Shown: piece by piece, positions 1 through 64,000 of the stretch
Layout of the letters: the number at the start of each line of letters is the position of its first letter
Numbering within the stretch: the first letter of the stretch is position 1
Assembly (NCBI RefSeq): GCF_009806575.1
Contig: NZ_CP047095.1
Location: 786,001 to 850,000 of the forward strand
DNA length: 64,000 nt
Source of the DNA: Rossellomorea marisflavi
GTDB lineage: Bacteria; Bacillota; Bacilli; Bacillales; Bacillaceae_B
Reading direction: 5' to 3'
Made by a program: the position numbers and the translations under genes
Notes under the pieces: generated by a model
Database searches by the model: none
Told to the model about the DNA's origin: nothing
Seen by the model: the letters and a program-made list of their open reading frames with translations, nothing else

Positions 1-534
1 GTGGTTCCTTCCAGTTCTGAATTCAAATCTAACACAAATCTTATGAACGGTGTATATGGTGTGGTGTACGGTGAGTATGCCATCCTCATCCTGATCGATC
101 CTGCTTTCAACGTGGAAAATCTTGAATATACAATCGCTCATGAGTATCATCATACCGTCAATTTCGAGACCCATAAATCAGAGCGAAAATCGAACTTGGA
201 TGGTGTCGTCGTTGAAGGAAAGGCAGATGCATTTGCTAAGCAAATCTATCCCGATGTGGAAATTCCATCGGTGGACAGGTTACATCCAAATAAAGAAAAA
301 ATGGTGTGGGATATGATTTCAGAGAATCCCGATACCTATAATCAAGAGCTCTATGATGAAACTTTTTTTGGAAGTCGCGAAAAGAAGATCCCGATGTGGT
401 CCAACTACCGTGTCGGCCTTCAAATCATGGATGCATTTCTTGAGAAGAATCCCGAGGTCCCCATACCGGAATGGACATCTATGACTACAGCGGAAATCTT
501 GGAGAGAGGGAAGTATGCGGAGAAGTTTGAATAG
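1..534 (+). CDS. DUF2268-type putative Zn protease (5' end cut by window)
   Basis: The C-terminal 177 residues of a probable zinc-dependent peptidase of the DUF2268 family. The HExxH metal site is visible as HEYHH around residues 46-50, followed by a downstream acidic helix (VVEGKADAFA) in which the glutamate is a likely third zinc ligand, as in the family. Family members are normally about 250-300 residues, so the reading frame very probably starts upstream of the window and the GTG at position 1 is not a real start. No membrane segment is visible in this part. It is followed after 41 bases by a phosphotransferase gene on the same strand. The family is typed with good confidence; its substrate is unknown. 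Confidence 0.8.
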   Translation: MVPSSSEFKSNTNLMNGVYGVVYGEYAILILIDPAFNVENLEYTIAHEYHHTVNFETHKSERKSNLDGVVVEGKADAFAKQIYPDVEIPSVDRLHPNKEKMVWDMISENPDTYNQELYDETFFGSREKKIPMWSNYRVGLQIMDAFLEKNPEVPIPEWTSMTTAEILERGKYAEKFE

Positions 535-575
535 GACACGCGCTGTCATCACATTTTGATAAAGGAGCGTCTGGC

Positions 576-1319
576 ATGATCGAGAAGATTGAAAGTCTGG
601 TAGGTCCCATCTTGCGACATCTACTCCTTGAAGAACAGGGCTGCACGTCTGAAGTGAGCCGGATTGAAACCGGGGAAGGGACGTTCATTTTGAAGAAGGC
701 GTCTCTACCACGCTACCGAAACTGGTTAAAGAAAGAGGCGCAGGTGCTACAACGCGTTCAGGGATATGTCGCGGTGCCTGGATTCATAGGGTTTTGGGAG
801 AGTGAACGAGACAGCTATCTTCTAATGGAATACATAGAGGGGATCTCCCTAACATCGGCGTTAAAGAGAGCCAACGATGGCGAGGAACGCCTTGTGCTAA
901 TCAGGAGTTTCGGAGATTTCCTTCATCGCTTCCATGAAAGAGCGCCACTAGTAGGGGGTGAGAAAGGTGATTGGCTGGAGCGGGTATGGCAAGAGGCGGA
1001 GCCGTATGTCAGGGCAGGTGAGACGGATGGGGATAAAGCGCTTTCGGAACAATTAAAGGAGGAGAGGCCGGCTTCGGTCAACCCCACGATGATCCACGGG
1101 GACTGCAATCCCGATAATGTGCTCGTGGTGGACGGTGAGGTGAACTGCTTAATCGATGTGTCCGGTATGACGGTGGGAGATCCACGTTATGATGAGTCCC
1201 TAGCGATCGGGAAGTTCACGGGGGAAGAGAGGGATGCCTTTTATGAGGGATATAAGCGATACCGGGTGTCGGATGAGGAGTTCACGTACTTTTATCATGG
1301 AATGTATGAGTTGTTTTAG
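576..1319 (+). CDS. APH-family phosphotransferase
   Basis: A 247-residue protein with the aminoglycoside phosphotransferase/choline kinase fold. An N-terminal lysine segment (TFILKKA) sits where the ATP-binding lysine belongs, LLMEYIEG is the hinge, HGDCNPDN near residue 173 is the Brenner catalytic loop with its Asp and Asn, and a LIDVSG segment replaces the usual IDWE-type metal motif (the Asp is kept). The ATG follows AAAGGAG with good spacing. Nothing in the sequence identifies the substrate; most chromosomal Bacillus members are not proven resistance enzymes. A strong terminator follows directly. Function as a small-molecule kinase is inferred from the fold only. Confidence 0.85.
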   Translation: MIEKIESLVGPILRHLLLEEQGCTSEVSRIETGEGTFILKKASLPRYRNWLKKEAQVLQRVQGYVAVPGFIGFWESERDSYLLMEYIEGISLTSALKRANDGEERLVLIRSFGDFLHRFHERAPLVGGEKGDWLERVWQEAEPYVRAGETDGDKALSEQLKEERPASVNPTMIHGDCNPDNVLVVDGEVNCLIDVSGMTVGDPRYDESLAIGKFTGEERDAFYEGYKRYRVSDEEFTYFYHGMYELF

Positions 1320-1321
1320 AA

Positions 1322-1364
1322 AAAGCCTTGGCCCTTCCTTAAGAGGAAAGCCAAGGCTTATTTT
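1322..1364. terminator. bidirectional intrinsic terminator
   Basis: Stem AAGCCTTGGC (1323-1332) pairs with GCCAAGGCTT (1350-1359), with further pairing inside the loop. A-rich on the left and ATTTT on the right, so it can serve both the phosphotransferase gene and the convergent yfiT-like gene, whose last codons start at 1363. Confidence 0.85.
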
Positions 1365-1872
1365 AGTTTTGGAGCGCATGCTGGATATGAGCCAGGTGAT
1401 GATTCCCATGCCAGGCATAGATTCCGATGTTCACGGCAAGGGCCACGCTCCCAGAGTCAGGGTGGACGAAGGTCCGCGCGAGCAGTTCTTCCGTCAAGCT
1501 TTCTAAAAGAATGACCCATCGTTCGTGCAGGGAGGAGATGATCGTCAAGGATGATGCGATGGGAGAGCGGGAATCAGGGAGCTCGGCCCATTTATCCTCG
1601 TCATAGGGACGGATGGTCGGGTTCTCTTCCGTCAGGGCGAGTTTGAATCGTATGTAGGCGTTCATATGACTGTCGGCAACATGGTGGACGACCTGGCGGA
1701 TGGTCCAGCCCCCTTCACGGTAAGTCTTATCCAAGTCCTCGTCGCTTAGATTCCTTACTGTTTCTAGCAGTCTTGCAGGAAACGTGCGGATCTCTTCAAT
1801 CCATTGGTGAATTCGGTCGGCTGATAGATGGTTAGGTGTTTCGAACTCCCCGATGGGATAGCGCTCATTCAT
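1363..1872 (-). CDS. yfiT: YfiT-type bacillithiol S-transferase / DinB-like hydrolase
   Basis: A 169-residue DinB/YfiT four-helix-bundle protein. The metal-binding histidines of the family are present: HHVADS near residue 65 and the C-terminal WHGNHHLAHIQ segment with an HxxxH pair. The strongly conserved GGWTIRQVVHH helix start is intact. Length equals that of Bacillus subtilis YfiT, reported as a bacillithiol transferase (BstA) that conjugates the thiol cofactor to electrophiles. It is the last gene of a MarR-DUF3147-yfiT operon on the minus strand, 12 bases after the DUF3147 gene. A detoxification role under MarR control is an inference from this context. Confidence 0.9.
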   Translation of the reverse strand: MNERYPIGEFETPNHLSADRIHQWIEEIRTFPARLLETVRNLSDEDLDKTYREGGWTIRQVVHHVADSHMNAYIRFKLALTEENPTIRPYDEDKWAELPDSRSPIASSLTIISSLHERWVILLESLTEELLARTFVHPDSGSVALAVNIGIYAWHGNHHLAHIQHALQN

Positions 1873-1884
1873 TCTTCATTCCTC

Positions 1885-2238
1885 CTATGATAAGAAAAAG
1901 ATTTTTGCCTGTTTGATGACGACATCTTGTAAGACGAGAAACAGCGCCCATCCTGCGAATCCAAGCCCAATTGCTGTGAAAAGATGAAGGGAGTGCTGGA
2001 GCGACAGGTATACGATGATGAGCAGGAAGGCCGTCGCGGGGAATCCCCACAGGACCCCGAGGGCGAATGTGCTGATGCGCTCCGATGCCTCGCCCTGTAC
2101 ATGGAGCCAGATGATGCTGAGGAGGCTGACCAGGGGAAGGGCCGCAATGATGCCCCCATAGGTAGGGAAGCGCCTAGCCATCTCGGTCACGGCACCGATG
2201 ACGAGCGCGGATACAAGGATCTTCAGAAAGACGTACAT
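1885..2238 (-). CDS. DUF3147 membrane protein
   Basis: A 117-residue integral membrane protein with about four hydrophobic segments and an RRFPTYGGIIAALP signature after the first helix, matching the DUF3147 family. Its function is not known. The start codon overlaps the end of the MarR gene by 16 bases, so translation is probably coupled, and the yfiT-like gene follows 12 bases later. No signal peptide apart from the first membrane helix. Confidence 0.85.
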   Translation of the reverse strand: MYVFLKILVSALVIGAVTEMARRFPTYGGIIAALPLVSLLSIIWLHVQGEASERISTFALGVLWGFPATAFLLIIVYLSLQHSLHLFTAIGLGFAGWALFLVLQDVVIKQAKIFFLS

Positions 2239-2642
2239 GATTTTGCCTTCTCGCTCAGCAGCCGGAATGCTTCCGATACGGTTGCTCTTTCCTCAGGAGT
2301 CATGAGGTCTAGGGCAGCCTGCAGTTTGTCTTCATCAAGACTGGTATTGCGGAACAGCACAGCCCGACCGTTATCGGTGAGTTCCAAGATCACCTTGCGC
2401 TCATCATCGGGATGCCTTTTTTTAAGGAGGTATCCCTTCTCGATGATCCGCTTCACATGCTCGGAAGCTGTATGTTGGGTAACGGAGAGGAGATTGGCGA
2501 CATCCTTCACACTGACTTCGTCCCGTTTATCCACAAGCTGCATGATGCGGATGACTTGGTGGGAGATCTTTTCTTGATGCTGGATATGAAGGTGGAAATA
2601 AAGGTCGGTCCAGTGTTGGTTGAGTTGGGTCACATTTTTCAT
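2223..2642 (-). CDS. MarR-family transcriptional regulator
   Basis: A 139-residue winged-helix regulator. The DNA-binding part covers residues about 40-100 (VKDVANLLSVTQHTASEHVKRI helix-turn-helix, then the KRHPDDERKVILELT wing with its conserved DxR). The ATG at 2642 was chosen over a longer frame because AAGGAGCG lies 5 bases upstream of it. It heads a three-gene operon with a DUF3147 protein and a bacillithiol transferase. A palindrome in its own promoter suggests autorepression. The effector is unknown; electrophiles or oxidants would fit the operon. Confidence 0.9.
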   Translation of the reverse strand: MKNVTQLNQHWTDLYFHLHIQHQEKISHQVIRIMQLVDKRDEVSVKDVANLLSVTQHTASEHVKRIIEKGYLLKKRHPDDERKVILELTDNGRAVLFRNTSLDEDKLQAALDLMTPEERATVSEAFRLLSEKAKSCTSF

Positions 2643-2670
2643 GGATTCGCTCCTTGGTTCGGTTTCCTTG

Positions 2671-2699
2671 ATTATATCGTATAATGCGATATGAATAAA
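2671..2699 (-). promoter_or_regulatory. promoter and likely MarR operator
   Basis: On the minus strand TTTATT, a 17-base spacer and a perfect TATAAT form a promoter 28 bases before the MarR start. The spacer and the edge of the -10 box hold the imperfect palindrome ATATCG-N7-CGATAT (2674-2692), a length and placement typical of MarR operators. Binding is inferred. Confidence 0.55.
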
Positions 2700-2707
2700 C
2701 ATTAAAT

Positions 2708-2734
2708 AGCTGATCAGGAAATCCCTGATCAGCT
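2708..2734. terminator. perfect 11-bp hairpin AGCTGATCAGG/CCTGATCAGCT
   Basis: Stem 2708-2718 with 2724-2734 and a five-base loop, just upstream of the MarR promoter and at the 5' edge of a CbrC gene fragment. Only a weak T-tract (ATTTAATGTTT) follows, on the minus strand. It may be a minus-strand terminator, or a junction scar from the deletion that removed the rest of the CbrC gene. Confidence 0.4.
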
Positions 2735-2742
2735 TCCGTCAT

Positions 2743-2907
2743 GATCTGGAGGAAGAACTTGCCGGCGACTTGAGTGAAATCATGGCCACTTATAACATGC
2801 CGAAGGAGAAGCTGAAGGAATGGCTAACCAATGATGGCGCGCTTCAGGGGTACTTGTTCAAATGCGTGCACTGCCATCAGCACCGGCTTACGGTGGATTC
2901 GAACTGA
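2743..2907 (+). pseudogene. 3' fragment of a CbrC (UPF0167) gene
   Basis: An open stretch of 54 codons reads as the C-terminus of a CbrC-family protein: an LEEELAGDL...EWLTNDG region, then YLFKCVHCHQHRL with the Cys-x2-Cys and His residues that end this family, and a TGA stop at 2905. There is no start codon with a ribosome site, and the frame is not conserved leftward into the hairpin at 2708-2734. Full-length family members are about 170-230 residues, so three quarters of the gene are gone. I read it as a deletion remnant. Confidence 0.7.
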
Positions 2908-2913
2908 ACGTGA

Positions 2914-2939
2914 AAAAACGCCCAATCCAGGGCGTTTTT
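2914..2939. terminator. bidirectional intrinsic terminator
   Basis: AAAAACGCCC (2914-2923), loop AATCCA, GGGCGTTTTT (2930-2939). It lies between the CbrC fragment and the convergent MerR gene and has A- and T-tracts on both sides. Confidence 0.9.
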
Positions 2940-3347
2940 CTATTGGATTTCAATTTTCTTGTCACGATGGATCTCTTCCGTCCCCGCAGCCAGTGCTTCC
3001 TTATAGTAGCTACATTTGTGGTCGATCACTTCCATCGTCTTCATGAGATCCGCCATCTGCCTTTCCACGGTGGCTTTCCGTTCCATGAAGAGGTCGTGCC
3101 GTTCCTGGAGGGTGGAGTCGCCTTCGGTGCACCAGTCGATGAAGGTTTTGATATCCTTGATGGGCATGCCGGTGGATTTCAGGCATTCGATGATGCGGAG
3201 CGTGCTAATGTCGGAATCCTTGAAGAGGCGGACGCCGTTCGGACTGCGTTCCACGAAGGGCATGAGTCTTTCTTTATCATAATAGCGGAGCGTATAGATG
3301 GTGAGGTTCAGTTCCTTGGCTACCTCGCTGATGGAGTAGGTTTTCAT
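2940..3347 (-). CDS. adhR: MerR-family regulator (AdhR-like)
   Basis: A 135-residue MerR regulator: winged helix at residues 1-70 (YSISEVAKELNLTIYTLRYYDKE) and a dimerisation coiled coil (DLFMERKATVERQMADLMKTMEVIDHK). A single cysteine (IDWC) precedes the coil and another follows in HKC; such cysteines sense aldehydes in Bacillus AdhR. The ATG at 3347 has AGAGGA 5 bases upstream. It is divergent from an alcohol dehydrogenase, the same pairing as adhR-adhA in Bacillus subtilis, and the promoter between them has the 19-bp spacer and dyad of MerR-activated promoters. Aldehyde response is inferred from that pairing. Confidence 0.8.
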   Translation of the reverse strand: MKTYSISEVAKELNLTIYTLRYYDKERLMPFVERSPNGVRLFKDSDISTLRIIECLKSTGMPIKDIKTFIDWCTEGDSTLQERHDLFMERKATVERQMADLMKTMEVIDHKCSYYKEALAAGTEEIHRDKKIEIQ

Positions 3348-3424
3348 GAGGGTTCCTCTTTTCATGTTCATATGATTGGAAAGATACCACGGTGTTCACC
3401 GGTAGTCAAAAGGGAGCTTCGTGC

Positions 3425-3455
3425 TTGACCTAGAGTGAACTAGAGGCAGTACGAT
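3425..3455 (+). promoter_or_regulatory. MerR-type promoter of the alcohol dehydrogenase gene
   Basis: TTGACC (3425-3430), a 19-base spacer and TACGAT (3450-3455). The long spacer contains the dyad CCTAGAGTGAACTAGAGG (3429-3446), symmetric at CCT..AGT..ACT..AGG. This is the diagnostic geometry of promoters activated by MerR proteins through DNA unwinding. The adjacent divergent MerR gene is the obvious regulator. Confidence 0.85.
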
Positions 3456-3539
3456 GGTTTTGCTCAAGGGGAAAACGGGGATAGCAGTAGGAGCAAGACA
3501 CCCTGACTTGGGACAATTAGAATTCGAGGAGGAACTACT

Positions 3540-4580
3540 ATGGTTATGGCAAAAGCACGCGCAGTGGACGGGCCGGACAAGGCTTTCCGCTCAGCAGAAA
3601 TCAAAAGACGTGAACTGGATGAAAAGGATGTACTGATCGAAATCAAATTCGCAGGGATCTGTCACTCTGATATCCATACAGCCCACGGTGAGTGGGGAGA
3701 AGTGAGTTATCCACTCGTTCCGGGGCATGAGATTGCCGGGATCATCACGGAAGTCGGCTCTGGTGTGTCGAAGTTCAAGGTGGGCGACCGCGCAGGCGTC
3801 GGTTGCATGGTCGACTCTTGCGGCGAATGCGTCAACTGTAAGGCCGGTGAGGAGCAATACTGCTTGGAAGGCAATGTGCCGACCTATGCGGGCGTCGACA
3901 AATACGGCGAGGCGACACAAGGTGGATATTCAACACATATCGTCGTGACGGAAGATTTCGCCTTGCACATCCCCGATGGCATCGAGCTTGATGCGGCGGC
4001 GCCGCTTCTATGCGCAGGGATTACCACGTATTCACCGCTTCACCACTGGAATGCCGGACCCGGCAAAAAAGTCGCTATCGTCGGGATGGGTGGACTCGGT
4101 CACATGGCCGTCAAGATTGCCAACGCCATGGGAGCAGAAGTAACCGTCCTTTCCCAAACACTGAACAAAGAGGAAGACGGACTCGCCTTCGGTGCCAAAG
4201 AGTACTATGCGACGAAGGATCCGGAAACATTCGAGAAGCTAAAAGGCCGCTTTGACCTGATCATCAACACGGTCAGCGCCAACATCGACATCGATGCATA
4301 CTTCTCCCTCCTGACCCTTGACGGAACGCTCGTCAATGTGGGCGCACCGGGAGAACCGATGTCACTGAACGTCATGTCCCTCATCGGCCACCGTCGTTCT
4401 TTCGCCGGTTCCATGATCGGAGGGATACAAGAAACACAAGAGATGCTTAATTTCTGTGCCGAGCACAACATCGCACCGAAGATCGAGCTCATCTCTGCGG
4501 ATCAGATTGATGAAGCGTACAAGCGTGTACTGGCTTCTGATGTGAAATACCGGTTTGTGATTGATACAAGTACGATTTGA
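3540..4580 (+). CDS. adhA: zinc-dependent NAD(P) alcohol dehydrogenase (CAD type)
   Basis: A 346-residue medium-chain dehydrogenase. Catalytic zinc ligands are visible in [10 protein letters not shown] and GHEIAG; the structural zinc site is [15 protein letters not shown] (four cysteines); the cofactor motif is [12 protein letters not shown] around residue 180. The sequence resembles cinnamyl-alcohol dehydrogenase-type aldehyde reductases and Bacillus AdhA. The ATG at 3540 follows GAGGAGG. It is a single-gene transcript from a MerR-type promoter at 3425-3455 and ends in a strong terminator. Likely role: reduction of toxic aldehydes such as formaldehyde or methylglyoxal, by analogy with AdhR-AdhA. 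Confidence 0.9.
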
Positions 4581-4588
4581 TTGTGATA

Positions 4589-4623
4589 GACCCCGGAGGT
4601 TCAGCCTTCGGGGTCTTTTTTTC
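4589..4623 (+). terminator. intrinsic terminator of adhA
   Basis: GACCCCGGAGG (4589-4599) pairs with CCTTCGGGGTC (4605-4615), loop TTCAG, followed by seven T. Confidence 0.9.
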
Positions 4624-4657
4624 GTTTTCGTCAAAGAATGGAGTCTTGAGCTAAATA

Positions 4658-4777
4658 ATGGGAATCAAGATGGTCGTCGTTTCAATCAGTCTTGGAATCT
4701 CGTTTATAGCAGTCGTCCTATTAATGGCGACGTGCTGGCGAAGGGAAAAGGTGGTCGCTGCACAGGAAGGAGTGTAA
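4658..4777 (+). CDS. possible 39-residue membrane peptide
   Basis: An ATG opens 39 codons that give one clear hydrophobic helix (VVVSISLGISFIAVVLLMA) followed by a basic CWRREK stretch, the look of a small single-pass membrane protein. The nearest GGAG is about 15 bases upstream of the ATG, too far for a normal site, so translation is doubtful. It sits between the adhA terminator and the repeat array at 4855. Confidence 0.3.
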   Translation: MGIKMVVVSISLGISFIAVVLLMATCWRREKVVAAQEGV

Positions 4778-4854
4778 AGGGGATGGGATTTCCCTTCATA
4801 TCCTGTGGATAACCCCATTCATCATGAAATTGGACGTCTTCGTCACATTTACAG

Positions 4855-5045
4855 CCGACATTATTACCGACAATGGAAAAAATACTACCGACTTTTTGAA
4901 ATTTTCTACCGGGAATCGAATTTTTATTACCAACTCTGTGATTTGTAGTAAAACCTATTACGAACACAAGGGGCGTATGACCAACTTTTTTGCATCATTA
5001 CCGACTCCGTCCCGTTACGACCAAGTATCCTATGATTCTACCAAC
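4855..5045 (-). repeat. degenerate 20-21-bp repeat array A
   Basis: About ten units, read on the plus strand as TTA-CCRAC, begin at about 4855, 4867, 4888, 4909, 4930, 4960, 4981, 5001, 5021 and 5041, so most are 20 or 21 bases apart. Reverse-complemented, the core is GTYGGTARTAAA, the same as in the arrays at 6860 and 31547. The rest of each unit varies freely. Because 21 bases equal 7 codons, a short open frame here shows threonine every seventh residue; I treat that as a by-product, not a gene. The remainder of the gap 4778-5243 shows nothing else I can support. Confidence 0.75.
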
Positions 5046-5243
5046 TCCCATACGTATTTAATAGAATGGAAGTAATATACAATAGTGGGTGTTGACTCTC
5101 TCGCTGGATGAATCTTTTTTCGATTGAATTCGTATAAAAAAGAAAGGGAACCCACGCAGCGGCGGACGATTTCTTCATCACCACCCATCCGTTCCAGCTA
5201 TTCCACCAGCAAATCAACACCAAGGAGTGATTCTATCAAATCA

Positions 5244-5732
5244 ATGAAATGGACCATGTATCAAGTACTGACGATCCTCACCCTCATCATCCTTCTGGTC
5301 TTTGTCGATGTTGGAGATATCCCGATCAACGTCACACCGGGTAATGATAGGATGGCGTTCATCCTCATGCTTCTAGGGGCCATGTTTATTTTCGGTGTCA
5401 CAGGGTGTGCGTACCTTCTTCTGATGTTGCAGATTCAGAAGAAACCGGATCTGTTCCAGGCACGATTCTGGAAGAGTGCACCGATTCTGCTGATCATCAT
5501 CGGTGTCATTTCCATCACCGTCTACTTCATGCTTGGCATGAGCGGTAGCCTGTTTGAATGGGTGGACGGACATCGCTGGATCATGTATGCGCTGCTTGTG
5601 TATTTCATTTGGCTATTTTATTTTTGGATCGTGTCGATCGTTAATCGGCAAACACGTGATAAACAAAAGGTTCCGGGCTATTCATTTGGCATCGGAGTCG
5701 TGGTGCTTTTGATCATCATTTTTATGATTTAG
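5244..5732 (+). CDS. four-helix membrane protein, unknown function
   Basis: About 162 residues with four hydrophobic segments (around MYQVLTILTLIILLVFV, FILMLLGAMFIFG, SAPILLIIIGVISITVYF and YALLVYFIWLFYFW) and a fifth short C-terminal one. I do not recognise the family. The start is uncertain: the frame is open back to 5124, the first sensible methionine is at 5244, but the only strong ribosome site (AAGGAG, 5222-5227) lies 16 bases before it and at ideal distance from an ATC at 5235. It is followed after 15 bases by a phosphotransferase, so the two are probably cotranscribed. Confidence 0.7.
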   Translation: MKWTMYQVLTILTLIILLVFVDVGDIPINVTPGNDRMAFILMLLGAMFIFGVTGCAYLLLMLQIQKKPDLFQARFWKSAPILLIIIGVISITVYFMLGMSGSLFEWVDGHRWIMYALLVYFIWLFYFWIVSIVNRQTRDKQKVPGYSFGIGVVVLLIIIFMI

Positions 5733-5747
5733 CAAAGGGGGGCTTGG

Positions 5748-6536
5748 ATGAGTCAACATGAAGAAAAGCTGACAGGTGGGAATGTCTCGCAGGTCTACCG
5801 CGTGGAAGATACAGTCCGCCGTGAAATCAAGCCTGAGAGCAAACGGATACATAAGCTGTTGAAACACTTGGAAGAGAAAGGATTTCCCCATGCTCCGAGG
5901 TTCATTGGGGTGGATGAAAAGGGAAGAGAGGTGCTTTCTTTTTTAGAGGGGGAAGCCGGGAATTATCCCCTCAAATCGTATATGTGGTCGGATGAGGTGT
6001 TGATCGACATCGCGAAAATGCTTCGAGGTTACCACGATGCGGTAAGTGATTTCCCGTTCGAGGAAGAATGGGAGCCCCTCGATGATACGCCGGGACCTTA
6101 TGAATTAATCTGTCATAATGACTTCGCAATCTACAATATTATTTTCCACAACAAACAGGTCGCGGGAATCATCGATTTTGATGTGTCGGCGCCAGGTCCG
6201 AGGGTATGGGATGTGGCATATGCCCTCTATACATGTGTGCCTTTTGGGGTGGGGTATCTCGATGAGAATGGAGAAGCCGTTTACTACGAAGCGAGCCGGG
6301 ATGCTCATATAAGGAAGAAACGGATCGATCTCTTTTTCAAAGCCTATGGTATGGAGCACCTGAAGGAAGGAATCCTCGAGGTGGTGAAGCTCCGAGTCCA
6401 AGCCCTCCAATCGACGATGAAGAGGAAGGCGGCAGAAGGGGATGTGGCGTTCCAGCGGATGATCGATGAAGGTCATTATGATCACTACGAACGGGAGCTG
6501 GAGTTCATCAACCGTGAAGGGGATTTATGGCGGTGA
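5748..6536 (+). CDS. APH-family phosphotransferase
   Basis: A 262-residue aminoglycoside-phosphotransferase-like enzyme. The N-terminal GGNVSQVYRVEDTVRREIK has the glycine-rich loop and ATP-binding residues; ICHNDFAIYN is the catalytic loop with Asp and Asn, and IIDFDVSAPGPRVWDVAYAL carries the metal-binding Asp (IDFD). This variant is common in Firmicutes and distinct from the enzyme at 576. Substrate unknown. AAAGGGGGG precedes the ATG. Its 3' end overlaps the next small membrane gene by 10 bases, which suggests translational coupling. Confidence 0.85.
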   Translation: MSQHEEKLTGGNVSQVYRVEDTVRREIKPESKRIHKLLKHLEEKGFPHAPRFIGVDEKGREVLSFLEGEAGNYPLKSYMWSDEVLIDIAKMLRGYHDAVSDFPFEEEWEPLDDTPGPYELICHNDFAIYNIIFHNKQVAGIIDFDVSAPGPRVWDVAYALYTCVPFGVGYLDENGEAVYYEASRDAHIRKKRIDLFFKAYGMEHLKEGILEVVKLRVQALQSTMKRKAAEGDVAFQRMIDEGHYDHYERELEFINREGDLWR

Positions 6537-6751
6537 GGAGGTTCTTCTATTCCCTCGTCTATCTCGCAGCAGCCAGCGTCCTCTATTACTATGTCAGTCA
6601 GGCCAGGGACCTGCAAGAATCAGGATCATTTCTCGGTATCCTGTTGCGGATCTGTTCCGTCGGACTGATGGTGCTAAGTGGATATGTCCTCCCAACCCTT
6701 TGGTTCAGAAAAGGGAAAAGGCGACAAGATCGTCCTTATAAAGGCATTTGA
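6527..6751 (+). CDS. small two-helix membrane protein
   Basis: A 74-residue protein with two hydrophobic helices (FFYSLVYLAAASVLYYYV and GILLRICSVGLMVLSGYVLPTLW) and a basic C-terminus (FRKGKRRQDR). Family not recognised. The ATG lies within the end of the phosphotransferase gene behind an AAGGGGA site. It is the last gene of the 5244-6751 cluster and is followed by a terminator. Confidence 0.7.
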   Translation: MAVRRFFYSLVYLAAASVLYYYVSQARDLQESGSFLGILLRICSVGLMVLSGYVLPTLWFRKGKRRQDRPYKGI

Positions 6752-6806
6752 TGTTGGGGGAAATTGTAATTAAGAAAAAGAAATGAGTACGTCGTGCTAG
6801 TGGAAG

Positions 6807-6843
6807 GAGCACCAGCCATATAGATGTGGCGGGTGCTCTTTGC
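6807..6843 (+). terminator. intrinsic terminator
   Basis: GAGCACC (6807-6813) pairs with GGTGCTC (6832-6838), with an inner GCCA/TGGC extension; TTTGCTGTTTT follows. Confidence 0.75.
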
Positions 6844-6859
6844 TGTTTTGTTGAGGGGA

Positions 6860-7026
6860 GTTGGTGATACAGGGGGAAAGTTGAAAGTAAAGTGGGGTAG
6901 TTGATGAAAAAGGAAATGAGTTGATGATGAGAATTCGCCTTTGAGAGAAGTTGAAAATAAAATCCGCGTAGTTGAAAGTAAAAACGTCAAACTTGAAAGT
7001 TAATGATCCAAAGTTGAAAGTAAGGG
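6860..7026 (+). repeat. degenerate 20-21-bp repeat array B
   Basis: Units with the core GTTGAAARTAAA start at 6860, 6880, 6900, 6920, 6950, 6971, 6992 and 7013; a decayed unit may lie at 6940. Spacing is 20 or 21 bases apart from the one gap. Same family and same strand orientation as the array at 31547; opposite to that at 4855. The flanks (6752-6806 and 7030-7190) show no gene. The upstream region of crcB does not show the conserved fluoride-riboswitch elements. Confidence 0.75.
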
Positions 7027-7218
7027 AACCATGTGGGCGTGGCAGGTGGTACAAATCCGTCTATTTTTGTTCATTTCCTCTTGTTTTGGCGCTTGAGGCA
7101 TACCCACATTCGTTCACTTGATCAAATTACATCGTAGATCGCGACTTTCTTTCCCCTTACCAAGTGGTGTAAGATAATCTGGATATCATTCATCCGTATA
7201 ATAAAGGGGTTTTTCATC

Positions 7219-7593
7219 ATGATCTATGTATGGGTCGGATTGGCCGGCGCTGTCGGTGCGGTGCTCCGGTATCTCGTGGGCATATATGTGTATAGCGGCA
7301 GCGTCTTTCCGGTTGCCACGTTGGTCACCAATCTGATCGGAAGTTTTCTGCTGGCGATCTTCACGACGGTGCTCGTGGAGAGATGGTCCTTGTCCCCCAT
7401 GGTGAAGACGGCCATCGGGACGGGAATGATCGGATCCTTCACCACGTTCTCGACGTTGAGTGTGGAAACCGTCGCCCTTTTTGAAGGCGGACGGACGGGG
7501 CTCGCCTTCCTCTATATTGCCCTCAGTATCTTCGGCGGTCTGTTCATGAGCAGGATCGGCTTCCGCCTCACAGAGAAAGAAGGTGCGCAATGA
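7219..7593 (+). CDS. crcB: fluoride channel subunit CrcB/Fluc (first)
   Basis: A 124-residue four-helix CrcB/Fluc protein that exports fluoride as a dual-topology or heteromeric dimer. The family signature GSFTTFST (around residue 75) with the fluoride-lining Phe residues and the preceding TNLIGSFLLA segment are intact. The ATG follows AAGGGG at 10 bases. Its stop overlaps the start of a second crcB gene by 4 bases (ATGA), the standard paired arrangement in Bacillaceae where the two subunits are antiparallel. Confidence 0.95.
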   Translation: MIYVWVGLAGAVGAVLRYLVGIYVYSGSVFPVATLVTNLIGSFLLAIFTTVLVERWSLSPMVKTAIGTGMIGSFTTFSTLSVETVALFEGGRTGLAFLYIALSIFGGLFMSRIGFRLTEKEGAQ

Positions 7594-7955
7594 GCTTCTT
7601 ATCCCTTCTGCTGGTCGGTGCAGGCGGCTTTATCGGAGCCATTGCCCGGTTTGCGACCACGCAGGCCATCAATAAAAAAAGCTCATCCACCGTGCCCGTT
7701 TCCACTTTGACGGTCAATATACTTGGTTCGTTTATCCTCGGATTCCTGACGGGGAGCACGGCGGGTCATACCCTGATACTGTTCTTCGGCACAGGGATGA
7801 TGGGGGCGTTCACCACTTTTTCCACCTTCAAACTTGAAGGGGTTCAGCTTCATCTCAAGAAGGAGAAGCGGGCATTCATCTACTATAATAGCTGCTGCTA
7901 TGTCGGTGGAATCCTGAGCGCCTACATCGGGTTGATGGTGGGTCGCCTGTTATAG
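7590..7955 (+). CDS. crcB: fluoride channel subunit CrcB/Fluc (second)
   Basis: A 121-residue partner of the preceding gene with the same motifs: TVNILGSFILGF and GAFTTFSTFKLEG. Starts in the ATGA overlap with the first subunit and is followed by a terminator. The two proteins probably form a heterodimeric channel; the positive-charge distribution differs between them, as expected for opposite orientations. Confidence 0.95.
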   Translation: MSFLSLLLVGAGGFIGAIARFATTQAINKKSSSTVPVSTLTVNILGSFILGFLTGSTAGHTLILFFGTGMMGAFTTFSTFKLEGVQLHLKKEKRAFIYYNSCCYVGGILSAYIGLMVGRLL

Positions 7956-7966
7956 CAACTCAATGA

Positions 7967-8006
7967 AACAGCACTTTGAGGAACGAAACTCAGGGTGCTG
8001 TTTTTA
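7967..8006 (+). terminator. intrinsic terminator of the crcB pair
   Basis: AACAGCAC (7967-7974) pairs with GTGCTGTT (7995-8002), followed by TTTA; inner GAG/CTC pairs extend the stem. Confidence 0.85.
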
Positions 8007-8078
8007 TGTTGAGATTTGTGTAAGGGTATAACAGTTTATGGTAAAATAAGGTCACTGGAAAAGGGGAGTGGTTCAATC

Positions 8079-8750
8079 ATGATCGGTATAAGTATCGCGA
8101 CCAAGTGGGAGTTCGACGCGACGCAGAGTTACTTTAGCGTCAAAGATGGCGAACGTTTTGCCTATCCATACGGTGAGTATTTCATGAGGACAATCAATGG
8201 GCGAGAGCTTGTTTTCTATAGCACCGGCGTCAGGAAAGTAAACGGGGTCGGTGCGAATCAGTATATGATATCTGCCTTTGGGTTGACGAAAGTGATCGTC
8301 GCCGGGACATGTGCAGGGATAGATGAACGGTTCCGTCCTTTGGATATTGTTGTACCGGATCAAGCCGTGCAATATGACTGCACCGTTAAAGAGATAGAGC
8401 CTTTTATCAAACAATCTTTCATCGTCCATATCGATCTATCACCTTACGGGAATGATTTTAATACGGGAACGATCGGCACGGCAGATAAGGCCGTGGTGAT
8501 GTGGAAGGATTATGTAGAGCTTAAGGAACATAACATCACGATCGCTGATACAGAAGCAGGGGCGATTGCGTACATCTGTAAGAAGAATCAAGTGGAGTGC
8601 ATCATCATAAAAGGCATATCTGATTTTGCGATGAAGGAGAGCAACGAGGATACATTCGAGTCCAACAATGAGCAGATGACGGTTTATATCGAGAACACTC
8701 CCAAGGTAATGGAGAAGATATTCAGAGAGTATCTGATGAGATTTATTTGA
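8079..8750 (+). CDS. nucleoside phosphorylase / MTA-SAH nucleosidase family protein
   Basis: A 223-residue protein of the PNP/UDP phosphorylase superfamily. VIVAGTCAGID matches the glycine-rich phosphate or ribose loop, DTEAGAIAYIC is the purine-site ExEA-like segment, and IIIKGISDFA is the conserved catalytic-Asp region of nucleosidases. The start at 8079 (AAAGGGGAG upstream) is preferred over an in-frame ATG 63 bases earlier. It is not the usual housekeeping Pfs/MtnN by sequence feel and could act on other purine nucleosides. Single gene without close neighbours. Confidence 0.75.
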   Translation: MIGISIATKWEFDATQSYFSVKDGERFAYPYGEYFMRTINGRELVFYSTGVRKVNGVGANQYMISAFGLTKVIVAGTCAGIDERFRPLDIVVPDQAVQYDCTVKEIEPFIKQSFIVHIDLSPYGNDFNTGTIGTADKAVVMWKDYVELKEHNITIADTEAGAIAYICKKNQVECIIIKGISDFAMKESNEDTFESNNEQMTVYIENTPKVMEKIFREYLMRFI

Positions 8751-8862
8751 AAGATCGGATTGATATAGGCACGGCCGTTCACCCATATCCTATTCGAAGA
8801 AGGAGAAACGCTTGAATGTGAAGAAATGAATAGTAGCTTGATAGGGTTGAGGTGGGGGACGG

Positions 8863-9431
8863 ATGATACAATATCTCGGTACGCCGGTACTGGAAACGGA
8901 ACGGATCATTTTAAGGAAGATCGAGCTTTCAGACGCTCAGTGTGTATTCGATCATTGGCTTAGCGATGATCGGGTAATGGACAATCTCATAAAAGGTGCC
9001 CATAAGTCTGTATCGGAGACCATTGAGAGGGTAAAAGAAATCGTGAAGAACTATGAGTCACAGGAGTTCTGTTATTGGGGATGGAACTGAAAACGAGCGG
9101 TGAATTGATAGGAGCAATCGATCTTTTTCATTTCGATGGTCTGACGGATAATTGTGAGGTCGGCTATTCTATCGGTTACAAATGGTGGAACAAGGGATAT
9201 GGGACTGAAGCCCTTAAAGCGGTCATTGATTTTGGTTTTAGAAGGATGAACGTTCATAAGATCTCAGCCGCACATAACTTGGATAACCCTGCTTCGGGGA
9301 AGATTATGCTCAAGAATGGAATGGAGCAAGAAGGTACGATTAAACATATGATCCGGAATGCTAAACATCAGTATAAAGATTGTGCTCTTTATGGGCTTCT
9401 GCAGGAAGAGTATAGGAAGAAGGGAAAGTGA
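8863..9431 (+). pseudogene. GNAT acetyltransferase, frameshifted in a G-run
   Basis: A RimJ/RimL-type acetyltransferase in two frames. 8863-9090 gives the N-terminal half (TERIILRKIELSDA...). The rest (GELIGAIDLFHF, then EVGYSIGYKWWNKGYGTEAL with the acetyl-CoA loop, ending at 9431) is read from about 9080 in another frame. The break is at TTGGGGATGG (G4 at 9077-9080); one extra G would join the halves as YWGMELK. The start has a GAGGTGGGGG site. Two other genes in the window show the same one-G loss, so a base-call error is possible. Confidence 0.85.
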
Positions 9432-9440
9432 TCTTAATAA

Positions 9441-9478
9441 AACGGGACAGTGGTTTGGATACCACTGTCCCGTTTTGT
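9441..9478. terminator. bidirectional intrinsic terminator
   Basis: AACGGGACAGTGGT (9441-9454), loop TTGGAT, ACCACTGTCCCGTT (9461-9474), then TTGTTG; A-rich upstream. Between the broken acetyltransferase and the convergent gene ending at 9502. Confidence 0.95.
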
Positions 9479-9501
9479 TGTCGTCGGTTCGGATATTCAG
9501 C

Positions 9502-10296
9502 TCATGAATGATCTTCCCGTATGTCCTTGATGCTCTTGCCGGAAAGAAAGGCATGCCCACTCCGCATCCGTTCGACGGTAGTGAACCCGTAGCGTGCGTA
9601 CACCTTCTCCACGGCTTCATTGATCGGCAGGACCCATAGGTTGGCCATGCCCCTGCGCGTTGATTCTTCCTGGATGAAGCGGATGAGGTGACCGATCAAT
9701 CCTTTTCCCCGGTGGGATTCAAGGGTCGCGACGCTTTCAAGGCGCGCATCCAGACCGTCTTGAAACAGACAGGCCGTGGAACACGCTTCCCCGTGGAGCC
9801 TGAGAAGGTAGTAGCTGAACGAAGGGTGGGCAAATTGCTCTTCGAAGACCTTTGTGATGGTTTCCTTGCTGCCGAATTCCTTGATGGTGCTTTCAACATC
9901 GATGGCTTCTTGGACATTTTCCCCGGTCACTTCTTCAATGGTCACGCCAGGATTGTCGGCCACACTCGCCACCTGGTTGTTCCATAGCTGGACGGGGCTG
10001 ACGAGTTCTTCGTACTGGAACTGATTCTTTTCTAATTCAGACAGCAGCGGTTATTGAAGGTGGAGCTCATGGATGTAGAGTCGCGGGACGAGGTTCTTTT
10101 TCTGATAAAAAGACACCACTTCCGCAACCATTGCTTGCGGATCATGGCACTCCCGGATGACGTGCGCATGATTGGCATCGTAGTAGCGGGGCTGATTTTC
10201 GTTATAAAAGAGAGCTCCCCACGGGGTGTCGAGGCGGGTGGAGAATGCCCCGAGGTAGGAGAGGTCCAGATTGTATAGATCATCGGTTGGGTTCAT
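9502..10296 (-). pseudogene. GNAT acetyltransferase interrupted by an in-frame TAA
   Basis: A gene of 265 codons with one premature stop. It starts at 10296 behind AGGAAGGAAC (MNPTDDLYNLDLSYL...), runs 81 codons to TAA at 10051-10053, and continues in the same frame as PLLSELEKNQFQYEEL into a complete C-terminal GNAT domain (ARLESVATLESHRGKGLIGHL acetyl-CoA loop, then YARYGF). Because the frame is unchanged, this is a base substitution rather than an indel. The GNAT domain could still be made from a GTG near 9975, but no good ribosome site is visible. Same-strand small gene lies 18 bases upstream. Confidence 0.8.
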
Positions 10297-10314
10297 GGTT
10301 GTTCCTTCCTTCTA

Positions 10315-10477
10315 TTACATCATCCACGTCAGCATGACATTGATAACAAGAACCGTCATGCCGAGTCCGATGATGTTTTTTTTCGCAGTCAGGGTGATCC
10401 GGCCTTTCTTTTGTTTGGATGTCACGATCATCAGGGTGACGAGATTGATGAGTAGTATTGATCAGTGTTGTTTGCAT
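10315..10477 (-). pseudogene. small membrane protein with a frameshift near its start
   Basis: AAAGGAG and an ATG at 10477 open a frame (MQTTLIN...) that becomes nonsensical, whereas the next frame from about 10455 reads LLINLVTLMIVTSKQKK, a short basic turn, then IIGLGMTVLVINVMLTWMM and TAA at 10315-10317. This is a convincing two-helix membrane protein of about 50 residues. Removing one A near 10455 would join the parts. It lies 18 bases before the disrupted acetyltransferase on the same strand. Family not recognised. Confidence 0.55.
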
Positions 10478-10614
10478 GGGTCGCTCCTTTAAGGTATAGT
10501 GCTTCCTATTTTACCATTAATTGGCTGGTGAGGTGGGGAGGAATGAAGGTGAATCCACGTTTGGAGTAGAAGTAGGATAGATAGAATGAATTTCTTGCGT
10601 GGAAGGAGACCATC

Positions 10615-11193
10615 ATGACAACAATCGGACTGATCAGACATGGCATCACAGAGTGGAATCTCTTGGGGAAGGCTCAGGGAATAAGCGACATCCCTCTGAA
10701 TGAAACAGGTAGGGAACAGGCGGATAAATTGGGTGAGAGGTTAGCCGGCGAGGAGCCGTGGGATCTGATCATTGCAAGTGATCTATGCCGGGCAAGTGAA
10801 ACGGCCGACATCATAGGGAGTAAGATCGGGCTGTCCCTTCATCATACGGATGAAACGATCAGGGAAGTGAACTGCGGGGAAGCGGAAGGCATGACGGAAG
10901 AGCAGCGCCTCGAAAAGTGGGGAAAGGAATGGCGCAGCAGGGCTATTGGGATGGAGAAGCATGAGGACGTAGCGGGCAGGGGCGTGAGGTTTTTAGAAGA
11001 CGTGGTCCAGAAATATGAAGGCAAGAGGGTGTTGGTGGTGAGCCACGGGGCGTTGATCGGTTTGACGCTCAAGCGATTGATGCCCGATGCATTCCAACAG
11101 ACGAATATGGAGAATACATCCATCACGGTGTTGCATCATCACGAGGATCGGTGGGACTGTTCCCTATACAATTGCGCTAAGCACTTGATCTAA
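10615..11193 (+). CDS. histidine phosphatase (PhoE/YhfR-like)
   Basis: A 192-residue phosphoglycerate-mutase-superfamily phosphatase. Catalytic LIRHGITEWN at the N-terminus carries the phospho-acceptor His; SDLCRASETA gives the phosphate-binding Arg; the second His is in VVSHGALIG. Length and motifs match Bacillus PhoE (YhfR), a broad-specificity phosphatase. GGAAGGAG precedes the ATG. Followed by a strong bidirectional terminator. The true substrate is not evident. Confidence 0.85.
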   Translation: MTTIGLIRHGITEWNLLGKAQGISDIPLNETGREQADKLGERLAGEEPWDLIIASDLCRASETADIIGSKIGLSLHHTDETIREVNCGEAEGMTEEQRLEKWGKEWRSRAIGMEKHEDVAGRGVRFLEDVVQKYEGKRVLVVSHGALIGLTLKRLMPDAFQQTNMENTSITVLHHHEDRWDCSLYNCAKHLI

Positions 11194-11194
11194 C

Positions 11195-11233
11195 AAAAAG
11201 ACCAAAAGGCACGGGGTGTCTTTTGGTCTTTTT
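11195..11233. terminator. bidirectional intrinsic terminator
   Basis: AAAAAGACCAAAAG (11195-11208) pairs with CTTTTGGTCTTTTT (11220-11233) around a short loop. Confidence 0.95.
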
Positions 11234-11267
11234 CCTTCATTAGAGATTGGTCGGTCCATGGGGGAGG

Positions 11268-11834
11268 TCACCCTTTATTGTTGACCCACTTGATGACCTT
11301 GGCAGGATTCCCACCGACTACGACGTTATCAGGGATATCCTTTGTCACCACTGTCCCTGATCCGATGACAACATTGTCGCCGATCGTGACACCGGGGTTG
11401 ATTATGGCACGGCCGCCGATCCAGACGTTGTCACCAATGGTGACGGGTTTGCCTGACTCGATGCCGCTGTTCCGCTCATGGGGGTCAATCGGGTGGGTGG
11501 CGGTGTAGATGTGTACGCCAGGGGCAATGAAGCAGTTGTCACCTATGCGGATATCGCATACATCAAGGAGGACGCAGTCAAAGTTCGCGTAGAAGTTCTC
11601 CCCGACGTAAATATTGGAGCCATAGTCACAGCGGAAGCTCGGTTCGATGAAGAACTGGTCTCCGGTTTCACCGAATAGTTCGCGGATGATGGATGTGCGC
11701 TTGTCGAGGTCTGTGACCGGTGAATGATTGAAGTCATGGATCTTTTCACGGGCATGGGTTCTTCCTGCCACGAGCTCGGGATCGGCGGGATTGTAGTTCT
11801 CTCCTGCAAGCATCTTTTCTTTTTCGGTTTTCAT
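11268..11834 (-). CDS. maa: maltose O-acetyltransferase
   Basis: A 188-residue left-handed beta-helix acetyltransferase of the LacA/NodL/Maa group. N-terminal [15 protein letters not shown] is the family cap; the hexapeptide repeats run from about residue 70; catalytic His is in [12 protein letters not shown]; the C-terminal [19 protein letters not shown] is diagnostic. The ATG at 11834 is better spaced from AAAGGGG than the TTG six bases earlier. The enzyme acetylates maltose and other sugars with acetyl-CoA. The secreted beta-helix gene lies 21 bases upstream on the same strand. Confidence 0.9.
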
Positions 11835-11855
11835 GGGCAATGGCCCCTTTCGATT

Positions 11856-13145
11856 TTAGTTGTGGATCACACCGGGGATGAAGGGCGGATGGGTGATGTC
11901 TTGTCCATTCCAGATCCAGCGGTCGGACTCACTGCTGTCGTTCCCGTACACATTCCCGATCAGCTGGTTGTCCCGGTTGGACGGGTGGAGGCTAACCAGG
12001 AACAAGCCGGTATCGGTGGGGATCATGATGTTGTTTTCCACCAGATTCTGAGTGGCATGATACTGCATGAGCAGCTGTCCCCCGTCCATGCCCATGGTGT
12101 CATTCCCGTAAAGGAGATTATGGGAAATGCGGGTGTGCGTGGTGCCGCCCCGTTTCAAATCGTAACCCCCGATTGAAATACCCGTGTAGCGGTTCCTGTA
12201 AACTTGGTTCCAGGCAATCTGGACCCGCGTCGTTTGTTTGCCGGGATGCTCACTGGCAATCTCGATTCCGAGGTCGTTATGATGGGAGATGTTGTGCTCG
12301 ATGACCACATCCCTCCCTCCGTCCACATAGATGCCTCCGGCGGAGTATTCTTCATGGTAGGTAGGGTTGGAATGACTGCTGACGTTATACACATGATTGT
12401 CACGGATGATGCCTTCGCGCGCCTGATCGTATTGCTCAATCGGGGCAATCCCTTCAAAGCCGATGACATCGATGCCGATGTTATCTACATTCCGGATCGT
12501 ATTCCCACTGATGAGGAAATCCTTCACATTGCCGTTCAACGTCATCGCTTCACTGAATCCGAGGGTCAGGTCTTCGAGGATATTGCCGGAAATCTCGATA
12601 TCCTGGAGCGGTTCAGGTGCCTCTGTGCCATAGAAGGCGATGCCATGGGCATTGCCGTTCGGATGGGTGGTAGTGATATCAAAGATCCGATTACCAAGGA
12701 TCCGGATGCCTGTCCCGTTTCCTTCTACTAAAATACCGGACGGGGTGGGCTCCTCTTGATCGGTGGAGAGGCCACCCACATCGAGTCCCTGGATCGTGAT
12801 ATAGCTTTTATTGCGGATGGTGATGAGGCCGCCATCTGCAGGTGCAGTCTCCCCGCTGATCACCGGGACCTCATCTTCATAGTGGGTGAAGCGGATCGGT
12901 TCCTGCTTTGTCCCGGAGTGCTTGATGTCCAGCCGTTCCGGGTACGTGCCTTCCCTCAGGTAGACTGTGGTACCCGGCACGGCCAGTTTGCTTGCTTTTT
13001 TCAACGTCTTCAAGGGCTGTTCCTTTGTGCCGGGATGGCTGTCATCTCCATCAGGAGAGACGAACAAAGTGGACGGTCCGGCTGCTTCCGTGTGAAGAGG
13101 TAGGAAGCAACATAGGATGATGGCGATACTGAGGATCTGTTTCAT
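11856..13145 (-). CDS. secreted right-handed beta-helix protein (DUF1565/pectate-lyase-like)
   Basis: A 429-residue protein with a clear signal peptide (MKQILSIAIILCCFLPLHTEA, cleavage near residue 22). FVSPDGDDSHPGTKEQPLKTLKKA is the DUF1565 entry motif, followed by parallel beta-helix coils with repeated IxIxGNxI and IxxN patterns over residues 100-400. This fold is found in polysaccharide lyases and glycan epimerases. I see no lyase catalytic set that I could assign, so the glycan target is unknown. AAGGAG precedes the ATG. Probably cotranscribed with the acetyltransferase downstream. Confidence 0.8.
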   Translation of the reverse strand: MKQILSIAIILCCFLPLHTEAAGPSTLFVSPDGDDSHPGTKEQPLKTLKKASKLAVPGTTVYLREGTYPERLDIKHSGTKQEPIRFTHYEDEVPVISGETAPADGGLITIRNKSYITIQGLDVGGLSTDQEEPTPSGILVEGNGTGIRILGNRIFDITTTHPNGNAHGIAFYGTEAPEPLQDIEISGNILEDLTLGFSEAMTLNGNVKDFLISGNTIRNVDNIGIDVIGFEGIAPIEQYDQAREGIIRDNHVYNVSSHSNPTYHEEYSAGGIYVDGGRDVVIEHNISHHNDLGIEIASEHPGKQTTRVQIAWNQVYRNRYTGISIGGYDLKRGGTTHTRISHNLLYGNDTMGMDGGQLLMQYHATQNLVENNIMIPTDTGLFLVSLHPSNRDNQLIGNVYGNDSSESDRWIWNGQDITHPPFIPGVIHN

Positions 13146-13360
13146 AAAAACTCCTTGATGGTAGTGGTTTCTGGTACCGTGACAGACGGTCAGGTTCGAT
13201 GGGAGAGGGCCAATCGCTGTTGGGATGGTTGATCTGAATATTTTTATTGATATTTTATTTGTTGCTTAACGTCTTTTAGAGAAATGCGTTCCAATCTTAA
13301 TGGGATTGTCCCAGGCACACCTTTATACTATTCCTATTAACGATAAAGGAGAGGATCGGA

Positions 13361-13426
13361 TTGCCAAAGAAATCGTGGAAAGAGTACTTTTTTGAGATTG
13401 TTCGATCGGTCATTTTCTACAAATAA
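13361..13426 (+). CDS. possible 21-residue peptide
   Basis: TTG start with an unusually good ribosome site (AAAGGAGAGGATC) opens 21 codons (PKKSWKEYFFEIVRSVIFYK) to a TAA immediately before the end of the convergent acetyltransferase gene. Amphipathic and basic at its N-terminus. Family not recognised; may be a gene fragment. The remainder of the gap 13146-13360 contains no other feature I can support. Confidence 0.25.
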   Translation: MPKKSWKEYFFEIVRSVIFYK

Positions 13427-13427
13427 G

Positions 13428-13904
13428 TCAGAGCTGTTTGATGTACCACGTATCCATGGTTCCATGCTCGGATCCATCCAAGGGTTCTGTCCGCTTGGTG
13501 AAGCCCAATCGATCGTACAGGGAGTTGGCTGCCTTCAGCTGTTCCATTGTTTCGAGATAGCAGTGATCATAGTGGTCCGAGGCGAATTCAAGGGCTGTGT
13601 TCATGAGCGCTTTGGCCACACCGAGTCCCCTGGCTTCCGGTGACACATAAAGCTTCTGGAGCTCACAGATCCGTTGTTCCCTATCGAAGGGGGCGATGCC
13701 GACCCCTCCCAGGATCTGATTCTGCTCGTTCACCGCGACCCAGTAACAGGCATCGGGCTGTTCACTATAGTAGCTTGATAGGTCGTCCAGATAAGGATCG
13801 AAGTAAGCTGTTCCAGGGATGTCGAGATGATTGGCTTCGAGGATGTCGCGGATGATCGCTGCCATCGCCTTGTTGTCTTTCTCTTCCAGTAAACGAATCT
13901 TCAT
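13428..13904 (-). CDS. GNAT acetyltransferase
   Basis: A 158-residue GNAT protein. The core is intact: ILGGVGIAPF (beta4), CELQKLYVSPEARGLGVAKALM (acetyl-CoA pyrophosphate loop RGLGVA) and AANSLYDRLGF at the C-terminus. The start at 13904 has GGAGGT 4 bases upstream and is preferred over an in-frame start 135 bases earlier. It resembles a subgroup annotated as putative N-acetyltransferases acting on small amines or amino acids. Monocistronic. Confidence 0.85.
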   Translation of the reverse strand: MKIRLLEEKDNKAMAAIIRDILEANHLDIPGTAYFDPYLDDLSSYYSEQPDACYWVAVNEQNQILGGVGIAPFDREQRICELQKLYVSPEARGLGVAKALMNTALEFASDHYDHCYLETMEQLKAANSLYDRLGFTKRTEPLDGSEHGTMDTWYIKQL

Positions 13905-14118
13905 GAGGACCTCCGATTGTGAATTTTTAGTATATTCATTATAGGAGAGTTTACGGAAGTCGGCAAGGCAGAGAACAGGACGAGAGGTCAACCGCATGAG
14001 ATCAAGTTGATCATCTCGGCTCTGAAATCCTCCTATCATGTACCACCTAGCTCTGTAAAAAAGAAAAGCATGATCTTATAGAAAGATCTCACAATGGTTG
14101 CGGAAAGGAGGAGAACAG

Positions 14119-14475
14119 TTGAACAGGGTTTATATACTTCTCACAGCTCTCCTGTTTTTCATTCTGCTTTTTTATGCAGGAGAGTTGAGTCAGAAGGCAA
14201 AGATCAAACAAGGGGCCATGACAATGCAAGGGATGCTGGTCATGGGAAATGGGCAAATCTACCTCGTGGGCGATGACGACGTGTCAAAAGAAGAAGTGGA
14301 GAGCGTATCAATCAATGAGGTGATTGGACGATACGGCTCTGTCGCTAAACTGGATATTCAAAATCATTCCTTTTTTAAACGGCTTCAAACGGGAGACCGG
14401 GTGAAGATCTGGTACACCGAGGTACAAGAATCGTTTCCCTCAAAGATCCAGGTGCTGAAGCTTGAAGTGCTATGA
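14119..14475 (+). CDS. DUF3221 protein with N-terminal anchor
   Basis: A 118-residue protein with one N-terminal hydrophobic segment (VYILLTALLFFILLFYA) and a DUF3221 domain ending in the typical LQTGDRVKIWYTEVQESFPSKIQ motif. The TTG at 14119 is chosen because AAAGGAGG lies about 8 bases upstream; an in-frame TTG 21 bases earlier would overlap that site. YobA-like proteins of this family are secreted or membrane-tethered with unknown role. It converges on the LysE-type gene with only 6 bases between stops. Confidence 0.75.
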   Translation: MNRVYILLTALLFFILLFYAGELSQKAKIKQGAMTMQGMLVMGNGQIYLVGDDDVSKEEVESVSINEVIGRYGSVAKLDIQNHSFFKRLQTGDRVKIWYTEVQESFPSKIQVLKLEVL

Positions 14476-14481
14476 ATGGGC

Positions 14482-15081
14482 TCATCCTCCCTGGGTGAAT
14501 AACAGCTTGATGCCGAACAGGATCAGCACCACACCGGTCGCACCCTCCATCCACCGTTGGACGATCGGGGATAGAAGCCATTCACGGATGTAATGAAGGC
14601 AGATGACGTAAAGGATGAACCAGATCAAGGAGAGCAGTGTATAGGTGAGCCCCATAAGGAGAAACGATGCCATCACCCGGTCGGTGTTTGTCACGAATTG
14701 CGGCAGGAACGTGAGAAAGAAAATCAGGACTTTCGGGTTCAGTAGATTGGAGAGCAGCCCTTGAGTAAGGGGAGAGCGCTTTGGTTCCACCTGTGCCCCT
14801 TCCTCCGTATGTTTCCTCACCCATAGGGACTGGATCCCCAAGTAGATCAAATAGAGGGCGCCCACCCATTTCAACGTCTGGAACGCCCAGGCTGACTGGA
14901 AGAGGAGGGCCGATAATCCGCAAGTGACGGCGATCGTATGACCGAGGGAACCGAGTGAAATCCCGACGGCCATCCAGATGCCGTCTTTTTTACTTCCGGC
15001 AATGGTCCTTTTCGTGATCAGGGCCGTGTCGACGCCTGGACTGATGACGACGAACAGGGTCATCAATAAGAATGTGATCAT
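14482..15081 (-). CDS. LysE-family amino-acid exporter
   Basis: A 199-residue LysE/RhtB exporter with six hydrophobic segments. FVVISPGVDTALITKRTIAGSKKDGIW is the family N-terminal signature, and LLSNLLNPKVLIFFLTFLPQF is the second one. The ATG at 15081 follows AAGGAGG. It exports amino acids or related small solutes; the substrate cannot be read. Divergent from an XRE-cupin regulator, a common pairing in which the regulator controls the exporter through the intergenic region. Confidence 0.9.
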   Translation of the reverse strand: MITFLLMTLFVVISPGVDTALITKRTIAGSKKDGIWMAVGISLGSLGHTIAVTCGLSALLFQSAWAFQTLKWVGALYLIYLGIQSLWVRKHTEEGAQVEPKRSPLTQGLLSNLLNPKVLIFFLTFLPQFVTNTDRVMASFLLMGLTYTLLSLIWFILYVICLHYIREWLLSPIVQRWMEGATGVVLILFGIKLLFTQGG

Positions 15082-15117
15082 CTTATTCCCTCCTTGGTAG
15101 CTACTGTAGTTAAAAAA

Positions 15118-15188
15118 TGTTAAATTAAATTTAACACGCAAACGAAAACTTAACAATTATTATTTAAAATAATTAAATTTAATTTAAT
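15118..15188. promoter_or_regulatory. paired AT-rich palindromes between lysE-type gene and xre-cupin gene
   Basis: TGTTAAATTAAATTTAACA (15118-15136) and ATTAAATTTAATTTAAT (15172-15188) are two near-perfect palindromes sharing the core TTAAATTWAATTTAA, 53 bases centre to centre. One lies in front of each divergent gene. They are good candidates for operators of the XRE-cupin protein. Confidence 0.55.
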
Positions 15189-15199
15189 GAGGTGTCACC

Positions 15200-15745
15200 A
15201 TGGAACAAGACGAATTAGCGAAGAAGATCACCCAGCTCAGAAAAGAAGCGGGCAGGACGCAAACCCAGCTCGCTCAGGATGCAGGGCTCACGACATCCAT
15301 GCTGAATCAGATTGAAAAGGGGAAGGCGACGCCTTCCATCCAGTCGCTGAAGTCCATCGCAAAAGCCCTCGATACACCGGTTTTCACCTTCCTCATGGAG
15401 CAACACGATGCAAGCGAGCTGATTGTCAGGAAGGAAGAACGGAAGCAGATGATGATCGACGGGATCCACTACGAACTGGTGTCGCCGGACTTCACCAGCA
15501 CATTGGTCACGGCCATCATGAGGCTATCCGCAGGGGCAGCATCTTCCGACTCACCGCTTTCCCATAGGGGAGAAGAAGTGGCGTTTGTCATGCATGGACC
15601 GATCGAGCTGACGCTGGAAGGAACCACGCATATCCTTCAGGCAGGGGACAGCGTGAAAATCCCTCCTTTTGCCGAGCATATGTACCGAAATACCTCTCAA
15701 GAGGAGGTAAGTATCCTTTTCTCTGTAACGCCTCCTGCATTTTAA
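15200..15745 (+). CDS. XRE-cupin transcriptional regulator
   Basis: A 181-residue fusion: HTH_3 domain at residues 6-62 (RTQTQLAQDAGLTTSMLNQIEKG) and a C-terminal cupin_2 domain (HRGEEVAFVMHGPIELTLEG, then LQAGDSVKIPPFAEHMYRN). The cupin binds the effector in this family. The start has GAGGTG upstream. Divergent from a LysE-type exporter with two shared palindromes between them, so it probably represses or activates that exporter in response to its substrate. Confidence 0.9.
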   Translation: MEQDELAKKITQLRKEAGRTQTQLAQDAGLTTSMLNQIEKGKATPSIQSLKSIAKALDTPVFTFLMEQHDASELIVRKEERKQMMIDGIHYELVSPDFTSTLVTAIMRLSAGAASSDSPLSHRGEEVAFVMHGPIELTLEGTTHILQAGDSVKIPPFAEHMYRNTSQEEVSILFSVTPPAF

Positions 15746-15767
15746 TTGGTTGGGTACCTTCCGTGCT

Positions 15768-15795
15768 CTCTTAGGAATCTAAGAGGGTTTTTTTG
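15768..15795 (+). terminator. intrinsic terminator
   Basis: CTCTTAG (15768-15774), loop GAAT, CTAAGAG (15779-15785), then GG and seven T. Confidence 0.85.
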
Positions 15796-15885
15796 TATTT
15801 TCCAAAAAACTCCCACATATCTCTCCTAATTTGCTATAGTTAGAATATACTAAATTTACAGATAAATACATAAGGAGGATTATTT

Positions 15886-16578
15886 GTGGGAAATGGGATT
15901 GTGTGTGAATCGGTGACGAAGGAATTCAAGGGGGATGGAATCGGGACCAAGGCGTTGGACGGGGTGAATTTGACGTTTCATGATGGAGAGTTCGTATCGA
16001 TTGTCGGTACCTCGGGTTCCGGGAAATCTACCCTTCTCAGCCTGATCGGGACGCTGGATGCACCGACTTCAGGAACCGTCATGATCGGGGAGAAAGATGT
16101 CCGGAAGATGAAGAAAAATGAGCTTGCCGATTTCCGTTTTGAAACGATCGGTTTCATCTTTCAGCAGTTCCATCTCCTCCCGACCCTTACATCACTCGAA
16201 AATGTCATGGCCCCATTGTTTGCCCGGAAGGTCTCTTACAATAAAAAAGAAAAGGCGATGGCGGTCCTTGAAAAAGTAGGGCTGAAAGATAAGATGAATT
16301 CCCTCCCATCCCAGCTCTCGGGTGGTCAGCAGCAGCGGGTTGCCATTGCCAGGGCACTGATTCATGAACCGAAGTGGCTCCTTGCCGATGAGCCGACGGG
16401 GAATCTCGATTCGGAAACGGGAGAGGTGATTTTCGAAACCCTCTCAGCCCTTAACAGGGAAACGGGCTGCGGCGTCATCTTCGTCACACATGATCCCGCC
16501 CTTGCGGCGAAAGCGGATCGCATCATCGAGATGAAGGATGCCCGGGTGATTTCGGACAGGGCAGGCATGGCTCTATGA
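15886..16578 (+). CDS. ABC transporter ATP-binding protein (MacB/LolD type)
   Basis: A 230-residue ATPase. Walker A GTSGSGKST, Q-loop FIFQQFHLLPTLT, signature LSGGQQQRVAIARAL, Walker B WLLADEPTGNLD and switch His in VTHDP are all present. GTG start behind AAGGAGG. It overlaps the FtsX-type permease gene by 4 bases (ATGA). In Firmicutes such pairs export peptides or sense antimicrobial compounds; no substrate can be assigned here. An apparent 3' remnant of a second copy of this gene lies at 19868-19966. Confidence 0.92.
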   Translation: MGNGIVCESVTKEFKGDGIGTKALDGVNLTFHDGEFVSIVGTSGSGKSTLLSLIGTLDAPTSGTVMIGEKDVRKMKKNELADFRFETIGFIFQQFHLLPTLTSLENVMAPLFARKVSYNKKEKAMAVLEKVGLKDKMNSLPSQLSGGQQQRVAIARALIHEPKWLLADEPTGNLDSETGEVIFETLSALNRETGCGVIFVTHDPALAAKADRIIEMKDARVISDRAGMAL

Positions 16579-19500
16579 TGAGGTTCATCTGGAATAGCTG
16601 GTGGCGGAATAAGGGGCGATTCATCCTGCTGTTGGTCGGGGCACTCATCGTCAGCACGGGGCTCAGCTATCTGGTCGGGGTGACCCAGTCCAATTCGGGA
16701 ACGGTCGTGGATGAACTGCAACAGCGCTGGAAGTCCTCCTACCATATCGTCGTCCGACCCGCCGATTCCCGCGGCGTGACAGAAGAGTTGAATCTTCTCG
16801 AACCGAACTACCAGAGCGGTTTATCAGGCGGGATCACCATGGAACAGCTGGAGACAGTGAAAGGGATCGGCGATGTCGAGGTGGCGGCACCGATTGCCAT
16901 GATCGGGTTTGTGGATAATGAAACGACTTTAGAAAGAGTGACCTTTCAGGATCCCGGGATCTATCGCGTAGAGTATATGGAGGAGCTGACGAACGGCAAC
17001 GAGACTCAAAAAAATGGATTCAATAGTTACTATTCGGTCGGCTGGGCAGATGAAGGAATGGGGGAACATGGGACATTTAATTATGAAGGTGATGTTCCCC
17101 TTTCAGTCATTTCGGAGGTCATGCTGGCCGGGGTCGACCCTGAGGCTGAGAATGCCCTTGTGGGTCTTGAGGGAGCTGTGGTCGAAGGGTACAACAGCCG
17201 ATACTTTGAGGAAAACGATAAAGCGACCCAGTCACAATTCGAAGAGATGGTAGAAACCAATATCCCGGTCCTATTGAGCAATGTGGACTTTGTCGAAAGT
17301 AAGCAGTTTTATAACATTACCAAACTTGACATTCCATTTCCTGTAGAAGAACGAGATAAGACGATGGAAAGCATTAAGGAAAAAGGTGGAGAACAGTATC
17401 TGGATAAGCAAGAAGGAGAAGAAATCGAATCCTACTCGTTCACCTCCAAGGAAGCACATGAAAAATACATCAAAAATATTGTGGATCCTTCGGCCAATGA
17501 TTCGCGATTGGCCCTGGACCCGATTGTCCTATTCAAAGCGTCACCGGTTGAGTATCGTCCGGTGTCCAGCCCGTTCCCGGAAAGATGGCCGTTTGCTTAC
17601 GAGGTAAAGCCTTATTTGATCCCCGATGACGTGCAATTGTTGGAGCGGGAAGCGTACCGTCAAGTCAATCTCTTTGGAGAAAGATTGCAAGATGGGAAAC
17701 GCCTAAGGCTCGATATTAAAGGTGTCTATGACCCTACCAAGCTTGAAATTTCGAAAGATCCATTAACAGAGCTTCCGATGGAAACGTATTTCCCGGCAAA
17801 ATCAAACTTAGTGATGGATGAGGATCAGAATCCCGTCAATCCGCCAGTTGAGATGATGCCGACGAACAACCCATATGGATTCCTCACAAAGCCGCCGATG
17901 ATGCTGACGACCCTGGAGGCCGCGGAGAAGGTGCTGGGGGAAGAGCCCGTTTCCTCGATCCGGGTCAAAGTGAAAGGCGTCGAAACCATGAATGATGAGA
18001 GCGAGAAACGCCTTCAAGCCGTGGCCGATCAAATCGAGAAGGAAACGGGTCTGATCACTGACATCACCCTCGGTTCCTCCCCTCAACCGGCTCTGACCCA
18101 TGTCCCCGGTTTGAAAGGGAAGGAAGGAATCGGATGGGTGGAACAGCCGTGGATCAAGATCGGATCCTCCATGACGATCTTCAAGGAAGCGAAGGTCGGA
18201 CTGAGCGCCATCATTGCAAGTGTGATCCTTGTTGCCATCGTCTATGTCTTCTCGTCTAACCTGATCATGATGTTCACGAGGAAGAAGGAATTTGCCGTTC
18301 TCCTCTCCATCGGCTGGAGACCGAATCAGCTGTCGAAGCTCCTGTTCATGGAAGCCATACTCCTCGGAAGCTTCGTCTCGCTTGTGAGCTGGGTCATCCT
18401 TGGGTACTTCTATGTGAGCTCGAGCGTTTCCACATCAATCGTGCGCTTTATCCTCATCGGTTGTTTCGGTCTTCTGATCTACCTACTTGGTACGGTCATA
18501 CCGGCCATCCTAGTGCGGAAAATCAAACCGTACGAAGCGATGAGGAGTGGTGAAATCACCGCCGTTGGTAGGCGGTTACTGCCTTCCTCATCCATTTTCA
18601 CCATGAGTGTGAACCATTTTATCGGAACGTGGAAACGGAGCATCCTTTCCATTGTCTCCATCGCTCTTCCGACGGGTCTCTTCATCCTCTTCCTCTTCAT
18701 CACTTTCAGGCTGAAGGGGGTCATGTTTGCCACATGGCTCGGGGAATACGTCGCCATGGAAGTCGGGGCCATGCATTATATCGCCATGGGTGTCGCCCTT
18801 CTCATTGCCATTCTGACGACAACGGAGATCATCTGGCAGAACGTGTCTGAGAGGAAGCCCGAGATTGCCCTACTGAAATCCGTCGGGTGGCAGAACGGGA
18901 AGATCCGCAGGCTTGTCCTGTATGAAGGACTCCTCAGCGGCCTTGCAGCCGGCATCCTCGGCCTGGTGATCGCCATTACGGCCATCTGGAGAATTTACGG
19001 AGAATTCCCGACGGAGCATCTTCCGTTCATTCTGGCCTGCATCCTCATCCCGATCGCAACGGGTATGCTTGGGGCCTTATTTCCGGCAGCGGCGGCGGTC
19101 AAGGTCATGCCGTACCAGGCGCTGGGGGGAAGTGCCGACACTTCAGAGAAGACGGAAAAAGGGTTTAAAGTCGTCCTTGTGACAGGAGGCATCATCCTTT
19201 TTGCCGGCATGATTGCCGTGCTCGCCAATGCCGTGCCTCAGGTCAAAGAGTCAGCATCGGAAAAGGTGGATCCTTCTACGGTGAAGGGGACGGATGGAGA
19301 GACAGAAAGTGTGTTCAAGCAAGAGGAGAAAAAAGAAAAACCTGAGGACAAAGACAGTGAGGAAGACCGTGATTCGCAGTCAATCGAGAATAAAGCCTGG
19401 ATGGTCGCAGAGCTCGGTGATGAAGTGACGGAGGATCAGTCCTTAAGGATTTTATTTAAAGAAGCTGAAGCAGAGGAGCCCATTAGCCCCGAGAACCCCG

Positions 19501-19829
19501 ATAACCGAATCATTACATTGCAGGGGGAGTTTTATCTGGATGCACGTAAGGATGATGAATATTCAATTGATGACACAGAGTTCACCCTGAAAGGACTTGA
19601 TCTTATGGATGATCAGAACAATGTCTACACGCCTGTTCAAACAAACGTCCTTGAGAAGGAGAAATGGAACAATATCAAACTTCTAAAAGGTGGCCATGTC
19701 ATTCTTCAACTAAGCTTTGAAGTACCAAAGGACGCTACTCCACTCTACATGAGGAGAGCCACAAGCGGGAAGCCACGACCTTACTTATTGATTGATTTGA
19801 AGGGGATGGGTGAGGAAGCAACAGAGTGA
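16575..19829 (+). CDS. giant FtsX-type ABC permease with extra C-terminal domain
   Basis: A 1084-residue permease. TM1 (about residues 14-36) is followed by a large extracytoplasmic region (about 40-540), then a four-helix FtsX block near 545-660, further helices around 690-850, a last helix (VVLVTGGIILFAGMIAVLANAV) near 870-890, a highly charged linker rich in Glu and Lys, and a soluble domain from about residue 970 (ENPDNRIITLQGEFYL...EKWNNIKLLKGGHVILQLSFEVPKD) that looks like a DUF4352-type immunoglobulin-like fold. Typical family members are 650-860 residues and lack this tail. The same TM1 and tail recur in the next gene. Works with the ATPase at 15886. Confidence 0.9.
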   Translation: MMRFIWNSWWRNKGRFILLLVGALIVSTGLSYLVGVTQSNSGTVVDELQQRWKSSYHIVVRPADSRGVTEELNLLEPNYQSGLSGGITMEQLETVKGIGDVEVAAPIAMIGFVDNETTLERVTFQDPGIYRVEYMEELTNGNETQKNGFNSYYSVGWADEGMGEHGTFNYEGDVPLSVISEVMLAGVDPEAENALVGLEGAVVEGYNSRYFEENDKATQSQFEEMVETNIPVLLSNVDFVESKQFYNITKLDIPFPVEERDKTMESIKEKGGEQYLDKQEGEEIESYSFTSKEAHEKYIKNIVDPSANDSRLALDPIVLFKASPVEYRPVSSPFPERWPFAYEVKPYLIPDDVQLLEREAYRQVNLFGERLQDGKRLRLDIKGVYDPTKLEISKDPLTELPMETYFPAKSNLVMDEDQNPVNPPVEMMPTNNPYGFLTKPPMMLTTLEAAEKVLGEEPVSSIRVKVKGVETMNDESEKRLQAVADQIEKETGLITDITLGSSPQPALTHVPGLKGKEGIGWVEQPWIKIGSSMTIFKEAKVGLSAIIASVILVAIVYVFSSNLIMMFTRKKEFAVLLSIGWRPNQLSKLLFMEAILLGSFVSLVSWVILGYFYVSSSVSTSIVRFILIGCFGLLIYLLGTVIPAILVRKIKPYEAMRSGEITAVGRRLLPSSSIFTMSVNHFIGTWKRSILSIVSIALPTGLFILFLFITFRLKGVMFATWLGEYVAMEVGAMHYIAMGVALLIAILTTTEIIWQNVSERKPEIALLKSVGWQNGKIRRLVLYEGLLSGLAAGILGLVIAITAIWRIYGEFPTEHLPFILACILIPIATGMLGALFPAAAAVKVMPYQALGGSADTSEKTEKGFKVVLVTGGIILFAGMIAVLANAVPQVKESASEKVDPSTVKGTDGETESVFKQEEKKEKPEDKDSEEDRDSQSIENKAWMVAELGDEVTEDQSLRILFKEAEAEEPISPENPDNRIITLQGEFYLDARKDDEYSIDDTEFTLKGLDLMDDQNNVYTPVQTNVLEKEKWNNIKLLKGGHVILQLSFEVPKDATPLYMRRATSGKPRPYLLIDLKGMGEEATE

Positions 19830-19867
19830 TGGGAGTTAATGTGGAACATAAAAAAGGGGGAGTATGT

Positions 19868-19966
19868 GTGAGGATCATGAATGTGGTAGAACTGTCGATA
19901 AGAGAATTCAAAGTAAATGAGAAGGATATCCAGATGATTACAGGGAAGGCAGGTGAGGCCTTATGA
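19868..19966 (+). pseudogene. 32-codon ORF, probable 3' remnant of a duplicated ABC ATPase gene
   Basis: GTG behind GGGGGAG opens 32 codons ending ITGKAGEAL-TGA. The last 25 bases (GGCAGG..GGC..TATGA) align with the end of the ATPase gene at 16560-16578 (GGGCAGGCATGGCTCTATGA), and both end in the same ATGA overlap with the following gene. I read it as the scar of a duplicated ATPase-permease unit that may still be translated and coupled to the next gene. Confidence 0.45.
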
Positions 19967-20565
19967 AGAAACTCATCCTTTCATTGGCCGGGGCACTCAT
20001 TGTTATCGCGGGGATCAGCTATCTGGTTGTGGTGATGTCCGGTTCGGGTACGGATGAAAAAACGACAGGCAAACAGGAAGAAAAGAGCAAAGAGAAAGAA
20101 GGGAACGAATCGCAAGAAGCATTGGCCGCTTTGGAAAAAGGGGCTAATAAAGTAACATTGGGTGAAGCAAAAGAATCCTTTGAATATTCTATTGTAGTGG
20201 ACCAGGCAGAACCTGTAGAGAAGATTGCTCCGGAGAACCCCGACAATGAGATCATTACGCTTCAGGGGGAAGTGAAAATGCTCCCCAATGAAAACACAGA
20301 AGAGGGATCGAATACAGATACACCATTTGCCCTCAGAGGTCAGATTGTAATCGATGAAAACGGAGAAGAATACGAAGCCATCCAAACGACATTTGTTAAA
20401 AAGGAACGCTGGAACAATGCAAATATTAAGCCTGATGGGCACATCATCTTTCTAAAAAGCTTTGAAATACCGAAAGATACGAAAGTCCTTTATTACAAAA
20501 TGGATAAAAACGGAATGCTTTTGTCGGATCTGCTTGTTGATTTGGAGGCGTTGGATAGAGAATAA
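19963..20565 (+). CDS. membrane-anchored protein derived from the FtsX permease (TM1 plus C-terminal domain)
   Basis: A 200-residue protein: one N-terminal helix (LILSLAGALIVIAGISYLVVV), a charged Glu/Lys linker, and a soluble domain from about residue 85. The helix closely matches TM1 of the upstream permease (VGALIVSTGLSYLVGV there), also at DNA level, and the soluble domain matches the permease tail (APENPDNEIITLQGE, then ERWNN and SFEIPKD). Everything between, about 900 residues, is absent. Starts in an ATGA overlap. The parsimonious reading is duplication followed by a large in-frame internal deletion. It may act as a membrane-tethered partner or decoy of the transporter. Confidence 0.75.
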   Translation: MKKLILSLAGALIVIAGISYLVVVMSGSGTDEKTTGKQEEKSKEKEGNESQEALAALEKGANKVTLGEAKESFEYSIVVDQAEPVEKIAPENPDNEIITLQGEVKMLPNENTEEGSNTDTPFALRGQIVIDENGEEYEAIQTTFVKKERWNNANIKPDGHIIFLKSFEIPKDTKVLYYKMDKNGMLLSDLLVDLEALDRE

Positions 20566-20678
20566 GGTTGCTATGCGTCCGCCATATATGAATGGAATGG
20601 TAGAAATTTGAAACTATTCTCGAGCACGTTCGTATGTATAGGAAAGATGGATTCCACTCGACGAAGGAGGAAACCGAT

Positions 20679-20852
20679 ATGTGGTGGTTTGTCATACTGA
20701 TTGTTGGGGTTTTATTGTTCGCGTTATTCATTGACTGGAGGCGCAGGAGAAACAACAATAACCCTCATATCCCAACCGATCCGAATGCGAAGCCGGGTGA
20801 CAGTTCGAATTATATGATGGGGGACAATCGACATACTGGAAGTGGTCAGTAG
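20679..20852 (+). CDS. small single-helix membrane protein
   Basis: A 57-residue protein: one hydrophobic helix (WWFVILIVGVLLFALFIDW), an arginine cluster, then a hydrophilic Asn/Pro/Gly-rich tail. The ATG at 20679 follows GAAGGAGG; the frame is open 45 bases earlier but without a ribosome site. Family not recognised. About 100 bases after the permease-derived gene. Confidence 0.65.
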   Translation: MWWFVILIVGVLLFALFIDWRRRRNNNNPHIPTDPNAKPGDSSNYMMGDNRHTGSGQ

Positions 20853-20929
20853 GGGAAGGGGAAATCGCATTTCTTCTTCTGTCACTGGTGAGAATGTTTT
20901 ATTTTAGAGTTTGGATAAATGGAAATGTG

Positions 20930-21055
20930 ACCGTTCCTTTCCGCTGCAGACGCTTGCTTTCCGCGGGGAGGAGATCGAGCCTCCTCGTGCCTGCGGGGTC
21001 TCGCTTCTCCTCCTTTCCGCAGGAGTCAAGCGCCTTTCGCTTCAATGCACTCTTT
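20930..21055 (+). repeat. Bacillaceae GC-rich intergenic repeat, copy 1
   Basis: A GC-rich block containing CGCTTGCTTTCCGCGGGGAG, a GGAGGAGATCGAGCCTCCTCG hairpin, CCTGCGGGGTCTCGC and CCGCAGGAGTCAAGCGC. I recognise this as the dispersed non-coding repeat seen in many Bacillaceae genomes. It contrasts strongly in composition with its flanks. No gene is supported between 20853 and 21303. Confidence 0.7.
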
Positions 21056-21164
21056 GGTTTGAACAGGTGAGCGCTCGTAAAAAGATACGAGGAATCAGAG
21101 GTCTTTACATAGAGTACGTATCAATAGATATCTAGATTGCTGGCCCCCTGTCATATCACAGAGT

Positions 21165-21245
21165 GAAGTGCAGAGGAGGGAGTCCGACTCCAACGGGAAA
21201 CAGCTCACCGCGAGCCCCGTGGAAAGCGGACTCCCGCAGCGAAAC
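21165..21245 (-). repeat. Bacillaceae GC-rich intergenic repeat, degenerate copy 2 (inverted)
   Basis: GGAGGGAGTCCGACTCC, then AACAGCTCACCGCGAGCCCC, then GGAAAGCGGACTCCCGCAGC: the same building blocks as copy 1 but on the opposite strand and more decayed. The two copies face each other across about 110 bases. Confidence 0.5.
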
Positions 21246-21303
21246 GAAACGTATTGTATTAGAGATGCACACCCAATGGAATGGGACAGGAGAGGGATCC
21301 AAC

Positions 21304-21519
21304 ATGACAACCGTTACCTTCACTGCCAGCACGGCAGGAGAAGATGCACGTATGGAGCAAACGTTCAGCCTTGAGGAACTGGATATTGATGAAAGTGGAA
21401 GCAAAGAAGAAATCGCACATGCCATTCGAAGATGCTTTGAATCCTGGCTCATGGACTCTGTTTCGTTTTCTATTGTGGTAGATGGGTTGGACGTGGACGT
21501 AAGTGGGGAGCAGGATTAA
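21304..21519 (+). CDS. small acidic protein, unknown
   Basis: A 71-residue acidic protein (MTTVTFTAST..., FSLEELDIDE, a C-terminal VSFSIVVDGLDVDVSGEQD). The ATG at 21304 follows AGGAGAGG. No membrane segment, no motif that I recognise; the alternating hydrophobic pattern at the end suggests a beta-strand. Followed by its own terminator, which supports a real gene. Confidence 0.65.
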   Translation: MTTVTFTASTAGEDARMEQTFSLEELDIDESGSKEEIAHAIRRCFESWLMDSVSFSIVVDGLDVDVSGEQD

Positions 21520-21522
21520 CCG

Positions 21523-21553
21523 AACAGGGGGAAAGGGACTCCCTGTTTTTTTG
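21523..21553 (+). terminator. intrinsic terminator
   Basis: AACAGGG (21523-21529) pairs with CCCTGTT (21541-21547), followed by TTTTTT. Confidence 0.85.
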
Positions 21554-21612
21554 CATGAAAAAGCAAGATGTTCATTTTAGTTAATGGTATATTTAAACAA
21601 AAAAGGTGTGGA

Positions 21613-21996
21613 ATGGAGATACGTTATGTTGCATTGGCCATGCTTCTAGTAAGTATCCTGTGCGGTTGTCAGCGTCTCGACACGGTCGAAGTGGTCAACA
21701 ATCACGGGGAGATTCAGAATAGCCAAGGGTTAAAGACATTTGCAAAGAATGTCAAAGAGGGGAAATCCCAGGTCATCGATTATGTAAGTTACGGGATCGA
21801 GGGCCAACGGGTCGTACATAACCTGGACTATTCGGGCAAGCAGTTCGAGGTGACTCACAGCGTAGATGGTGAACTTATCGAAGAATATGTCTGTGGGAAC
21901 TTCACGATTACACAGGGGAACGACGGAGAGCATTATAGCTTGGAAGGATGCGATTTTGAGAAAGACGGAAAGCTTCAGCTCGCACCTGTTCAATGA
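21613..21996 (+). CDS. DUF4362 lipoprotein
   Basis: A 127-residue secreted lipoprotein. The N-terminal signal ends in SILCGC with the lipidated Cys near residue 19. The mature part has the DUF4362 pattern: VEVVNNHGEIQNSQGLKTF, NVKEGKSQVIDYVSYGIEG, then HNLDYSGK. The ATG at 21613 has AAGGTG upstream; an in-frame start 45 bases earlier lacks one. Function of this family is unknown. The NUDIX gene follows after 24 bases. Confidence 0.8.
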   Translation: MEIRYVALAMLLVSILCGCQRLDTVEVVNNHGEIQNSQGLKTFAKNVKEGKSQVIDYVSYGIEGQRVVHNLDYSGKQFEVTHSVDGELIEEYVCGNFTITQGNDGEHYSLEGCDFEKDGKLQLAPVQ

Positions 21997-22020
21997 TGAA
22001 AGAAACGGAGAGAAGACAAT

Positions 22021-22509
22021 ATGACAGTTCAGAAGTTTCACAGAGCATTCGGCGTGTACGGAATTTATGCCAGGGACGGGAAGCTCCTGGTCATCCTGAA
22101 GAACGGGGGACCCTACATTCACCGGTATGATCTTCCGGGAGGGAGTCTCGAAGACGGGGAATCGCTGAATGAGGCCATGAAGAGAGAGTTCCTGGAGGAA
22201 ACGGGTGTGGAAATCGAAATCGAAGAGAACATTGGTGTGACGGACTTCAAGCTCCCGTGGGAATGGCGTGGCTTCACCAATGTACATCATATCGCCGTCT
22301 ATTATTCTGTCAGGAAAATCGGTGGTGGGATCGCGGTACCCGAGCAATTCGAGGGGCAGGATTCCCTGGGGGCTGTATGGGTGTCGGAAGACGATGTGTC
22401 CATAGAGAATGCGTCTCCGCTCGTGCTGAAGGCATTCGAGTGGCTGCGGACCGGCGGGCTTGGCGAAGCTGTTGTATATGATGAGTGGGAAGTGCTATCG
22501 GGGAAATAG
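22021..22509 (+). CDS. NUDIX hydrolase
   Basis: A 162-residue NUDIX protein. The Nudix box reads GGSLEDGESLNEAMKREFLEETGV (residues about 39-62), with the REFLEE metal-binding helix intact. The preceding LVILKNGGPYIHRYDLPGG is the substrate platform. It hydrolyses a nucleoside diphosphate linked to an unknown group. ATG behind GGAGAG; the next frame starts immediately after its stop. Confidence 0.9.
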   Translation: MTVQKFHRAFGVYGIYARDGKLLVILKNGGPYIHRYDLPGGSLEDGESLNEAMKREFLEETGVEIEIEENIGVTDFKLPWEWRGFTNVHHIAVYYSVRKIGGGIAVPEQFEGQDSLGAVWVSEDDVSIENASPLVLKAFEWLRTGGLGEAVVYDEWEVLSGK

Positions 22510-22857
22510 ATGAGTTGGAGAAAGGAAGTGGGATTGCCGATGATCAGCATTGCTGGTATGGTACCCACTGCTGTTTGTCCTGCTGGGAGTCATTGCCGGG
22601 CTGATGATGAAGGTTTCCGTAGGGCGGGCTGTCACGCTGATGGTCATGGGCTTTTTCCTTTCCAATCTGGCCATGTTCATCCTGCTATCGGGAGCAACGG
22701 AACACATATCGGTGCTGAGCGGGATATCCTTTTCAGAAGTGGTTTCCGAAATGCTCGTTCCTTCGATGTACGCCTGTATATCCTTCTCTTGCTGATTGGG
22801 TACCTGGTGACCTGTTTGGTGAAACGAGGCATGCGGAGCCGGGGTGCCAGACGGTAA
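22510..22857 (+). pseudogene. small membrane protein with two frame changes
   Basis: The hydrophobic reading WYPLLFVLLGVIAGLMMKV, LMVMGFFLSNLAMFILL and SEVVSEMLVPSMYAC lies in one frame (from about 22556 to 22785), but the ribosome-site-proximal start (22510 or a TTG at 22534) and the last helix ILLLLIGYLVTCLVKRG with its TAA at 22855 lie in another. A one-base gain near 22555 and a one-base loss near 22785 would explain this. The intact protein would have three or four helices. Family not recognised. A TTG at 22550 could rescue the first shift but has no ribosome site. Confidence 0.55.
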
Positions 22858-22879
22858 GGTGAACAGCATCATATAAAAC

Positions 22880-22911
22880 GTGCATCTCCTAAAGGATGAT
22901 GCACTTTTTTT
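22880..22911 (+). terminator. intrinsic terminator
   Basis: GTGCATC (22880-22886) pairs with GATGCAC (22898-22904), then seven T. Lies between convergent genes. Confidence 0.8.
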
Positions 22912-22922
22912 CTATGAATCAA

Positions 22923-23792
22923 TCAATCCCAATGCTCGGCATGATCCTCAATAAGAGAGATCATGGAAGCGATGGCCGGTGAGATCCATTTGTCCTTATG
23001 ATACGCGACGAATGTGGTGATTTGATACGCCGGATCTTCAATGATGTCTCCTTTGAACGCGTGTTGATCGATTTCATTCTTCACGGTGAAATACGGGAGC
23101 ATGGAGCTTCCGAGGCCGCTCATGACACAGCGCTTTATGGCTTCGATGTTTCCGAATTCCACGCTTCCCTGGATCTCCAGACTTTGCTGATCGATGTACC
23201 GGTCGAACAGGCTCTTGTAGGCACATGTCTTTTCTGTATATAGGACGGTCCGTGTCGGATCGGTATCTTGTTCGGTTGGCGGTGATATCAGTACCATCGG
23301 CTCGTGCTTGATCGATTCCACGGTCAGCTCCTTCGGGGTCCAATCCTTCGTCTCGAGGATCAGGGCAAGGTCGATGGTGCCGTTCTGAAGCTCCGAGTGG
23401 AGATTGTGAAAGTCTATGGACGAAATCGACAGGTTCACGTTCGGGTATTTTCTTTTGTATTCGACGAGGATCTGTGGCAATCGGTAGCTCGTGAGGTGAT
23501 CGAATGCCCCGATCCGCAGGTTGCCACTCGGCTCATCATGATGGGTGGCCTTTTCCTTTACTTCTGTGTATAGGTCTATGATCTTGGTGGCGTAGGGGAA
23601 GAACTCTTTTCCGAAGGTGGTGAGGACCACTTTCTTCCCGAGTCGATCGAATAGGGGCTGATGAAGCTCATCTTCCAGGTCCTTGATGTGATTGGTGACG
23701 GAGGACTGGGCATACCCCAGCTCGTCTGCCGCTTTTTTGAATCCGCCTTTTTCGACGATGGTCTTGAATGTGAGCAGATGTCGCAGTTCCAT
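22923..23792 (-). CDS. LysR-family regulator
   Basis: A 289-residue LysR protein: winged helix at residues 1-60 (FKKAADELGYAQSSVTNHIKDLE) and a substrate-binding domain (GNLRIGAFDHLTSYRLPQIL, VDLALI-like patch, MSGLGSSMLPYFTVK). Divergent from a nitroreductase with 122 bases between starts, so it likely regulates that gene. Effector unknown; the pairing suggests a quinone- or nitro-compound response. Confidence 0.9.
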   Translation of the reverse strand: MELRHLLTFKTIVEKGGFKKAADELGYAQSSVTNHIKDLEDELHQPLFDRLGKKVVLTTFGKEFFPYATKIIDLYTEVKEKATHHDEPSGNLRIGAFDHLTSYRLPQILVEYKRKYPNVNLSISSIDFHNLHSELQNGTIDLALILETKDWTPKELTVESIKHEPMVLISPPTEQDTDPTRTVLYTEKTCAYKSLFDRYIDQQSLEIQGSVEFGNIEAIKRCVMSGLGSSMLPYFTVKNEIDQHAFKGDIIEDPAYQITTFVAYHKDKWISPAIASMISLIEDHAEHWD

Positions 23793-23914
23793 AGTGATTC
23801 TCCTTAAGTTCAGTATTACTGAACGTTTCGTTCTGATATATCTATTTTGCTAAACGATAGATGTTCACTACAATAAAAAGTGTCAATCACATTCAAGAAA
23901 AGGTGGATTCAATC

Positions 23915-24586
23915 ATGAGCAAAGATAGCACAAAACAAGCTGTACTCGACGCATTTTCATTCCGTCATGCCACAAAAGCATTCGATCCGGAGAAAAAAAT
24001 CTCCGATGCCGATTTTGACTATATCCTTGAGACAGGAAGGTTGTCACCGAGCTCCGTGGGCTATGAGCCTTGGAAATTCGTGATTCTTCAAAATCCCGAG
24101 ATCCGCGAGCAACTGCGCGAAGTAAGCTTCGGAGCACAAGGGCAGCTGCCGACTGCAAGTCATATGGTCATCATCCTTGCACGTAAGAATGCAACGCCAG
24201 AATCAGACTATGCGCAGCACCTGTTGAGAAACGTCAAGGAAGTACCCGATCACATGATGGACGAGATGGTGGCGGCGTATAGAAGATTCCAAGACGAGGA
24301 CATCAACATCTACGAAAGCGAACGGGCATTATTCGACTGGGCCAGCAAGCAAACGTACATCGCCCTCGGCAATATGATGACGTCAGCCGCGATGATCGGT
24401 ATCGATTCATGTCCAATCGAAGGATTCAACTATGAAAAAGCCTCCCTCATCCTCGAGGAAGCAGGTATCCTCGACAGCGAAAACTTCGGTATCTCCGTCA
24501 TGGCGGCATTCGGCTACCGTGCAGAGGAGCCTCACCGTGAGAAAGTCAGACAGCCGATCGAAGATGTCGTAGAGTGGGTGAAATAA
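23915..24586 (+). CDS. yfkO: NAD(P)H-dependent nitroreductase (YfkO/NfsB-like)
   Basis: A 223-residue FMN-dependent nitroreductase. [15 protein letters not shown] is the FMN-phosphate binding start, [17 protein letters not shown] the second FMN contact, [33 protein letters not shown] the dimer and FMN core. Close in all blocks to Bacillus YfkO. The ATG at 23915 follows AAGGTGG. Likely reduces nitroaromatics and quinones. Divergent LysR gene upstream and terminator downstream make it a monocistronic, regulated unit. Confidence 0.9.
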
Positions 24587-24596
24587 GAGATAAAGA

Positions 24597-24632
24597 AAAG
24601 ACGCCGGTTTCTATGGAACTGGCGTCTTTTTT
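24597..24632 (+). terminator. intrinsic terminator
   Basis: AAAAGACGCC (24597-24606) pairs with GGCGTCTTTT (24621-24630), followed by TT. Confidence 0.9.
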
Positions 24633-24695
24633 GCAACTTTATTTATACAAAAAATGGTATAGTAATAAAAAACCTACATACGGGAGGACTTCCCC

Positions 24696-25118
24696 ATGAA
24701 CCAATCCATCATCCATATCGCCCTCGTCGTCAACGACTATGATGAGGCGATCGATTTTTACACGAATAAACTCCATTTCACCTTAGTGGAGGATACATAT
24801 CAGCCTGAACAGGATAAGAGGTGGGTGGTGGTGTCACCGCCCGGATCGGTGGGGACGACGATTCTGCTGGCCAAGGCATCGAAAGAGTAGCAGGAGCCTT
24901 TCGTCGGGAATCAGACGGGTGGACGGGTGTTCCTGTTCCTGAACACGGATGATTTCGATCGTGATTACCGGGATATGGTGGCAAACGGAATCGAATTCGT
25001 GCGGGATCCGAAGGAACAGGAATACGGCAAGGTCGCGGTGTTCAAGGATCTGTACGGGAATCTGTGGGATCTGCTGCAGCTGAATGAGGATCATCCGATG
25101 GCGAAGCGGGCGAGGTGA
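24696..25118 (+). pseudogene. glyoxalase/VOC family protein with an in-frame TAG
   Basis: A VOC protein of 140 codons interrupted once. The N-terminal module (IIHIALVVNDYDEAIDFYTNKLHF...WVVVSPPGS) runs to TAG at 24888-24890 and the same frame continues as QEPFVGNQTGGRVFLFLNTDDFD...DPKEQEYGKVAVFKDLYGNLWDLLQ. Both modules are well conserved, so GAG to TAG is the simplest change. Start behind GGGAGG. Metal ligands expected from the family (His in IIHIAL, Glu in the second module region) remain. Either a recent nonsense mutation or a sequence error. Confidence 0.8.
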
Positions 25119-25128
25119 CTTATCCGAT

Positions 25129-25925
25129 ATGAAACATCCCGGTCTCATGGGAGGAGGAATCGTGTTCCTTCTCGGTATGGTGGTCATCGCCTGCCAAGCT
25201 CATCTTGCATGGGTATTGCTCGTTTTCGTCACACTGGCAGGTATCAGGTTGATCCCCAGAACGCCTGGCTTGCCCCTCCTTTTTATGGGTGTCTTTTTAG
25301 CCGGATTTTATGGGTATGTCTCAGTCAGGACGTTTTTGCGCCTTCACGTAGAGGATATGGAGACGGCCATCCTCATCGAGAGGGGGCGCTCGTTTTCCTG
25401 ATTGCGGCGCTGGTGTTGACCGCCAAGCTGACGAAAACCCGATTTTCCATGCAGCTTCAAAAACCGAGGTGGAACAATCGAATCTATTTTCCCTATATCA
25501 CGCACGGATTTCATTCGATTCCAATCAGGCTTTTTTTTCTCTTCTCCGTGATGGGGAGCGTCATAGGCTTCTCGTTCAATATATTTTTCTTCGGTGAATG
25601 GGATGGGATGAAAGAGATCGTGCTGTTCGCCCTCGCGTTTTCAATCGTGAATGCGACGCTGGAGGAAATGTTGTGGAGGGGGACCCTTTTACCGGTCTTG
25701 GCCGGACAGGTCTCATGGTTGTATGCACTCGTTGTGACAAGCCTGGCATTCGGTCTCCATCATATTGCCCTCGGCATTCCCTTTTGGCCTGCGCTTGGCT
25801 TTTCCATTGGCGGGTTTTTCTTTGCCATTGTCAAGTGGAGAAGTGAAAGCTTGTTCCCACCGATCTTGTGGCATTTCATCATCAATCTGCTGATGGTCTT
25901 CAGTGGATTCATTCTACCGTATTAA
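25129..25925 (+). pseudogene. CPBP intramembrane metalloprotease, frameshifted in a G-run
   Basis: A CPBP (Abi/CAAX-like) membrane protease in two frames. 25129-25401 encodes the first helices; from about 25385 the continuation (GALVFLIAALVLTAKLTK...) is in another frame to 25925. Active-site motifs are in the second part: TLEEMLWRG and FGLHHIALG, then WHFIINLLMVFSG. The break is at GAGAGGGGGCG (G5 at 25382-25386); one more G restores ERGALVF. ATG at 25129 behind GAGGTGA, 10 bases after the VOC gene, so the two form an operon of disrupted genes. Confidence 0.85.
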
Positions 25926-25927
25926 AA

Positions 25928-25957
25928 AAAGAACTTCCCGATGTGGAAGTTCTTTTT
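25928..25957. terminator. bidirectional intrinsic terminator
   Basis: AAAGAACTTCC (25928-25938) pairs with GGAAGTTCTTT (25945-25955), T-rich on the right and A-rich on the left. Confidence 0.9.
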
Positions 25958-26029
25958 GATTAGAGTGCTGAATGTTCCCTGGTCAAACCGTTTCCCTTGG
26001 GACACCAACGGCCCGGGATATGACATTCC

Positions 26030-26287
26030 TCAGTAGGCGGTCGATTTGCTTCTGTACAAGGTAATGAGGGCCCCGGCGATCACAGCGACACTGATGAAGG
26101 TGATGGGAAGCAGTAGTGGTGACGAGGTGTAGGTGGTACCGAATGTTACTTCTGACGTGAGGGAACCAGCTGCCTCAAAGTCGGGCGTATAGTTCATCGT
26201 CCTGATGATACCGGCCACGTAAGTCCCAAGGAAAAATAGCAGATGGATGCCGATGGAGATGGCAATGGACTGCAAGAAGAGTTTCAT
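26030..26287 (-). CDS. small membrane protein, unknown
   Basis: An 85-residue protein with two hydrophobic helices (FLQSIAISIGIHLLFFLGTYVAGII and LLLPITFISVAVIAGALITLY) separated by a polar, probably extracellular loop rich in Thr and Ser. The ATG at 26287 follows AAAGGTGG. Family not recognised. Divergent from the DedA gene. Confidence 0.7.
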   Translation of the reverse strand: MKLFLQSIAISIGIHLLFFLGTYVAGIIRTMNYTPDFEAAGSLTSEVTFGTTYTSSPLLLPITFISVAVIAGALITLYRSKSTAY

Positions 26288-26463
26288 GTGAATCCACCTT
26301 TCTTGTCCTTTTAAACCATAATATACCATATTTGGTGACTGGTAAAGTGAACGCTATCCCTTCTGATCCGTAATCCTTAAGATTTCTTAAGAACTTCCCA
26401 CCTGAAACATTAAGGTTCCGTGAATATAATGAAGGTATCAATGAACGGAGGGGGAGGTGCACA

Positions 26464-27045
26464 ATGGAGATCATTGAATTGCTCAGGCTTGCGGCAGGCA
26501 TCATGTTTACGCCGATATCGGATGAGGTGATCCTTCTTTCTAGCCTTGGGATCTGGGCGGCGGACGGGGTGAATCCTTACGGTGTCTGGCTTGCGTCATG
26601 GGGGATGGTCTTCGTGGCCTTCCTGTGGTTTTATGTGGTGGGGATGTTTTTCCGGAGCATTCCATTATTCAATAGATGGATGTCGACCAAGTGGTTGAAC
26701 AAGGCAGAAAAGATGCTGTCCCGCTATGGATTCTGGGCGGTGATGGTATCGTTTTTCGTGCCGGGGATCCGTCATCCGATCCATTATGTGGCGGGCATCA
26801 TGCGGATGCCACTCAGGAAATATGTGACCGCAACGCTCATCGCCTCATCGATCTACACGGGGGTGTGGACCGGACTTGTATACACGTTCGATGAAAAGGT
26901 CGGGGTCGAATTCGTGGTGGGGCTGTTACTGGACCGGTTGCCCCTGGTGTTGACGATCGTCGTGCTCGTTGTCGGCTTCGTCTTGCTCAGGTGGAGACGG
27001 AAGGTTCATAAAGAAGAACTCATAGAAAAAACGCCTGGATTCTAG
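26464..27045 (+). CDS. DedA-family membrane protein
   Basis: A 193-residue DedA/VTT-domain protein. The reentrant-loop motif region (LLSSLGIWAADGVNPYGVWLASWGMVF) and the conserved FFVPGIRHPIHYVAGIMRMPLRKY segment (the F-x3-R-x4-AG pattern) are clear. DedA proteins translocate undecaprenyl phosphate or phospholipids across the membrane. ATG behind GGAGGGGGAGG, an unusually strong ribosome site. The terminator starts inside its last codons. Confidence 0.9.
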   Translation: MEIIELLRLAAGIMFTPISDEVILLSSLGIWAADGVNPYGVWLASWGMVFVAFLWFYVVGMFFRSIPLFNRWMSTKWLNKAEKMLSRYGFWAVMVSFFVPGIRHPIHYVAGIMRMPLRKYVTATLIASSIYTGVWTGLVYTFDEKVGVEFVVGLLLDRLPLVLTIVVLVVGFVLLRWRRKVHKEELIEKTPGF

Positions 27046-27060
27046 ATTCCAGGCGTCTTT
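27031..27060. terminator. bidirectional intrinsic terminator
   Basis: ACGCCTGGA (27031-27039) pairs with TCCAGGCGT (27048-27056), A-tract before and CTTT after. Separates convergent dedA-type and yitT-type genes. Confidence 0.85.
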
Positions 27061-27062
27061 CA

Positions 27063-27896
27063 TTATGTTTTCGGGAAGGTGAAACCTTCTCCGAATACAT
27101 CGCGCACGTCGTGGACGACGACGAATGCTTTGTCATCGATCTGTTGGATCGTCTTTTTCAGGAGGAAGAGTTCCTGCTTGTTGATGACCACATACAGGAT
27201 ATCCTTGGATTCCTGGGAGTAGTGGCCTCGGGCGTTGATGATCGTGGCACCACGGTCCATCTCGGCGCTCACCTTCTCGGCGATGGCGTCGGTGAGGGGC
27301 GAGATGATTGTGACAGCCTTCCGCGTATCGAAACCGTCGATGAGATAATCGAGGATCTTTGTACTGATGTAAATCGAAATCCCGGTGTACATCGTGTTCT
27401 CGATCCCGATGACGAACCCGGATCCGATCACCACAAGAATATCGAACACGAACATGCTCGTGCTCACGGCCCAGCCGAACTTCTGGTTGAGCATGCGGGC
27501 AACGATCGTGGACCCGCCCGTTGTACCGCCTGAGCGGAGAACAAGGCCGAGACCGATCCCGATGAACACACCAGCAAAGACCGTACCGAGCATGATATCG
27601 AGGGAGCGTCCCATTCCTTCTGTGAAGTGCAGGAACACCGATGTGAAGAAGATCGCCAGCAGCGTATACCATGTCACGCGTTTATTCAGTACTTTGTAAC
27701 CGATGGCCAGCAAAATCCCGTTCATGATAAAGTTCGTGTAGCCCGGTGACCAGCCGAATACATAGTAGAGGGTCATAGAGATCCCCGTCACGCCTCCCTC
27801 GCCAAGCTCATTCGGAATCGCAAACAGATTCACCCCAAGCGCGAAGAACAGGGATCCGATAATAATCAATGTGATTTCTTTAGCTGTCGAATTCAT
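27063..27896 (-). CDS. YitT-family membrane protein (DUF161 + DUF2179)
   Basis: A 277-residue protein with five to six N-terminal helices (LIIIGSLFFALGVNLFAIP, then NELGEGGVTGISM) and a conserved GLVLRSGGTTGGSTIVARMLN signature, followed by a cytosolic DUF2179 domain (AVTIISPLTDAIAEKVSAEMDRGATIINARGHYS). This matches the YitT/YqfU/YebE group. Function is unknown, possibly transport. SD ACGGAGTG precedes the ATG. Monocistronic. Confidence 0.9.
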   Translation of the reverse strand: MNSTAKEITLIIIGSLFFALGVNLFAIPNELGEGGVTGISMTLYYVFGWSPGYTNFIMNGILLAIGYKVLNKRVTWYTLLAIFFTSVFLHFTEGMGRSLDIMLGTVFAGVFIGIGLGLVLRSGGTTGGSTIVARMLNQKFGWAVSTSMFVFDILVVIGSGFVIGIENTMYTGISIYISTKILDYLIDGFDTRKAVTIISPLTDAIAEKVSAEMDRGATIINARGHYSQESKDILYVVINKQELFLLKKTIQQIDDKAFVVVHDVRDVFGEGFTFPKT

Positions 27897-28076
27897 ATGT
27901 GATCACTCCGTTCCGTTTGAATACCAGAATACTATAGCACAGAGGATGGGGCGGGGGGAAGGTGATTCAGCCGGTTCGGTGGCGTTATTTCAATGGAAGG
28001 GAACGTTTTAGCTAAGAGGTTTACTTTAACTGGTAGTATATCCAGTTGGGAGGGGATTATCTGCTAGGCAGGCACA

Positions 28077-28100
28077 AAAAAGACCCCGATGATGGGGCCG
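28077..28100 (-). terminator. intrinsic terminator of the 28114 gene
   Basis: On the minus strand GGCCCC-N6-GGGGTC (28083-28100) followed by six T (plus-strand A-tract 28077-28082). The rest of the 27897-28113 gap holds nothing I can support. Confidence 0.75.
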
Positions 28101-28113
28101 TTCATGACGTGGT

Positions 28114-28446
28114 TCAGCGGGTGACGATCTTTTTTTGACGCGTAATGATCTTCAGAAGCAACATGATCCACCAGACAACAAGGAACAAGTAGCCACTGCA
28201 GGCATACCAGGCCCAAAGAGCCCCTTGATGCAGTTCGTTCACCAAGTGTTGAAACTCATTGAGTTCATCAAATCGCCCGATGCTATTCAAGAGACCAACA
28301 ATAGGAACCGTGATGGCCACCCAAATGGTGAGGAGGGACAATCGTTTTTCTTTTTGATTGAAAACGTTGTAGATCGCAATCCCGATGGTGACGGCCAAAA
28401 ATAGATAATAGGCGATCCAAAACCAGGGTGGAAGGGTGTTCGCCAT
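28114..28446 (-). CDS. three-helix membrane protein, unknown
   Basis: A 110-residue protein with hydrophobic segments at WFWIAYYLFLAVTIGIAIYNV, LTIWVAITVPIVGLLNSI and GYLFLVVWWIMLLLKII and a basic C-terminus. AAGGAGG precedes the ATG. It lies 31 bases after the lipoprotein gene on the same strand and probably shares its transcript. Family not recognised. Confidence 0.75.
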   Translation of the reverse strand: MANTLPPWFWIAYYLFLAVTIGIAIYNVFNQKEKRLSLLTIWVAITVPIVGLLNSIGRFDELNEFQHLVNELHQGALWAWYACSGYLFLVVWWIMLLLKIITRQKKIVTR

Positions 28447-28477
28447 GTGACATTCCTCCTTAATGGACTCTTGAAGC

Positions 28478-29653
28478 TTACTTCATCTTATACGTATGGA
28501 AGGTGATGGATTCACCCGGGCTTTCTTCCTTCAACACGGCAAAACAGAGAGTATCGTTGAAGTATATGGGCTTTGTTGCCGTGTGGCCAAACCCATCGCG
28601 CCTCAATGCAAGGGCCGTTCTGGTATCCAAATCGGCAAGATAAACGTTTTCTGTGCGATCTCTGAAGGCGACCGTGTGAGGATTCACGAAAACGGCGGCA
28701 TCCGACGGGGTCCTCGAGGTTGTCTTGAACCTGTAGGTTTCTTCTTTTCCACTGTCTACAATGGTTAATCCCTCGTCAGATGTATAGGCAAAACGATCAT
28801 CCGCTCCATCAAAACTCAGGATTTCCTCATCTGTGAGGAGGGTGTGCTCCTCATCGTCTGCCACCCGTTCCAGGGTGAGCCTCCTTTCACCGTCCTTGGA
28901 GATGGCTTTATGGAGAAGCAGGCTATTTCCTGTCCTTTTCTGCTCCAGGATATAGTCTCCGTCCGGACTTCCGGTTTCGTTTAATTCAGTCGTTACGAGT
29001 GTACTCTTCTCACCGGTTTTCTCATCATAGCTGATCACCTGGGAAATCACGCGGTCATCCTTCACTTCGTATTGGATCCAGTTCAGGGCCTGGTCATTGG
29101 TCGTCAGGATAGGCGTGGGGTTTTCATTTGTACTCTCTCCTTCGTGAATCGTCTGGACCTTCCCGGTATCAAGGTCCAATGCGTGGATCGTCCAGCTGAC
29201 ATCGGACGTGCGCCTTGTATCATACTCGGTCCAATACAGCGTTTGATCGATTCCGACGAGAGAATCAATACCTTCCGTTGCTTCATATAGAACCTCGCAT
29301 GTCTCGCTTGATCGGGAAAAGGCAATGATCTGATCAATCGGCTGCTCGCTGCTTGAGTCATGCACATAGAAGATGGACTGGTCCGTAATATAGGAAGGTG
29401 CGACTAATCCCTTTGGACACGAAGAATGGGTAAGATGATAGGAGTCAGGTGCTAGATGGTCGATGGAATCCTTTGAAATGGAAAGAAGGTGCTCGCTCTT
29501 GGTGGCTGGATTCTCGTTCGTTGAAACAGGGGAGATACCGGAAGTGTCTGGCGGATTGCGGGTTTCTCCGAGGGATTCTCTCTTTACCTCCTCTTTGTGG
29601 CTGCATCCGACTAGCAGGAAGAGCGCACTGGCTATTATCAGTATGTATTTCAT
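28478..29653 (-). CDS. lipoprotein with predicted beta-propeller
   Basis: A 391-residue lipoprotein. Signal MKYILIIASALFLLVGC with lipobox LLVGC (lipidated Cys17), then a Ser/Thr/Glu-rich spacer. The mature part has repeating strand patterns (ALDLDTGKVQTI, TILTT..., LTIVDSGKEETYRF, YLADLDTRTALAL) like TolB or DUF5050-type six-bladed propellers. The ATG at 29653 follows GGGGAAAA; an in-frame start 21 bases earlier is less likely. Function unknown; probably surface sensing or binding. Confidence 0.75.
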   Translation of the reverse strand: MKYILIIASALFLLVGCSHKEEVKRESLGETRNPPDTSGISPVSTNENPATKSEHLLSISKDSIDHLAPDSYHLTHSSCPKGLVAPSYITDQSIFYVHDSSSEQPIDQIIAFSRSSETCEVLYEATEGIDSLVGIDQTLYWTEYDTRRTSDVSWTIHALDLDTGKVQTIHEGESTNENPTPILTTNDQALNWIQYEVKDDRVISQVISYDEKTGEKSTLVTTELNETGSPDGDYILEQKRTGNSLLLHKAISKDGERRLTLERVADDEEHTLLTDEEILSFDGADDRFAYTSDEGLTIVDSGKEETYRFKTTSRTPSDAAVFVNPHTVAFRDRTENVYLADLDTRTALALRRDGFGHTATKPIYFNDTLCFAVLKEESPGESITFHTYKMK

Positions 29654-29811
29654 ATTTTCCCCTTTCCGCTGCATGGTGCTTCTTTTGATACAATTGTTTC
29701 TATAAGTGTAATTAATTGGGTTGTAGTGGTCAATATGTTTTGCAGTTTCTTTGCCATGGGAGTTGTTTTTCAGAGGAAATGAGCGATGCTTGCTGGTCTG
29801 TATAGATGAAC

Positions 29812-29841
29812 GGATCGCCCGGGCGAGAGGCGATCCTTTTT
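29812..29841. terminator. hairpin terminator
   Basis: GGATCGCC (29812-29819) pairs with GGCGATCC (29829-29836) and TTTTTAAT follows on the plus strand. It lies just beyond the 3' end of the WYL gene, where a minus-strand terminator is expected, but the T-tract is on the plus side. Confidence 0.55.
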
Positions 29842-29849
29842 AATCAGGA

Positions 29850-30809
29850 TCAGGATTCGTTTTGGTAAAACGTAATGACTGCCTGTGCTGCCGCCAGTAC
29901 TTTTTCCTTCAGATGAGGGGATTCAACCCTGATTTGATCGGAGAAGCCAAGGATGAATTCAATGGCTTCCTGTTCATCATTGAACTGCAGGGTGGCGGGA
30001 ATCCATCCGTCGTCCGTAGGTTGCTCTTTCTTCATTACTTTCACGAATTTGCCGGTGAAGGTGATCCTCCCGACGATCTGAGGGTGCAGCCACACATCCA
30101 CCTCATAGGCGGGGAGATTCTTCACAAAGGAGGTCTTGGATTGTTCCCAGTAGTCCGGTAGGTGAAAATGAGGGGGCCGCTCGAATGTCTCCTCTTCCAG
30201 GCTCGCTTGCCCAATCCGGGAGACCCGATAATTCCGGATTTCTCCGTCCCGGGTAGCCACCAGATACCATGTTCCCCCTTTTGCCACAAGCCCCAGTGGT
30301 TCCACGATCCGCTCCTTCATGTCCCCTACTGTGCGTCCGTAGCGGATGAACAATTTTTTATTTTCCCAGAGTGCCTGCTTCACGACGGCGAGGGCATGGG
30401 CTTTCTCACTGGAAGGTTTCCATGTGCCGGAATCGATATGGATCTTCTCCCACATGGCCTGCGCCTCGTCCCGGTAGGTGTCAGGGATCGCCCCGAACAG
30501 CTTCTGCCGCGTATCGAGGGAGTAATGAAGGCCGAGATCTTCAAGGAGTTCCTTGGACGGGGACAGGAAAAGCGAGGTCATGTCGGCGCTGGTCAATCCG
30601 CTCAGGCGGTTGCGGAAGTGATCCATCAGGCGCCATCCCCCATCCTTGCCGCGTTCGGATACGACCGGGATCCCCGCATGCGTCAGGGCATCCATGTCCC
30701 GGAGGATCGTCCGCTCCGACACCTCCAGCTCATCCGCCAGTTCCTTCGCCGTCATCTTGCCCCGGTTCTGTAATAGGATCATGATGTTCATCAATCGGTC
30801 CGCTCTCAT
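29850..30809 (-). CDS. HTH-WYL transcriptional regulator (YafY/DeoR-like)
   Basis: A 319-residue regulator: HTH_11 domain at residues 1-60 (RADRLMNIMILLQNRGKMTAKELADELEVSERTILRDMDAL) and a C-terminal WYL domain (EPLGLVAKGGTWYLVATRDGEIRNYRVSRI). The ATG at 30809 has AAGGGG upstream. Divergent from a dihydrofolate-reductase-like gene, the usual arrangement in which the WYL protein represses a RibD-C reductase. A 17-bp palindrome in the shared intergenic region is the likely operator. Confidence 0.9.
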   Translation of the reverse strand: MRADRLMNIMILLQNRGKMTAKELADELEVSERTILRDMDALTHAGIPVVSERGKDGGWRLMDHFRNRLSGLTSADMTSLFLSPSKELLEDLGLHYSLDTRQKLFGAIPDTYRDEAQAMWEKIHIDSGTWKPSSEKAHALAVVKQALWENKKLFIRYGRTVGDMKERIVEPLGLVAKGGTWYLVATRDGEIRNYRVSRIGQASLEEETFERPPHFHLPDYWEQSKTSFVKNLPAYEVDVWLHPQIVGRITFTGKFVKVMKKEQPTDDGWIPATLQFNDEQEAIEFILGFSDQIRVESPHLKEKVLAAAQAVITFYQNES

Positions 30810-30846
30810 ACCATCCGCCCCTTTGGTTAAACTAGTCAGTATTAAT

Positions 30847-30863
30847 ATGACAAAGGATGTCAT
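30847..30863. promoter_or_regulatory. likely WYL-regulator operator ATGACA-N5-TGTCAT
   Basis: A perfect inverted repeat ATGACA/TGTCAT with a five-base spacer midway between the divergent WYL regulator and the reductase gene. TGACA-Nx-TGTCA sites are typical for this regulator class. Binding is inferred from symmetry and position. Confidence 0.65.
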
Positions 30864-30911
30864 GTTTTAATCGTATACTGAATGTATTGATAGGAAAAGG
30901 AGGAAGATAAA

Positions 30912-31445
30912 ATGCATCAGGATCGTAAAGTGGTTGTATTCATCGCATGCAGTCTCGATGGATATATTGCGACGAAGGATGAGTCATTGGAGTGGCTTTT
31001 CCAGGTGGAGGGCGAAGGGGACAATGGGTTTTCCGCTTTCTACGACACCGTTGATACAGTAGTGATGGGAAAGAAGACGTATGATTGGGTGATGAATCAG
31101 GAGATGGGAGCATTCCCGTATGAAGGGAAAGAATGTGTGGTGTTCTCCCGTTCCTCTTGGGAGGATACGGAACATGTGAGCTATCGGAATGGTGATGTCC
31201 GGTCGTTTGTAGAGGAACAAAAAGGGCGAAGCGGCAAGAATATCTGGGTCGTTGGTGGAGGGGAACTGCTGCACGCGTTCATCCAGGAAGGATTGGTGGA
31301 TGAGTTCATCATCACCGTTGCGCCGGTGATCATCGGGAATGGGATTCCACTGTTTAGGGAAGGTGACCACGGACTGGATCTTAAACTGAAGGGGACGCAG
31401 TCGTTCAATCAGTTTGTGGAATTGCATTATGAGGTGAAGAGGTAG
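30912..31445 (+). CDS. dihydrofolate-reductase-like protein (RibD C-terminal family, YyaP-like)
   Basis: A 177-residue reductase-fold protein. FIACSLDGYIATKDESLEWL, then DTVVMGKKTYDWV and KNIWVVGGGELLHAFIQEGLVDEFIITVAPVIIGNGIPLF are the family blocks for NADPH binding. Such stand-alone RibD-C proteins are not essential DHFRs and their substrate is unknown. ATG behind GGAGGAAG. Paired with the divergent WYL regulator. Confidence 0.9.
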   Translation: MHQDRKVVVFIACSLDGYIATKDESLEWLFQVEGEGDNGFSAFYDTVDTVVMGKKTYDWVMNQEMGAFPYEGKECVVFSRSSWEDTEHVSYRNGDVRSFVEEQKGRSGKNIWVVGGGELLHAFIQEGLVDEFIITVAPVIIGNGIPLFREGDHGLDLKLKGTQSFNQFVELHYEVKR

Positions 31446-31457
31446 AGGGTGTTGAGG

Positions 31458-31484
31458 CAGCTCACGGGGTGGGCTGTTTTTTTT
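31458..31484 (+). terminator. intrinsic terminator
   Basis: CAGCTCAC (31458-31465), loop GGG, GTGGGCTG (31469-31476, one wobble), followed by eight T. Confidence 0.8.
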
Positions 31485-31546
31485 GTGCGTGGGGATTATG
31501 GTGCTTCTATACTTTGGGTGGGATGTGAGGTTTAATAAAGAAGCGA

Positions 31547-31757
31547 GTCGGAAGTAATGCGAGAGAGTTGGTAATAAGAGATTGAACTTGATGATAAAGG
31601 CTTGGAGTTGAAAATAAATAGGGGAAGTTGGAAGAAGAAAATGTTCCAAAATCCAAAGTTGGAAATAAATTTCGAAAAGTTGGAAGTAAAATCTCGAAAG
31701 TTGATAATAAATTTGAAAAAGTCGGTAGAAAAGGAGAGTAGGAAAGTTGGAGTACGA
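31547..31757 (+). repeat. degenerate 20-21-bp repeat array C
   Basis: Ten units start at 31547, 31567, 31587, 31607, 31627, 31658, 31679, 31700, 31721 and 31746. Six of the nine intervals are 20 or... in detail: 20, 20, 20, 20, 31, 21, 21, 21, 25. The shared core is GTTGGWARTAAA (for example GTTGGTAATAAGAG, GTTGAAAATAAATA, GTTGGAAGTAAAATC). Between cores the sequence drifts but is A-rich. The apparent open frame with a heptad pattern (KLEINFE/KLEVKSR/KLIINLK) follows from the 21-base period. This is the best preserved of three arrays. The rest of 31485-31927 contains no gene. Confidence 0.8.
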
Positions 31758-31927
31758 TGTATCTGGGCTATTTTTGGCATCGTTTGGTCGTATTTCATGT
31801 GAAACGGCGTCCACTCCCCTACATACTAAGTAGATTGTGATGATAATTGGATTAAAATCAAAAAAATCATCTAACTCTGTAACGAATCCACCCCAACCAG
31901 GTCATACATCAGAAGGGAGGCAGCCGG

Positions 31928-32413
31928 GTGACAGAATTTGAGAAGATCTACGATCAGCATTTCAGGGAAGTGTATGCATTCATCCTATCCATGAGCCGCA
32001 ATGAGAAGCTGGCCGAAGAGATCACGCAGGAGACTTTTTTCAAGGCGCTGAAAGCGATCGATGGCTTTAAGGGGCAGTGCAAGATGAGTGTGTGGCTGTG
32101 CCAGATCGCGAAGAATACATACTTTACCCATTTATCAAAGCAGAAGCGATTGGTGCCGGAAGAAGCGGTCGAATCCAGTGGGGACGCGGTCATGGAGCGG
32201 CTCATGGAGAACCGGGAAGAGGCGATGCGGGTCCATCAGGTGCTGCACTCCCTTCAAGATCCGTACAAGGAAGTGTTCACCCTGCGGATTTTCGGGGAGC
32301 TTTCCTTCCGGGACATCAGCGGGCTGTTCGGTAAGACGGAAAGCTGGGCCAGGGTGACGTATTACCGGGCACGGCAAAAAATTCAGGATCGTTTGGAGGA
32401 GGAAGACGTATGA
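31928..32413 (+). CDS. ECF-type RNA polymerase sigma factor
   Basis: A 161-residue ECF sigma factor: region 2 (HFREVYAFILSMSRNEKLAEEITQETFFKAL) and region 4 (YKEVFTLRIFGELSFRDISGLFGKTESWARVTYYRARQKI). GTG start behind GAAGGGAGG. It overlaps the anti-sigma gene by 4 bases. A short ECF system of this kind directs a stress regulon; the target promoters cannot be named. It is not one of the well-known Bacillus ECF factors as far as I can tell. Confidence 0.92.
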   Translation: MTEFEKIYDQHFREVYAFILSMSRNEKLAEEITQETFFKALKAIDGFKGQCKMSVWLCQIAKNTYFTHLSKQKRLVPEEAVESSGDAVMERLMENREEAMRVHQVLHSLQDPYKEVFTLRIFGELSFRDISGLFGKTESWARVTYYRARQKIQDRLEEEDV

Positions 32414-33090
32414 GGGAGGTACCATGTCGGGTCATCGAAGACCTGCTGCCCCTATATCATGATGACGTGTGCAGTGAGGAAAGCCGGTCCCTAGTGGAGG
32501 GACATCTTAGTCAATGTGAAGCGTGCAGGAATGAGCTTCAGCGGATGCGTGCCGGCCTGCCGGTGGAGGAGAAGGTGACGGTTGACCGGAATAGTGATGA
32601 CCGGGTGATGAAGGGGATTGCGTCCTCTTGGAAGAAGGGGAAGAAGCGGTCGTTTTGGAAGGGGATGCTTGTGACGTCTGCCGTTGCAGCCTGCCTCGTC
32701 CTTGCTTATGTAGGGCTGTTCCAGTGGAATGTGGTCAATGTCGGGACCGAGAACGCGGAAATCAGTAAAGTGAGTCAGGCGGATGGGAAGGTCTTTTTTC
32801 ATCTGAATGTAGACGATGGGTACAAGATTTCAACGTTGAAGTATGATGTGAACAGTAACGGGGATTTCTATGTCACGGGGAAGCGTCAGGTGATCAAGGA
32901 AGAAGCCTCCCGTCCAAGTGCCCTTGAAAACGCTGATGAATTCGTCGATCTTTCTGAGCAGGAAGAAATCCGTGGAGAGAAAATCGAGGCGATCTACTTC
33001 GGAACCCCTGATGACCGCAAGCTGATCTGGAAAGAAGGCATGGACGTGCCAGAAACCGATCAGAGTGTGCTCGAACGGTTTGGGTTGTAA
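32410..33090 (+). CDS. anti-sigma factor with zinc-finger domain
   Basis: A 226-residue membrane protein. The N-terminal ZAS-type finger is CRVIEDLLPLYHDDVCSEE followed by VEGHLSQCEACRNEL (His-x3-Cys-x2-Cys). One transmembrane helix lies near residues 80-100 (MLVTSAVAACLVLAYVGLF), leaving about 120 residues outside the cell as the sensor. ATGA overlap with the sigma gene. It should hold the ECF factor at the membrane until an envelope signal triggers release. Confidence 0.88.
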   Translation: MREVPCRVIEDLLPLYHDDVCSEESRSLVEGHLSQCEACRNELQRMRAGLPVEEKVTVDRNSDDRVMKGIASSWKKGKKRSFWKGMLVTSAVAACLVLAYVGLFQWNVVNVGTENAEISKVSQADGKVFFHLNVDDGYKISTLKYDVNSNGDFYVTGKRQVIKEEASRPSALENADEFVDLSEQEEIRGEKIEAIYFGTPDDRKLIWKEGMDVPETDQSVLERFGL

Positions 33091-33316
33091 ATGGAATTAG
33101 ACTAAGGCTGATGATGACCGTGGATGGTCCTTTATTGGTATCGGTTTGTCTTCTGCTCATCGGTATAACAAGGGTATCCTTGATGCTTTTCTTCAACTTG
33201 AGAAGAGAAAAGGCGGGAAAGTAAACATAAATCAATGTGAAAAAAACAAGCGTTTTTCATAAGGTCTTCCGGATTGATCGTTGGAAGCCTATTTATATAA
33301 ACTCGTCAAATGGACA

Positions 33317-33348
33317 AAAGAAGACTCGCCACCAGGCGAGTCTTCTTT
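33317..33348. terminator. bidirectional intrinsic terminator
   Basis: AAAGAAGACTCGCC (33317-33330), loop ACCA, GGCGAGTCTTCTTT (33335-33348). The gap 33091-33316 after the anti-sigma gene shows no other gene. Confidence 0.95.
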
Positions 33349-33351
33349 CAC

Positions 33352-33846
33352 TTATTTCCCTGCCCGCATCGCTTCCGACTCTTCCTTACTCGGTCCATAC
33401 ACGCCAGGAACCTGCAGTCCGGCCTGGCGCATGAGAACGGTCAGTTGGCCGCGGTGGTGGGCCTGATGCTGGATGAGCAGGCGAAGGACACCTTGGAACG
33501 GCATGTCCATGCCGAAGAGGCTGATCGGTTCGTTCAGCTTCTCATCGGACACTTGCTTTGACACGGCATCGCCGAGACGCATGCTCACGAGCTTATATGT
33601 CTCGGCAATCTCGCTGGCGGATGCCGGCGCAGCCTTTTGGAGGTCTGGCGCCTCGAAGGTGACCCCTACTTGGGCAAGGAAATAATACGCTGCGCCCGTT
33701 ACGTGCCAAGCCACGCTACCGATAGTGTATAGGTCAGGCCCGGCTTCCTGTTTCAGTGACGCATCAGTGAGTGCATCGAACACTTTCTGAGTGGTAGCGG
33801 CTTCCTGGTTCCATTCACGTAGAAAATCATTGGTTGATGTGAACAT
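33352..33846 (-). CDS. DinB-family protein
   Basis: A 164-residue DinB four-helix bundle. Metal-ligand histidines are seen in SVAWHVTGAA and in LIQHQAHHRGQLTVLMRQAGLQVPGVYG, the C-terminal signature of this family. The ATG at 33846 follows AAAGGAGG; an in-frame ATG 36 bases earlier lacks a site. Members are thiol-dependent transferases or of unknown function. Monocistronic. Confidence 0.88.
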   Translation of the reverse strand: MFTSTNDFLREWNQEAATTQKVFDALTDASLKQEAGPDLYTIGSVAWHVTGAAYYFLAQVGVTFEAPDLQKAAPASASEIAETYKLVSMRLGDAVSKQVSDEKLNEPISLFGMDMPFQGVLRLLIQHQAHHRGQLTVLMRQAGLQVPGVYGPSKEESEAMRAGK

Positions 33847-33948
33847 GGTAGATCCCTCCTTTTGGATGTAAGACAGTTTCATTGTAGCATGAAGGAGGGA
33901 GGTTGTTCGTTAGTAAAATGGAAGGGTTTTCATTTAAAGGGTATACTT

Positions 33949-34224
33949 TTATGGCTGCTGAAATCCAAACAGCGCCACAAATACCAATAACAACGACAGG
34001 GATAGCCCGGCTGCATTCATCACGACCAAGCTGATTTTTAACTTGCCTTTAAGTCCCATCAGCGCAAAAACGAGTCCAGCCAGTGCCAGTGTGAACGGCA
34101 AGAAGAGGCTCACTTCCAGGACCGCTACATACAGTGGAAATCCCCACTTCGTCAATCCGGAGAGAATTGGAAAGATGGCCATGACGGAAAAAGCTCCTGA
34201 AAGAATGGAATAGGTTTTCTTCAT
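33949..34224 (-). CDS. three-helix membrane protein, unknown
   Basis: A 91-residue protein with three hydrophobic segments (ILSGAFSVMAIFPILSGL, VAVLEVSLFLPFTLALAGLVFALMGL, ISLVVMNAAGLSLSLLLVFVALF). The ATG at 34224 follows AAGGAGGGG. It lies 13 bases after the next membrane gene on the same strand; the two are probably a bicistronic unit. Family not recognised. Confidence 0.7.
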   Translation of the reverse strand: MKKTYSILSGAFSVMAIFPILSGLTKWGFPLYVAVLEVSLFLPFTLALAGLVFALMGLKGKLKISLVVMNAAGLSLSLLLVFVALFGFQQP

Positions 34225-34237
34225 GTGATTCCCCTCC

Positions 34238-34525
34238 TTAAGGAGTACGGTAGTTTCGGACGGCAGACGTGATGACGGCAATGACAAGGATGATCGCGCT
34301 GTTCACGAGCAGGAAGTACGCTACTTGAAGTCCATAAAAGACGGCAAAGGCATCGCGGATGACAATCAGTGCGGTAATCCCCCCGACACCGCCAAGCACG
34401 GGTGCCATGAGCAGGACTGTCAACGCAGCGGAATACAGGCTTTTCTTTTTGCGGAAGGTGATAAAGGCGAGAATGTTTCCCGCGGCAATCAAGCATCCCA
34501 TCAGCATGTAGAAGAACAGGTCCAT
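34238..34525 (-). CDS. three-helix membrane protein, unknown
   Basis: About 95 residues with three helices (LFFYMLMGCLIAAGNILAFITF, LYSAALTVLLMAPVLGGVGGITALIVI, YFLLVNSAIILVIAVITSAV). Three methionines compete as start; the ATG at 34525 lies 10 bases after GGGGAGG and the ATG at 34531 only 4. First gene of a two-gene membrane cluster. Family not recognised. Confidence 0.7.
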   Translation of the reverse strand: MDLFFYMLMGCLIAAGNILAFITFRKKKSLYSAALTVLLMAPVLGGVGGITALIVIRDAFAVFYGLQVAYFLLVNSAIILVIAVITSAVRNYRTP

Positions 34526-34731
34526 TTTCATCATTCCTCCCCTATGTGTCATGTATATGTGTGTAGTGCTGGTTTTTACTAATTTAAACATACACGCTCG
34601 TGGTTTAGTTATGATTCTAACAATTTATCCCAATAATCCATCAGACCATAACAGCAAGAATGAGGATGAAATGCCCTTCGGAGGATTGGTAAACTAGAAG
34701 CAACGAGAATGAAAGAAAGCGGTGAAGCAGG

Positions 34732-35304
34732 ATGGAGACGGTGGTGAATCTGTCATTTGAAGAGATGTGGGAGAAGATCATGGCGTGCGACCGGACATAT
34801 GACGGATTGTTCTTTACGGCAGTGAAGACGACGAAGATTTACTGCCGGCCCTCGTGCCGGTCGAGGAAGCCGAAGAAGGTGAACGTGGAGTTCTTCCAGG
34901 AGCGTGCGGAGGCGGAGCAGGCGGGGTATCGTGCCTGCAAGAGGTGTAAGCCCGAAGAGGAGCATTCGCCGAATATCGGTGTCGTCCGGGAAACCATTGC
35001 CTTCCTGGTCAACCACCACAAGCAGCCGTTGAAGCTGCAGGATATCGCTGACGGGGTGGGGCTGAGCAGCTATCACCTGGAGCGGGTGTTCAAGGAAGAA
35101 ACCTCCCATACACCGCGGACGTATCTGGAGAAGGTCCGGATCGATAAGGCGGCGAACCTGCTGCGGGAGACCGGTTTGACGAATCTTCAGATCTGTTATG
35201 AAGTGGGGTTCCAGAGTCCGTCAAACTTTTATAAAGTGTTCAGTCGCATGAAGGGATGCTCACCGAGTGAGTATCGGAGGGGGCAGTTGGATGAAGTGGA
35301 GTAA
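34732..35304 (+). CDS. adaA: AdaA: methylphosphotriester-DNA methyltransferase and AraC-type activator
   Basis: A 190-residue protein. The Ada zinc domain has Cys38, Cys42, Cys69 and Cys72 (CRPSC and CKRC); Cys38 accepts the methyl group from phosphotriesters. Residues about 85-185 form an AraC domain (LQDIADGVGLSSYHLERVFKEE and NLQICYEVGFQSPSNFYKVFSRMKG). Methylated AdaA activates the operon. It overlaps alkA by 14 bases, and ogt overlaps alkA, so this is a compact adaptive-response operon. The ribosome site of the ATG is weak; GTG at 34741 or 34744 behind GGAG is an alternative. Confidence 0.95.
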   Translation: METVVNLSFEEMWEKIMACDRTYDGLFFTAVKTTKIYCRPSCRSRKPKKVNVEFFQERAEAEQAGYRACKRCKPEEEHSPNIGVVRETIAFLVNHHKQPLKLQDIADGVGLSSYHLERVFKEETSHTPRTYLEKVRIDKAANLLRETGLTNLQICYEVGFQSPSNFYKVFSRMKGCSPSEYRRGQLDEVE

Positions 35305-36205
35305 TCGTGGATCGTCGATTGAACTCAATCTGCCGCATCCTTTCAGCTTTGAGGAGTGCTTGAGGTTTTTGGCCAGATCGGACCAGGAAGTGCTTCACGA
35401 GGTAGGAGAGGGAGCGGTCATCAAGCTTCTGAAAGTTGATGGAGAGTTGATTCTCTGTAGGGTCACTTCCACCGGTGAAGCCTTGAATGTCGCGTTCCTG
35501 AACACGTCTCCGTCCACACATGCACGAGAGCTTGTGGCCGATTATATGGTGGAATGGTTTGATCTTGAACAGGACCTTTCCGGGTTCATGGAGATGGCTG
35601 GACGAGATCCCGTCTTAAAGCCTTTCGCGGAGTGCTATGAAGGCATGCGGATCCTCTGCATACCCGACCTGTTCGAGGCGCTTGTATGGGCGATCCTTGG
35701 TCAGCAGATCAACCTGAGGTTCGCTTATACGCTTAAAAAACGCTTTGTCGAGCGGTACGGAGAGAGTGTGACATTCAACGACAGCAATCATTGGCTGTTT
35801 CCTTCCTGCGAACGCGTGGCCACCCTCTCCATCGATGAACTGCGTGAGCTTCAGTTCACGAGGAGGAAGGCAGAGTACGTCCTCGATCTCGCAAAAGCCA
35901 TGGAGAGAGGGGAACTCTCCAAAGAAGCGCTACTCCTTTTGGATTCATCAGCCATCCGGGAGAATCTGCTTGCCATACGCGGTGTCGGGGCATGGACGGC
36001 CGATTATGTGCGGATGAAATGCTTCCATGACAGCAGCGCGTTCCCCGTCGCCGATGTCGGCCTACACCTGGCCCTGAAGGAAGCCCTCGGCCTGGAACGA
36101 AAGCCGACAATCGAGGAAATCGAAGAACTCGCAATCAATTGGAAAGGGTGGGAAGCCTATGCTACGTTTTATCTCTGGCGATCATTGTACGGAGAAGGAG
36201 TATAA
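35291..36205 (+). CDS. alkA: AlkA: DNA-3-methyladenine glycosylase II
   Basis: A 304-residue HhH-GPD glycosylase. Residues about 125-165 contain ALVWAILGQQINLRFAYTLK; the hairpin is IRGVGAWTADYVRMK and the catalytic Asp lies in FPVADVGLH. The N-terminal AlkA_N domain is present. The ATG at 35291 has GGAGGGGG upstream and overlaps the end of adaA by 14 bases. It excises alkylated purines, complementing the direct reversal by the neighbouring Ogt. Confidence 0.95.
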   Translation: MKWSNRGSSIELNLPHPFSFEECLRFLARSDQEVLHEVGEGAVIKLLKVDGELILCRVTSTGEALNVAFLNTSPSTHARELVADYMVEWFDLEQDLSGFMEMAGRDPVLKPFAECYEGMRILCIPDLFEALVWAILGQQINLRFAYTLKKRFVERYGESVTFNDSNHWLFPSCERVATLSIDELRELQFTRRKAEYVLDLAKAMERGELSKEALLLLDSSAIRENLLAIRGVGAWTADYVRMKCFHDSSAFPVADVGLHLALKEALGLERKPTIEEIEELAINWKGWEAYATFYLWRSLYGEGV

Positions 36206-36671
36206 ACTGGATATGGACACGCCCCTTGGGATCTTGGAAATCATCGGGACCAACGAGGCCGTGTCGTCGATCTTATTTGTGGAAAGGGAAGAGAGGGTGC
36301 ATATGCGTGAGGACGATACGCCTGACGTACTGATCGACTGTCATGATCAGCTGGCTGAGTATTTCAACGGCAGCCGGCGGACGTTCTCGTTTCCCGTCCA
36401 TGTGAAGGGGACCGATTTCCAGAAGCGCGTCTGGGAAGGACTGCTCGACCTGGCGTACGGAGAAATGGGTTCGTATAAAGACCTCGCCGTATCGATCGGC
36501 AATGAAAAAGCAATCCGTGCCGTCGGCAGTGCCAACGGGAAGAACAAGCTCAGCATCGTCATCCCGTGCCATCGTATCATCGGGTCAAATGGGACGATGA
36601 CCGGATATGCGGGAGGCGTGTGGAGGAAAGAGTGGCTGCTGCGGCATGAGGGAAAACATGAAAACAGCTGA
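36159..36671 (+). CDS. ogt: Ogt: methylated-DNA-protein cysteine methyltransferase
   Basis: A 170-residue O6-alkylguanine-DNA alkyltransferase with the active site IVIPCHRIIGS (Cys137 in this frame) and the DNA-binding YGEMGSYKDLAVSIG helix. The start is uncertain: ATG 36159 has an AAAGGGTGGG site but overlaps alkA by 47 bases; ATG 36213 lies 12 bases after AAGGAG but would remove the first strand before TPLG. Third gene of the adaA-alkA-ogt operon. It directly reverses O6-methylguanine in a suicide reaction. Confidence 0.92.
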   Translation: MLRFISGDHCTEKEYKLDMDTPLGILEIIGTNEAVSSILFVEREERVHMREDDTPDVLIDCHDQLAEYFNGSRRTFSFPVHVKGTDFQKRVWEGLLDLAYGEMGSYKDLAVSIGNEKAIRAVGSANGKNKLSIVIPCHRIIGSNGTMTGYAGGVWRKEWLLRHEGKHENS

Positions 36672-36693
36672 AAACCGTTCAGGTCTTCAGCTG
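36665..36693 (-). terminator. hairpin overlapping convergent gene ends
   Basis: CAGCTGAA (36665-36672) pairs with TTCAGCTG (36686-36693). The stem contains the ogt stop codon and the last codons of the minus-strand gene; a TTTTC tail follows only on the minus strand. Confidence 0.5.
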
Positions 36694-37026
36694 CTTGGAC
36701 GATGTACGAGGCTCATGGTACAAGGTTCGATAGGTGGTGCTTAACAGCATAAACACACTGATGAAGAGAAGGATGGTCTGCCAGGCATCAATACGATCCT
36801 GATCAACCTGATTCGCGATGACCATCATGGCCAGGATGATGATGGAATAGACAAGATACACGCCTTTCTTTATTCGTTTCCTCTGCAGCAAGATCACGAC
36901 TTCCGATACGGCAAAAAGGCATGCCATCATCCGTGTGTAGAAAAAGGGATCGTAATAGAAGAGACTGATGGCAAAACCAAGTGCGGCAACCGCGTTGAGG
37001 ATGATGGTCCAACCGGTGTCTGTCAT
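36679..37026 (-). CDS. four-helix membrane protein, unknown
   Basis: A 115-residue protein with four hydrophobic segments (IILNAVAALGFAISLFYY, MMACLFAVSEVVILLQ, VYLVYSIIILAMMVIANQV, TILLFISVFMLLSTTY). GAAAGGAG precedes the ATG. The hydrophilic C-terminus ends inside a hairpin shared with ogt. Family not recognised. Monocistronic. Confidence 0.75.
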   Translation of the reverse strand: MTDTGWTIILNAVAALGFAISLFYYDPFFYTRMMACLFAVSEVVILLQRKRIKKGVYLVYSIIILAMMVIANQVDQDRIDAWQTILLFISVFMLLSTTYRTLYHEPRTSSKQLKT

Positions 37027-37160
37027 GAGTTTCGCACTCCTTTCTTGTGATGTGTCCCCATCTTATCATAGATCGGTACCTTATTTTAGGAGATTTTTTA
37101 TTTCCACCAGTGAAACAAACGAATAAAAGTTCTATGTGCAACCGACTCTTTACATAATGA

Positions 37161-37196
37161 AACAGAACTCCCTGTGTGAAGGAAGTTCTGTTTTCT
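37161..37196. terminator. intrinsic terminator
   Basis: AACAGAACT (37161-37169) pairs with AGTTCTGTT (37184-37192), then TTCTT on the plus side. It directly abuts the 3' end of the DUF3923 gene, so it probably works on the minus strand as well. Confidence 0.7.
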
Positions 37197-37432
37197 TATA
37201 TCACCGTTTTCTTCCGGTTCATCACCACGTTCACCACAAGCCAAACGCCTTGAATGATGGCCGGGAAAAGGAACGCAGCCGCAAGGATCAGAAACGCCAC
37301 CAACTTCGCTTCCGGAGACTGCACAATCCCTGCCCCGTCCACATCCCGCAGCCAGATGAACGCCGAGATCACACCGAACAGGATCACCCAGAACAGGTTG
37401 GTCAGCCACCAGAAAGCCCACATTTTCTTCAT
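37196..37432 (-). CDS. DUF3923 family membrane protein
   Basis: A 78-residue two-helix protein with the DUF3923 pattern: MWAFWWLTNLFWVILFG, then WLRDVDGAGIVQSPEAK, then FPAIIQGVWLVVNVVMNRKK. The ATG at 37432 follows GGAGTG. Function unknown. Monocistronic, divergent from the amino-acid permease. Confidence 0.8.
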   Translation of the reverse strand: MKKMWAFWWLTNLFWVILFGVISAFIWLRDVDGAGIVQSPEAKLVAFLILAAAFLFPAIIQGVWLVVNVVMNRKKTVI

Positions 37433-37706
37433 GTTCTCACTCCATTTCAACACTCGATTCTATCCCTTATTCTACCGTGTAAAACGTTTCCTTTTGATGG
37501 ACCACGGCTTTATTTTCACGTAAGGCTTAAGACGTAGGGAGGGGGATGATTGTATGGACAAAGACGGATACTAAAGGAGCCTTCCATTTCAATTATATGA
37601 ACAAGGATCTAGTCAGAAATTATACTGAAATAAGGAATCCTGATATTTCCATGGACGTTCGTTTGTCAATAGTCCTCACGGATGATTGTTTTTCCTGAAA
37701 ACACAA

Positions 37707-37735
37707 TTGTTTTCACATAGGAAACATATTATAAT
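37707..37735 (+). promoter_or_regulatory. sigma-A-type promoter of the amino-acid permease
   Basis: TTGTTT (37707-37712), 17-base spacer, TATAAT (37730-37735), 64 bases before the permease ATG. The rest of the 37433-37799 gap contains no gene that I can support. Confidence 0.6.
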
Positions 37736-37799
37736 GAAAAACAATTAAGCTTCACGTTCTACGACATCAGAGCGAATAATCGTAAAAGAGGGGAACAGC

Positions 37800-39178
37800 A
37801 TGGCTAACAAAGAGTTGCATCGAGGCCTGGAAGCACGTCACATTCAGATGATTGCTTTGGGCGGTACGATTGGCGTCGGATTATTTATGGGATCGGCAAG
37901 TACGATCCAGTGGACGGGCCCGTCTGTCCTGCTGGCGTATGCGATTGCCGGGATTTTCATCTTCTTCATCATGCGTGCCATGGGGGAAATGCTGTACGTC
38001 GAGCCGAGCACCGGTTCGTTCGCGACCTTCGGGCATAAATATATCCATCCACTTGCCGGGTACATGACGGCGTGGAGCAACTGGTTCCAGTGGGTCATCG
38101 TCGGGATGGCCGAAATCGTCGCAGTGGGGCGTACATGCAGTACTGGTTCCCGGACCTGCCGGCGTGGATACCGGGGATTGTGGCCATGGCCATCCTCGGC
38201 GCGGCGAATCTGATTTCCGTGAAATCCTTCGGGGAATTCGAATTTTGGTTTGCACTCATTAAAATCATCACCATCGTCCTGATGATTTTCGCCGGGATCG
38301 GCCTGATCTTCTTCGGTCTCGGAAACGGGGGAGACGCCATCGGGCTCTCGAACCTGTGGGTAAACGGCGGCTTCTTCGCCGGAGGATGGTCGGGCTTCTT
38401 CTTCGCCCTCTCCCTAGTGGTGGCGGCCTACCAAGGGGTGGAATTGATCGGGATCACGGCCGGAGAGGCACGCGATCCGAAGAACACCCTGACGAAAGCG
38501 ATCCAGAGCATCATCTGGCGGATCCTGATTTTCTATATCGGGGCGATCTTTGTCATCGTCACCGTGTATCCGTGGAATGAACTGAATTCCATCGGAAGCC
38601 CGTTCGTCGCGACATTCGCCAAAGTCGGGATCACGGCAGCGGCCGGTGTCATCAACTTCGTTGTCATCACCGCGGCCATGTCCGGCTGCAACAGCGGGAT
38701 CTACAGCGCAGGGCGCATGCTCTACACACTCGGGGTGAATGGACAAGCACCGAAATCCTTCACAATGCTGTCCCGTAATGGTGTACCACTACTCGGGACG
38801 ATCGGAGTCATGATCGGACTCGGAATCGGAGTCATCCTGAGCTACATCGCACCGGAGAACCTTTTTGTGTACGTATACAGTTCAAGCGTCCTCCCGGGAA
38901 TGGTCCCGTGGTTCGTCATCCTGATCAGCCAGATCCGCTTCCGGAAGATGAAGGGATCAGAACTCGACGATCACCCGTTCAAAATGCCGTTTGCACCGGT
39001 TACGAACTATCTGACCCTTGCCTTCCTGATCGCCGTCCTCGTCGGCATGTGGTTCAATGACGATACGCGCATGTCGCTCATCGTGGGGATCGTATTCCTC
39101 GCGCTGGTGACCATCAGTTACTTTGCGTTTGGGATCGGGAAGAAGGTTCCGTTGGAGGAGAAGGAATTGGATCAATAG
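37800..39178 (+). pseudogene. amino-acid permease (AAP family), frameshifted in a G-run
   Basis: An APC-superfamily permease of about 460 codons in two frames. 37800-38130 encodes the signature [26 protein letters not shown] and the first helices; the remaining ten or so helices ([20 protein letters not shown] onward, with [19 protein letters not shown]) are read in another frame to 39178. The break is at GCAGTGGGGCGTAC (G4 at 38126-38129); one more G gives VGAYMQY. Ribosome site GAGGGG and a good promoter are intact. It resembles Bacillus YbxG/YtnA-type permeases. If the base is missing in the cell, transport is lost. Confidence 0.88.
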
Positions 39179-39189
39179 AAAAGAATTGA

Positions 39190-39220
39190 GAGGCATCCGA
39201 TGGTTGGATGCCTCTTTTTT
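39190..39220 (+). terminator. intrinsic terminator
   Basis: GAGGCATCC (39190-39198) pairs with GGATGCCTC (39206-39214), followed by six T. Confidence 0.9.
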
Positions 39221-39222
39221 AA

Positions 39223-39730
39223 CCTTGGGGAAGCGTACGCTGTTTTATAGGTAATGTACTGAATGTCTTTCGTGTTGCTCGTTTCATAGCGTGACACCTC
39301 TGGAATGAGATTGGTTGGGTGGAATCTGACGGATTGTTCAGGGAGATGTAGGGTTCCTAGAAGATTGATGATAGTGAAAGAATAAATAAAGAGAGCAGAG
39401 AGCCAATGTGAAACTGTTGGTATTGAATGTGGAGAATCGAATCAAACTGTACAGGACAGAAACGGTGCCGAACAGACAGGCCACTACGGTAAGCCTCAAC
39501 AGGAAGATTCGTTTGGAAGGGGACGGTTTATACATGGACAAGACTCCTCTCGCACTGAGTGAACAATGTAACGTATGTTCATCTTATCTCGTAAATATAA
39601 ATTCATCCATAAATGTAATTTTAAAGAAAACTCTTGCGTTACGGAGGGGCTGACCCTGCATAACCGTGCATGAAAAGTCGGATGAAGGCATGCTGACCCT
39701 GATAATGTATAGGAAGAGGAGGTCATGAAG
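39223..39730. other. gene-free stretch with a direct repeat GCTGACCCTG
   Basis: No frame here has both a ribosome site and plausible composition. GCTGACCCTG occurs at 39649-39658 and 39692-39701, 43 bases apart, the second copy about 30 bases upstream of the AraC-type gene. They might be activator sites of that regulator; this is weak. Confidence 0.4.
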
Positions 39731-40603
39731 ATGGATTCGCTAAAACAAATGAACCAGGCACTGACGTATATCGAGGAGAACCTGGCCCAGGAAATCGATT
39801 ATAAGGAAGTGGCCAAGCGGGCGTTATGCTCAGAGTATCACTTCAAGCGGATGTTCTCGTTCCTGGCAGGCGTAACATTGTCAGAGTACATTCGTCGGAG
39901 GCGCTTGACTCTTGCTGCGTTTGAACTGAAGGAGGACCGGGTGAAGGTGATCGATGTGGCGATGAAATATGGGTACCATTCACCTGATTCATTTGCCAGG
40001 GCCTTTCAGCAACTTCATGGAATCACGCCTTCAGAAGCCAGGAAGAGTGGGCTTTCACTAAAAGCGTACCCACCGATGACCTTCCAACTAGCCATTAAGG
40101 GAGGAAATGAAATGAACTATCGAATAGAAGAAAAAGGGGCATTTCGCATCGTTGGCCTGAAGGAACGCGTCCCCATCCAGTTCCACGGCGTGAACCCGAA
40201 GATTGCGGCCATGTGGGAGCGTTTGACAGAAGACATGATCAAGGAATTGAAGGACCTGTCCGATGTGGAGCCAACGGGACTAATCAGTGCATCCGCCCGC
40301 TTTTCCGAAGAACGGATGGAGGAAAAGGGAGAGCTTGATCATATGATCGGGGTGGCCACATCGAAGGGATGCCCAGCCCGGTTTGCGGATCTTGAGGTAC
40401 CGGCTTTGACATGGGCCGTGTTCGAATCCGTCGGTCCCTTTCCTGAAACACTTCAAGACGTGTGGGGACGGATATACTCCGAATGGTTCCCGTCATCCGG
40501 GTACGAACTGATGGAAGGACCGGAACTTTTGTGGAATGAAAGCAAGGATATGTCTTCACCGACGTATAGAAGTGAGATTTGGATTCCGGTGAGGAGAAAA
40601 TAA
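39731..40603 (+). CDS. AraC-family regulator with GyrI-like effector domain
   Basis: A 290-residue protein: AraC DNA-binding domain first ([42 protein letters not shown] and [32 protein letters not shown], residues about 8-110), then a GyrI-like/AraC_E_bind domain ([16 protein letters not shown] to the end). This order is typical of the Rob/SoxS-like Bacillus regulators that sense hydrophobic ligands. The ATG at 39731 lies 8 bases after GAGGAGG; the ATG at 39725 is too close. Monocistronic with a terminator shared with the convergent DUF4865 gene. Confidence 0.9.
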
Positions 40604-40608
40604 TGGAG

Positions 40609-40637
40609 GAAGGGAGATCCGTCACGGGTCTCCCTTC
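40609..40637. terminator. bidirectional intrinsic terminator
   Basis: GAAGGGAGATCC (40609-40620) pairs with GGGTCTCCCTTC (40626-40637, one mismatch). Between convergent AraC-type and DUF4865 genes. Confidence 0.8.
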
Positions 40638-40641
40638 TTGA

Positions 40642-41187
40642 TTATCTTGAAATATGTAAAATCTCATACACGGTCAGGTGATCTGACTCCTCAACAACCG
40701 GTTTCTTTTCATAAAAACGAAAATGACTGTAGCCCCACTTATCCGGATTATAGACCACTACATTTCCTAAGCATTCTCCGGATCCCTCCACGTCGGCGAT
40801 CTCAAGAAGGGGGTGGCCCGCTAATGAAGCAGTCTCGGCAATACGGCCGGCGTATTCTACAACGTACTGACTGTTGGAAAAGTTCCGGTCTACGTCGAGT
40901 ACCAGGGGAACACCGATCTGAATGTGCTGCCAGCCGAAGGAGTCCAGGATGTTGTCGTAATAACCATGGAATAGAAAGGTGTTCATTCCTTCATGGTTGT
41001 TCCACATATAGAATGGTGCGTAAGAATTATAGGTTTGACCGTTCTTCCCTGCCTCGGTGATTAAATAGGCTTTGAAGTCGAGTCCGTTGAAACCATCCGT
41101 CTTCATCCCGTTCTCTTGGACTCTGTTTCTGATGATCCCCATATCATAATCCTTCGGCAGGATGACTTTGTATTGCATGCCAATCAT
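40642..41187 (-). CDS. DUF4865 protein
   Basis: A 181-residue protein of the DUF4865 family: MIGMQYKVILPKDYDMGIIRNRV, then DGFNGLDFKAYLITE, YNSYAPFYMWNNHEGMNTFL and the central FGWQHIQIGVPLVLDV. The fold looks like a ferredoxin-type dimeric alpha-beta barrel. Family function is unknown. The ATG at 41187 is 8 bases after AAGAGAG. Divergent from a LysR gene, a pairing I know to recur for DUF4865, so the LysR protein probably controls it. Confidence 0.85.
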   Translation of the reverse strand: MIGMQYKVILPKDYDMGIIRNRVQENGMKTDGFNGLDFKAYLITEAGKNGQTYNSYAPFYMWNNHEGMNTFLFHGYYDNILDSFGWQHIQIGVPLVLDVDRNFSNSQYVVEYAGRIAETASLAGHPLLEIADVEGSGECLGNVVVYNPDKWGYSHFRFYEKKPVVEESDHLTVYEILHISR

Positions 41188-41306
41188 GTTCATCACTCTC
41201 TTTCAATGGAATAGATTCATGATAATCCTGCAGAGATTAGGTGTAAAATAGGTATAGATGATGCTGATCATCATGAAATCTGATAGCAGGAAAAGAGCTG
41301 AACGAT

Positions 41307-42098
41307 ATGGAAATCAATGACCTTATCATATTCAAAACAGTCGTAACAGAAGGATCAATCAGTAAGGCCGCGAACGTCTTGGGGTATGTGCAGCCTCACC
41401 TGACAGAACGGATTAAGCGATTGGAACAAGAACTGGATACACCGCTACTCAACCGATCGAATAAGGGCGTCACCACCCTTCCATCAGGAGATGTGCTGGT
41501 CGGCTACGCAAACAGGATCTTGAACCTGGTTGACGAAGCGAAACATGAAATCAAAAGGACCAACGCCCTTCCTTACCGCATCGCCACATCGCCATCGATT
41601 CTGTCCAGCTATGTCAGCAAACGGATAAGCGGGACGTTCATGAAGTACGAATTGACGATCGAGAACAGCAGCCAGCTGCATTCTTTATTAAGGAATCAAA
41701 AGGTGGACATGGTCATCACATATGGAACGTATGCCGATTCAGATTTCCAACAAGTGGGGAGCCATACGATTTCAATGGGATTACAGAAAGCGAAGGGTAA
41801 GACGGTCATGGATTTTTCGAAAGAATATTTCTTTGTCAGTCAGGACCAACAGTGCCCCTTCAGGAAGCGTACGATTGACTTTATGGAGGAGAATCACATC
41901 CCTATGGAGCAACTTCATCCTTTGGATTCTTTCTCACTGATTCAGGAATTCATCTCCGAGGGAAAAGGAATCGCCTTTCTACCTATCAAGGATGATCAAT
42001 TAGAAAGAGTGGAAGATGTAGAGGTAGAAAGCCTGTCTGTTCACTTTTACACGATGCGTGAATCAGGGAGGGAGATCCCTGCTGACCTGTTGCCTTAA
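41307..42098 (+). CDS. LysR-family regulator (short form)
   Basis: A 263-residue LysR protein: winged helix (NDLIIFKTVVTEGSISKAANVLGYVQPHLTERIKRLEQEL) and a substrate-binding domain with YRIATSPSILSSYVS and SLIQEFISEGKGIAFLPIKDD. It is some 25-30 residues shorter than the usual 290, with the C-terminal strands reduced. Ribosome site is weak (AAAAGAG). Divergent from the DUF4865 gene, its likely target. Confidence 0.88.
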   Translation: MEINDLIIFKTVVTEGSISKAANVLGYVQPHLTERIKRLEQELDTPLLNRSNKGVTTLPSGDVLVGYANRILNLVDEAKHEIKRTNALPYRIATSPSILSSYVSKRISGTFMKYELTIENSSQLHSLLRNQKVDMVITYGTYADSDFQQVGSHTISMGLQKAKGKTVMDFSKEYFFVSQDQQCPFRKRTIDFMEENHIPMEQLHPLDSFSLIQEFISEGKGIAFLPIKDDQLERVEDVEVESLSVHFYTMRESGREIPADLLP

Positions 42099-42182
42099 GG
42101 GTTTCCCACTTCATCGTTTCGTGCCTACACACGATATAATAGGTGATAACAGATTGATAGACTTAGAAAAGGAGACGATCAC

Positions 42183-43001
42183 ATGCCTTATTGTAAAGTA
42201 CGCAAAGCAGACATCTATTATGAAGAAATAGGAGAAGGCACGCCCATCATCATGATCCACGGCTATTCACCTGATCATCGTTTAATGAAAGGGTGCATGG
42301 AGCCGGTATTCGACAAACGGGATGGGTGGAGGCGGATCTACATAGACCTTCCAGGAATGGGCTCGACGGATAACTATGACGGGATTAAAAGTTCCGATGA
42401 TATGTTGGAAGCGGTCCATGAGTTCATTCAGACGGTCATTCCTGATCAAAAGTACGCTATAGCGGGCGAATCGTACGGTGGTTATTTGACCAACGGCCTG
42501 ATCCATAAGGATGAACATAACATCCTTGGTGCAGCTTTCATCTGTCCAGTGATAAAGCCCCATCATCAGGATCGGACCGTGCCGGAGCACGAGGTTTTGA
42601 AGATTGATGAGAATTTCATCAGCACACTGAGCCAGAATGAACTTGAAGACTTCAGGTGCAACAATGTAGTGCTGAATAAGTCGACGTGGGAGAGATACAA
42701 CAACGAGATCATAAGTGGAATTCAGATGGCCGATCATGCCTTTTTGGATAAGGTCCAGGAGAATTATGGTTTTTCATTTGAGGTCGGTCAATCGGTCTTT
42801 GCCAAACCAAGTTTGTTCCTCCTCGGGAAACAAGACGCGACGGTGGGGTATAAAGATGCTCTAGAATTACAAGGGGCATTTCCACGTGGAACATTTGCCG
42901 TAGTGGACCAGGCAGGGCATAACTTGCAGATTGAGCAGCCGGGGATTTTTAATGCTTTAGTGGAAGAATGGTTGGAGCGAATGGGAACAGGCATCTGTTA
43001 A
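42183..43001 (+). CDS. alpha/beta hydrolase, copy 1
   Basis: A 272-residue alpha/beta hydrolase. Oxyanion motif IIMIHGYSPDHRL, nucleophile GESYGGYL (Ser), acid in LLGKQDATVG and catalytic His in VDQAGHNLQIEQP. About 89 percent identical, by eye, to the protein at 45160; the match continues into the downstream spacer and the next gene. GGAGACG precedes the ATG. Substrate unknown. Left member of a direct duplication that frames several immunity-type genes. Confidence 0.9.
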   Translation: MPYCKVRKADIYYEEIGEGTPIIMIHGYSPDHRLMKGCMEPVFDKRDGWRRIYIDLPGMGSTDNYDGIKSSDDMLEAVHEFIQTVIPDQKYAIAGESYGGYLTNGLIHKDEHNILGAAFICPVIKPHHQDRTVPEHEVLKIDENFISTLSQNELEDFRCNNVVLNKSTWERYNNEIISGIQMADHAFLDKVQENYGFSFEVGQSVFAKPSLFLLGKQDATVGYKDALELQGAFPRGTFAVVDQAGHNLQIEQPGIFNALVEEWLERMGTGIC

Positions 43002-43268
43002 TAGGCAATAAAAAATGAAAAGACTTGACTTAAAGCAAGGTAAACATAAATTACCTAGATCTCGATAAGTGATTAATGGAGGGTGAAAGAGTGAGTAAAA
43101 AGAAAAACAAACCCATGCCAGGGCAGATATATGCAGCTGAATTACCCAATAAATATTGGTGCGCCCTTGGAGTAATTAGTGTCGTTGGAAATTCTTATTT
43201 GGTCTATACAACAGCGTATTATGATTTGGTCCCTCCTGAAATAGAGGATGCACGATTGTCTCATTTCT
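42183..43268 (+). repeat. duplicated segment, left copy
   Basis: From the hydrolase gene through the 80-base spacer into codon 60 of an Imm26-like gene, the DNA closely matches 45180-46258. The similarity stops at CTCATTTC near 43268, where the left copy of the second gene runs into a TAA. Copies lie about 3 kb apart in direct orientation. Confidence 0.85.
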
Positions 43269-43270
43269 AA
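43091..43270 (+). pseudogene. truncated copy of the Imm26-like/DUF4240 gene
   Basis: GTG behind GGAGGG opens 59 codons (KPMPGQIYAAELPNKYWCALGVISVVGNSYLVYTT...PPEIEDARLSHF) matching the first 60 residues of the intact protein at 46080, then TAA. The sequence after the stop is unrelated to the intact gene, so the 3' 220 codons were lost at a recombination junction. It could still make a small protein covering only the N-terminal domain. Confidence 0.8.
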
Positions 43271-43325
43271 TACAAAGGAGCGAGTTCTTATTCTCCTGCT
43301 ATTAATTAAAGGAGGTTTGAGGGGA

Positions 43326-44165
43326 ATGCCAATTAAGCGCTTAAGAAAAATACATGATGGCCGAATTATTGTTGAGGATAATAACTTATCTTATCACTTA
43401 GAATATATTAAAGAGAACGATGAAAAAAAGCTCCAGATCACCGACTATTATTTTAAAATGGATAATTTAGATTTTTTAAGAGAGTGTCCAGGGGTGGAGG
43501 AAATTTATGTTTCCAGTAGCTACATCACTGATATTGAAGGTTTATATGATATAAAATCCCTGAAAAAAATAAGTATTCATGTTCCTGGAATCTCACTTGA
43601 TTTAACGCGTTTCCCTGATTTGGTAGATTTGGATATAGAGTGGAATAGTAAAATGAAAGGGTTATCATCTAGAACTAGACTAAAGGAATTAATGCTTTAT
43701 AATTACAGACCCAAAAATAAAAATTTAATTGAATTGGAAGAAATGTTGGACTTAACATCATTAATAATAACTCTATCCAATATTACTTCTTTTGAAGGTT
43801 GTACCTCTCTAGGGAATCTTAAGCGTTTGGAATTGAATTATTGTAGAACAGCTTTGAATTTAGATGAATTATCTAGTCTAACACTTGAAGAGATTAGTAT
43901 TGAAAACTGTAAGAAATTTCTCAACATGGACTCATTAAGTAAAATGAAAACCTTGAAGAAAATTATGTTGGAAGGGTGCGGAAAAATACCTAGTATACAA
44001 TTCATATCTGATATGCCGTCACTATCCCATTTTGCTTTTGTTAAGACCGAAGTAGAAGATGGAAATTTAACGCCTCTTGAAAGACTTGATTATGCAGCTT
44101 TCGATGATAAGAAACATTATTCACATTCGTATTCTGATTTTACGAATCGAAATTCATATCATTAA
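43326..44165 (+). CDS. leucine-rich-repeat protein, orphan immunity-like
   Basis: A 279-residue cytosolic protein. After an N-terminal region (DGRIIVEDNNLSYHLEYI), leucine-rich-like repeats run through residues 60-250: LKKISIHVPGISLDLTRFPDL, LDLTSLIITLSNITSFEGCTSL, LKRLELNYCRTALNLDELSSL, LEEISIENCKKFLNMDSLSKM. No signal peptide or membrane helix. AAAGGAGG lies 13 to 19 bases upstream, with GAGGGG closer. The gene is AT-rich compared with its neighbours. LRR proteins of this kind occur among immunity genes of polymorphic toxin loci; here this is inferred from context only. Confidence 0.75.
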   Translation: MPIKRLRKIHDGRIIVEDNNLSYHLEYIKENDEKKLQITDYYFKMDNLDFLRECPGVEEIYVSSSYITDIEGLYDIKSLKKISIHVPGISLDLTRFPDLVDLDIEWNSKMKGLSSRTRLKELMLYNYRPKNKNLIELEEMLDLTSLIITLSNITSFEGCTSLGNLKRLELNYCRTALNLDELSSLTLEEISIENCKKFLNMDSLSKMKTLKKIMLEGCGKIPSIQFISDMPSLSHFAFVKTEVEDGNLTPLERLDYAAFDDKKHYSHSYSDFTNRNSYH

Positions 44166-44173
44166 AATGTTTC

Positions 44174-44296
44174 GGTATAAGGAATTTTGCGACCATCAAC
44201 CAGCTAACCAACTATATAGTGCAGGAGATCCCCGAAGATTATCCCGTCATTGCAAACGGTGCTCTGCTAAACAGGGACGAATGGTTTCTTGAATAA
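44174..44296 (+). pseudogene. 3' fragment of an unknown gene
   Basis: An open stretch of 40 codons without a start (GIRNFATINQLTNYIVQEIPEDYPVIANGALLNRDEWFLE) ends in TAA at 44294. It has coding-like composition and a typical protein C-terminus. It begins 9 bases after the LRR gene stop. I do not recognise the family; it looks like the tail of another immunity-type gene left by recombination. Confidence 0.5.
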
Positions 44297-44321
44297 TAAG
44301 AAAGAAAAAAAGAGGTAATTC

Positions 44322-45041
44322 ATGACTGAAAAATCATTCACAATTGGAGGTTGCGAGTTGAGATTAACCGATGTATTAGATCAACATTATCATAACTACG
44401 ATTTTATTTTCTTGGAAAATGCAAACTTTGATTATGTTACATGCAAGTTGGACGTATATGTAAAAGATCAAAACTGGCTAATTGCTTTTCAAAAGATGGG
44501 GATTTCAAAAGGAGGTCCTGAAACGTGGATATATTATTATTCAAATCTCAACCCAGAGAATTACGGGTTTGTGGATTGTGAAAATATTGAGCTGAATAAA
44601 AATTCGTCCAATCCTTTATTTGAAGGTACGATTACTGTAAATGAAGACGTAACCTTATACAGCTTAAATGAAAACGATTATACAGAAAATAATATTTCAA
44701 TTCTGGACCAATGTTATATCGACACTTATTTGCTACGAGCTTTAAATGAACACTACCCTGATTCAATCAATTGGTTTATGCCTAGTGATAAGGTATTAAA
44801 AACAATTAATGAAACGAGTGGTTGGATTTCTTTTTACAGCACCGAATGTTGGGAACATGTGGAGGTCGAGAGTGAGGCACCAAGTGAAAATCCTTTTTTC
44901 ATTTCATTAGAACGAGCTATAATCGAAAAAAATATAGCTTTAGTTGAACAAGGTAGTGGAAATACCCATTGGAGTAATTGGACTGAATATGATTTTGATA
45001 AACAAAACGATTGGGAGACGGATTTTGAAGATTATGAATAA
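44322..45041 (+). CDS. acidic cytosolic protein, possible immunity protein
   Basis: A 239-residue, strongly acidic protein (many Asp, Glu and Asn; C-terminus DWETDFEDYE). No signal or membrane helix. Sequence such as GGPETWIYYYSNLNPENYGF and GWISFYSTECWEHVEVESEAPSENPFF resembles the small acidic proteins found in immunity arrays, but I cannot name the family. ATG behind AAGAGGT. AT-rich like the rest of the 43.3-46.9 kb island. Confidence 0.7.
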   Translation: MTEKSFTIGGCELRLTDVLDQHYHNYDFIFLENANFDYVTCKLDVYVKDQNWLIAFQKMGISKGGPETWIYYYSNLNPENYGFVDCENIELNKNSSNPLFEGTITVNEDVTLYSLNENDYTENNISILDQCYIDTYLLRALNEHYPDSINWFMPSDKVLKTINETSGWISFYSTECWEHVEVESEAPSENPFFISLERAIIEKNIALVEQGSGNTHWSNWTEYDFDKQNDWETDFEDYE

Positions 45042-45159
45042 ATTTTAAATGGATTTTAAAATATTCTAATCTCCATTGTTTAGTTAGTTTATTATATTGG
45101 AAAAAAGTATGGCTATTCTATATATGATTATCTCAAAATAGTACTCGGTGTAAGAAAGA

Positions 45160-45990
45160 GTGGCAACTCAACTGACTTATTGTACTGTAAATATAGCAGA
45201 CATCTATTATGAAGAAATAGGACAAGGCACCCCCATCATCATGATCCACGGCTATTCACCTGATCATCGTTTAATGAAAGGGTGCATGGAACCTATATTC
45301 AACGAACGGCATGGGTGGAGGCGGATCTACATAGACCTTCCAGGCATGGGCTTGACGAGGGATTATGACGGGATTAAATGTTCAGATGATATGGTGGGAG
45401 CGGTCCATGAGTTCATTCAGACCGTCATTCCTGATCAGAAGTATGTCATTGCTGGCGAATCGTACGGTGGTTATTTGACCAACGGCCTGATCCATAAGGA
45501 TGAACATAACATCCTTGGTGCAGCTTTCATCTGTCCAGTGATTAAGCCCAATCATCAGGATCGGACCGTGCCGGAGCACGAGGTTTTGAAGATTGATGAG
45601 AATTTCATCAGCACACTGAGCCAGAATGAACTTGAAGACTTCAGGAGCAACAATGTGGTGCTGAATAAGTCGACGTGGGAGAGATACAACAACGAGATCA
45701 TAAGTGGAATTAGGGTGGCGGATCATGCCTTTTTGGATAGAGTACAGGAGAGTTATGGTTTTTCATTTGAAATTGGTCAATCGGTCTTTGCCAAGCCAAG
45801 CTTGTTCCTCCTCGGGAAACAAGATGCGACGGTGGGGTATCGGGATGCACTTGAATTAGAAGACAAGTATCCGCGTGGTACATTTGTCGTAGTGGATCAG
45901 GCAGGGCATAACCTGCAGATTGAGCAGCCGGGGATTTTTAATGCTCTTGTGGAAGATTGGTTGGAGCGAATGGGAACAGGCATCTGTTAA
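45160..45990 (+). CDS. alpha/beta hydrolase, copy 2
   Basis: A 276-residue paralogue of the protein at 42183 with all catalytic motifs kept (HGYSPDHRL, GESYGGYL, KQDATVG, QAGHNLQ). About 29 substitutions over 268 aligned positions, clustered at residues 5-75 and in one loop (ELEDKYPRG). It starts with GTG and the N-terminal four residues differ; the ribosome site (AAGAAAGA) is much weaker than in copy 1. Followed by an intact Imm26-like gene. Confidence 0.88.
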   Translation: MATQLTYCTVNIADIYYEEIGQGTPIIMIHGYSPDHRLMKGCMEPIFNERHGWRRIYIDLPGMGLTRDYDGIKCSDDMVGAVHEFIQTVIPDQKYVIAGESYGGYLTNGLIHKDEHNILGAAFICPVIKPNHQDRTVPEHEVLKIDENFISTLSQNELEDFRSNNVVLNKSTWERYNNEIISGIRVADHAFLDRVQESYGFSFEIGQSVFAKPSLFLLGKQDATVGYRDALELEDKYPRGTFVVVDQAGHNLQIEQPGIFNALVEDWLERMGTGIC

Positions 45991-46258
45991 TAGGCAATAA
46001 AAAATGAAAAGTCTTAACTTAAAGCAAGGTAAAAATAAATCACCTAGACCTCGATAAGTTAGTAAAGGAGAGTGAAAGAGTGAGTAATAAGATGAAAAAA
46101 CCAGTTCCTGGACAAGTATATACAGCCCAATTTCCTAATCATTACTGGTTTGCCCTCGTTGTATTGAATGTAGTTGAAAATTCGTATTTGGTCTATACGA
46201 CTTCGTATTATAGTAAAATTCCTCCAGAAATTGAGGATCCTTGCTTGTCACAATTTTA
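45160..46258 (+). repeat. duplicated segment, right copy
   Basis: Right copy of the direct duplication with 42183-43268. Even the intergenic TAATAGGCAATAAAAAATG and the AAAGCAAGGTAAA stretch are kept. The similarity begins at the TTATTGT codons just inside the hydrolase gene, so the left junction is inside the coding region. Confidence 0.85.
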
Positions 46259-46931
46259 CTATGGTTATGATTTACATTTAAAACGCCCCGAACCATCCAT
46301 CTATTGGATTGATGGGAAGCCTGGTGATAATTATAAATTGATCGGGGAAATTGATTTAAAAGGAAAAAATGAGATCAAGAAGAGTAATTGGTACAGTGGA
46401 ATATGGAAGCAGTTTTTTCCAAGTGACCTTATGAGAGACAAACAAAAAGAATCAGAGATTGTCTATAAGCAAGAACCTACAGTGCTGGAAGGTAATTATT
46501 CTGAAGAGCTAGATGAGAAGACCTTTTGGTCGTTAATTGATCTCATTGATATGGATCAAGAGGATCCAATGGAGGCATTAATCTGTCATTTGGAAAAATT
46601 ACCTGTTGAAACAATCTATGCATTTGAAGAGACACTTAGCCACAAGCTCTTTTTATTGGATAGGCCAGAACATGCTGGAGTTGATGGTGAGTCAGAAGAA
46701 TACCTCTCACCCGATGCCTTCCTTTATGCACGTTGTGCAGTGATCATAGAAGGTCAACATTATTTTGATCAGGTAGTCAAAGAGGCAGCGGAAATTGACT
46801 TAGAGTGGGATGCTGAAGAGCTCCTGGAAGTGGCAAGTGAAGCTTACAGTAGAAAAACCGGTGAGACCTTTGATTATGTTAGTCGTTTTGATTATGAAAC
46901 TTACTCAAATACATCTGCTTGGGAAAAATGA
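46080..46931 (+). CDS. two-domain protein: Imm26-like N-terminus and DUF4240
   Basis: A 283-residue cytosolic protein. Residues 1-110 (PGQVYTAQFPNHYWFALVVLNVVENSYLVYTT...) have the strand pattern of Imm26-type immunity domains; residues about 140-280 match DUF4240 (TFWSLIDLIDMDQEDPMEAL, then YLSPDAFLYARCAVIIEGQHYFDQVV and a KTGETFDY tail). GTG start behind AAAGGAG. Both domains are seen among immunity proteins of contact toxins. No toxin gene is in the window, so it is an orphan. Confidence 0.75.
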   Translation: MSNKMKKPVPGQVYTAQFPNHYWFALVVLNVVENSYLVYTTSYYSKIPPEIEDPCLSQFYYGYDLHLKRPEPSIYWIDGKPGDNYKLIGEIDLKGKNEIKKSNWYSGIWKQFFPSDLMRDKQKESEIVYKQEPTVLEGNYSEELDEKTFWSLIDLIDMDQEDPMEALICHLEKLPVETIYAFEETLSHKLFLLDRPEHAGVDGESEEYLSPDAFLYARCAVIIEGQHYFDQVVKEAAEIDLEWDAEELLEVASEAYSRKTGETFDYVSRFDYETYSNTSAWEK

Positions 46932-47018
46932 AATAATCAGAAATGAAAGATTCTAAAAATCAATTAATACACCCTAGACAATTGGTAAAGGAGGTTAGTT
47001 GCCTCTAAACAGAAAGGT

Positions 47019-47048
47019 AACATGCTGCCGATCATTCGGTAGCATGTT
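47019..47048 (+). terminator. hairpin terminator
   Basis: AACATGCT (47019-47026) and AGCATGTT (47041-47048) with an inner CCG/CGG pair, followed by TT. A similar hairpin (AGGCTGCCG...CGGTAGCCT) occurs at 49121. Confidence 0.65.
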
Positions 47049-47248
47049 TTAGGTCTTCCCCCGCGTCGTCCCCTGGAACAAGCTGCGGCCAACCCCGTCA
47101 CCATTCGCTCACGATTCATGTATCGCTCCAGTTCGGACATGACCTCAAACATTCCAAAACATAGCCTTCCCGATCGCTGTCCTTGTGTCCAGTTGCTCCG
47201 AGATGCTCACGAGCTCTACGTCCTCTTTCCCTGTAATTTCCATCAGCT
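47046..47248 (-). pseudogene. decayed serine recombinase (resolvase/invertase) fragment
   Basis: On the minus strand one frame reads LMEITGKEDVELVSISEQLDTRTAIGKAMFWNV and the next FEVMSELERYMNRERMVTGLAAACSRGRRGGRPK. Together they match the second half of the catalytic domain and the long E helix of serine resolvases (SEQLDT, then ELER..RER..GLAAA..RG). A frameshift near 47152 separates them; the N-terminal catalytic Ser and the C-terminal HTH are gone. A relic of a transposon or integrative element beside the duplicated immunity island. Confidence 0.75.
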
Positions 47249-47416
47249 GTGTCTGACTCTTCTACTATCGATTCGTTAGAAGTTTTTCAAACCCATTGAA
47301 ACTTACTTAACGTTGTTAAGAATAGGTGAATCGTCTTGAATATGGGCATAGCGATGCAAAACCGCAGGTACCCGTTTAAGTGATAAAGCGTCAATCATAA
47401 AAGGATACTAGGGTTC

Positions 47417-47998
47417 CTATTTCTTTTGCTTCGAATAAAACTCGGCTGCTTTTTTGCGGTTTCCACACAGCTCCATGCTACACCAACGTCTCTTTCCTGC
47501 TTTAGATGTATCGACGAAATAGAGTTTACATTCTTCATGATTACACTTTCGAATACGCTCGAGAGAAGTGTTTTCGAAAGTATTCATCATAGAATCCATA
47601 ATATTGTACATTACGTGATCTTCAACTGTTTTCCCCTCGAATGTCATTTTCAATTTATCATTTTTTGAATTAATGGTTGGGTTGATTTGCAGATTTTCGA
47701 CAATTTTTTTAATTCTATTGGTTGTTTCGAGCGAAAGCTCTCCTCTTTGGGTGATCTCGGACAATATGATGTTACAAAGAGTACGGATTGATTGAAGTTC
47801 AACAATTAATGAATCTAATGATTCTTTTTGTTCTAAATGTAATTCATCAGACTCTCGCAATAGATTATTTTCCTTCAGCCATTGAAGTGCACTTGATGCA
47901 TTAGCTAAGATATCAATCTTTTGTTTATTAGAGATGTAAGTTGTATTTACAAGGTTTATCCATAAGGCCCCACCCAAAGTGAATATTGATTTATCCAT
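47417..47998 (-). CDS. CGNR zinc-finger regulator (ABATE domain)
   Basis: A 193-residue protein: ABATE/DUF1470 N-terminal part starting LGGALWINLVNT and a C-terminal CGNR finger (CNHEECKLYFVDTSKAGKRRWCSMELCGNRKKAAEFY) with four cysteines. Such proteins are stress-responsive transcription factors. AT-rich. Divergent from a hydrolase gene; two copies of a 20-bp site between them are good candidate operators. Confidence 0.9.
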   Translation of the reverse strand: MDKSIFTLGGALWINLVNTTYISNKQKIDILANASSALQWLKENNLLRESDELHLEQKESLDSLIVELQSIRTLCNIILSEITQRGELSLETTNRIKKIVENLQINPTINSKNDKLKMTFEGKTVEDHVMYNIMDSMMNTFENTSLERIRKCNHEECKLYFVDTSKAGKRRWCSMELCGNRKKAAEFYSKQKK

Positions 47999-48046
47999 GA
48001 TTTCATCACCTCATTGTAATTATAACCGTTAAAATAGTTTTGACAA

Positions 48047-48118
48047 GTTATATAATGTAATGTAACTTAGTTTATAACTTCTAAAAGTATTTTTAGTGGT
48101 TATAAAATCGTTTGTAAC
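48047..48118. promoter_or_regulatory. two copies of GTTATA-N8-TGTAAC
   Basis: GTTATATAATGTAATGTAAC (48047-48066) and GTTATAAAATCGTTTGTAAC (48099-48118), identical at both ends, each an imperfect dyad, 52 bases apart (about five helix turns, so on the same DNA face). They sit between the divergent CGNR regulator and the hydrolase. Likely operators of the CGNR protein. Confidence 0.65.
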
Positions 48119-48191
48119 GGCTTTTCCATTGGGAGCTCTACATTCGATTGCCCCTTTTAGAAGTGAAAATATAAACTTATGAGGTGGTAGT

Positions 48192-49052
48192 ATGTTAGTA
48201 ACTCACAAAAGTATTAGTATCAAGGGCGTAAATATCTTCTATCGAGAAGCTGGTCAACCGGAAAATCCAACAATTTTATTGCTTCATGGTTTTCCTTCCT
48301 CTTCTCATATGTATCGAAACTTAATACCGGAATTAATGGAGGAGTTTCATGTATTGGCACCAGATTATCCGGGTTTTGGGAATAGCGATCAGCCGGAAAT
48401 AAATGAATTCGAATACACATTTAGTAACTATGCCATCCTCATCAATGAGTTTGTCGAGCAATTAAACGTAGAGAAATTTAGTATTTATATACATGATTAT
48501 GGTGCCCCAGTAGGGTTTAGGTTGGCATGCCAACACCCTGAGCGAATTCAGGCTATTGTAACTCAAAACGGAAATGCTTATGAAGAAGGGTTAATGCCAG
48601 CCTGGGATCCTGTACGCACATACTGGGAAAATCCTACTGAGGAAAATAAAAATAAAATAAGATTCCTATTATCTTCAGACTTTACAAAATATCAATATAC
48701 AAACGGTACTCGTAATCCTGAACATATTAGTCCGGACGCTTGGAATATGGATCAGTTTGTTCTGAATCGTCCAGGAAATGACGAGATACAGCTTGCTTTG
48801 CAATACGACTATAGAAACAACGTAAAGCAGTATTCAAACTGGCAGGAATTCTTCAGAACATACCAGCCACCTACACTCGCTATATGGGGTAAAAATGACA
48901 TGTTTTTCGGACCAGAAGGTGCTCTGGCATTCCAGAGGGATCTTGATGATTGCGAAGTGCATTTATTGAATACAGGCCATTTCCCATTAGAAGAAGAGTT
49001 GAAAACGAGTGCCACTTTAATTAAACAGTTCCTGCAAGCTCGTCTTTCATAA
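48192..49052 (+). CDS. alpha/beta hydrolase with Asp nucleophile (haloalkane dehalogenase/epoxide hydrolase-like)
   Basis: A 286-residue hydrolase. Oxyanion motif LLLHGFPSSSHMYRNLIP, nucleophile elbow YIHDYGAPVGFRL with Asp in place of Ser, and the His in LLNTGHFPLEEE. The HDYGAPVG elbow is the mark of dehalogenases, epoxide hydrolases and fluoroacetate-type enzymes. Real substrate unknown. Start behind GAGGTGG. Probably regulated by the divergent CGNR protein. Confidence 0.88.
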   Translation: MLVTHKSISIKGVNIFYREAGQPENPTILLLHGFPSSSHMYRNLIPELMEEFHVLAPDYPGFGNSDQPEINEFEYTFSNYAILINEFVEQLNVEKFSIYIHDYGAPVGFRLACQHPERIQAIVTQNGNAYEEGLMPAWDPVRTYWENPTEENKNKIRFLLSSDFTKYQYTNGTRNPEHISPDAWNMDQFVLNRPGNDEIQLALQYDYRNNVKQYSNWQEFFRTYQPPTLAIWGKNDMFFGPEGALAFQRDLDDCEVHLLNTGHFPLEEELKTSATLIKQFLQARLS

Positions 49053-49120
49053 TAAAAGAGTGGGAGCAATTCATTTCATGAAAATTTGATCATGTAAGTA
49101 TAGAAGGAAAGCAACAAAAC

Positions 49121-49144
49121 AGGCTGCCGATTACTCGGTAGCCT
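49121..49144 (+). terminator. hairpin terminator
   Basis: AGGCTGCCG (49121-49129) pairs with CGGTAGCCT (49136-49144, G-T mismatch inside), followed by TTGTG. The stretch 49145-49288 contains a short coding-like fragment but no gene I can support. Confidence 0.6.
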
Positions 49145-49288
49145 TTGTGACTATTTGGGGCTGCGTGGCAAAGGATGCAAGGAGGGAAGGGCGGTGGGGA
49201 TGCTTTGCTTCAGGTAGCCAGAGCGCATGCTGTAGAAACAGGGGCGACATTTGACTTGAATAATGGTGGGTATCTTAGATGACCATCA

Positions 49289-49627
49289 TCAATCAGTACG
49301 GTTTTTTTCTCCCCACTCACATAGCTGCTCCAATAATGGCAATAGGGATTCACCTTTGGGTGTAAGACTGTACTCCACTTTAGGCGGGATTTGAGGATAT
49401 TCCTTTCGTTTGACCATCCCGTCTGCTTCCAACTCTTTCAGTTGTGAACTCAATGTTTTAAAGGTGATCGCTCCGATTCTTCTTTTCATGTCATTAAAGC
49501 GAACGGGTTGATTTTCCGCTAGGAGATACAGAATCAGCATCTTCCACTTACCTCCAATGACGGATAACGTATACCCGAAGGATGTCTCTTGAATCGTTCC
49601 CTTTTCGTTAAATTCAGCCATACTCAT
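49289..49627 (-). CDS. HxlR-family transcriptional regulator
   Basis: A 112-residue winged-helix HxlR protein: [83 protein letters not shown]. The start at 49627 has AAAGGA upstream; a longer in-frame reading is less likely. Divergent from a RidA-family gene with 105 bases between starts, including a CTATC-N6-GATAG dyad. It probably represses that gene; HxlR proteins often respond to aldehydes or quinones. Confidence 0.9.
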
Positions 49628-49732
49628 GTTGACACTATCCTTTCTGATAGTACCTATCTTTATTGTGCGTACTGTTTTTCTCTTTGTTTCCATTTTATAC
49701 TGACCTTACATTGAGATAAAGGAGAGGATCAC

Positions 49733-50116
49733 ATGTCACATGTTAAAACCTACAACCACAATTTATGGGATCACGGCATTGTTCAAGGATACAGCGTCAA
49801 CGGAACGATTTATGTTTCTGGTCAATTTTCACACGATCAGGATGGAGCGTTTGTGGGCAAGGGGGATATTGAAGCTCAGACTCTGCAAACATTTGAGAAC
49901 CTCGATCGAGTAATGAAGGAATTCGATGTCACAAAGACCAATCTTGCATATGTGGAAGTCTTTCTGACCGATCCGGAAAAGCACTCCGACTCGGTCATCC
50001 GACTGTTCAAGGAATACCTGGGGCAGCACAGACCGGCCGGCAGCCTCATCGGCGTGACTCATCTGGCGTTCCCGGAGCAATGGATTGAAGTCAAAGCTGT
50101 GGCACACGCTAACTAA
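49733..50116 (+). CDS. RidA/YjgF family protein
   Basis: A 127-residue RidA-fold protein (YSVNGTIYVSGQFSHDQDG, TLQTFENLDRVMKEFD, LTDPEKHSDSVIRLFKEYL, IGVTHLAFPEQWIEVKAVA). The canonical Arg that binds imines in archetypal RidA (in the P-x-R-S segment) is replaced by the RPAGSLIGVTHLAFPE segment, so it belongs to a divergent RidA group and imine deaminase activity is uncertain. Start behind AAAGGAGAGG. Divergent HxlR regulator. Confidence 0.88.
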   Translation: MSHVKTYNHNLWDHGIVQGYSVNGTIYVSGQFSHDQDGAFVGKGDIEAQTLQTFENLDRVMKEFDVTKTNLAYVEVFLTDPEKHSDSVIRLFKEYLGQHRPAGSLIGVTHLAFPEQWIEVKAVAHAN

Positions 50117-50286
50117 ACTCTATTTTCAACACAGGGTTCTTATGTCAGATTAAATCTACGCACCATCCCCTTTCGGAAGAACTGAACTTGAGAATAATAG
50201 GCACCTAAACCATTGGTAGCAGGTCTGATTATGGATAGCCATCCCATCACACGTGTCTGTAGTATAGAAAGAAAGAGGTGATGGTA

Positions 50287-51189
50287 TTGAATAAGAAAAT
50301 CCTTATGGTCACGATGTTTACCTTACTGGTCCTGATGACGCTATCTGCCTGCATGAAGCCGGAGAAAACACCCGAACCTTCCTCCCAAAAGGAAGCGGAG
50401 GAGAGCACCGATCTGGATGAGACGTTTGCCACGATCGAGAGTGATTATGACGCCCGGGTCGGGGTCTATGCCATCGATACGGGGTCTGATGAGACCATCG
50501 ATTATCGATCAGAGGAGCGCTTCGCTTTTGCCTCCACGTACAAGGCGCTGGCTGCGGCACTTGTATTGAAGCAAAATACCATGGAAGAGCTGGAGGAGGT
50601 CATCACGTACACCGAGGATGACCTGGTTTCATACTCTCCCATAACGGAAAAACATGTTGATACGGGCATGACCCTGGCGGAACTAAGCGAGGCGGCGGTC
50701 CGGACCAGTGACAACACGGCCGGCAACTTGCTTTTTGAGGAACTGGGAGGCCCTGAACAATTCCAGCAATCTCTAAGGGAGATCGGCGATGACGTGACAC
50801 AATCGGATCGATACGAGACGGCTTTGAATGAATTCACCCCGGGAAATACCCGTGACACCAGCACTCCGGCGGCCCTTGCCACGAGTCTTCAAGGATTTGC
50901 AGTGGGAGACCTGCTTACGGACGATAAGCGCGAACGTCTACTGGATTGGATGCAAGGAAATGCGACGGGAGATACACTGATCCGGGCCGGCGCAACTGAA
51001 GGCTGGACGATCGCTGATAAGAGCGGGGCCGGAAGATACGGGACGAGAAATGATATCGCCGTGGTCTGGCCGCCAGATCGGGAGCCGATCATCCTCGCCA
51101 TCATGACCCGTCATGATACGGAGGATGCCGAGTATGACGATGCGCTGATTGCCGAGGTGGCCGAAGCTACGCTTAACGCCCTTAAGTGA
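50287..51189 (+). CDS. bla: class A beta-lactamase (lipoprotein form)
   Basis: A 300-residue serine beta-lactamase. Lipobox TLSAC near residue 22, then a Lys/Glu/Pro linker. Catalytic motifs are complete: FASTYKAL (Ser70-x-x-Lys73), VRTSDNTAGN (SDN loop), ETALNEFTPGNTRDTSTP (Glu166 of the omega loop) and ADKSGAGRYGTRND (KTG-type box as KSG). Attached to the outer face of the membrane, it hydrolyses penicillins. TTG at 50287 is preferred because AGGTGAT would overlap an ATG at 50281. No blaR or blaI neighbours, so it is probably constitutive. Confidence 0.92.
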   Translation: MNKKILMVTMFTLLVLMTLSACMKPEKTPEPSSQKEAEESTDLDETFATIESDYDARVGVYAIDTGSDETIDYRSEERFAFASTYKALAAALVLKQNTMEELEEVITYTEDDLVSYSPITEKHVDTGMTLAELSEAAVRTSDNTAGNLLFEELGGPEQFQQSLREIGDDVTQSDRYETALNEFTPGNTRDTSTPAALATSLQGFAVGDLLTDDKRERLLDWMQGNATGDTLIRAGATEGWTIADKSGAGRYGTRNDIAVVWPPDREPIILAIMTRHDTEDAEYDDALIAEVAEATLNALK

Positions 51190-51222
51190 TGGCCCATCGT
51201 ACATCAAGAAAGAGGTGTTGGA

Positions 51223-52071
51223 ATGAAGTCGATCTTATTGATTGGACAGTCGAATATGGCGGGAAGAGGATTCATGGAGGATGTGCCTCCGATCTACAAT
51301 GAGCACATCAGTATGCTGCGAAATGGTAGATGGCAGATGATGGCTGAACCGCTGAATGTGGATCGCCACGTAGCAGGTGTTGGCCCCGCAGCGTCATTCG
51401 CTCAAGCTTGGACAGAGGATCACCCTGGGGAATCCATTGGATTGATCCCCTGTGCCGAGGGTGGAAGCTCGATCGATGAGTGGACACCTGATGGGATCCT
51501 GACCAGACATGCCATTTCCGAAGCAAGATTTGCCATGGAAACAAGTGAACTCGTCGGTATTCTGTGGCATCAGGGAGAAAGCGACAGCTACGGTGGACGC
51601 TATGAAACGTATAAGGAGAAAGTCTGCACGTTATTCAATCACTTGAGAAAGGAATTGAATGCTCCGGATATTCCCATTATCATGGGTGAATTGGGAGAGT
51701 ACCTTGGAGAGTCCGGATTCGGAAAGAGTGCGGTGGAGTATAAGCAAATAAACGAGGTGTTAGCTGACGTTGCCCATTCCGAAGAACATACGTATCTTGT
51801 CACCTCAAAGGGATTGACGGCCAATCCCGACGGCATTCATATGAATGCCATCTCGCAAAGGAAATTCGGATTGAGGTACTATGAAGCATTCTTGAACCGA
51901 ACGAATGTGGTAGACAAAGTGGATCAAGAAGACGGATGGATTGAACGAACAACGAATCGTGAACGGACGATAAATGAGGAGATCTTTGCTCAGACGTCTA
52001 AATTGGTATTGGGAGAAACGAGTTTTGAAGAGTTTAGCGCGTTTATATCCACTATGAAAGCAGGTAACTAG
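51223..52071 (+). CDS. SASA-type carbohydrate esterase (sialate O-acetylesterase domain)
   Basis: A 282-residue SGNH-like esterase with DUF303/SASA motifs: LLIGQSNMAGRG (catalytic Ser), IGLIPCAEGGSSIDEW (Gly block), GILWHQGESDS (block with His-Gln-Gly-Glu) and PDGIHMNAISQRKFG (Asp and His). No signal peptide, so cytosolic. It removes acetyl groups from sugars. The ATG follows GAGGTG, 33 bases after the beta-lactamase stop; the two may be cotranscribed. Confidence 0.88.
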   Translation: MKSILLIGQSNMAGRGFMEDVPPIYNEHISMLRNGRWQMMAEPLNVDRHVAGVGPAASFAQAWTEDHPGESIGLIPCAEGGSSIDEWTPDGILTRHAISEARFAMETSELVGILWHQGESDSYGGRYETYKEKVCTLFNHLRKELNAPDIPIIMGELGEYLGESGFGKSAVEYKQINEVLADVAHSEEHTYLVTSKGLTANPDGIHMNAISQRKFGLRYYEAFLNRTNVVDKVDQEDGWIERTTNRERTINEEIFAQTSKLVLGETSFEEFSAFISTMKAGN

Positions 52072-52135
52072 TCAAACCAAAGGGAGAATGGGCCAGTCAT
52101 TGTAGGGAGCATCATGATAGTAGAAGGATATGAAC

Positions 52136-52270
52136 TTACGAGATCCTCTTCTTCAGTTCATCAAGCTCTTCCCTAAGCTGCATATTTTCCTTTTTGATCT
52201 TTAATACTTCTGAGATCGTAAATAACATTGTTGACAATGTAAATAATAAAATAATAACAAAAACACCCAT
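52136..52270 (-). CDS. 44-residue single-helix membrane protein with coiled-coil tail
   Basis: An ATG at 52270 behind an excellent AAAGGAGAGG site opens 44 codons: one helix (VFVIILLFTLSTMLFTISEVL) and a charged heptad-like tail (KIKKENMQLREELDELKKRIS). The composition and ribosome site support a real small protein. Too short for normal ORF cut-offs. Family not recognised. Confidence 0.7.
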   Translation of the reverse strand: MGVFVIILLFTLSTMLFTISEVLKIKKENMQLREELDELKKRIS

Positions 52271-52353
52271 GCCGATCCTCTCCTTTATGATTATTCGATT
52301 CAGTGGATATGGTAACAGATATTGGTAATTGGTTCAATGGGTTTTAAGAGTTT

Positions 52354-52389
52354 AAAAGTCGGTTCCCTGGCATCAGGAAACCGACTTTT
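52354..52389. terminator. bidirectional intrinsic terminator
   Basis: AAAAGTCGGTTCCCT (52354-52368), loop GGCATC, AGGAAACCGACTTTT (52375-52389, one mismatch). It ends the M3 peptidase gene on the minus strand. Confidence 0.85.
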
Positions 52390-52408
52390 TGTTCTTCCAT
52401 TCAGCCCA

Positions 52409-54124
52409 TTACATGCACTGTTTATATTCATTTACATCCTCCACCACCCGTTTCATCGTCTGCTGCCAGAAGGCAGGCTGGGACAGGTCGATGTTGAAGT
52501 GCTTTTTCGTCAGTTCTTCCAGGGGTAGCATGCCGGTTTCGCTCAAAAATGCCTGGAAGCTGCGGGCAAATCCATCGCGCTTTCGGGCAAGCTCCAGCAG
52601 GCCGATGCTGAAGAGGAAGCCGAAGGAGTAGGGATAATTATAGAAGGAAAGGTCGGACCGGAAGAAATGGGGGTATTTCATCCACAAGCACGGTTCGTAT
52701 GCTGCTAACCCGTTTCCATAGGCTTTTTGCTGCGTCGAAAGGAGGAGCGCCTCCATCTCCTCTAAAGGGAGCGGTCCGGATTTTCGCTTCTCGTAAAAGG
52801 CCGTTTCGAATAGGTAGGCGGCCCTTATGGACATGAGGTAGTTGATGCTTTGTTCCACTTTCCATCCAAGGATGGATTTCTTGATGGCCGGATCAATTGT
52901 CCCCTTGATGACATCCTCGATCAGGGCCGTTTCAAACAGGATCGAAGCGCTCTCGGCCATGGTCATTTCGAGCGTTTCGTCCAGTGAGCGAAGGGTGTTC
53001 CTGGTTTTCATCTGCTTGAAATGCCAGGCATGGCCAAGCTCATGGGCCAGCCGTCTTGCGCTATCCAGACTGTTGTCATAGCTGAGGGAAATCCTGGATT
53101 CACCTTGAGTAAGAAATGGGGCACAAAATCCGCCGAATGGTTTTCCAGGACGTGTTTCTGCGTCCACCCAGTTGTTTGTGAGTGTCTCTTTTACAAATTC
53201 GGACATCTTGGGATCGATTGTTGCGAGGGAGTTCAAAGTCCTCTCGATTGCCTGTGGGTAAGGGACTTTCGGTAAAGCATTTTCAGATGCCGTCATGAGC
53301 TCGAGCCAGGACAGTTTTTCCTTCCCGGCCTCATTCGCTTTGAGGGTGAGGTAGTCCGAGAATTCATCCAGATGGGAATCGACTGCGTCCCACATGGCGT
53401 GAAGGGTCGCGCTGGAGATTCCATTCGCGCCGAGGGAGTCATCAAGATAGTTCACATGGTCCCGCTTTTGATCCTCGAGCCTCAACCCAACCATTTCATT
53501 ATAAATGGATGCTGCTTCAGGAGCCTTTTCCTGCAGTGCACGGTTCAGTCCTTGGAATGCCAGCTCCCTCATGGCAGGGTCGGCATGGGTCATGGCGATT
53601 TTATTGGCTTCTGCAAAAGGAAGGTCCTTCTCGCCTTCTCCAAGATCGGCATGCACGGTCAGGTTCCTGACCAGCGCGAGATACTTTTCTTCAAGGGACT
53701 TTAGTGTTGCGAGGGAATCGTTCGACTTGGTTCCACCGGTAAGTTCAGCTATGAAACGACGGTGGGGAATGGTGTTGGACCAGTCCTCCCATTGAGCAGG
53801 GCTCATGGTTTCAAGCAATGCCTGCCACTTGGAGCGGATGGTACGGGCCTCTGACGTTAAGGATGTGATCGTGGAGTGGAATGAAGATAAGGTAGTGGGG
53901 GCGATCTCTTCTACGGTCAGGCAGTAATAAAAGGATTCGGCTGAATCAAGGTGTTGGATGATGTCGGAAAGGCGAAAGAGATCCTGTTCGCAGGGGATTT
54001 CTGTCGTGTGGAACGCTTTTAAGGATTCCCCGAGGACATTCAACTGTTGGTCCCAGCGGTCCATATCAAGTCCGTGTAAAAGGTTGTTCAGATTCCAGCG
54101 TGTTGGCGAATGAAACGTTTTCAT
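52409..54124 (-). CDS. M3-family oligoendopeptidase (PepF-like)
   Basis: A 571-residue thimet-type metallopeptidase. Zinc site RRLAHELGHAWHFKQM (HExxH) with the downstream Glu in TLEMTMAESASILFETAL; N-terminal helical lid (NLLHGLDMDRWDQQLNVLGESL); substrate-recognition GYSFGFLFSIGL-like segment near the C-terminus as YNYPYSFGFLFS. Typical length for this subfamily of oligopeptidases. The ATG at 54124 follows GAAGGAGG. Cytosolic degradation of short peptides. Monocistronic. Confidence 0.92.
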   Translation of the reverse strand: MKTFHSPTRWNLNNLLHGLDMDRWDQQLNVLGESLKAFHTTEIPCEQDLFRLSDIIQHLDSAESFYYCLTVEEIAPTTLSSFHSTITSLTSEARTIRSKWQALLETMSPAQWEDWSNTIPHRRFIAELTGGTKSNDSLATLKSLEEKYLALVRNLTVHADLGEGEKDLPFAEANKIAMTHADPAMRELAFQGLNRALQEKAPEAASIYNEMVGLRLEDQKRDHVNYLDDSLGANGISSATLHAMWDAVDSHLDEFSDYLTLKANEAGKEKLSWLELMTASENALPKVPYPQAIERTLNSLATIDPKMSEFVKETLTNNWVDAETRPGKPFGGFCAPFLTQGESRISLSYDNSLDSARRLAHELGHAWHFKQMKTRNTLRSLDETLEMTMAESASILFETALIEDVIKGTIDPAIKKSILGWKVEQSINYLMSIRAAYLFETAFYEKRKSGPLPLEEMEALLLSTQQKAYGNGLAAYEPCLWMKYPHFFRSDLSFYNYPYSFGFLFSIGLLELARKRDGFARSFQAFLSETGMLPLEELTKKHFNIDLSQPAFWQQTMKRVVEDVNEYKQCM

Positions 54125-54317
54125 TTTTTCGTCCTCCTTCAAAGGTCGTCCTGTTTCCACCATAGCATAACCATCATTTTAGTTGATTGAAGGAGAGGGA
54201 GAACAAGACTATAATTTGGAAAACGTCATGGTTTAGACACAAACAACGGGGCAGGAGAAGGCAAAAGAGTAGTATTCTAATAGGGTTTGAAATGATTATT
54301 CTTAAAGGGGAATGGAT

Positions 54318-55295
54318 ATGAAGAAAGCAACCTATTTACTGATATCACTTGTCATGATGACGCTTGCGGCGTGTGCTCCACAGCAAAATCAGGCGTCAGA
54401 CAAAGACGATACCAAACAAGTAAGCGAACAGAAAGCAGATGAGAGCAAAAAAGACGGCGCTAAAAGTGAAGCGGCGGAAGCAGAGGAATCCAAGGATGAA
54501 CCAGAAAAGCGTGAAAGCGAACCTGCGACCACGGCTTCTGCTACAAGCATCAATGGGGACATTGACTACAGCGACTATAAACTGATCGAAGTCGACGGCG
54601 GGGACAGGTCCGGTGATCGTGAGCCCAACGTCCGTGTGGATATCGGATTCGGTGACAGGGAGTACTGGGCGTTCACCAATGAATATGGACAGTTGATCCG
54701 CGTGGAGGCGAAGGAAATCATTCTTCAGGATGATCAAACGGAGCCGGTTAAGTCGTCAGGCAGGTATTATTACGATGAAGCCAATGTTCCGGGGACGGAG
54801 CGTTCCTACCTCGACCAGGGGCATGTGATCGCCGACTCACTGGGCGGAGTGTCCAATGCCTATAACATCACGCCTCAGGACAGCACCCTCAACCGTCACG
54901 GGGATCAAGCTTACATGGAAAAAGTGATCCGCGATGCCGGAGGAGTGACAAACTTCGTGGCAAAGATCAGCTATCCAGATACAGAAACACAGATTCCCGA
55001 TCATTACACGTATACATACATCATGAAGGGAAGAACCGTGACGGATGACTTCGATAACGTGAACCCGGATGATGTGAATGCACGAGCAGAAGCAGAAGCC
55101 GAACCTGCAGCGGCTCCAGAGGCTGCCTCAACACAGGAAAGCACTCATGATATCAGTAAGGTTGATACGGATCATAACGGCAGGGTGACGATCGCTGAAG
55201 CGAAAGCGGCCGGATTCAAGATGCCGATCACGAGGGATTCATGGCTCTATGAATATATGGATGACCGCGATGGTGATGGGATGGTCGGAGAATGA
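54318..55295 (+). CDS. lipoprotein nuclease with C-terminal EF-hand-like calcium motif
   Basis: A 325-residue surface protein. Signal and lipobox LAAC near residue 19; an 80-residue Lys/Glu/Asp/Ser linker; a DNA/RNA non-specific endonuclease domain (NucA/NS_2 type) at residues about 90-250 with YLDQGHVIADSLGG (catalytic His) and NITPQDSTLNRHGDQAYM (Asn, metal-site); an Ala/Glu spacer; and two Ca-binding-like loops, DTDHNGRVTIAEAKAAGF and DRDGDGMVGE, the second at the very end. ATG 54318 is 7 bases after AAAGGGGA. Likely degrades extracellular nucleic acid at the cell surface. Confidence 0.85.
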   Translation: MKKATYLLISLVMMTLAACAPQQNQASDKDDTKQVSEQKADESKKDGAKSEAAEAEESKDEPEKRESEPATTASATSINGDIDYSDYKLIEVDGGDRSGDREPNVRVDIGFGDREYWAFTNEYGQLIRVEAKEIILQDDQTEPVKSSGRYYYDEANVPGTERSYLDQGHVIADSLGGVSNAYNITPQDSTLNRHGDQAYMEKVIRDAGGVTNFVAKISYPDTETQIPDHYTYTYIMKGRTVTDDFDNVNPDDVNARAEAEAEPAAAPEAASTQESTHDISKVDTDHNGRVTIAEAKAAGFKMPITRDSWLYEYMDDRDGDGMVGE

Positions 55296-55334
55296 GGTCT
55301 ACATGGGAATGAGTGTCATCCCATTACGACAGAT

Positions 55335-55360
55335 AAAAGCCTGGCTGCAGCCAGGCTTTT
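55335..55360. terminator. bidirectional intrinsic terminator
   Basis: AAAAGCCTGGC (55335-55345), loop TGCA, GCCAGGCTTTT (55350-55360): a perfect stem with T-tracts on both strands. Confidence 0.95.
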
Positions 55361-55375
55361 CCTCTTCCGGTCGAA

Positions 55376-56107
55376 TCATGGTTCGGTGCGGATCTTTTTC
55401 AAGAACAAGTAACAGATGCTCGATGAGACGCCGACCGCCAAGACCCCATAAAGTCCAGAAATAAATGCAGTAAAACCGAACAGGATATGCAGCATTAAGA
55501 ACAAGTACTGGTTATTCCTCTCTAACTCCATCATCGTCGTTTTTTGTTCAAATCTGGAGATCAGGATGGCAAATAAAAGGGCTGTGAGATACCATCCGAG
55601 AAAGTTTTGGGAAGGAATGTCGTAATACAATCCTCCATCGGCCCAGATCCAGTAGGATTTTACATTGGCCGCCACGGGATCGATGGCCAGGTCCAACCAC
55701 ACGGCAAAGAGGGGAACCAGTATCACGGTCCTGTGACGGAAGGAGAATAATTTAGAAAAGGCCAAACTGGCTCCCATGACCGATAGCCACGCAGGTCCCA
55801 TTGTGATCGGTACACCGAGGAACATCAGTCCGAAATCTGCTTCATATGTATACTCACCGAATATCAGGCCGGTGTGGGTACCGATGGACTCAATTGCGAT
55901 GGACCCGAAAAAGATGAATGGAATGATGAATCGTCCCTTTGGCAAGACATTCCACAGATAACACGATGCATATAACCCTGAAGCAAACAAAAACACCGTG
56001 TTTGCCCACTCAAGCCAAGGCGGCAAGAGCGAGAAACCGACTAGAATCAATCCAATCACAAACCATACACAGAAGAACTTCCACAAATATTTCTGAAATA
56101 CAAACAT
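55376..56107 (-). CDS. carotenoid biosynthesis protein (CruF-like, DUF422)
   Basis: A 243-residue polytopic protein with about seven helices and the DUF422 signatures FFGSIAIESIGTHTGLIFGEYTY and PAWLSVMGASLAF, DLAIDPVAANVKSYWIW. Relatives include CruF, the 1',2'-hydratase of carotenoid synthesis, and the Bacillus group annotated as carotenoid biosynthesis protein. The ATG at 56107 is preferred to a GTG 15 bases earlier. No other carotenoid gene is in the window. Monocistronic. Confidence 0.85.
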   Translation of the reverse strand: MFVFQKYLWKFFCVWFVIGLILVGFSLLPPWLEWANTVFLFASGLYASCYLWNVLPKGRFIIPFIFFGSIAIESIGTHTGLIFGEYTYEADFGLMFLGVPITMGPAWLSVMGASLAFSKLFSFRHRTVILVPLFAVWLDLAIDPVAANVKSYWIWADGGLYYDIPSQNFLGWYLTALLFAILISRFEQKTTMMELERNNQYLFLMLHILFGFTAFISGLYGVLAVGVSSSICYLFLKKIRTEP

Positions 56108-56306
56108 CCTCTTGATCCCCACTTTTTGACTGGATTGAAGCTCATACAGGAAATCAATCCATCATGTATTTTCATTTACCGGACTTTCCCTTTTCAGCAT
56201 GTCAAACCACCCGGCGTACTGTCAATTTTCTTACTGGCTGAATGCTCCATGATGGTTCACTCCCGTGTCTTTTTTGTGACAATCGAAAGGAGAGCCAATC
56301 GAACAT

Positions 56307-56355
56307 TTGACATTCAGGCCCTACCTGGATAAAATAACTTACGAACGTTCGTAAG
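56307..56355 (+). promoter_or_regulatory. promoter with perfect TetR-type operator
   Basis: TTGACA (56307-56312), 17-base spacer, TAAAAT (56330-56335), and two bases later the perfect palindrome CTTACGAACGTTCGTAAG (56338-56355), overlapping the transcription start and touching the ribosome site of the TetR gene. Autorepression of the whole tetR-SMR-SMR-speE operon is the natural reading. Confidence 0.85.
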
Positions 56356-56367
56356 GGAGTGGAGAAA

Positions 56368-56949
56368 ATGAAATCAAACGAATTAAAAGCGATTGCCCTT
56401 GAGCAATTCGCCCTTCATGGCTATCAAGGAGCTTCTCTATCTGCGATCGCAGATAAAGCGGGTATTAAAAAGCAATCCATTTATTCGCATTTTAAAAGTA
56501 AAGAAGATCTTTTTATCCGTGCTTTTGAAGATTCCGTTCAATATGAATTGGATTTCATTGAAATGGATCTGGTCGATAGTGATACATCCATACGCAATAT
56601 GTTGAACCAATTTCCTGCTAATTATCTTGCTCGATACCGGGAAGACTCAAATATGAAATTCTTCTTAAGGACATCCTTTTTTCCGCCTGTTGAATTGGAA
56701 GAGCCCATAAAGGAAGGGACTGAGAAATATATATCAGGCTTAGAATCCTTATTTGTTCAACTGTTTGAAAAGTATGGACAATTACACGATGAAATGACAC
56801 CTGAAAAAGCTTCTGTTGCGTATCTGACAATCCTTGATGGACTGTTGGTGGAATTAATGTATGGACGAACTGACCGACTGGAAAAACGTTTGGACCACTC
56901 ATTGGAAGTGTTTTGGAAAGGCGTAAGTGAAAGGGAGTGTCATGAATGA
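56368..56949 (+). CDS. TetR-family repressor
   Basis: A 193-residue TetR protein: HTH at residues 10-50 (IALEQFALHGYQGASLSAIADKAGIKKQSIYSHFKSKEDLF) and a helical ligand domain. The ATG at 56368 lies behind GGGAGTGG. Its stop overlaps the next gene (ATGA). First gene of an operon with two SMR transporter subunits and spermidine synthase; the gene order TetR-SMR-SMR resembles yvdT-yvdR-yvdS of Bacillus subtilis. A polyamine or cationic drug effector is likely. Confidence 0.9.
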   Translation: MKSNELKAIALEQFALHGYQGASLSAIADKAGIKKQSIYSHFKSKEDLFIRAFEDSVQYELDFIEMDLVDSDTSIRNMLNQFPANYLARYREDSNMKFFLRTSFFPPVELEEPIKEGTEKYISGLESLFVQLFEKYGQLHDEMTPEKASVAYLTILDGLLVELMYGRTDRLEKRLDHSLEVFWKGVSERECHE

Positions 56950-57290
56950 ATAAAGCGTGGACGTTCGTTGTACTCGGCTCCCTATTCGAAGTGGGCTGGG
57001 TCATCGGATTGAAACATTCTTCAGATTTCATCACGTGGGCAGCGACAATCGCAGCCATTGCCTTATCGTTTGGGTTCCTGATTAAGGCTACACAAATGTC
57101 CCTGCCGGTCGGGACCGCCTATGCCGTTTTTGCCGGTCTTGGAACGACGGGTACGGTCATTGCGGAAATGGTCTTTTTCAATGTCCCGTTCCAGGTGGCT
57201 AAAGTCGTATTGATCCTTGTGTTATTGGCAGGGGTCATCGGGCTTAAGCTGGTGACAGGGAAGAGTCAGGAACAGGGGGGCGAATCGTAA
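56946..57290 (+). CDS. SMR-family efflux subunit (first)
   Basis: A 114-residue four-helix small multidrug resistance protein. TFVVLGSLFEVGWVIGLKHS carries the essential Glu of TM1 (residue 14); MSLPVGTAYAVFAGLGTTGTVIAEMVFF is the family signature. A charged tail follows TM4. Overlaps the TetR gene by 4 bases and the second SMR gene by 1 base, so the two subunits are made in equal amounts and likely form a heterodimer. Confidence 0.92.
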   Translation: MNKAWTFVVLGSLFEVGWVIGLKHSSDFITWAATIAAIALSFGFLIKATQMSLPVGTAYAVFAGLGTTGTVIAEMVFFNVPFQVAKVVLILVLLAGVIGLKLVTGKSQEQGGES

Positions 57291-57604
57291 TGGGATGGAC
57301 ATTCCTTATTCTTGCAGGGGTATTTGAAGTGGTCGGTGTAACGGGATTGAACCTGATCACCCGGAAAAAAAGCGTATCATCCTATCTCATCTTTGTGGTC
57401 GGGCTTGCATGCAGCTTCACATTTTTGAGTTTGTCGATGCAGTCTCTACCAATGGGTACGGCCTATGCGATCTGGACGGGAATCGGTACCGTGGGATCAG
57501 GACTGGTCGGGATTTTATTTTATGGGGAATCTAAGAGCATCTTACGAATTATCTTCATGGCCATGGTGTTGAGCGCGGCTATTGGATTAAAGTTAATTAG
57601 TTAA
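57290..57604 (+). CDS. SMR-family efflux subunit (second)
   Basis: A 104-residue partner: [23 protein letters not shown] with the TM1 Glu, and [31 protein letters not shown]. Starts in a TAATG overlap. Paired SMRs have opposite membrane topologies. Next to speE, the pair is reminiscent of MdtI-MdtJ, which export spermidine in Escherichia coli; export of polyamines here is inferred. Confidence 0.92.
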
Positions 57605-57620
57605 TTGGGAGTTGGATAAC

Positions 57621-58454
57621 ATGTCAGTATGGTTTACGGAGAAACAAACGAAGTCTTTCGGAATCACCGGGAAAGTTCGTCGCACGCTTGAGAGCGAGCA
57701 GACGGATTTTCAACAGCTAGAAATGCTGGAGACAGAAGAGTTCGGCAATATGCTGCTACTCGACGGGATGGTCATGACATCGGAGAAAGACGAATTCGTC
57801 TATCATGAGATGATCGCGCATATCCCATTATTCACTCACCCTTCACCCAAAAAGGTGTTGGTCGTCGGTGGAGGAGATGGCGGGACGATCAGGGAAGTGC
57901 TGAAGCATCCAGGAGTCGAGAGTGTGATGCAGGTTGAGATTGATGGCAAAGTGGTGGAATACTCGAAGAAACATCTGCCGACGATTTCATCCAGCTACGG
58001 GGATGCCCGTGCTGAACTGCTGATCGGAGATGGGTTTGAGCACATCATCAAGAGCGAAGGCGTCTATGACGTCATCCTGGTCGATTCAACAGAACCCGTT
58101 GGTCCCGCTGCGGGCTTGTTCACGAAGGGATTTTATGCGGGCATTGCCAAAGCACTGAAAGAAGATGGGATATTTGTGGCCCAGACAGACAACCCGTGGT
58201 TCAAATCGGAGCTAATCAAACATGTCATGAGGGACGCAAGCGAGGTATTTCCGATCACTCGCCTATATACGTGTAATATCCCAACCTATCCAAGCGGGAT
58301 GTGGACCTTTACGATGGGTTCGAAAGTGTATGATCCATTGGATGTGTCAATGGAGAATATTTCGGAACTTGATACAAAGTATTACACCCCTGAGCTTCAT
58401 CATGCAAGTTTTGTACTGCCAAGATTCGTGAACCGGCTTTTAGATAAGGAATGA
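57621..58454 (+). CDS. speE: spermidine synthase
   Basis: A 277-residue aminopropyltransferase. [20 protein letters not shown] is the dcSAM-binding glycine loop, [16 protein letters not shown] the acidic strand, and [21 protein letters not shown] the catalytic segment with Asp; DNPWF also matches. Transfers aminopropyl from decarboxylated SAM to putrescine. The ATG at 57621 is 9 bases after GGGAG. In Bacillus subtilis speE pairs with speB; here it is the last gene of a TetR-SMR operon, a different setting. Confidence 0.95.
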
Positions 58455-58509
58455 GGGTTTCAGTAGAGTGTTAGAAGATCATTTAAGGAAACTTATAAAG
58501 AAGGATGAA

Positions 58510-58541
58510 AGGTTAACCGGTAGGACGGTTGGCCTTTTTTC
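58510..58541 (+). terminator. intrinsic terminator of the speE operon
   Basis: AGGTTAACC (58510-58518) pairs with GGTTGGCCT (58527-58535, two G-T wobbles), then TTTTTC. Confidence 0.75.
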
Positions 58542-58544
58542 TTT

Positions 58545-59159
58545 TGGGAGAATCGCTCTCTTAAACGATCGCAATACGAGTTGGATGGAGAGGGCAATCA
58601 TGATGGTGCGGTAAGGAATTCCGCCTCATTGAAATGGCGTTGTTTATCTATTTTAATAGTCTGACATACCATTTAATCGATTGGCAGTGAGAGTGTACAT
58701 TTTTTTATATACATCATTCATACGTAGCCATCCTCTCACCACCGGGAACGATGGTGCACAATCAGCCGTCAACCGTGCTCATCTTCTGGAATGGTGGAAA
58801 GCTCTGACACTCTTCATGGGATCTTGATGTCTGGCTCCAAATCCAGCCCTTTTCCACAAGGAATAACAAAAAACCCCCTTTGTACAAACAAAGGGGTAAA
58901 AGGGGGTCAATGACAAATTGTCTCCTTCATCATACAATGGATGAAAATATTTTACAACTTTAAAGTGGAAAAGTTTTGAATATTTATTATAAATGATTTA
59001 TATCTTTGCATATTGGGAGTATATGTCACCATCTGGATTCCTGCTCCCATTTGTAGTACCATTAAATGCATTTCTGTTTGCGGGCCATCCTGCCTACACA
59101 CAAAGAACATATCAGACTCGTATACTTGTAAAAACATCATCAAGGACCCAGGAGGCTTT
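58545..59159. other. gene-free 0.6-kb stretch before the histidine kinase
   Basis: No frame with a believable start and composition. It contains a minus-strand terminator hairpin (58866-58896) without a gene on that strand, and the AT-rich leader of the kinase gene from about 58930. An open frame reaching back to 59013 is continuous with the kinase but lacks a ribosome site. Confidence 0.5.
58866..58896 (-). terminator. orphan minus-strand terminator
   Basis: On the minus strand CCCCTTTGT (58888-58896), loop TTGT, ACAAAGGGG (58875-58883), then GTTTTTTGTTATT. A classic intrinsic terminator, but no protein gene on the minus strand ends near it; the source could be a small RNA starting between about 58900 and 59150. 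Confidence 0.6.
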
Positions 59160-60917
59160 ATGAAGCGTAAAGGAATTACATTGAAACTATTTCTACTGAC
59201 GGTTGTCGTGTTCATGTGCTTTTACGGCATGATCATTTTGGCGCATATGCTCTTTTTTCAGGATTTTTATCAGAAGTACAAGATCAAGGGCGTGGAGTCC
59301 GCACTGGAGAGGTTCTCTGAGCATTATGTGAATGAGGATTGGAGCTCGCATAGGGCGTCACGGGAAGCCGTGAAGTTCATGTCGGAGAATAAGAGTCAGC
59401 TGACCATCGTGGACACGGATGGGGATCTGACGTTGAATGACCCGTATCATATCACGCTTAAACAAAAAGACGGGACTCTTGTGGTCGTGTCGCTGTCGTT
59501 CTTCATGAATACATATGGGCAGGAACTGAAGGCGGCCGCGATCGATAAAGGAAGTACGTTGACGGTGTGGGGAGCACTGGATCAGGAACAAAAGGATGCC
59601 CCTACGGTGATGTATCCCTTCCAGATTACCCAAAAGGGCTTCCCGTCGATCGGGGAGGACGTGGATGCGTCCTATGCGGATAAGGTGACGGGGGAAGTGG
59701 TCGAACGGGTCCTGCCCCGGTCGAAGGCATGGAACACCCAGCAGGGACTGCTATTCGATGCGTTGAATGAATTATTCCCTTTGAAGCCGTCGCAGGAAAA
59801 GAAGGTCAAGGACATGAAGCTGCAGAAGATCGATTGGACGGAGCCGTGGAGCGGGACGCATAACATGGTCATCATCGATCCGGTGAAAACGAAAGCCGGG
59901 AAGACCGAACTCCTCGTGTCCGTGACGTCCCTGCAGGAAGTCCAGGACACGAACAATGCCCTCCAGCTCTTCTACTTGTATCTGGGGATCGGCGGGCTCT
60001 TCCTCATTATCATTCTATCGTTCTTCTTCTCGCGGTTGGTCAGCAAACCCCTGATCAAGTTGGACAAGATGGCGAAGCGGATGGTCAAGCTGGATTTCAC
60101 CGTCGATTCCCCCGTCCGTCAGAAAGATGAGATCGGGAATCTGTCCAACAGCATGCTGCTCATGGCGAGGAATCTCGATCAGGCGTTGAAGGAGCTCGAG
60201 GAGAAGAACGTCCAGCTCCTTGCCGATATGGAGCAGAAGAATGAGATGGAGAAGATCCAACAGGACTTCTTCGCCAATGCCTCCCATGAGTTGAAGACAC
60301 CGCTCAGCATCATCAAGAGTTTTGCGGAGGGACTGAAGGATGGCATCGGGGCGAACAAGCAGGATCATTATTTCGAGGTCATCGTCGAAGAGGCGGAGAA
60401 GATGGAAGGGCTGCTGACGGACATGCTCGACCTGGCCAAATTGGAGGCAAGGACCATCAAGCTGCGGAAGACTTCCTTCCTATTGAGTGACCTGATGGAT
60501 AAAGCTTCGAATAAATTGGTCTATTCCCTGAAGGAAAAAGATCTCGACGTCGTCATCGGCTCCACCAAGGAACTGCCGATCGTGGCCGATTACGGCTGGA
60601 TGGATAAGGTGATGCTGAACTTCCTGGTGAATTCCATCCGCCATGCGGAGAAGGGAAGCACCATCTCCATCGATATCGAGAGCGATGACCACGACACGAC
60701 CTTCATCCTCCGGAACAGGGGCGACAACATCCCTGAAGACAAACTCGATCATATCTGGAAACGATTCTACCGTGGGGAGCTGTCGCGCAGCCGCCAGACC
60801 GGCGGGACGGGACTCGGACTGTCGATCGCCCAACAGATCCTCGATATGCATCACTGTGAGTACAAGGTCGAGAACCTCGAAGATGGAGTCCAATTTACTA
60901 TACTATTTACAAATTAA
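59160..60917 (+). CDS. sensor histidine kinase linked to dlt
   Basis: A 585-residue kinase. TM1 at residues 10-33, an extracellular sensor of about 235 residues, TM2 at 269-291, HAMP 290-343, a coiled coil, HisKA with FFANASHELKTP (His376), N-box NFLVNSIRHA, and ATPase lid motifs GDNIPEDKL and GTGLGLSIA. The start at 59160 follows GGAGG. It is 73 bases before its response regulator and then dltX. It resembles the YycG/ResE architecture rather than short-loop Bce-type kinases, so it likely senses envelope or lipoteichoic acid state. Confidence 0.92.
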   Translation: MKRKGITLKLFLLTVVVFMCFYGMIILAHMLFFQDFYQKYKIKGVESALERFSEHYVNEDWSSHRASREAVKFMSENKSQLTIVDTDGDLTLNDPYHITLKQKDGTLVVVSLSFFMNTYGQELKAAAIDKGSTLTVWGALDQEQKDAPTVMYPFQITQKGFPSIGEDVDASYADKVTGEVVERVLPRSKAWNTQQGLLFDALNELFPLKPSQEKKVKDMKLQKIDWTEPWSGTHNMVIIDPVKTKAGKTELLVSVTSLQEVQDTNNALQLFYLYLGIGGLFLIIILSFFFSRLVSKPLIKLDKMAKRMVKLDFTVDSPVRQKDEIGNLSNSMLLMARNLDQALKELEEKNVQLLADMEQKNEMEKIQQDFFANASHELKTPLSIIKSFAEGLKDGIGANKQDHYFEVIVEEAEKMEGLLTDMLDLAKLEARTIKLRKTSFLLSDLMDKASNKLVYSLKEKDLDVVIGSTKELPIVADYGWMDKVMLNFLVNSIRHAEKGSTISIDIESDDHDTTFILRNRGDNIPEDKLDHIWKRFYRGELSRSRQTGGTGLGLSIAQQILDMHHCEYKVENLEDGVQFTILFTN

Positions 60918-60990
60918 AGGCAAAAGGACACACAAAAGACATACGACCCTTTTACACTAATCGAAGAATCAGGCTGGAGGAACGAAGAAA

Positions 60991-61677
60991 ATGGGTAAAA
61001 CAGTTTTGCTTGTGGAAGATGAAGCGAGAATCAGGGAGATCATTTCGGACTATTTCATCCAGGATGGATGGGAGGTACACGAAGCAGAGGATGGCGATGT
61101 GGCGCTGGAGATGCTGGATTCCATCTCTCCGGACCTCCTCATCCTGGACGTGATGATGCCGAAGGTGAATGGATTCGAGGTGTGCCGCCGGGTGCGCCTC
61201 AAGTCGGGTGTCCCCATCATCCTGCTGACCGCGAAGGGGGCTGACAGCGATAAAATCCACGGATTTGAGCTCGGGGCCGATGAATATGTGACGAAGCCCT
61301 TCAGTCCGCGGGTGCTGGTGGCACGGGCGAATTCCCTCATGAAGCGGGTGAAGGAAAGCTATCTGCCGAACGGTCATATGATCGGGTTCGGTTCTGCACT
61401 CCTGAATACGCTGGCACGCCGTCTGGAAGTGGACGGGGCCGAAGTGGAACTCACGCCGAAAGAATATGATCTCCTGCTCTTGCTCATCGAGAACAAGAAC
61501 ATTGTGCTATCCAGGGATACGATCCTCGACCGGGTGTGGGGCATGGACTTCGACGGAGACAGCCGTGTCGTCGACACCCACATCCGGAAGCTGAGAAGCA
61601 AGCTCGGGACGGAATCCCACTATATCCGCACCGTCATCCGGACGGGGTACAAATTTGAAGGAGACAACCATGGATAA
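60991..61677 (+). CDS. OmpR-family response regulator linked to dlt
   Basis: A 228-residue regulator: receiver with Asp53 (LLILDVMMPKVNG) and the Lys in ILLTAKGADSD, and a winged helix (LTPKEYDLLLLLIENKNIVLSRDTILDRVWG...VVDTHIRKLRSKLG...IRTVIRTGYKF). The start follows CTGGAGG. Its last 8 bases overlap dltX, so the two-component genes and the dlt genes form one transcript. It probably controls the same operon in response to cationic peptides or acid. Confidence 0.92.
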   Translation: MGKTVLLVEDEARIREIISDYFIQDGWEVHEAEDGDVALEMLDSISPDLLILDVMMPKVNGFEVCRRVRLKSGVPIILLTAKGADSDKIHGFELGADEYVTKPFSPRVLVARANSLMKRVKESYLPNGHMIGFGSALLNTLARRLEVDGAEVELTPKEYDLLLLLIENKNIVLSRDTILDRVWGMDFDGDSRVVDTHIRKLRSKLGTESHYIRTVIRTGYKFEGDNHG

Positions 61678-61816
61678 ATTAAGCCGTTTCTATCAACGGA
61701 TCGCCGTGAGATGGATCGTGCACACGACGTTCTACTTGGCGATCCTGCTGATTTTATTCTTTTTATACAGCTTTCACAGTGCCAATACCGGAAGCTATAT
61801 TTACAACGATTTTTAA
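61670..61816 (+). CDS. dltX: DltX, small protein for teichoic acid D-alanylation
   Basis: A 48-residue single-pass membrane protein: basic N-terminus (MDKLSRFYQRIAVRW), one helix (TTFYLAILLILFFLYSF) and the conserved C-terminal tail HSANTGSYIYNDF, whose YIYNDF ending is the DltX signature that docks at DltB and carries the D-alanyl group. ATG behind GAAGGAG, overlapping the response regulator gene by 8 bases. Too short for routine ORF calling but certain by position and motif. Confidence 0.95.
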   Translation: MDKLSRFYQRIAVRWIVHTTFYLAILLILFFLYSFHSANTGSYIYNDF

Positions 61817-61837
61817 CGTGGAGAAGGGAATCGAACT

Positions 61838-63343
61838 ATGGACTTTTTGTTAGACATTCAAGAGCATGCAACACAATCACCGGAACAGACGGCTTTCAAA
61901 GCGACTGGGCAGGCACTATCGTACGGGGAGCTTTGGGGACGATCCGATCAACTCGCCTCTTATCTGCTGGACGCCTACATCCTTCCGCGCCAGACCCCAA
62001 TTGTCGTCTACGGACATATGGAAGCGGGTATGCCCATCGCCTTCCTGGGGAGCGTCAAGGCAGGCTTCCCGTACATCCCCATCGACACCTCCATCCCGGA
62101 TGAGCGGGTCCGGTCCATCATCGAGAACTCGGGCGCCGGACTGATCATCAACGTGTCGGGGCAACCCATCCCGTTTGCCTCCGTTCCCGTTCTGGCATTG
62201 GACGCGTTCGATTGGAACGAACCGATGAGCGTGACGCCCGGGACGTGGGTCAAAGACGATGAAGTGTATTACATCATCTACACGTCAGGGAGCACAGGGA
62301 ATCCAAAAGGGGTCCAGATCACGGGCGGCAACCTGCAGAGCTTCGTGGACTGGATGAAAGAGGACTTCCCGATCGGGGAGCACAAAGTCTTCCTCAATCA
62401 GGCACCGTTCTCCTTCGACCTATCCGTCATGGACCTGTATCCGGCGCTCGTGACCGGGGGAACCCTATTTGCCCTCCCAAAATCTTGCGTCGACAAGCCG
62501 AAAGTAATGTTTGAAACCCTAGAAGCATCCGGCGTCCAGGTGTGGACATCGACCCCTTCGTTCATGCAGATGTGCCTCATGGACCCAGGATTTAATGAAG
62601 CGAAGATGCCAAACGTCGAGCTGTTCCAGTTCTGCGGGGAAACACTGCCGGTCTCGGTGGCGAAGGAGCTCCGCAAACGATTCCCGAAAGCCGTCATCTT
62701 CAATACATATGGGCCGACGGAAGCAACGGTCGCCGTCACCTCGGTCGAGATCACGGACCGTATCCTGGCCGATCACGGATCGCTGCCGGTCGGGTACAGT
62801 AAATCCGATACCCGGGTCCTCATCCTGAATGAACAAGGAGAGCCTGCAGCGGACGGGGAAGCAGGGGAGATCATCATCGCCGGTCCGAGCGTGAGTAAAG
62901 GCTACCTCGGTGCGCCCCATCTGACGGAGAAGTCGTTCTTTTCGTATAAAGGAACGTGGGCTTACCGCACAGGGGATGCCGGTTATGCCCGTGAAGGCTG
63001 CATCTTCTACCAGGGACGTCTCGATTTCCAGATCAAGCTTCACGGGTACCGCATGGAGCTTGAGGAAATCGAATTCCAAATCAATCAGTGCCCGTACGTA
63101 CAATCGACGGTCGTCCTCCCTCACCAGAATGGAGAAAAGATCGATTATCTTGTGGCCACGATCATCCCAGGGGACCATCCATTCGAGAAGGAGCATCATC
63201 TCACGTCGTTCATCCGGAAAGAGCTGCAGAAGACGCTGCCTTCTTATATGGTCCCGCGCAAGTTCATCTACAAAGGAAGCCTGCCGATCACGACGAATGG
63301 GAAACTCGACCGCAAGCGCATCAAGGCTGAGGTTCTTGCATGA
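61838..63343 (+). CDS. dltA: DltA: D-alanine--D-alanyl carrier protein ligase
   Basis: A 501-residue adenylation enzyme. The phosphate-binding loop is [25 protein letters not shown] is motif A5, [33 protein letters not shown] covers A7-A8 and GKLDRKRIK the C-terminal catalytic Lys. Activates D-alanine and loads it on DltC for attachment to teichoic acids. GGAGAAGGG precedes the ATG; overlaps dltB by 4 bases. Confidence 0.97.
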
Positions 63344-64000
63344 CGGTATATGGCTCGTTTCTATTCTTTATCATCATCGGAATCCTGCTGTTGCCGACGA
63401 TCATCCTCGGCCTCATGGGGAAGAGCTTCCGTGTCTATAACCTGATCATCTCGGTGGTCATCCTGTCCCTGATCTTCTCGGGGGAGGCGAGAGGGTTCGC
63501 GACTTTGATCGCCTTCACCGTGTTCCAGGTGCTGCTGATTAAATGGTATATGGCGTACCGCTCGAAGCGGAATGCAGGAGTCGTCTTCTATCTCATGGTG
63601 GCGCTATCCCTCCTGCCCCTGATTCTATCCAAGGTGCTTCCGTTTCTAGCCTTCGATAACTGGGCCACATTCCTCGGGATCTCCTATCTGACGTTCAAAG
63701 CCGTCCAGATGGTCATCGAAATACGGGACGGCCTGATCAAGGAGCAGCCGCCGGTCTACCGGATCGCCTATTTCATCCTGTTCTACCCATCGCTCTCCTC
63801 GGGACCGATCGACCGGTACCGGAGATTCGAGAAAGATGAGGGGACCGTATGGGATGCGAGGGACTACCAATCCCTCCTGTACTCGGGATTACATAAGATT
63901 TTCATCGGGTTCCTCTATAAGTTCATCATCGGATATGCGGTCAATACCTATTTCATCATGAATCTGCCGTATATGACGTCGAACAAGATCCTGTATAACC
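63340..64000 (+). CDS. dltB: DltB: MBOAT D-alanyl transferase (3' end cut by window)
   Basis: ATG in an ATGA overlap with dltA opens 220 codons that remain open to the window end: several hydrophobic helices ([21 protein letters not shown], ...), then [24 protein letters not shown] and [22 protein letters not shown], the MBOAT core of DltB. Full-length proteins have about 390 residues, so a little under half is missing. It passes D-alanine across the membrane to lipoteichoic acid; dltC and dltD are expected next. Confidence 0.95.

Follow-up and report, generated by a model that had tools for sequence, protein, structure and literature searches.

A small membrane protein gene of Rossellomorea marisflavi that probably arose from a neighbouring type VII ABC permease gene by duplication and in-frame deletion

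A small gene of Rossellomorea marisflavi, encoding a 200-aa protein with one membrane helix and an outer domain (P0001), very probably arose by tandem duplication and in-frame internal deletion of the ABC permease gene beside it. We studied this gene within the window, the 64,000-nt stretch of contig NZ_CP047095.1 that was analysed here, and its origin, architecture and conservation appear to be well established at the sequence level. The case would be a readable example of how a new, selected gene can be made from a large transporter through duplication and in-frame deletion, with the scar of a neighbouring gene still present. In process the small gene is like other genes born by duplication and internal deletion; it differs from them in that both of its ends are still legible, together with what is left of the end of the gene next to it, and in having a parallel, a free domain in another genus.

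The putative parent is an ATPase–permease unit on the same strand:

15886..16578, + strand: gene for the LolD-like ABC ATPase, 230 aa (PF00005, E 3.1e-35)
16575..19829, + strand: parent permease gene (P0002), 1084 aa (PF02687, E 1e-22; hydropathy; AlphaFold2 model)

The ATPase scored 249.6 bits against the LolD_lipo_ex model, which is under the model cut-off of 307.75. P0002 reached 80.8 bits with PF02687 (cut-off 25.5) over two FtsX stretches, and its hydropathy profile revealed nine hydrophobic segments (overlaps merged), a large outer domain and a C-terminal outer domain after the last segment. The AlphaFold2 model of P0002 (pLDDT 73.5, pTM 0.54) gave 11 Foldseek matches at E ≤ 0.001, all of them to YbbP, LolC/LolE, MacB or 5xu1; the best chain was YbbP of E. 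coli (9ge6, E 1.3e-6), followed by the pneumococcal 5xu1, which we take to be Spr0694-0695, MacB and LolE, the last of which was also matched at the sequence level (E 2e-4). The parent permease is a YbbP/LolE/MacB-type (type VII) ABC protein with a modular outer tail. As in YbbAP, LolCDE, MacB and BceAB, there are FtsX domains, a double-permease chain and a LolD-like ATPase; however, the TM-scores to type VII chains are low (0.17–0.31 over the query for the 11 best matches), and nine segments plus an outer domain after the last one distinguish P0002 from YbbP, which, according to an excerpt of PMC12646458, has ten helices with an internal duplication and binds the hydrolase TesA. We found no known substrate for the transporter group concerned and, among the papers that our literature searches listed, nothing on the small gene or on its permease family; an excerpt of PMC11466899 describes the functions of B. 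subtilis MacB-like transporters other than FtsEX as obscure. Independently of the small gene, we observed that the large outer domain of the permease (window 16860-17950, codons ~95-455) shares only 68% protein identity with R. marisflavi JCM 11544 and that the flanking parts of the gene differ by a few percent of bases, a pattern that we read as an allele swap in this domain.

Comparing positions 19826-20700 with 15886-19829 of the window by BLASTN, we obtained two strong, collinear blocks of similarity between the small gene and the permease gene, one at the first helix (TM1) and one at the C-terminal domain:

19963..20565, + strand: small gene, 200-aa one-helix protein with outer domain
19973..20053, + strand: TM1-derived anchor of the small gene
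16621..16704, + strand: permease TM1 block matched by the anchor (65/84 nt, E 7e-14)
20191..20477, + strand: tail-domain copy in the small gene (beta sandwich in the model, DUF4352-like)
19449..19732, + strand: permease C-terminal domain block matched by the copy (170/289 nt, E 1e-11)

An earlier note made from the letters of this DNA had described the protein as a permease TM1-like helix joined to a copy of the permease C-terminal domain, and had named a lack of nucleotide similarity at the two ends as grounds for dropping the idea; both blocks are significant, and the description holds. Its wording that the helix is almost identical to TM1 is too strong, since the resemblance amounts to 77% at the DNA level and 18/29 residues (62%) in the protein. 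The C-terminal domains of the two proteins share 54/133 residues (41%, E 6e-27). The small gene lacks about 12 codons of the permease N-terminus (the MMRFIWNSWWRNKGR region, as read from the sequences), and Pfam returned no match for P0001, the FtsX-like permease domain included; unlike type VII permeases, the small protein is therefore without an FtsX domain. A short word, GG(A/G)ACGG, was spotted by eye near the end of TM1 and in the linker.

Among the loci compared, and apart from the small gene itself, the DNA of the small-gene helix was matched best by TM1 of the permease next to it (77% over 84 nt in the window and 76% in JCM 11544). After it came L032 of Exiguobacterium, with 72% over 76 nt, and the second permease in the genomes that carry the small gene, where 80% identity extends over no more than 45 nt. 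In a separate comparison of helices, with references from seven loci only, the small-gene helix scored 71 against TM1 of the neighbouring permease and 57 against the next five listed. TM9 was also considered as the source of the helix and rejected in favour of TM1 by helix comparison. A tree was built from 48 domain sequences, 43 of them different. In it, the domains of the small protein from the window and from JCM 11544 together formed the sister of the C-terminal domain of the neighbouring permease with support of 100/95, and L087, a second permease encoded in the same genome, fell outside this pair, as did the permeases of other Rossellomorea. The two domain copies are separated by ~1.4 changes per column, compared with ~2.8 to the next nearest rows; given this distance and an identity of only 41%, the duplication is not recent.

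An alignment with one free jump, run on the first 330 nt of the small gene only, placed the missing part between a point just after TM1 and the linker after the last helix, the best solutions removing ~2,620 nt (~873 codons). Four best breakpoints were tied (left end 16702-16705, right start 19323-19328), all of them in frame, and 6 of the 12 listed one-jump solutions keep the frame. Both ends of the small gene are collinear with one parent and the middle is missing; in the tied best solutions the deletion is in frame, as had been proposed, and its size, put earlier at about 900 codons, is corrected to ~873. No duplicated sequence was detected 3' of the small gene (608/2000 shuffles scored as high).

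Further evidence comes from the short open reading frame that precedes the small gene:

19826..19966, + strand: leader ORF frame, 46 codons from GTG 19826 or 32 from GTG 19868, with an ATGA overlap with the small gene
19921..19966, + strand: remnant of the ATPase 3' end in the leader (gapless 46-nt match)
16533..16578, + strand: ATPase 3' end matched by the leader
15765..15788, + strand: terminator-like hairpin before the ATPase–permease unit (seen in a pattern scan only, which gave 4 sites where 6.0 would arise by chance)

The last 46 nt of the leader and of the ATPase gene are identical at 32/46 positions without gaps, the ATGA stop-start overlap included. In the comparison with the final 198 nt of the ATPase gene, this score was reached by none of 2000 dinucleotide shuffles; when the comparison was confined to the final 60 nt of each sequence, 1 of 5000 reached it. 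The claim that a 32-codon ORF ends like the ATPase gene, with the same ATGA, is thus borne out for these 46 nt but not for the first part of the leader, which did not match the ATPase gene above chance (72/500 shuffles scored as high); the length of 32 codons is correct when counted from GTG 19868, the same frame being open over the 46 codons from GTG 19826. The frame shows 2 differences from JCM 11544. We rejected a special RNA structure in the leader (z +1.24, 183/200 shuffles folding at least as well) and also a special conservation, the 147-nt run identical between the window and JCM 11544 being unexceptional in a 7.6 kb region that also contains identical runs of 317 nt and 219 nt. A consensus pattern scan listed no terminator-like site on the + strand from the permease to the small gene.

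The collinear order of ATPase end, ATGA, TM1 and tail domain, together with the in-frame jump and the sister relationship of the tails, is what would be expected if the unit was duplicated and then internally deleted. A full ATPase–permease pair, as assumed earlier, need not have been copied, because a tandem duplication starting late in the ATPase gene, plus one large deletion, suffices. We therefore propose that, in an ancestor of the R. marisflavi clade, a tandem duplication would have begun in the 3' end of the ATPase gene and taken in the permease gene, and that the second permease copy would then have lost ~2.6 kb in frame as well as its N-terminal amphipathic stretch. The product left would consist of an anchor derived from TM1, followed by a charged linker and a single Ig-like, DUF4352-like domain predicted to lie outside the cell, with the start of the small gene still overlapping the putative ATPase remnant by ATGA.

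The distribution of the small gene is consistent with such an origin. Permease relatives (E ≤ 1e-50) occur in 16 of the 36 genomes of the genus, with two each in G000 and G011, and these two, both carrying the permease, are the only ones with the small gene (2/36); the small gene has a narrower spread than its parent and is nested beside it in the tree. A contig search with the permease as query returned 57 loci, among which the small gene was present only at the JCM 11544 locus (L006), and the searches run on plasmids and viral contigs gave no relative of it. An ancient small gene present without the permease in other genera, which would have spoken against the proposal, was not encountered. 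The duplication was probably restricted to the marisflavi lineage, where it would predate the split of the two species represented by the window and JCM 11544. As to an intact second unit in relatives, none was seen at the same place in G018, G008 and G012, where the unit has other neighbours: of the ORFs between 4 and 36 kb of the window that lie outside the unit, only two had matches in G018 and none in G008 or G012 within 19 kb around the units, and the unit therefore lies at a different place there. Intact ATPase–permease units in tandem (two, with other ORFs between them) do exist in another genus (L119). Two features of the surroundings may be mentioned here: JCM 11544 carries ~2.4 kb with hydrolase-like and other ORFs 3' of the small gene (L006 13010-15419) that is absent at window 20566-20598, and window 42001-50000 has a G+C content of 0.38-0.40, compared with ~0.49 in most of the window, and may be an island.

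The two diverged small-gene sequences available, from the window and from JCM 11544, are both open and differ by 22 synonymous and 11 non-synonymous changes (dN/dS 0.12; Fisher test of changed against unchanged sites over the whole gene, p 8e-9). By part, dN/dS was 0.073 for the domain and 0.48 for the linker, and the helix holds only 2 synonymous changes and 1 non-synonymous change. This comparison indicates that the small gene is under purifying selection, most clearly in its domain.

AlphaFold2, run on 25 aligned domains, predicted a beta sandwich (pLDDT 85). The domain profile matched YjhA of B. subtilis (3cfu, E 2.4e-5), and the first rows of a structural comparison were YxkC (9a4z, an integrative model; Z 7.7), YcdA (4r4g, Z 7.1) and YjhA (Z 7.1), with Z below 8 being middling and not decisive; all three are presumably DUF4352 proteins. 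Foldseek gave no match to the domain model at E ≤ 0.001. Of the 25 domain sequences, 9 matched DUF4352 in Pfam with E no higher than 1 (2.6e-6 for the best of them), and 4 matched DUF5643. An excerpt of PMC4520260 assigns an immunoglobulin fold to DUF4352. With its modelled beta sandwich and the YjhA profile match, the small protein's domain may resemble the Ig-like Bacillus surface domains of the DUF4352/YjhA type, but P0001 itself has no DUF4352 match in Pfam, and we call its outer domain DUF4352-like. A whole-word literature search found no paper with YxkC and DacA together.

What follows the last helix varies in a modular way within the permease family: the tail may be absent, hold one or two domains, or combine one or more domains with an HExxH stretch. 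The HExxH tail was present in 8 of 58 permease rows (L014, L018, L012, L015, L020, L022, L023 and L058), and Pfam identified an M1 peptidase (PF01433) in both of those tested, L014 (E 6.1e-11) and L018 (E 6.3e-9); in both, a type VII permease is fused to an outer peptidase, at L014 over positions 9001-13986. Two domain copies within one permease were found in 12 ORFs at 10 loci (one ORF each in L014, L036, L040, L041, L049, L052, L060 and L062, and two each in L037 and L038).

A search of 19 Exiguobacterium genomes (the genus of Exiguobacterium undae) gave a domain match in 16 of them and, in six (G276, G277, G278, G279, G283 and G289), a separate ORF of 204-250 aa that contains the domain. 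In all six, a free one-helix copy lies directly upstream of a permease (L037, L034, L043, L061, L128 and L129), and among the matches listed there was no ATPase just upstream of these permeases. The free copies at L043, L061, L128 and L129 gave dN/dS values of 0.04-0.10 over six pairs, synonymous change being near saturation in the L128 pairs. A single clade of free copies, defined by five rows (window, L006, L034, L037 and L043) and named after the tree had been seen, was rejected (p-AU 1.5e-5), and helix comparison indicated that the Exiguobacterium anchors are neither clearly TM1- nor clearly TM9-derived. The same genus holds tandem arrays with truncated members. At L126 (1735-19480), five permeases follow one another and a domain piece of 123 aa is present; no ATPase is listed in the 19.9 kb of this locus, whose first permease lies near the end of the stretch. 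L127 (1599-19900) carries half a permease (490 aa), a piece of 61 aa and an ATPase match that skips residues 125-189 (65 residues). Given these arrays and the tandem units at L119, duplication and deletion are frequent in the permease family. Separately, a 340-aa ORF (L090 from 820; L125 5049-6068) joins an acetyltransferase-like start, judged by eye, to the last part of a permease and appears to be a different deletion derivative.

With regard to function, we consider it most likely, with moderate confidence, that the small protein would serve the neighbouring type VII transporter as an additional, membrane-anchored copy of the outer domain. It would act as an accessory outer subunit that gives the permease a second domain copy in trans, in parallel to relatives with two copies in cis; we infer topology, co-expression, association with the permease and the domain's binding target. 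Type VII systems are described as acting with outer partners (YbbP-TesA, FtsEX-EnvC and LolCDE-LolA; excerpt of PMC12646458), and by analogy the small protein may be another outer protein that serves an FtsX-type permease, although, unlike TesA, EnvC and LolA, it would be a derivative of that permease and retains a membrane helix of its own, the partnership being putative. The six of 19 Exiguobacterium genomes with a one-helix domain copy beside a permease, copies for which a single origin shared with the small gene is rejected, argue for an accessory role, and with this parallel the reason for having the outer domain of a transporter as a free copy becomes open to testing. On the other side, a second domain and an adjacent free copy are both absent from most of the permeases seen and both present at L037, so that no simple 'cis or trans' rule applies; moreover, constraint on the small gene is clear only in the domain, and the Exiguobacterium anchors have no clear source in TM1 or TM9.

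That last point also bears on the idea that the small protein dampens the transporter, either because its TM1-like helix replaces TM1 of the permease or because its free domain competes for a ligand, which we regard as unlikely. The kept helix is TM1 itself, the gene lies directly 3' of the permease gene, and the permease model shows TM1 as a single helix on to residue 52, with low confidence; but the small gene lacks the permease N-terminal stretch and most of what follows TM1, and because the Exiguobacterium analogues retain the domain with no clearly recognisable TM1, it is the domain rather than TM1 that looks selected. Distinctly less probable still is an independent DUF4352-like surface protein that stands beside the permease by chance and plays no part in transport. 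Free DUF4352-like proteins do exist in the order, at lengths of 164-252 aa, and in Virgibacillus subterraneus (L046) one of them follows the gene for an ECF sigma factor, yet those of 164-252 aa match at E 1.5e-9 or weaker. The small protein, which is itself among the rows of the profile, reaches 4e-31, and its domain is the sister of the neighbouring permease's own tail. Finally, the truncated pieces noted above (123 and 61 aa and the 490-aa half permease at L126 and L127, and the 340-aa ORF at L090/L125) show that members of the family often leave such copies, and a decaying, functionless remnant would fit among them; this we consider very unlikely, as the small gene is open in both species, its changes are biased towards synonymous ones, and the domain is its most constrained part. 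Returning to the accessory subunit, we tentatively suggest that tandem duplication and deletion may repeatedly deliver extra copies of the outer domain, either fused in cis or released as partner proteins with one helix next to the permease, and that the released copies would adjust or widen the range of what is sensed or handled by the transporter.

The Virgibacillus subterraneus locus (L046 5051-6227) deserves a separate remark. There, an ECF sigma factor gene, in which sigma domains were found, overlaps a one-helix ORF with the same outer domain, and in the domain tree this domain groups with a Salinibacillus permease tail. An ORF overlapping an ECF sigma factor gene occupies a position typical of anti-sigma factors, and this arrangement therefore hints at a sensing role for the domain.
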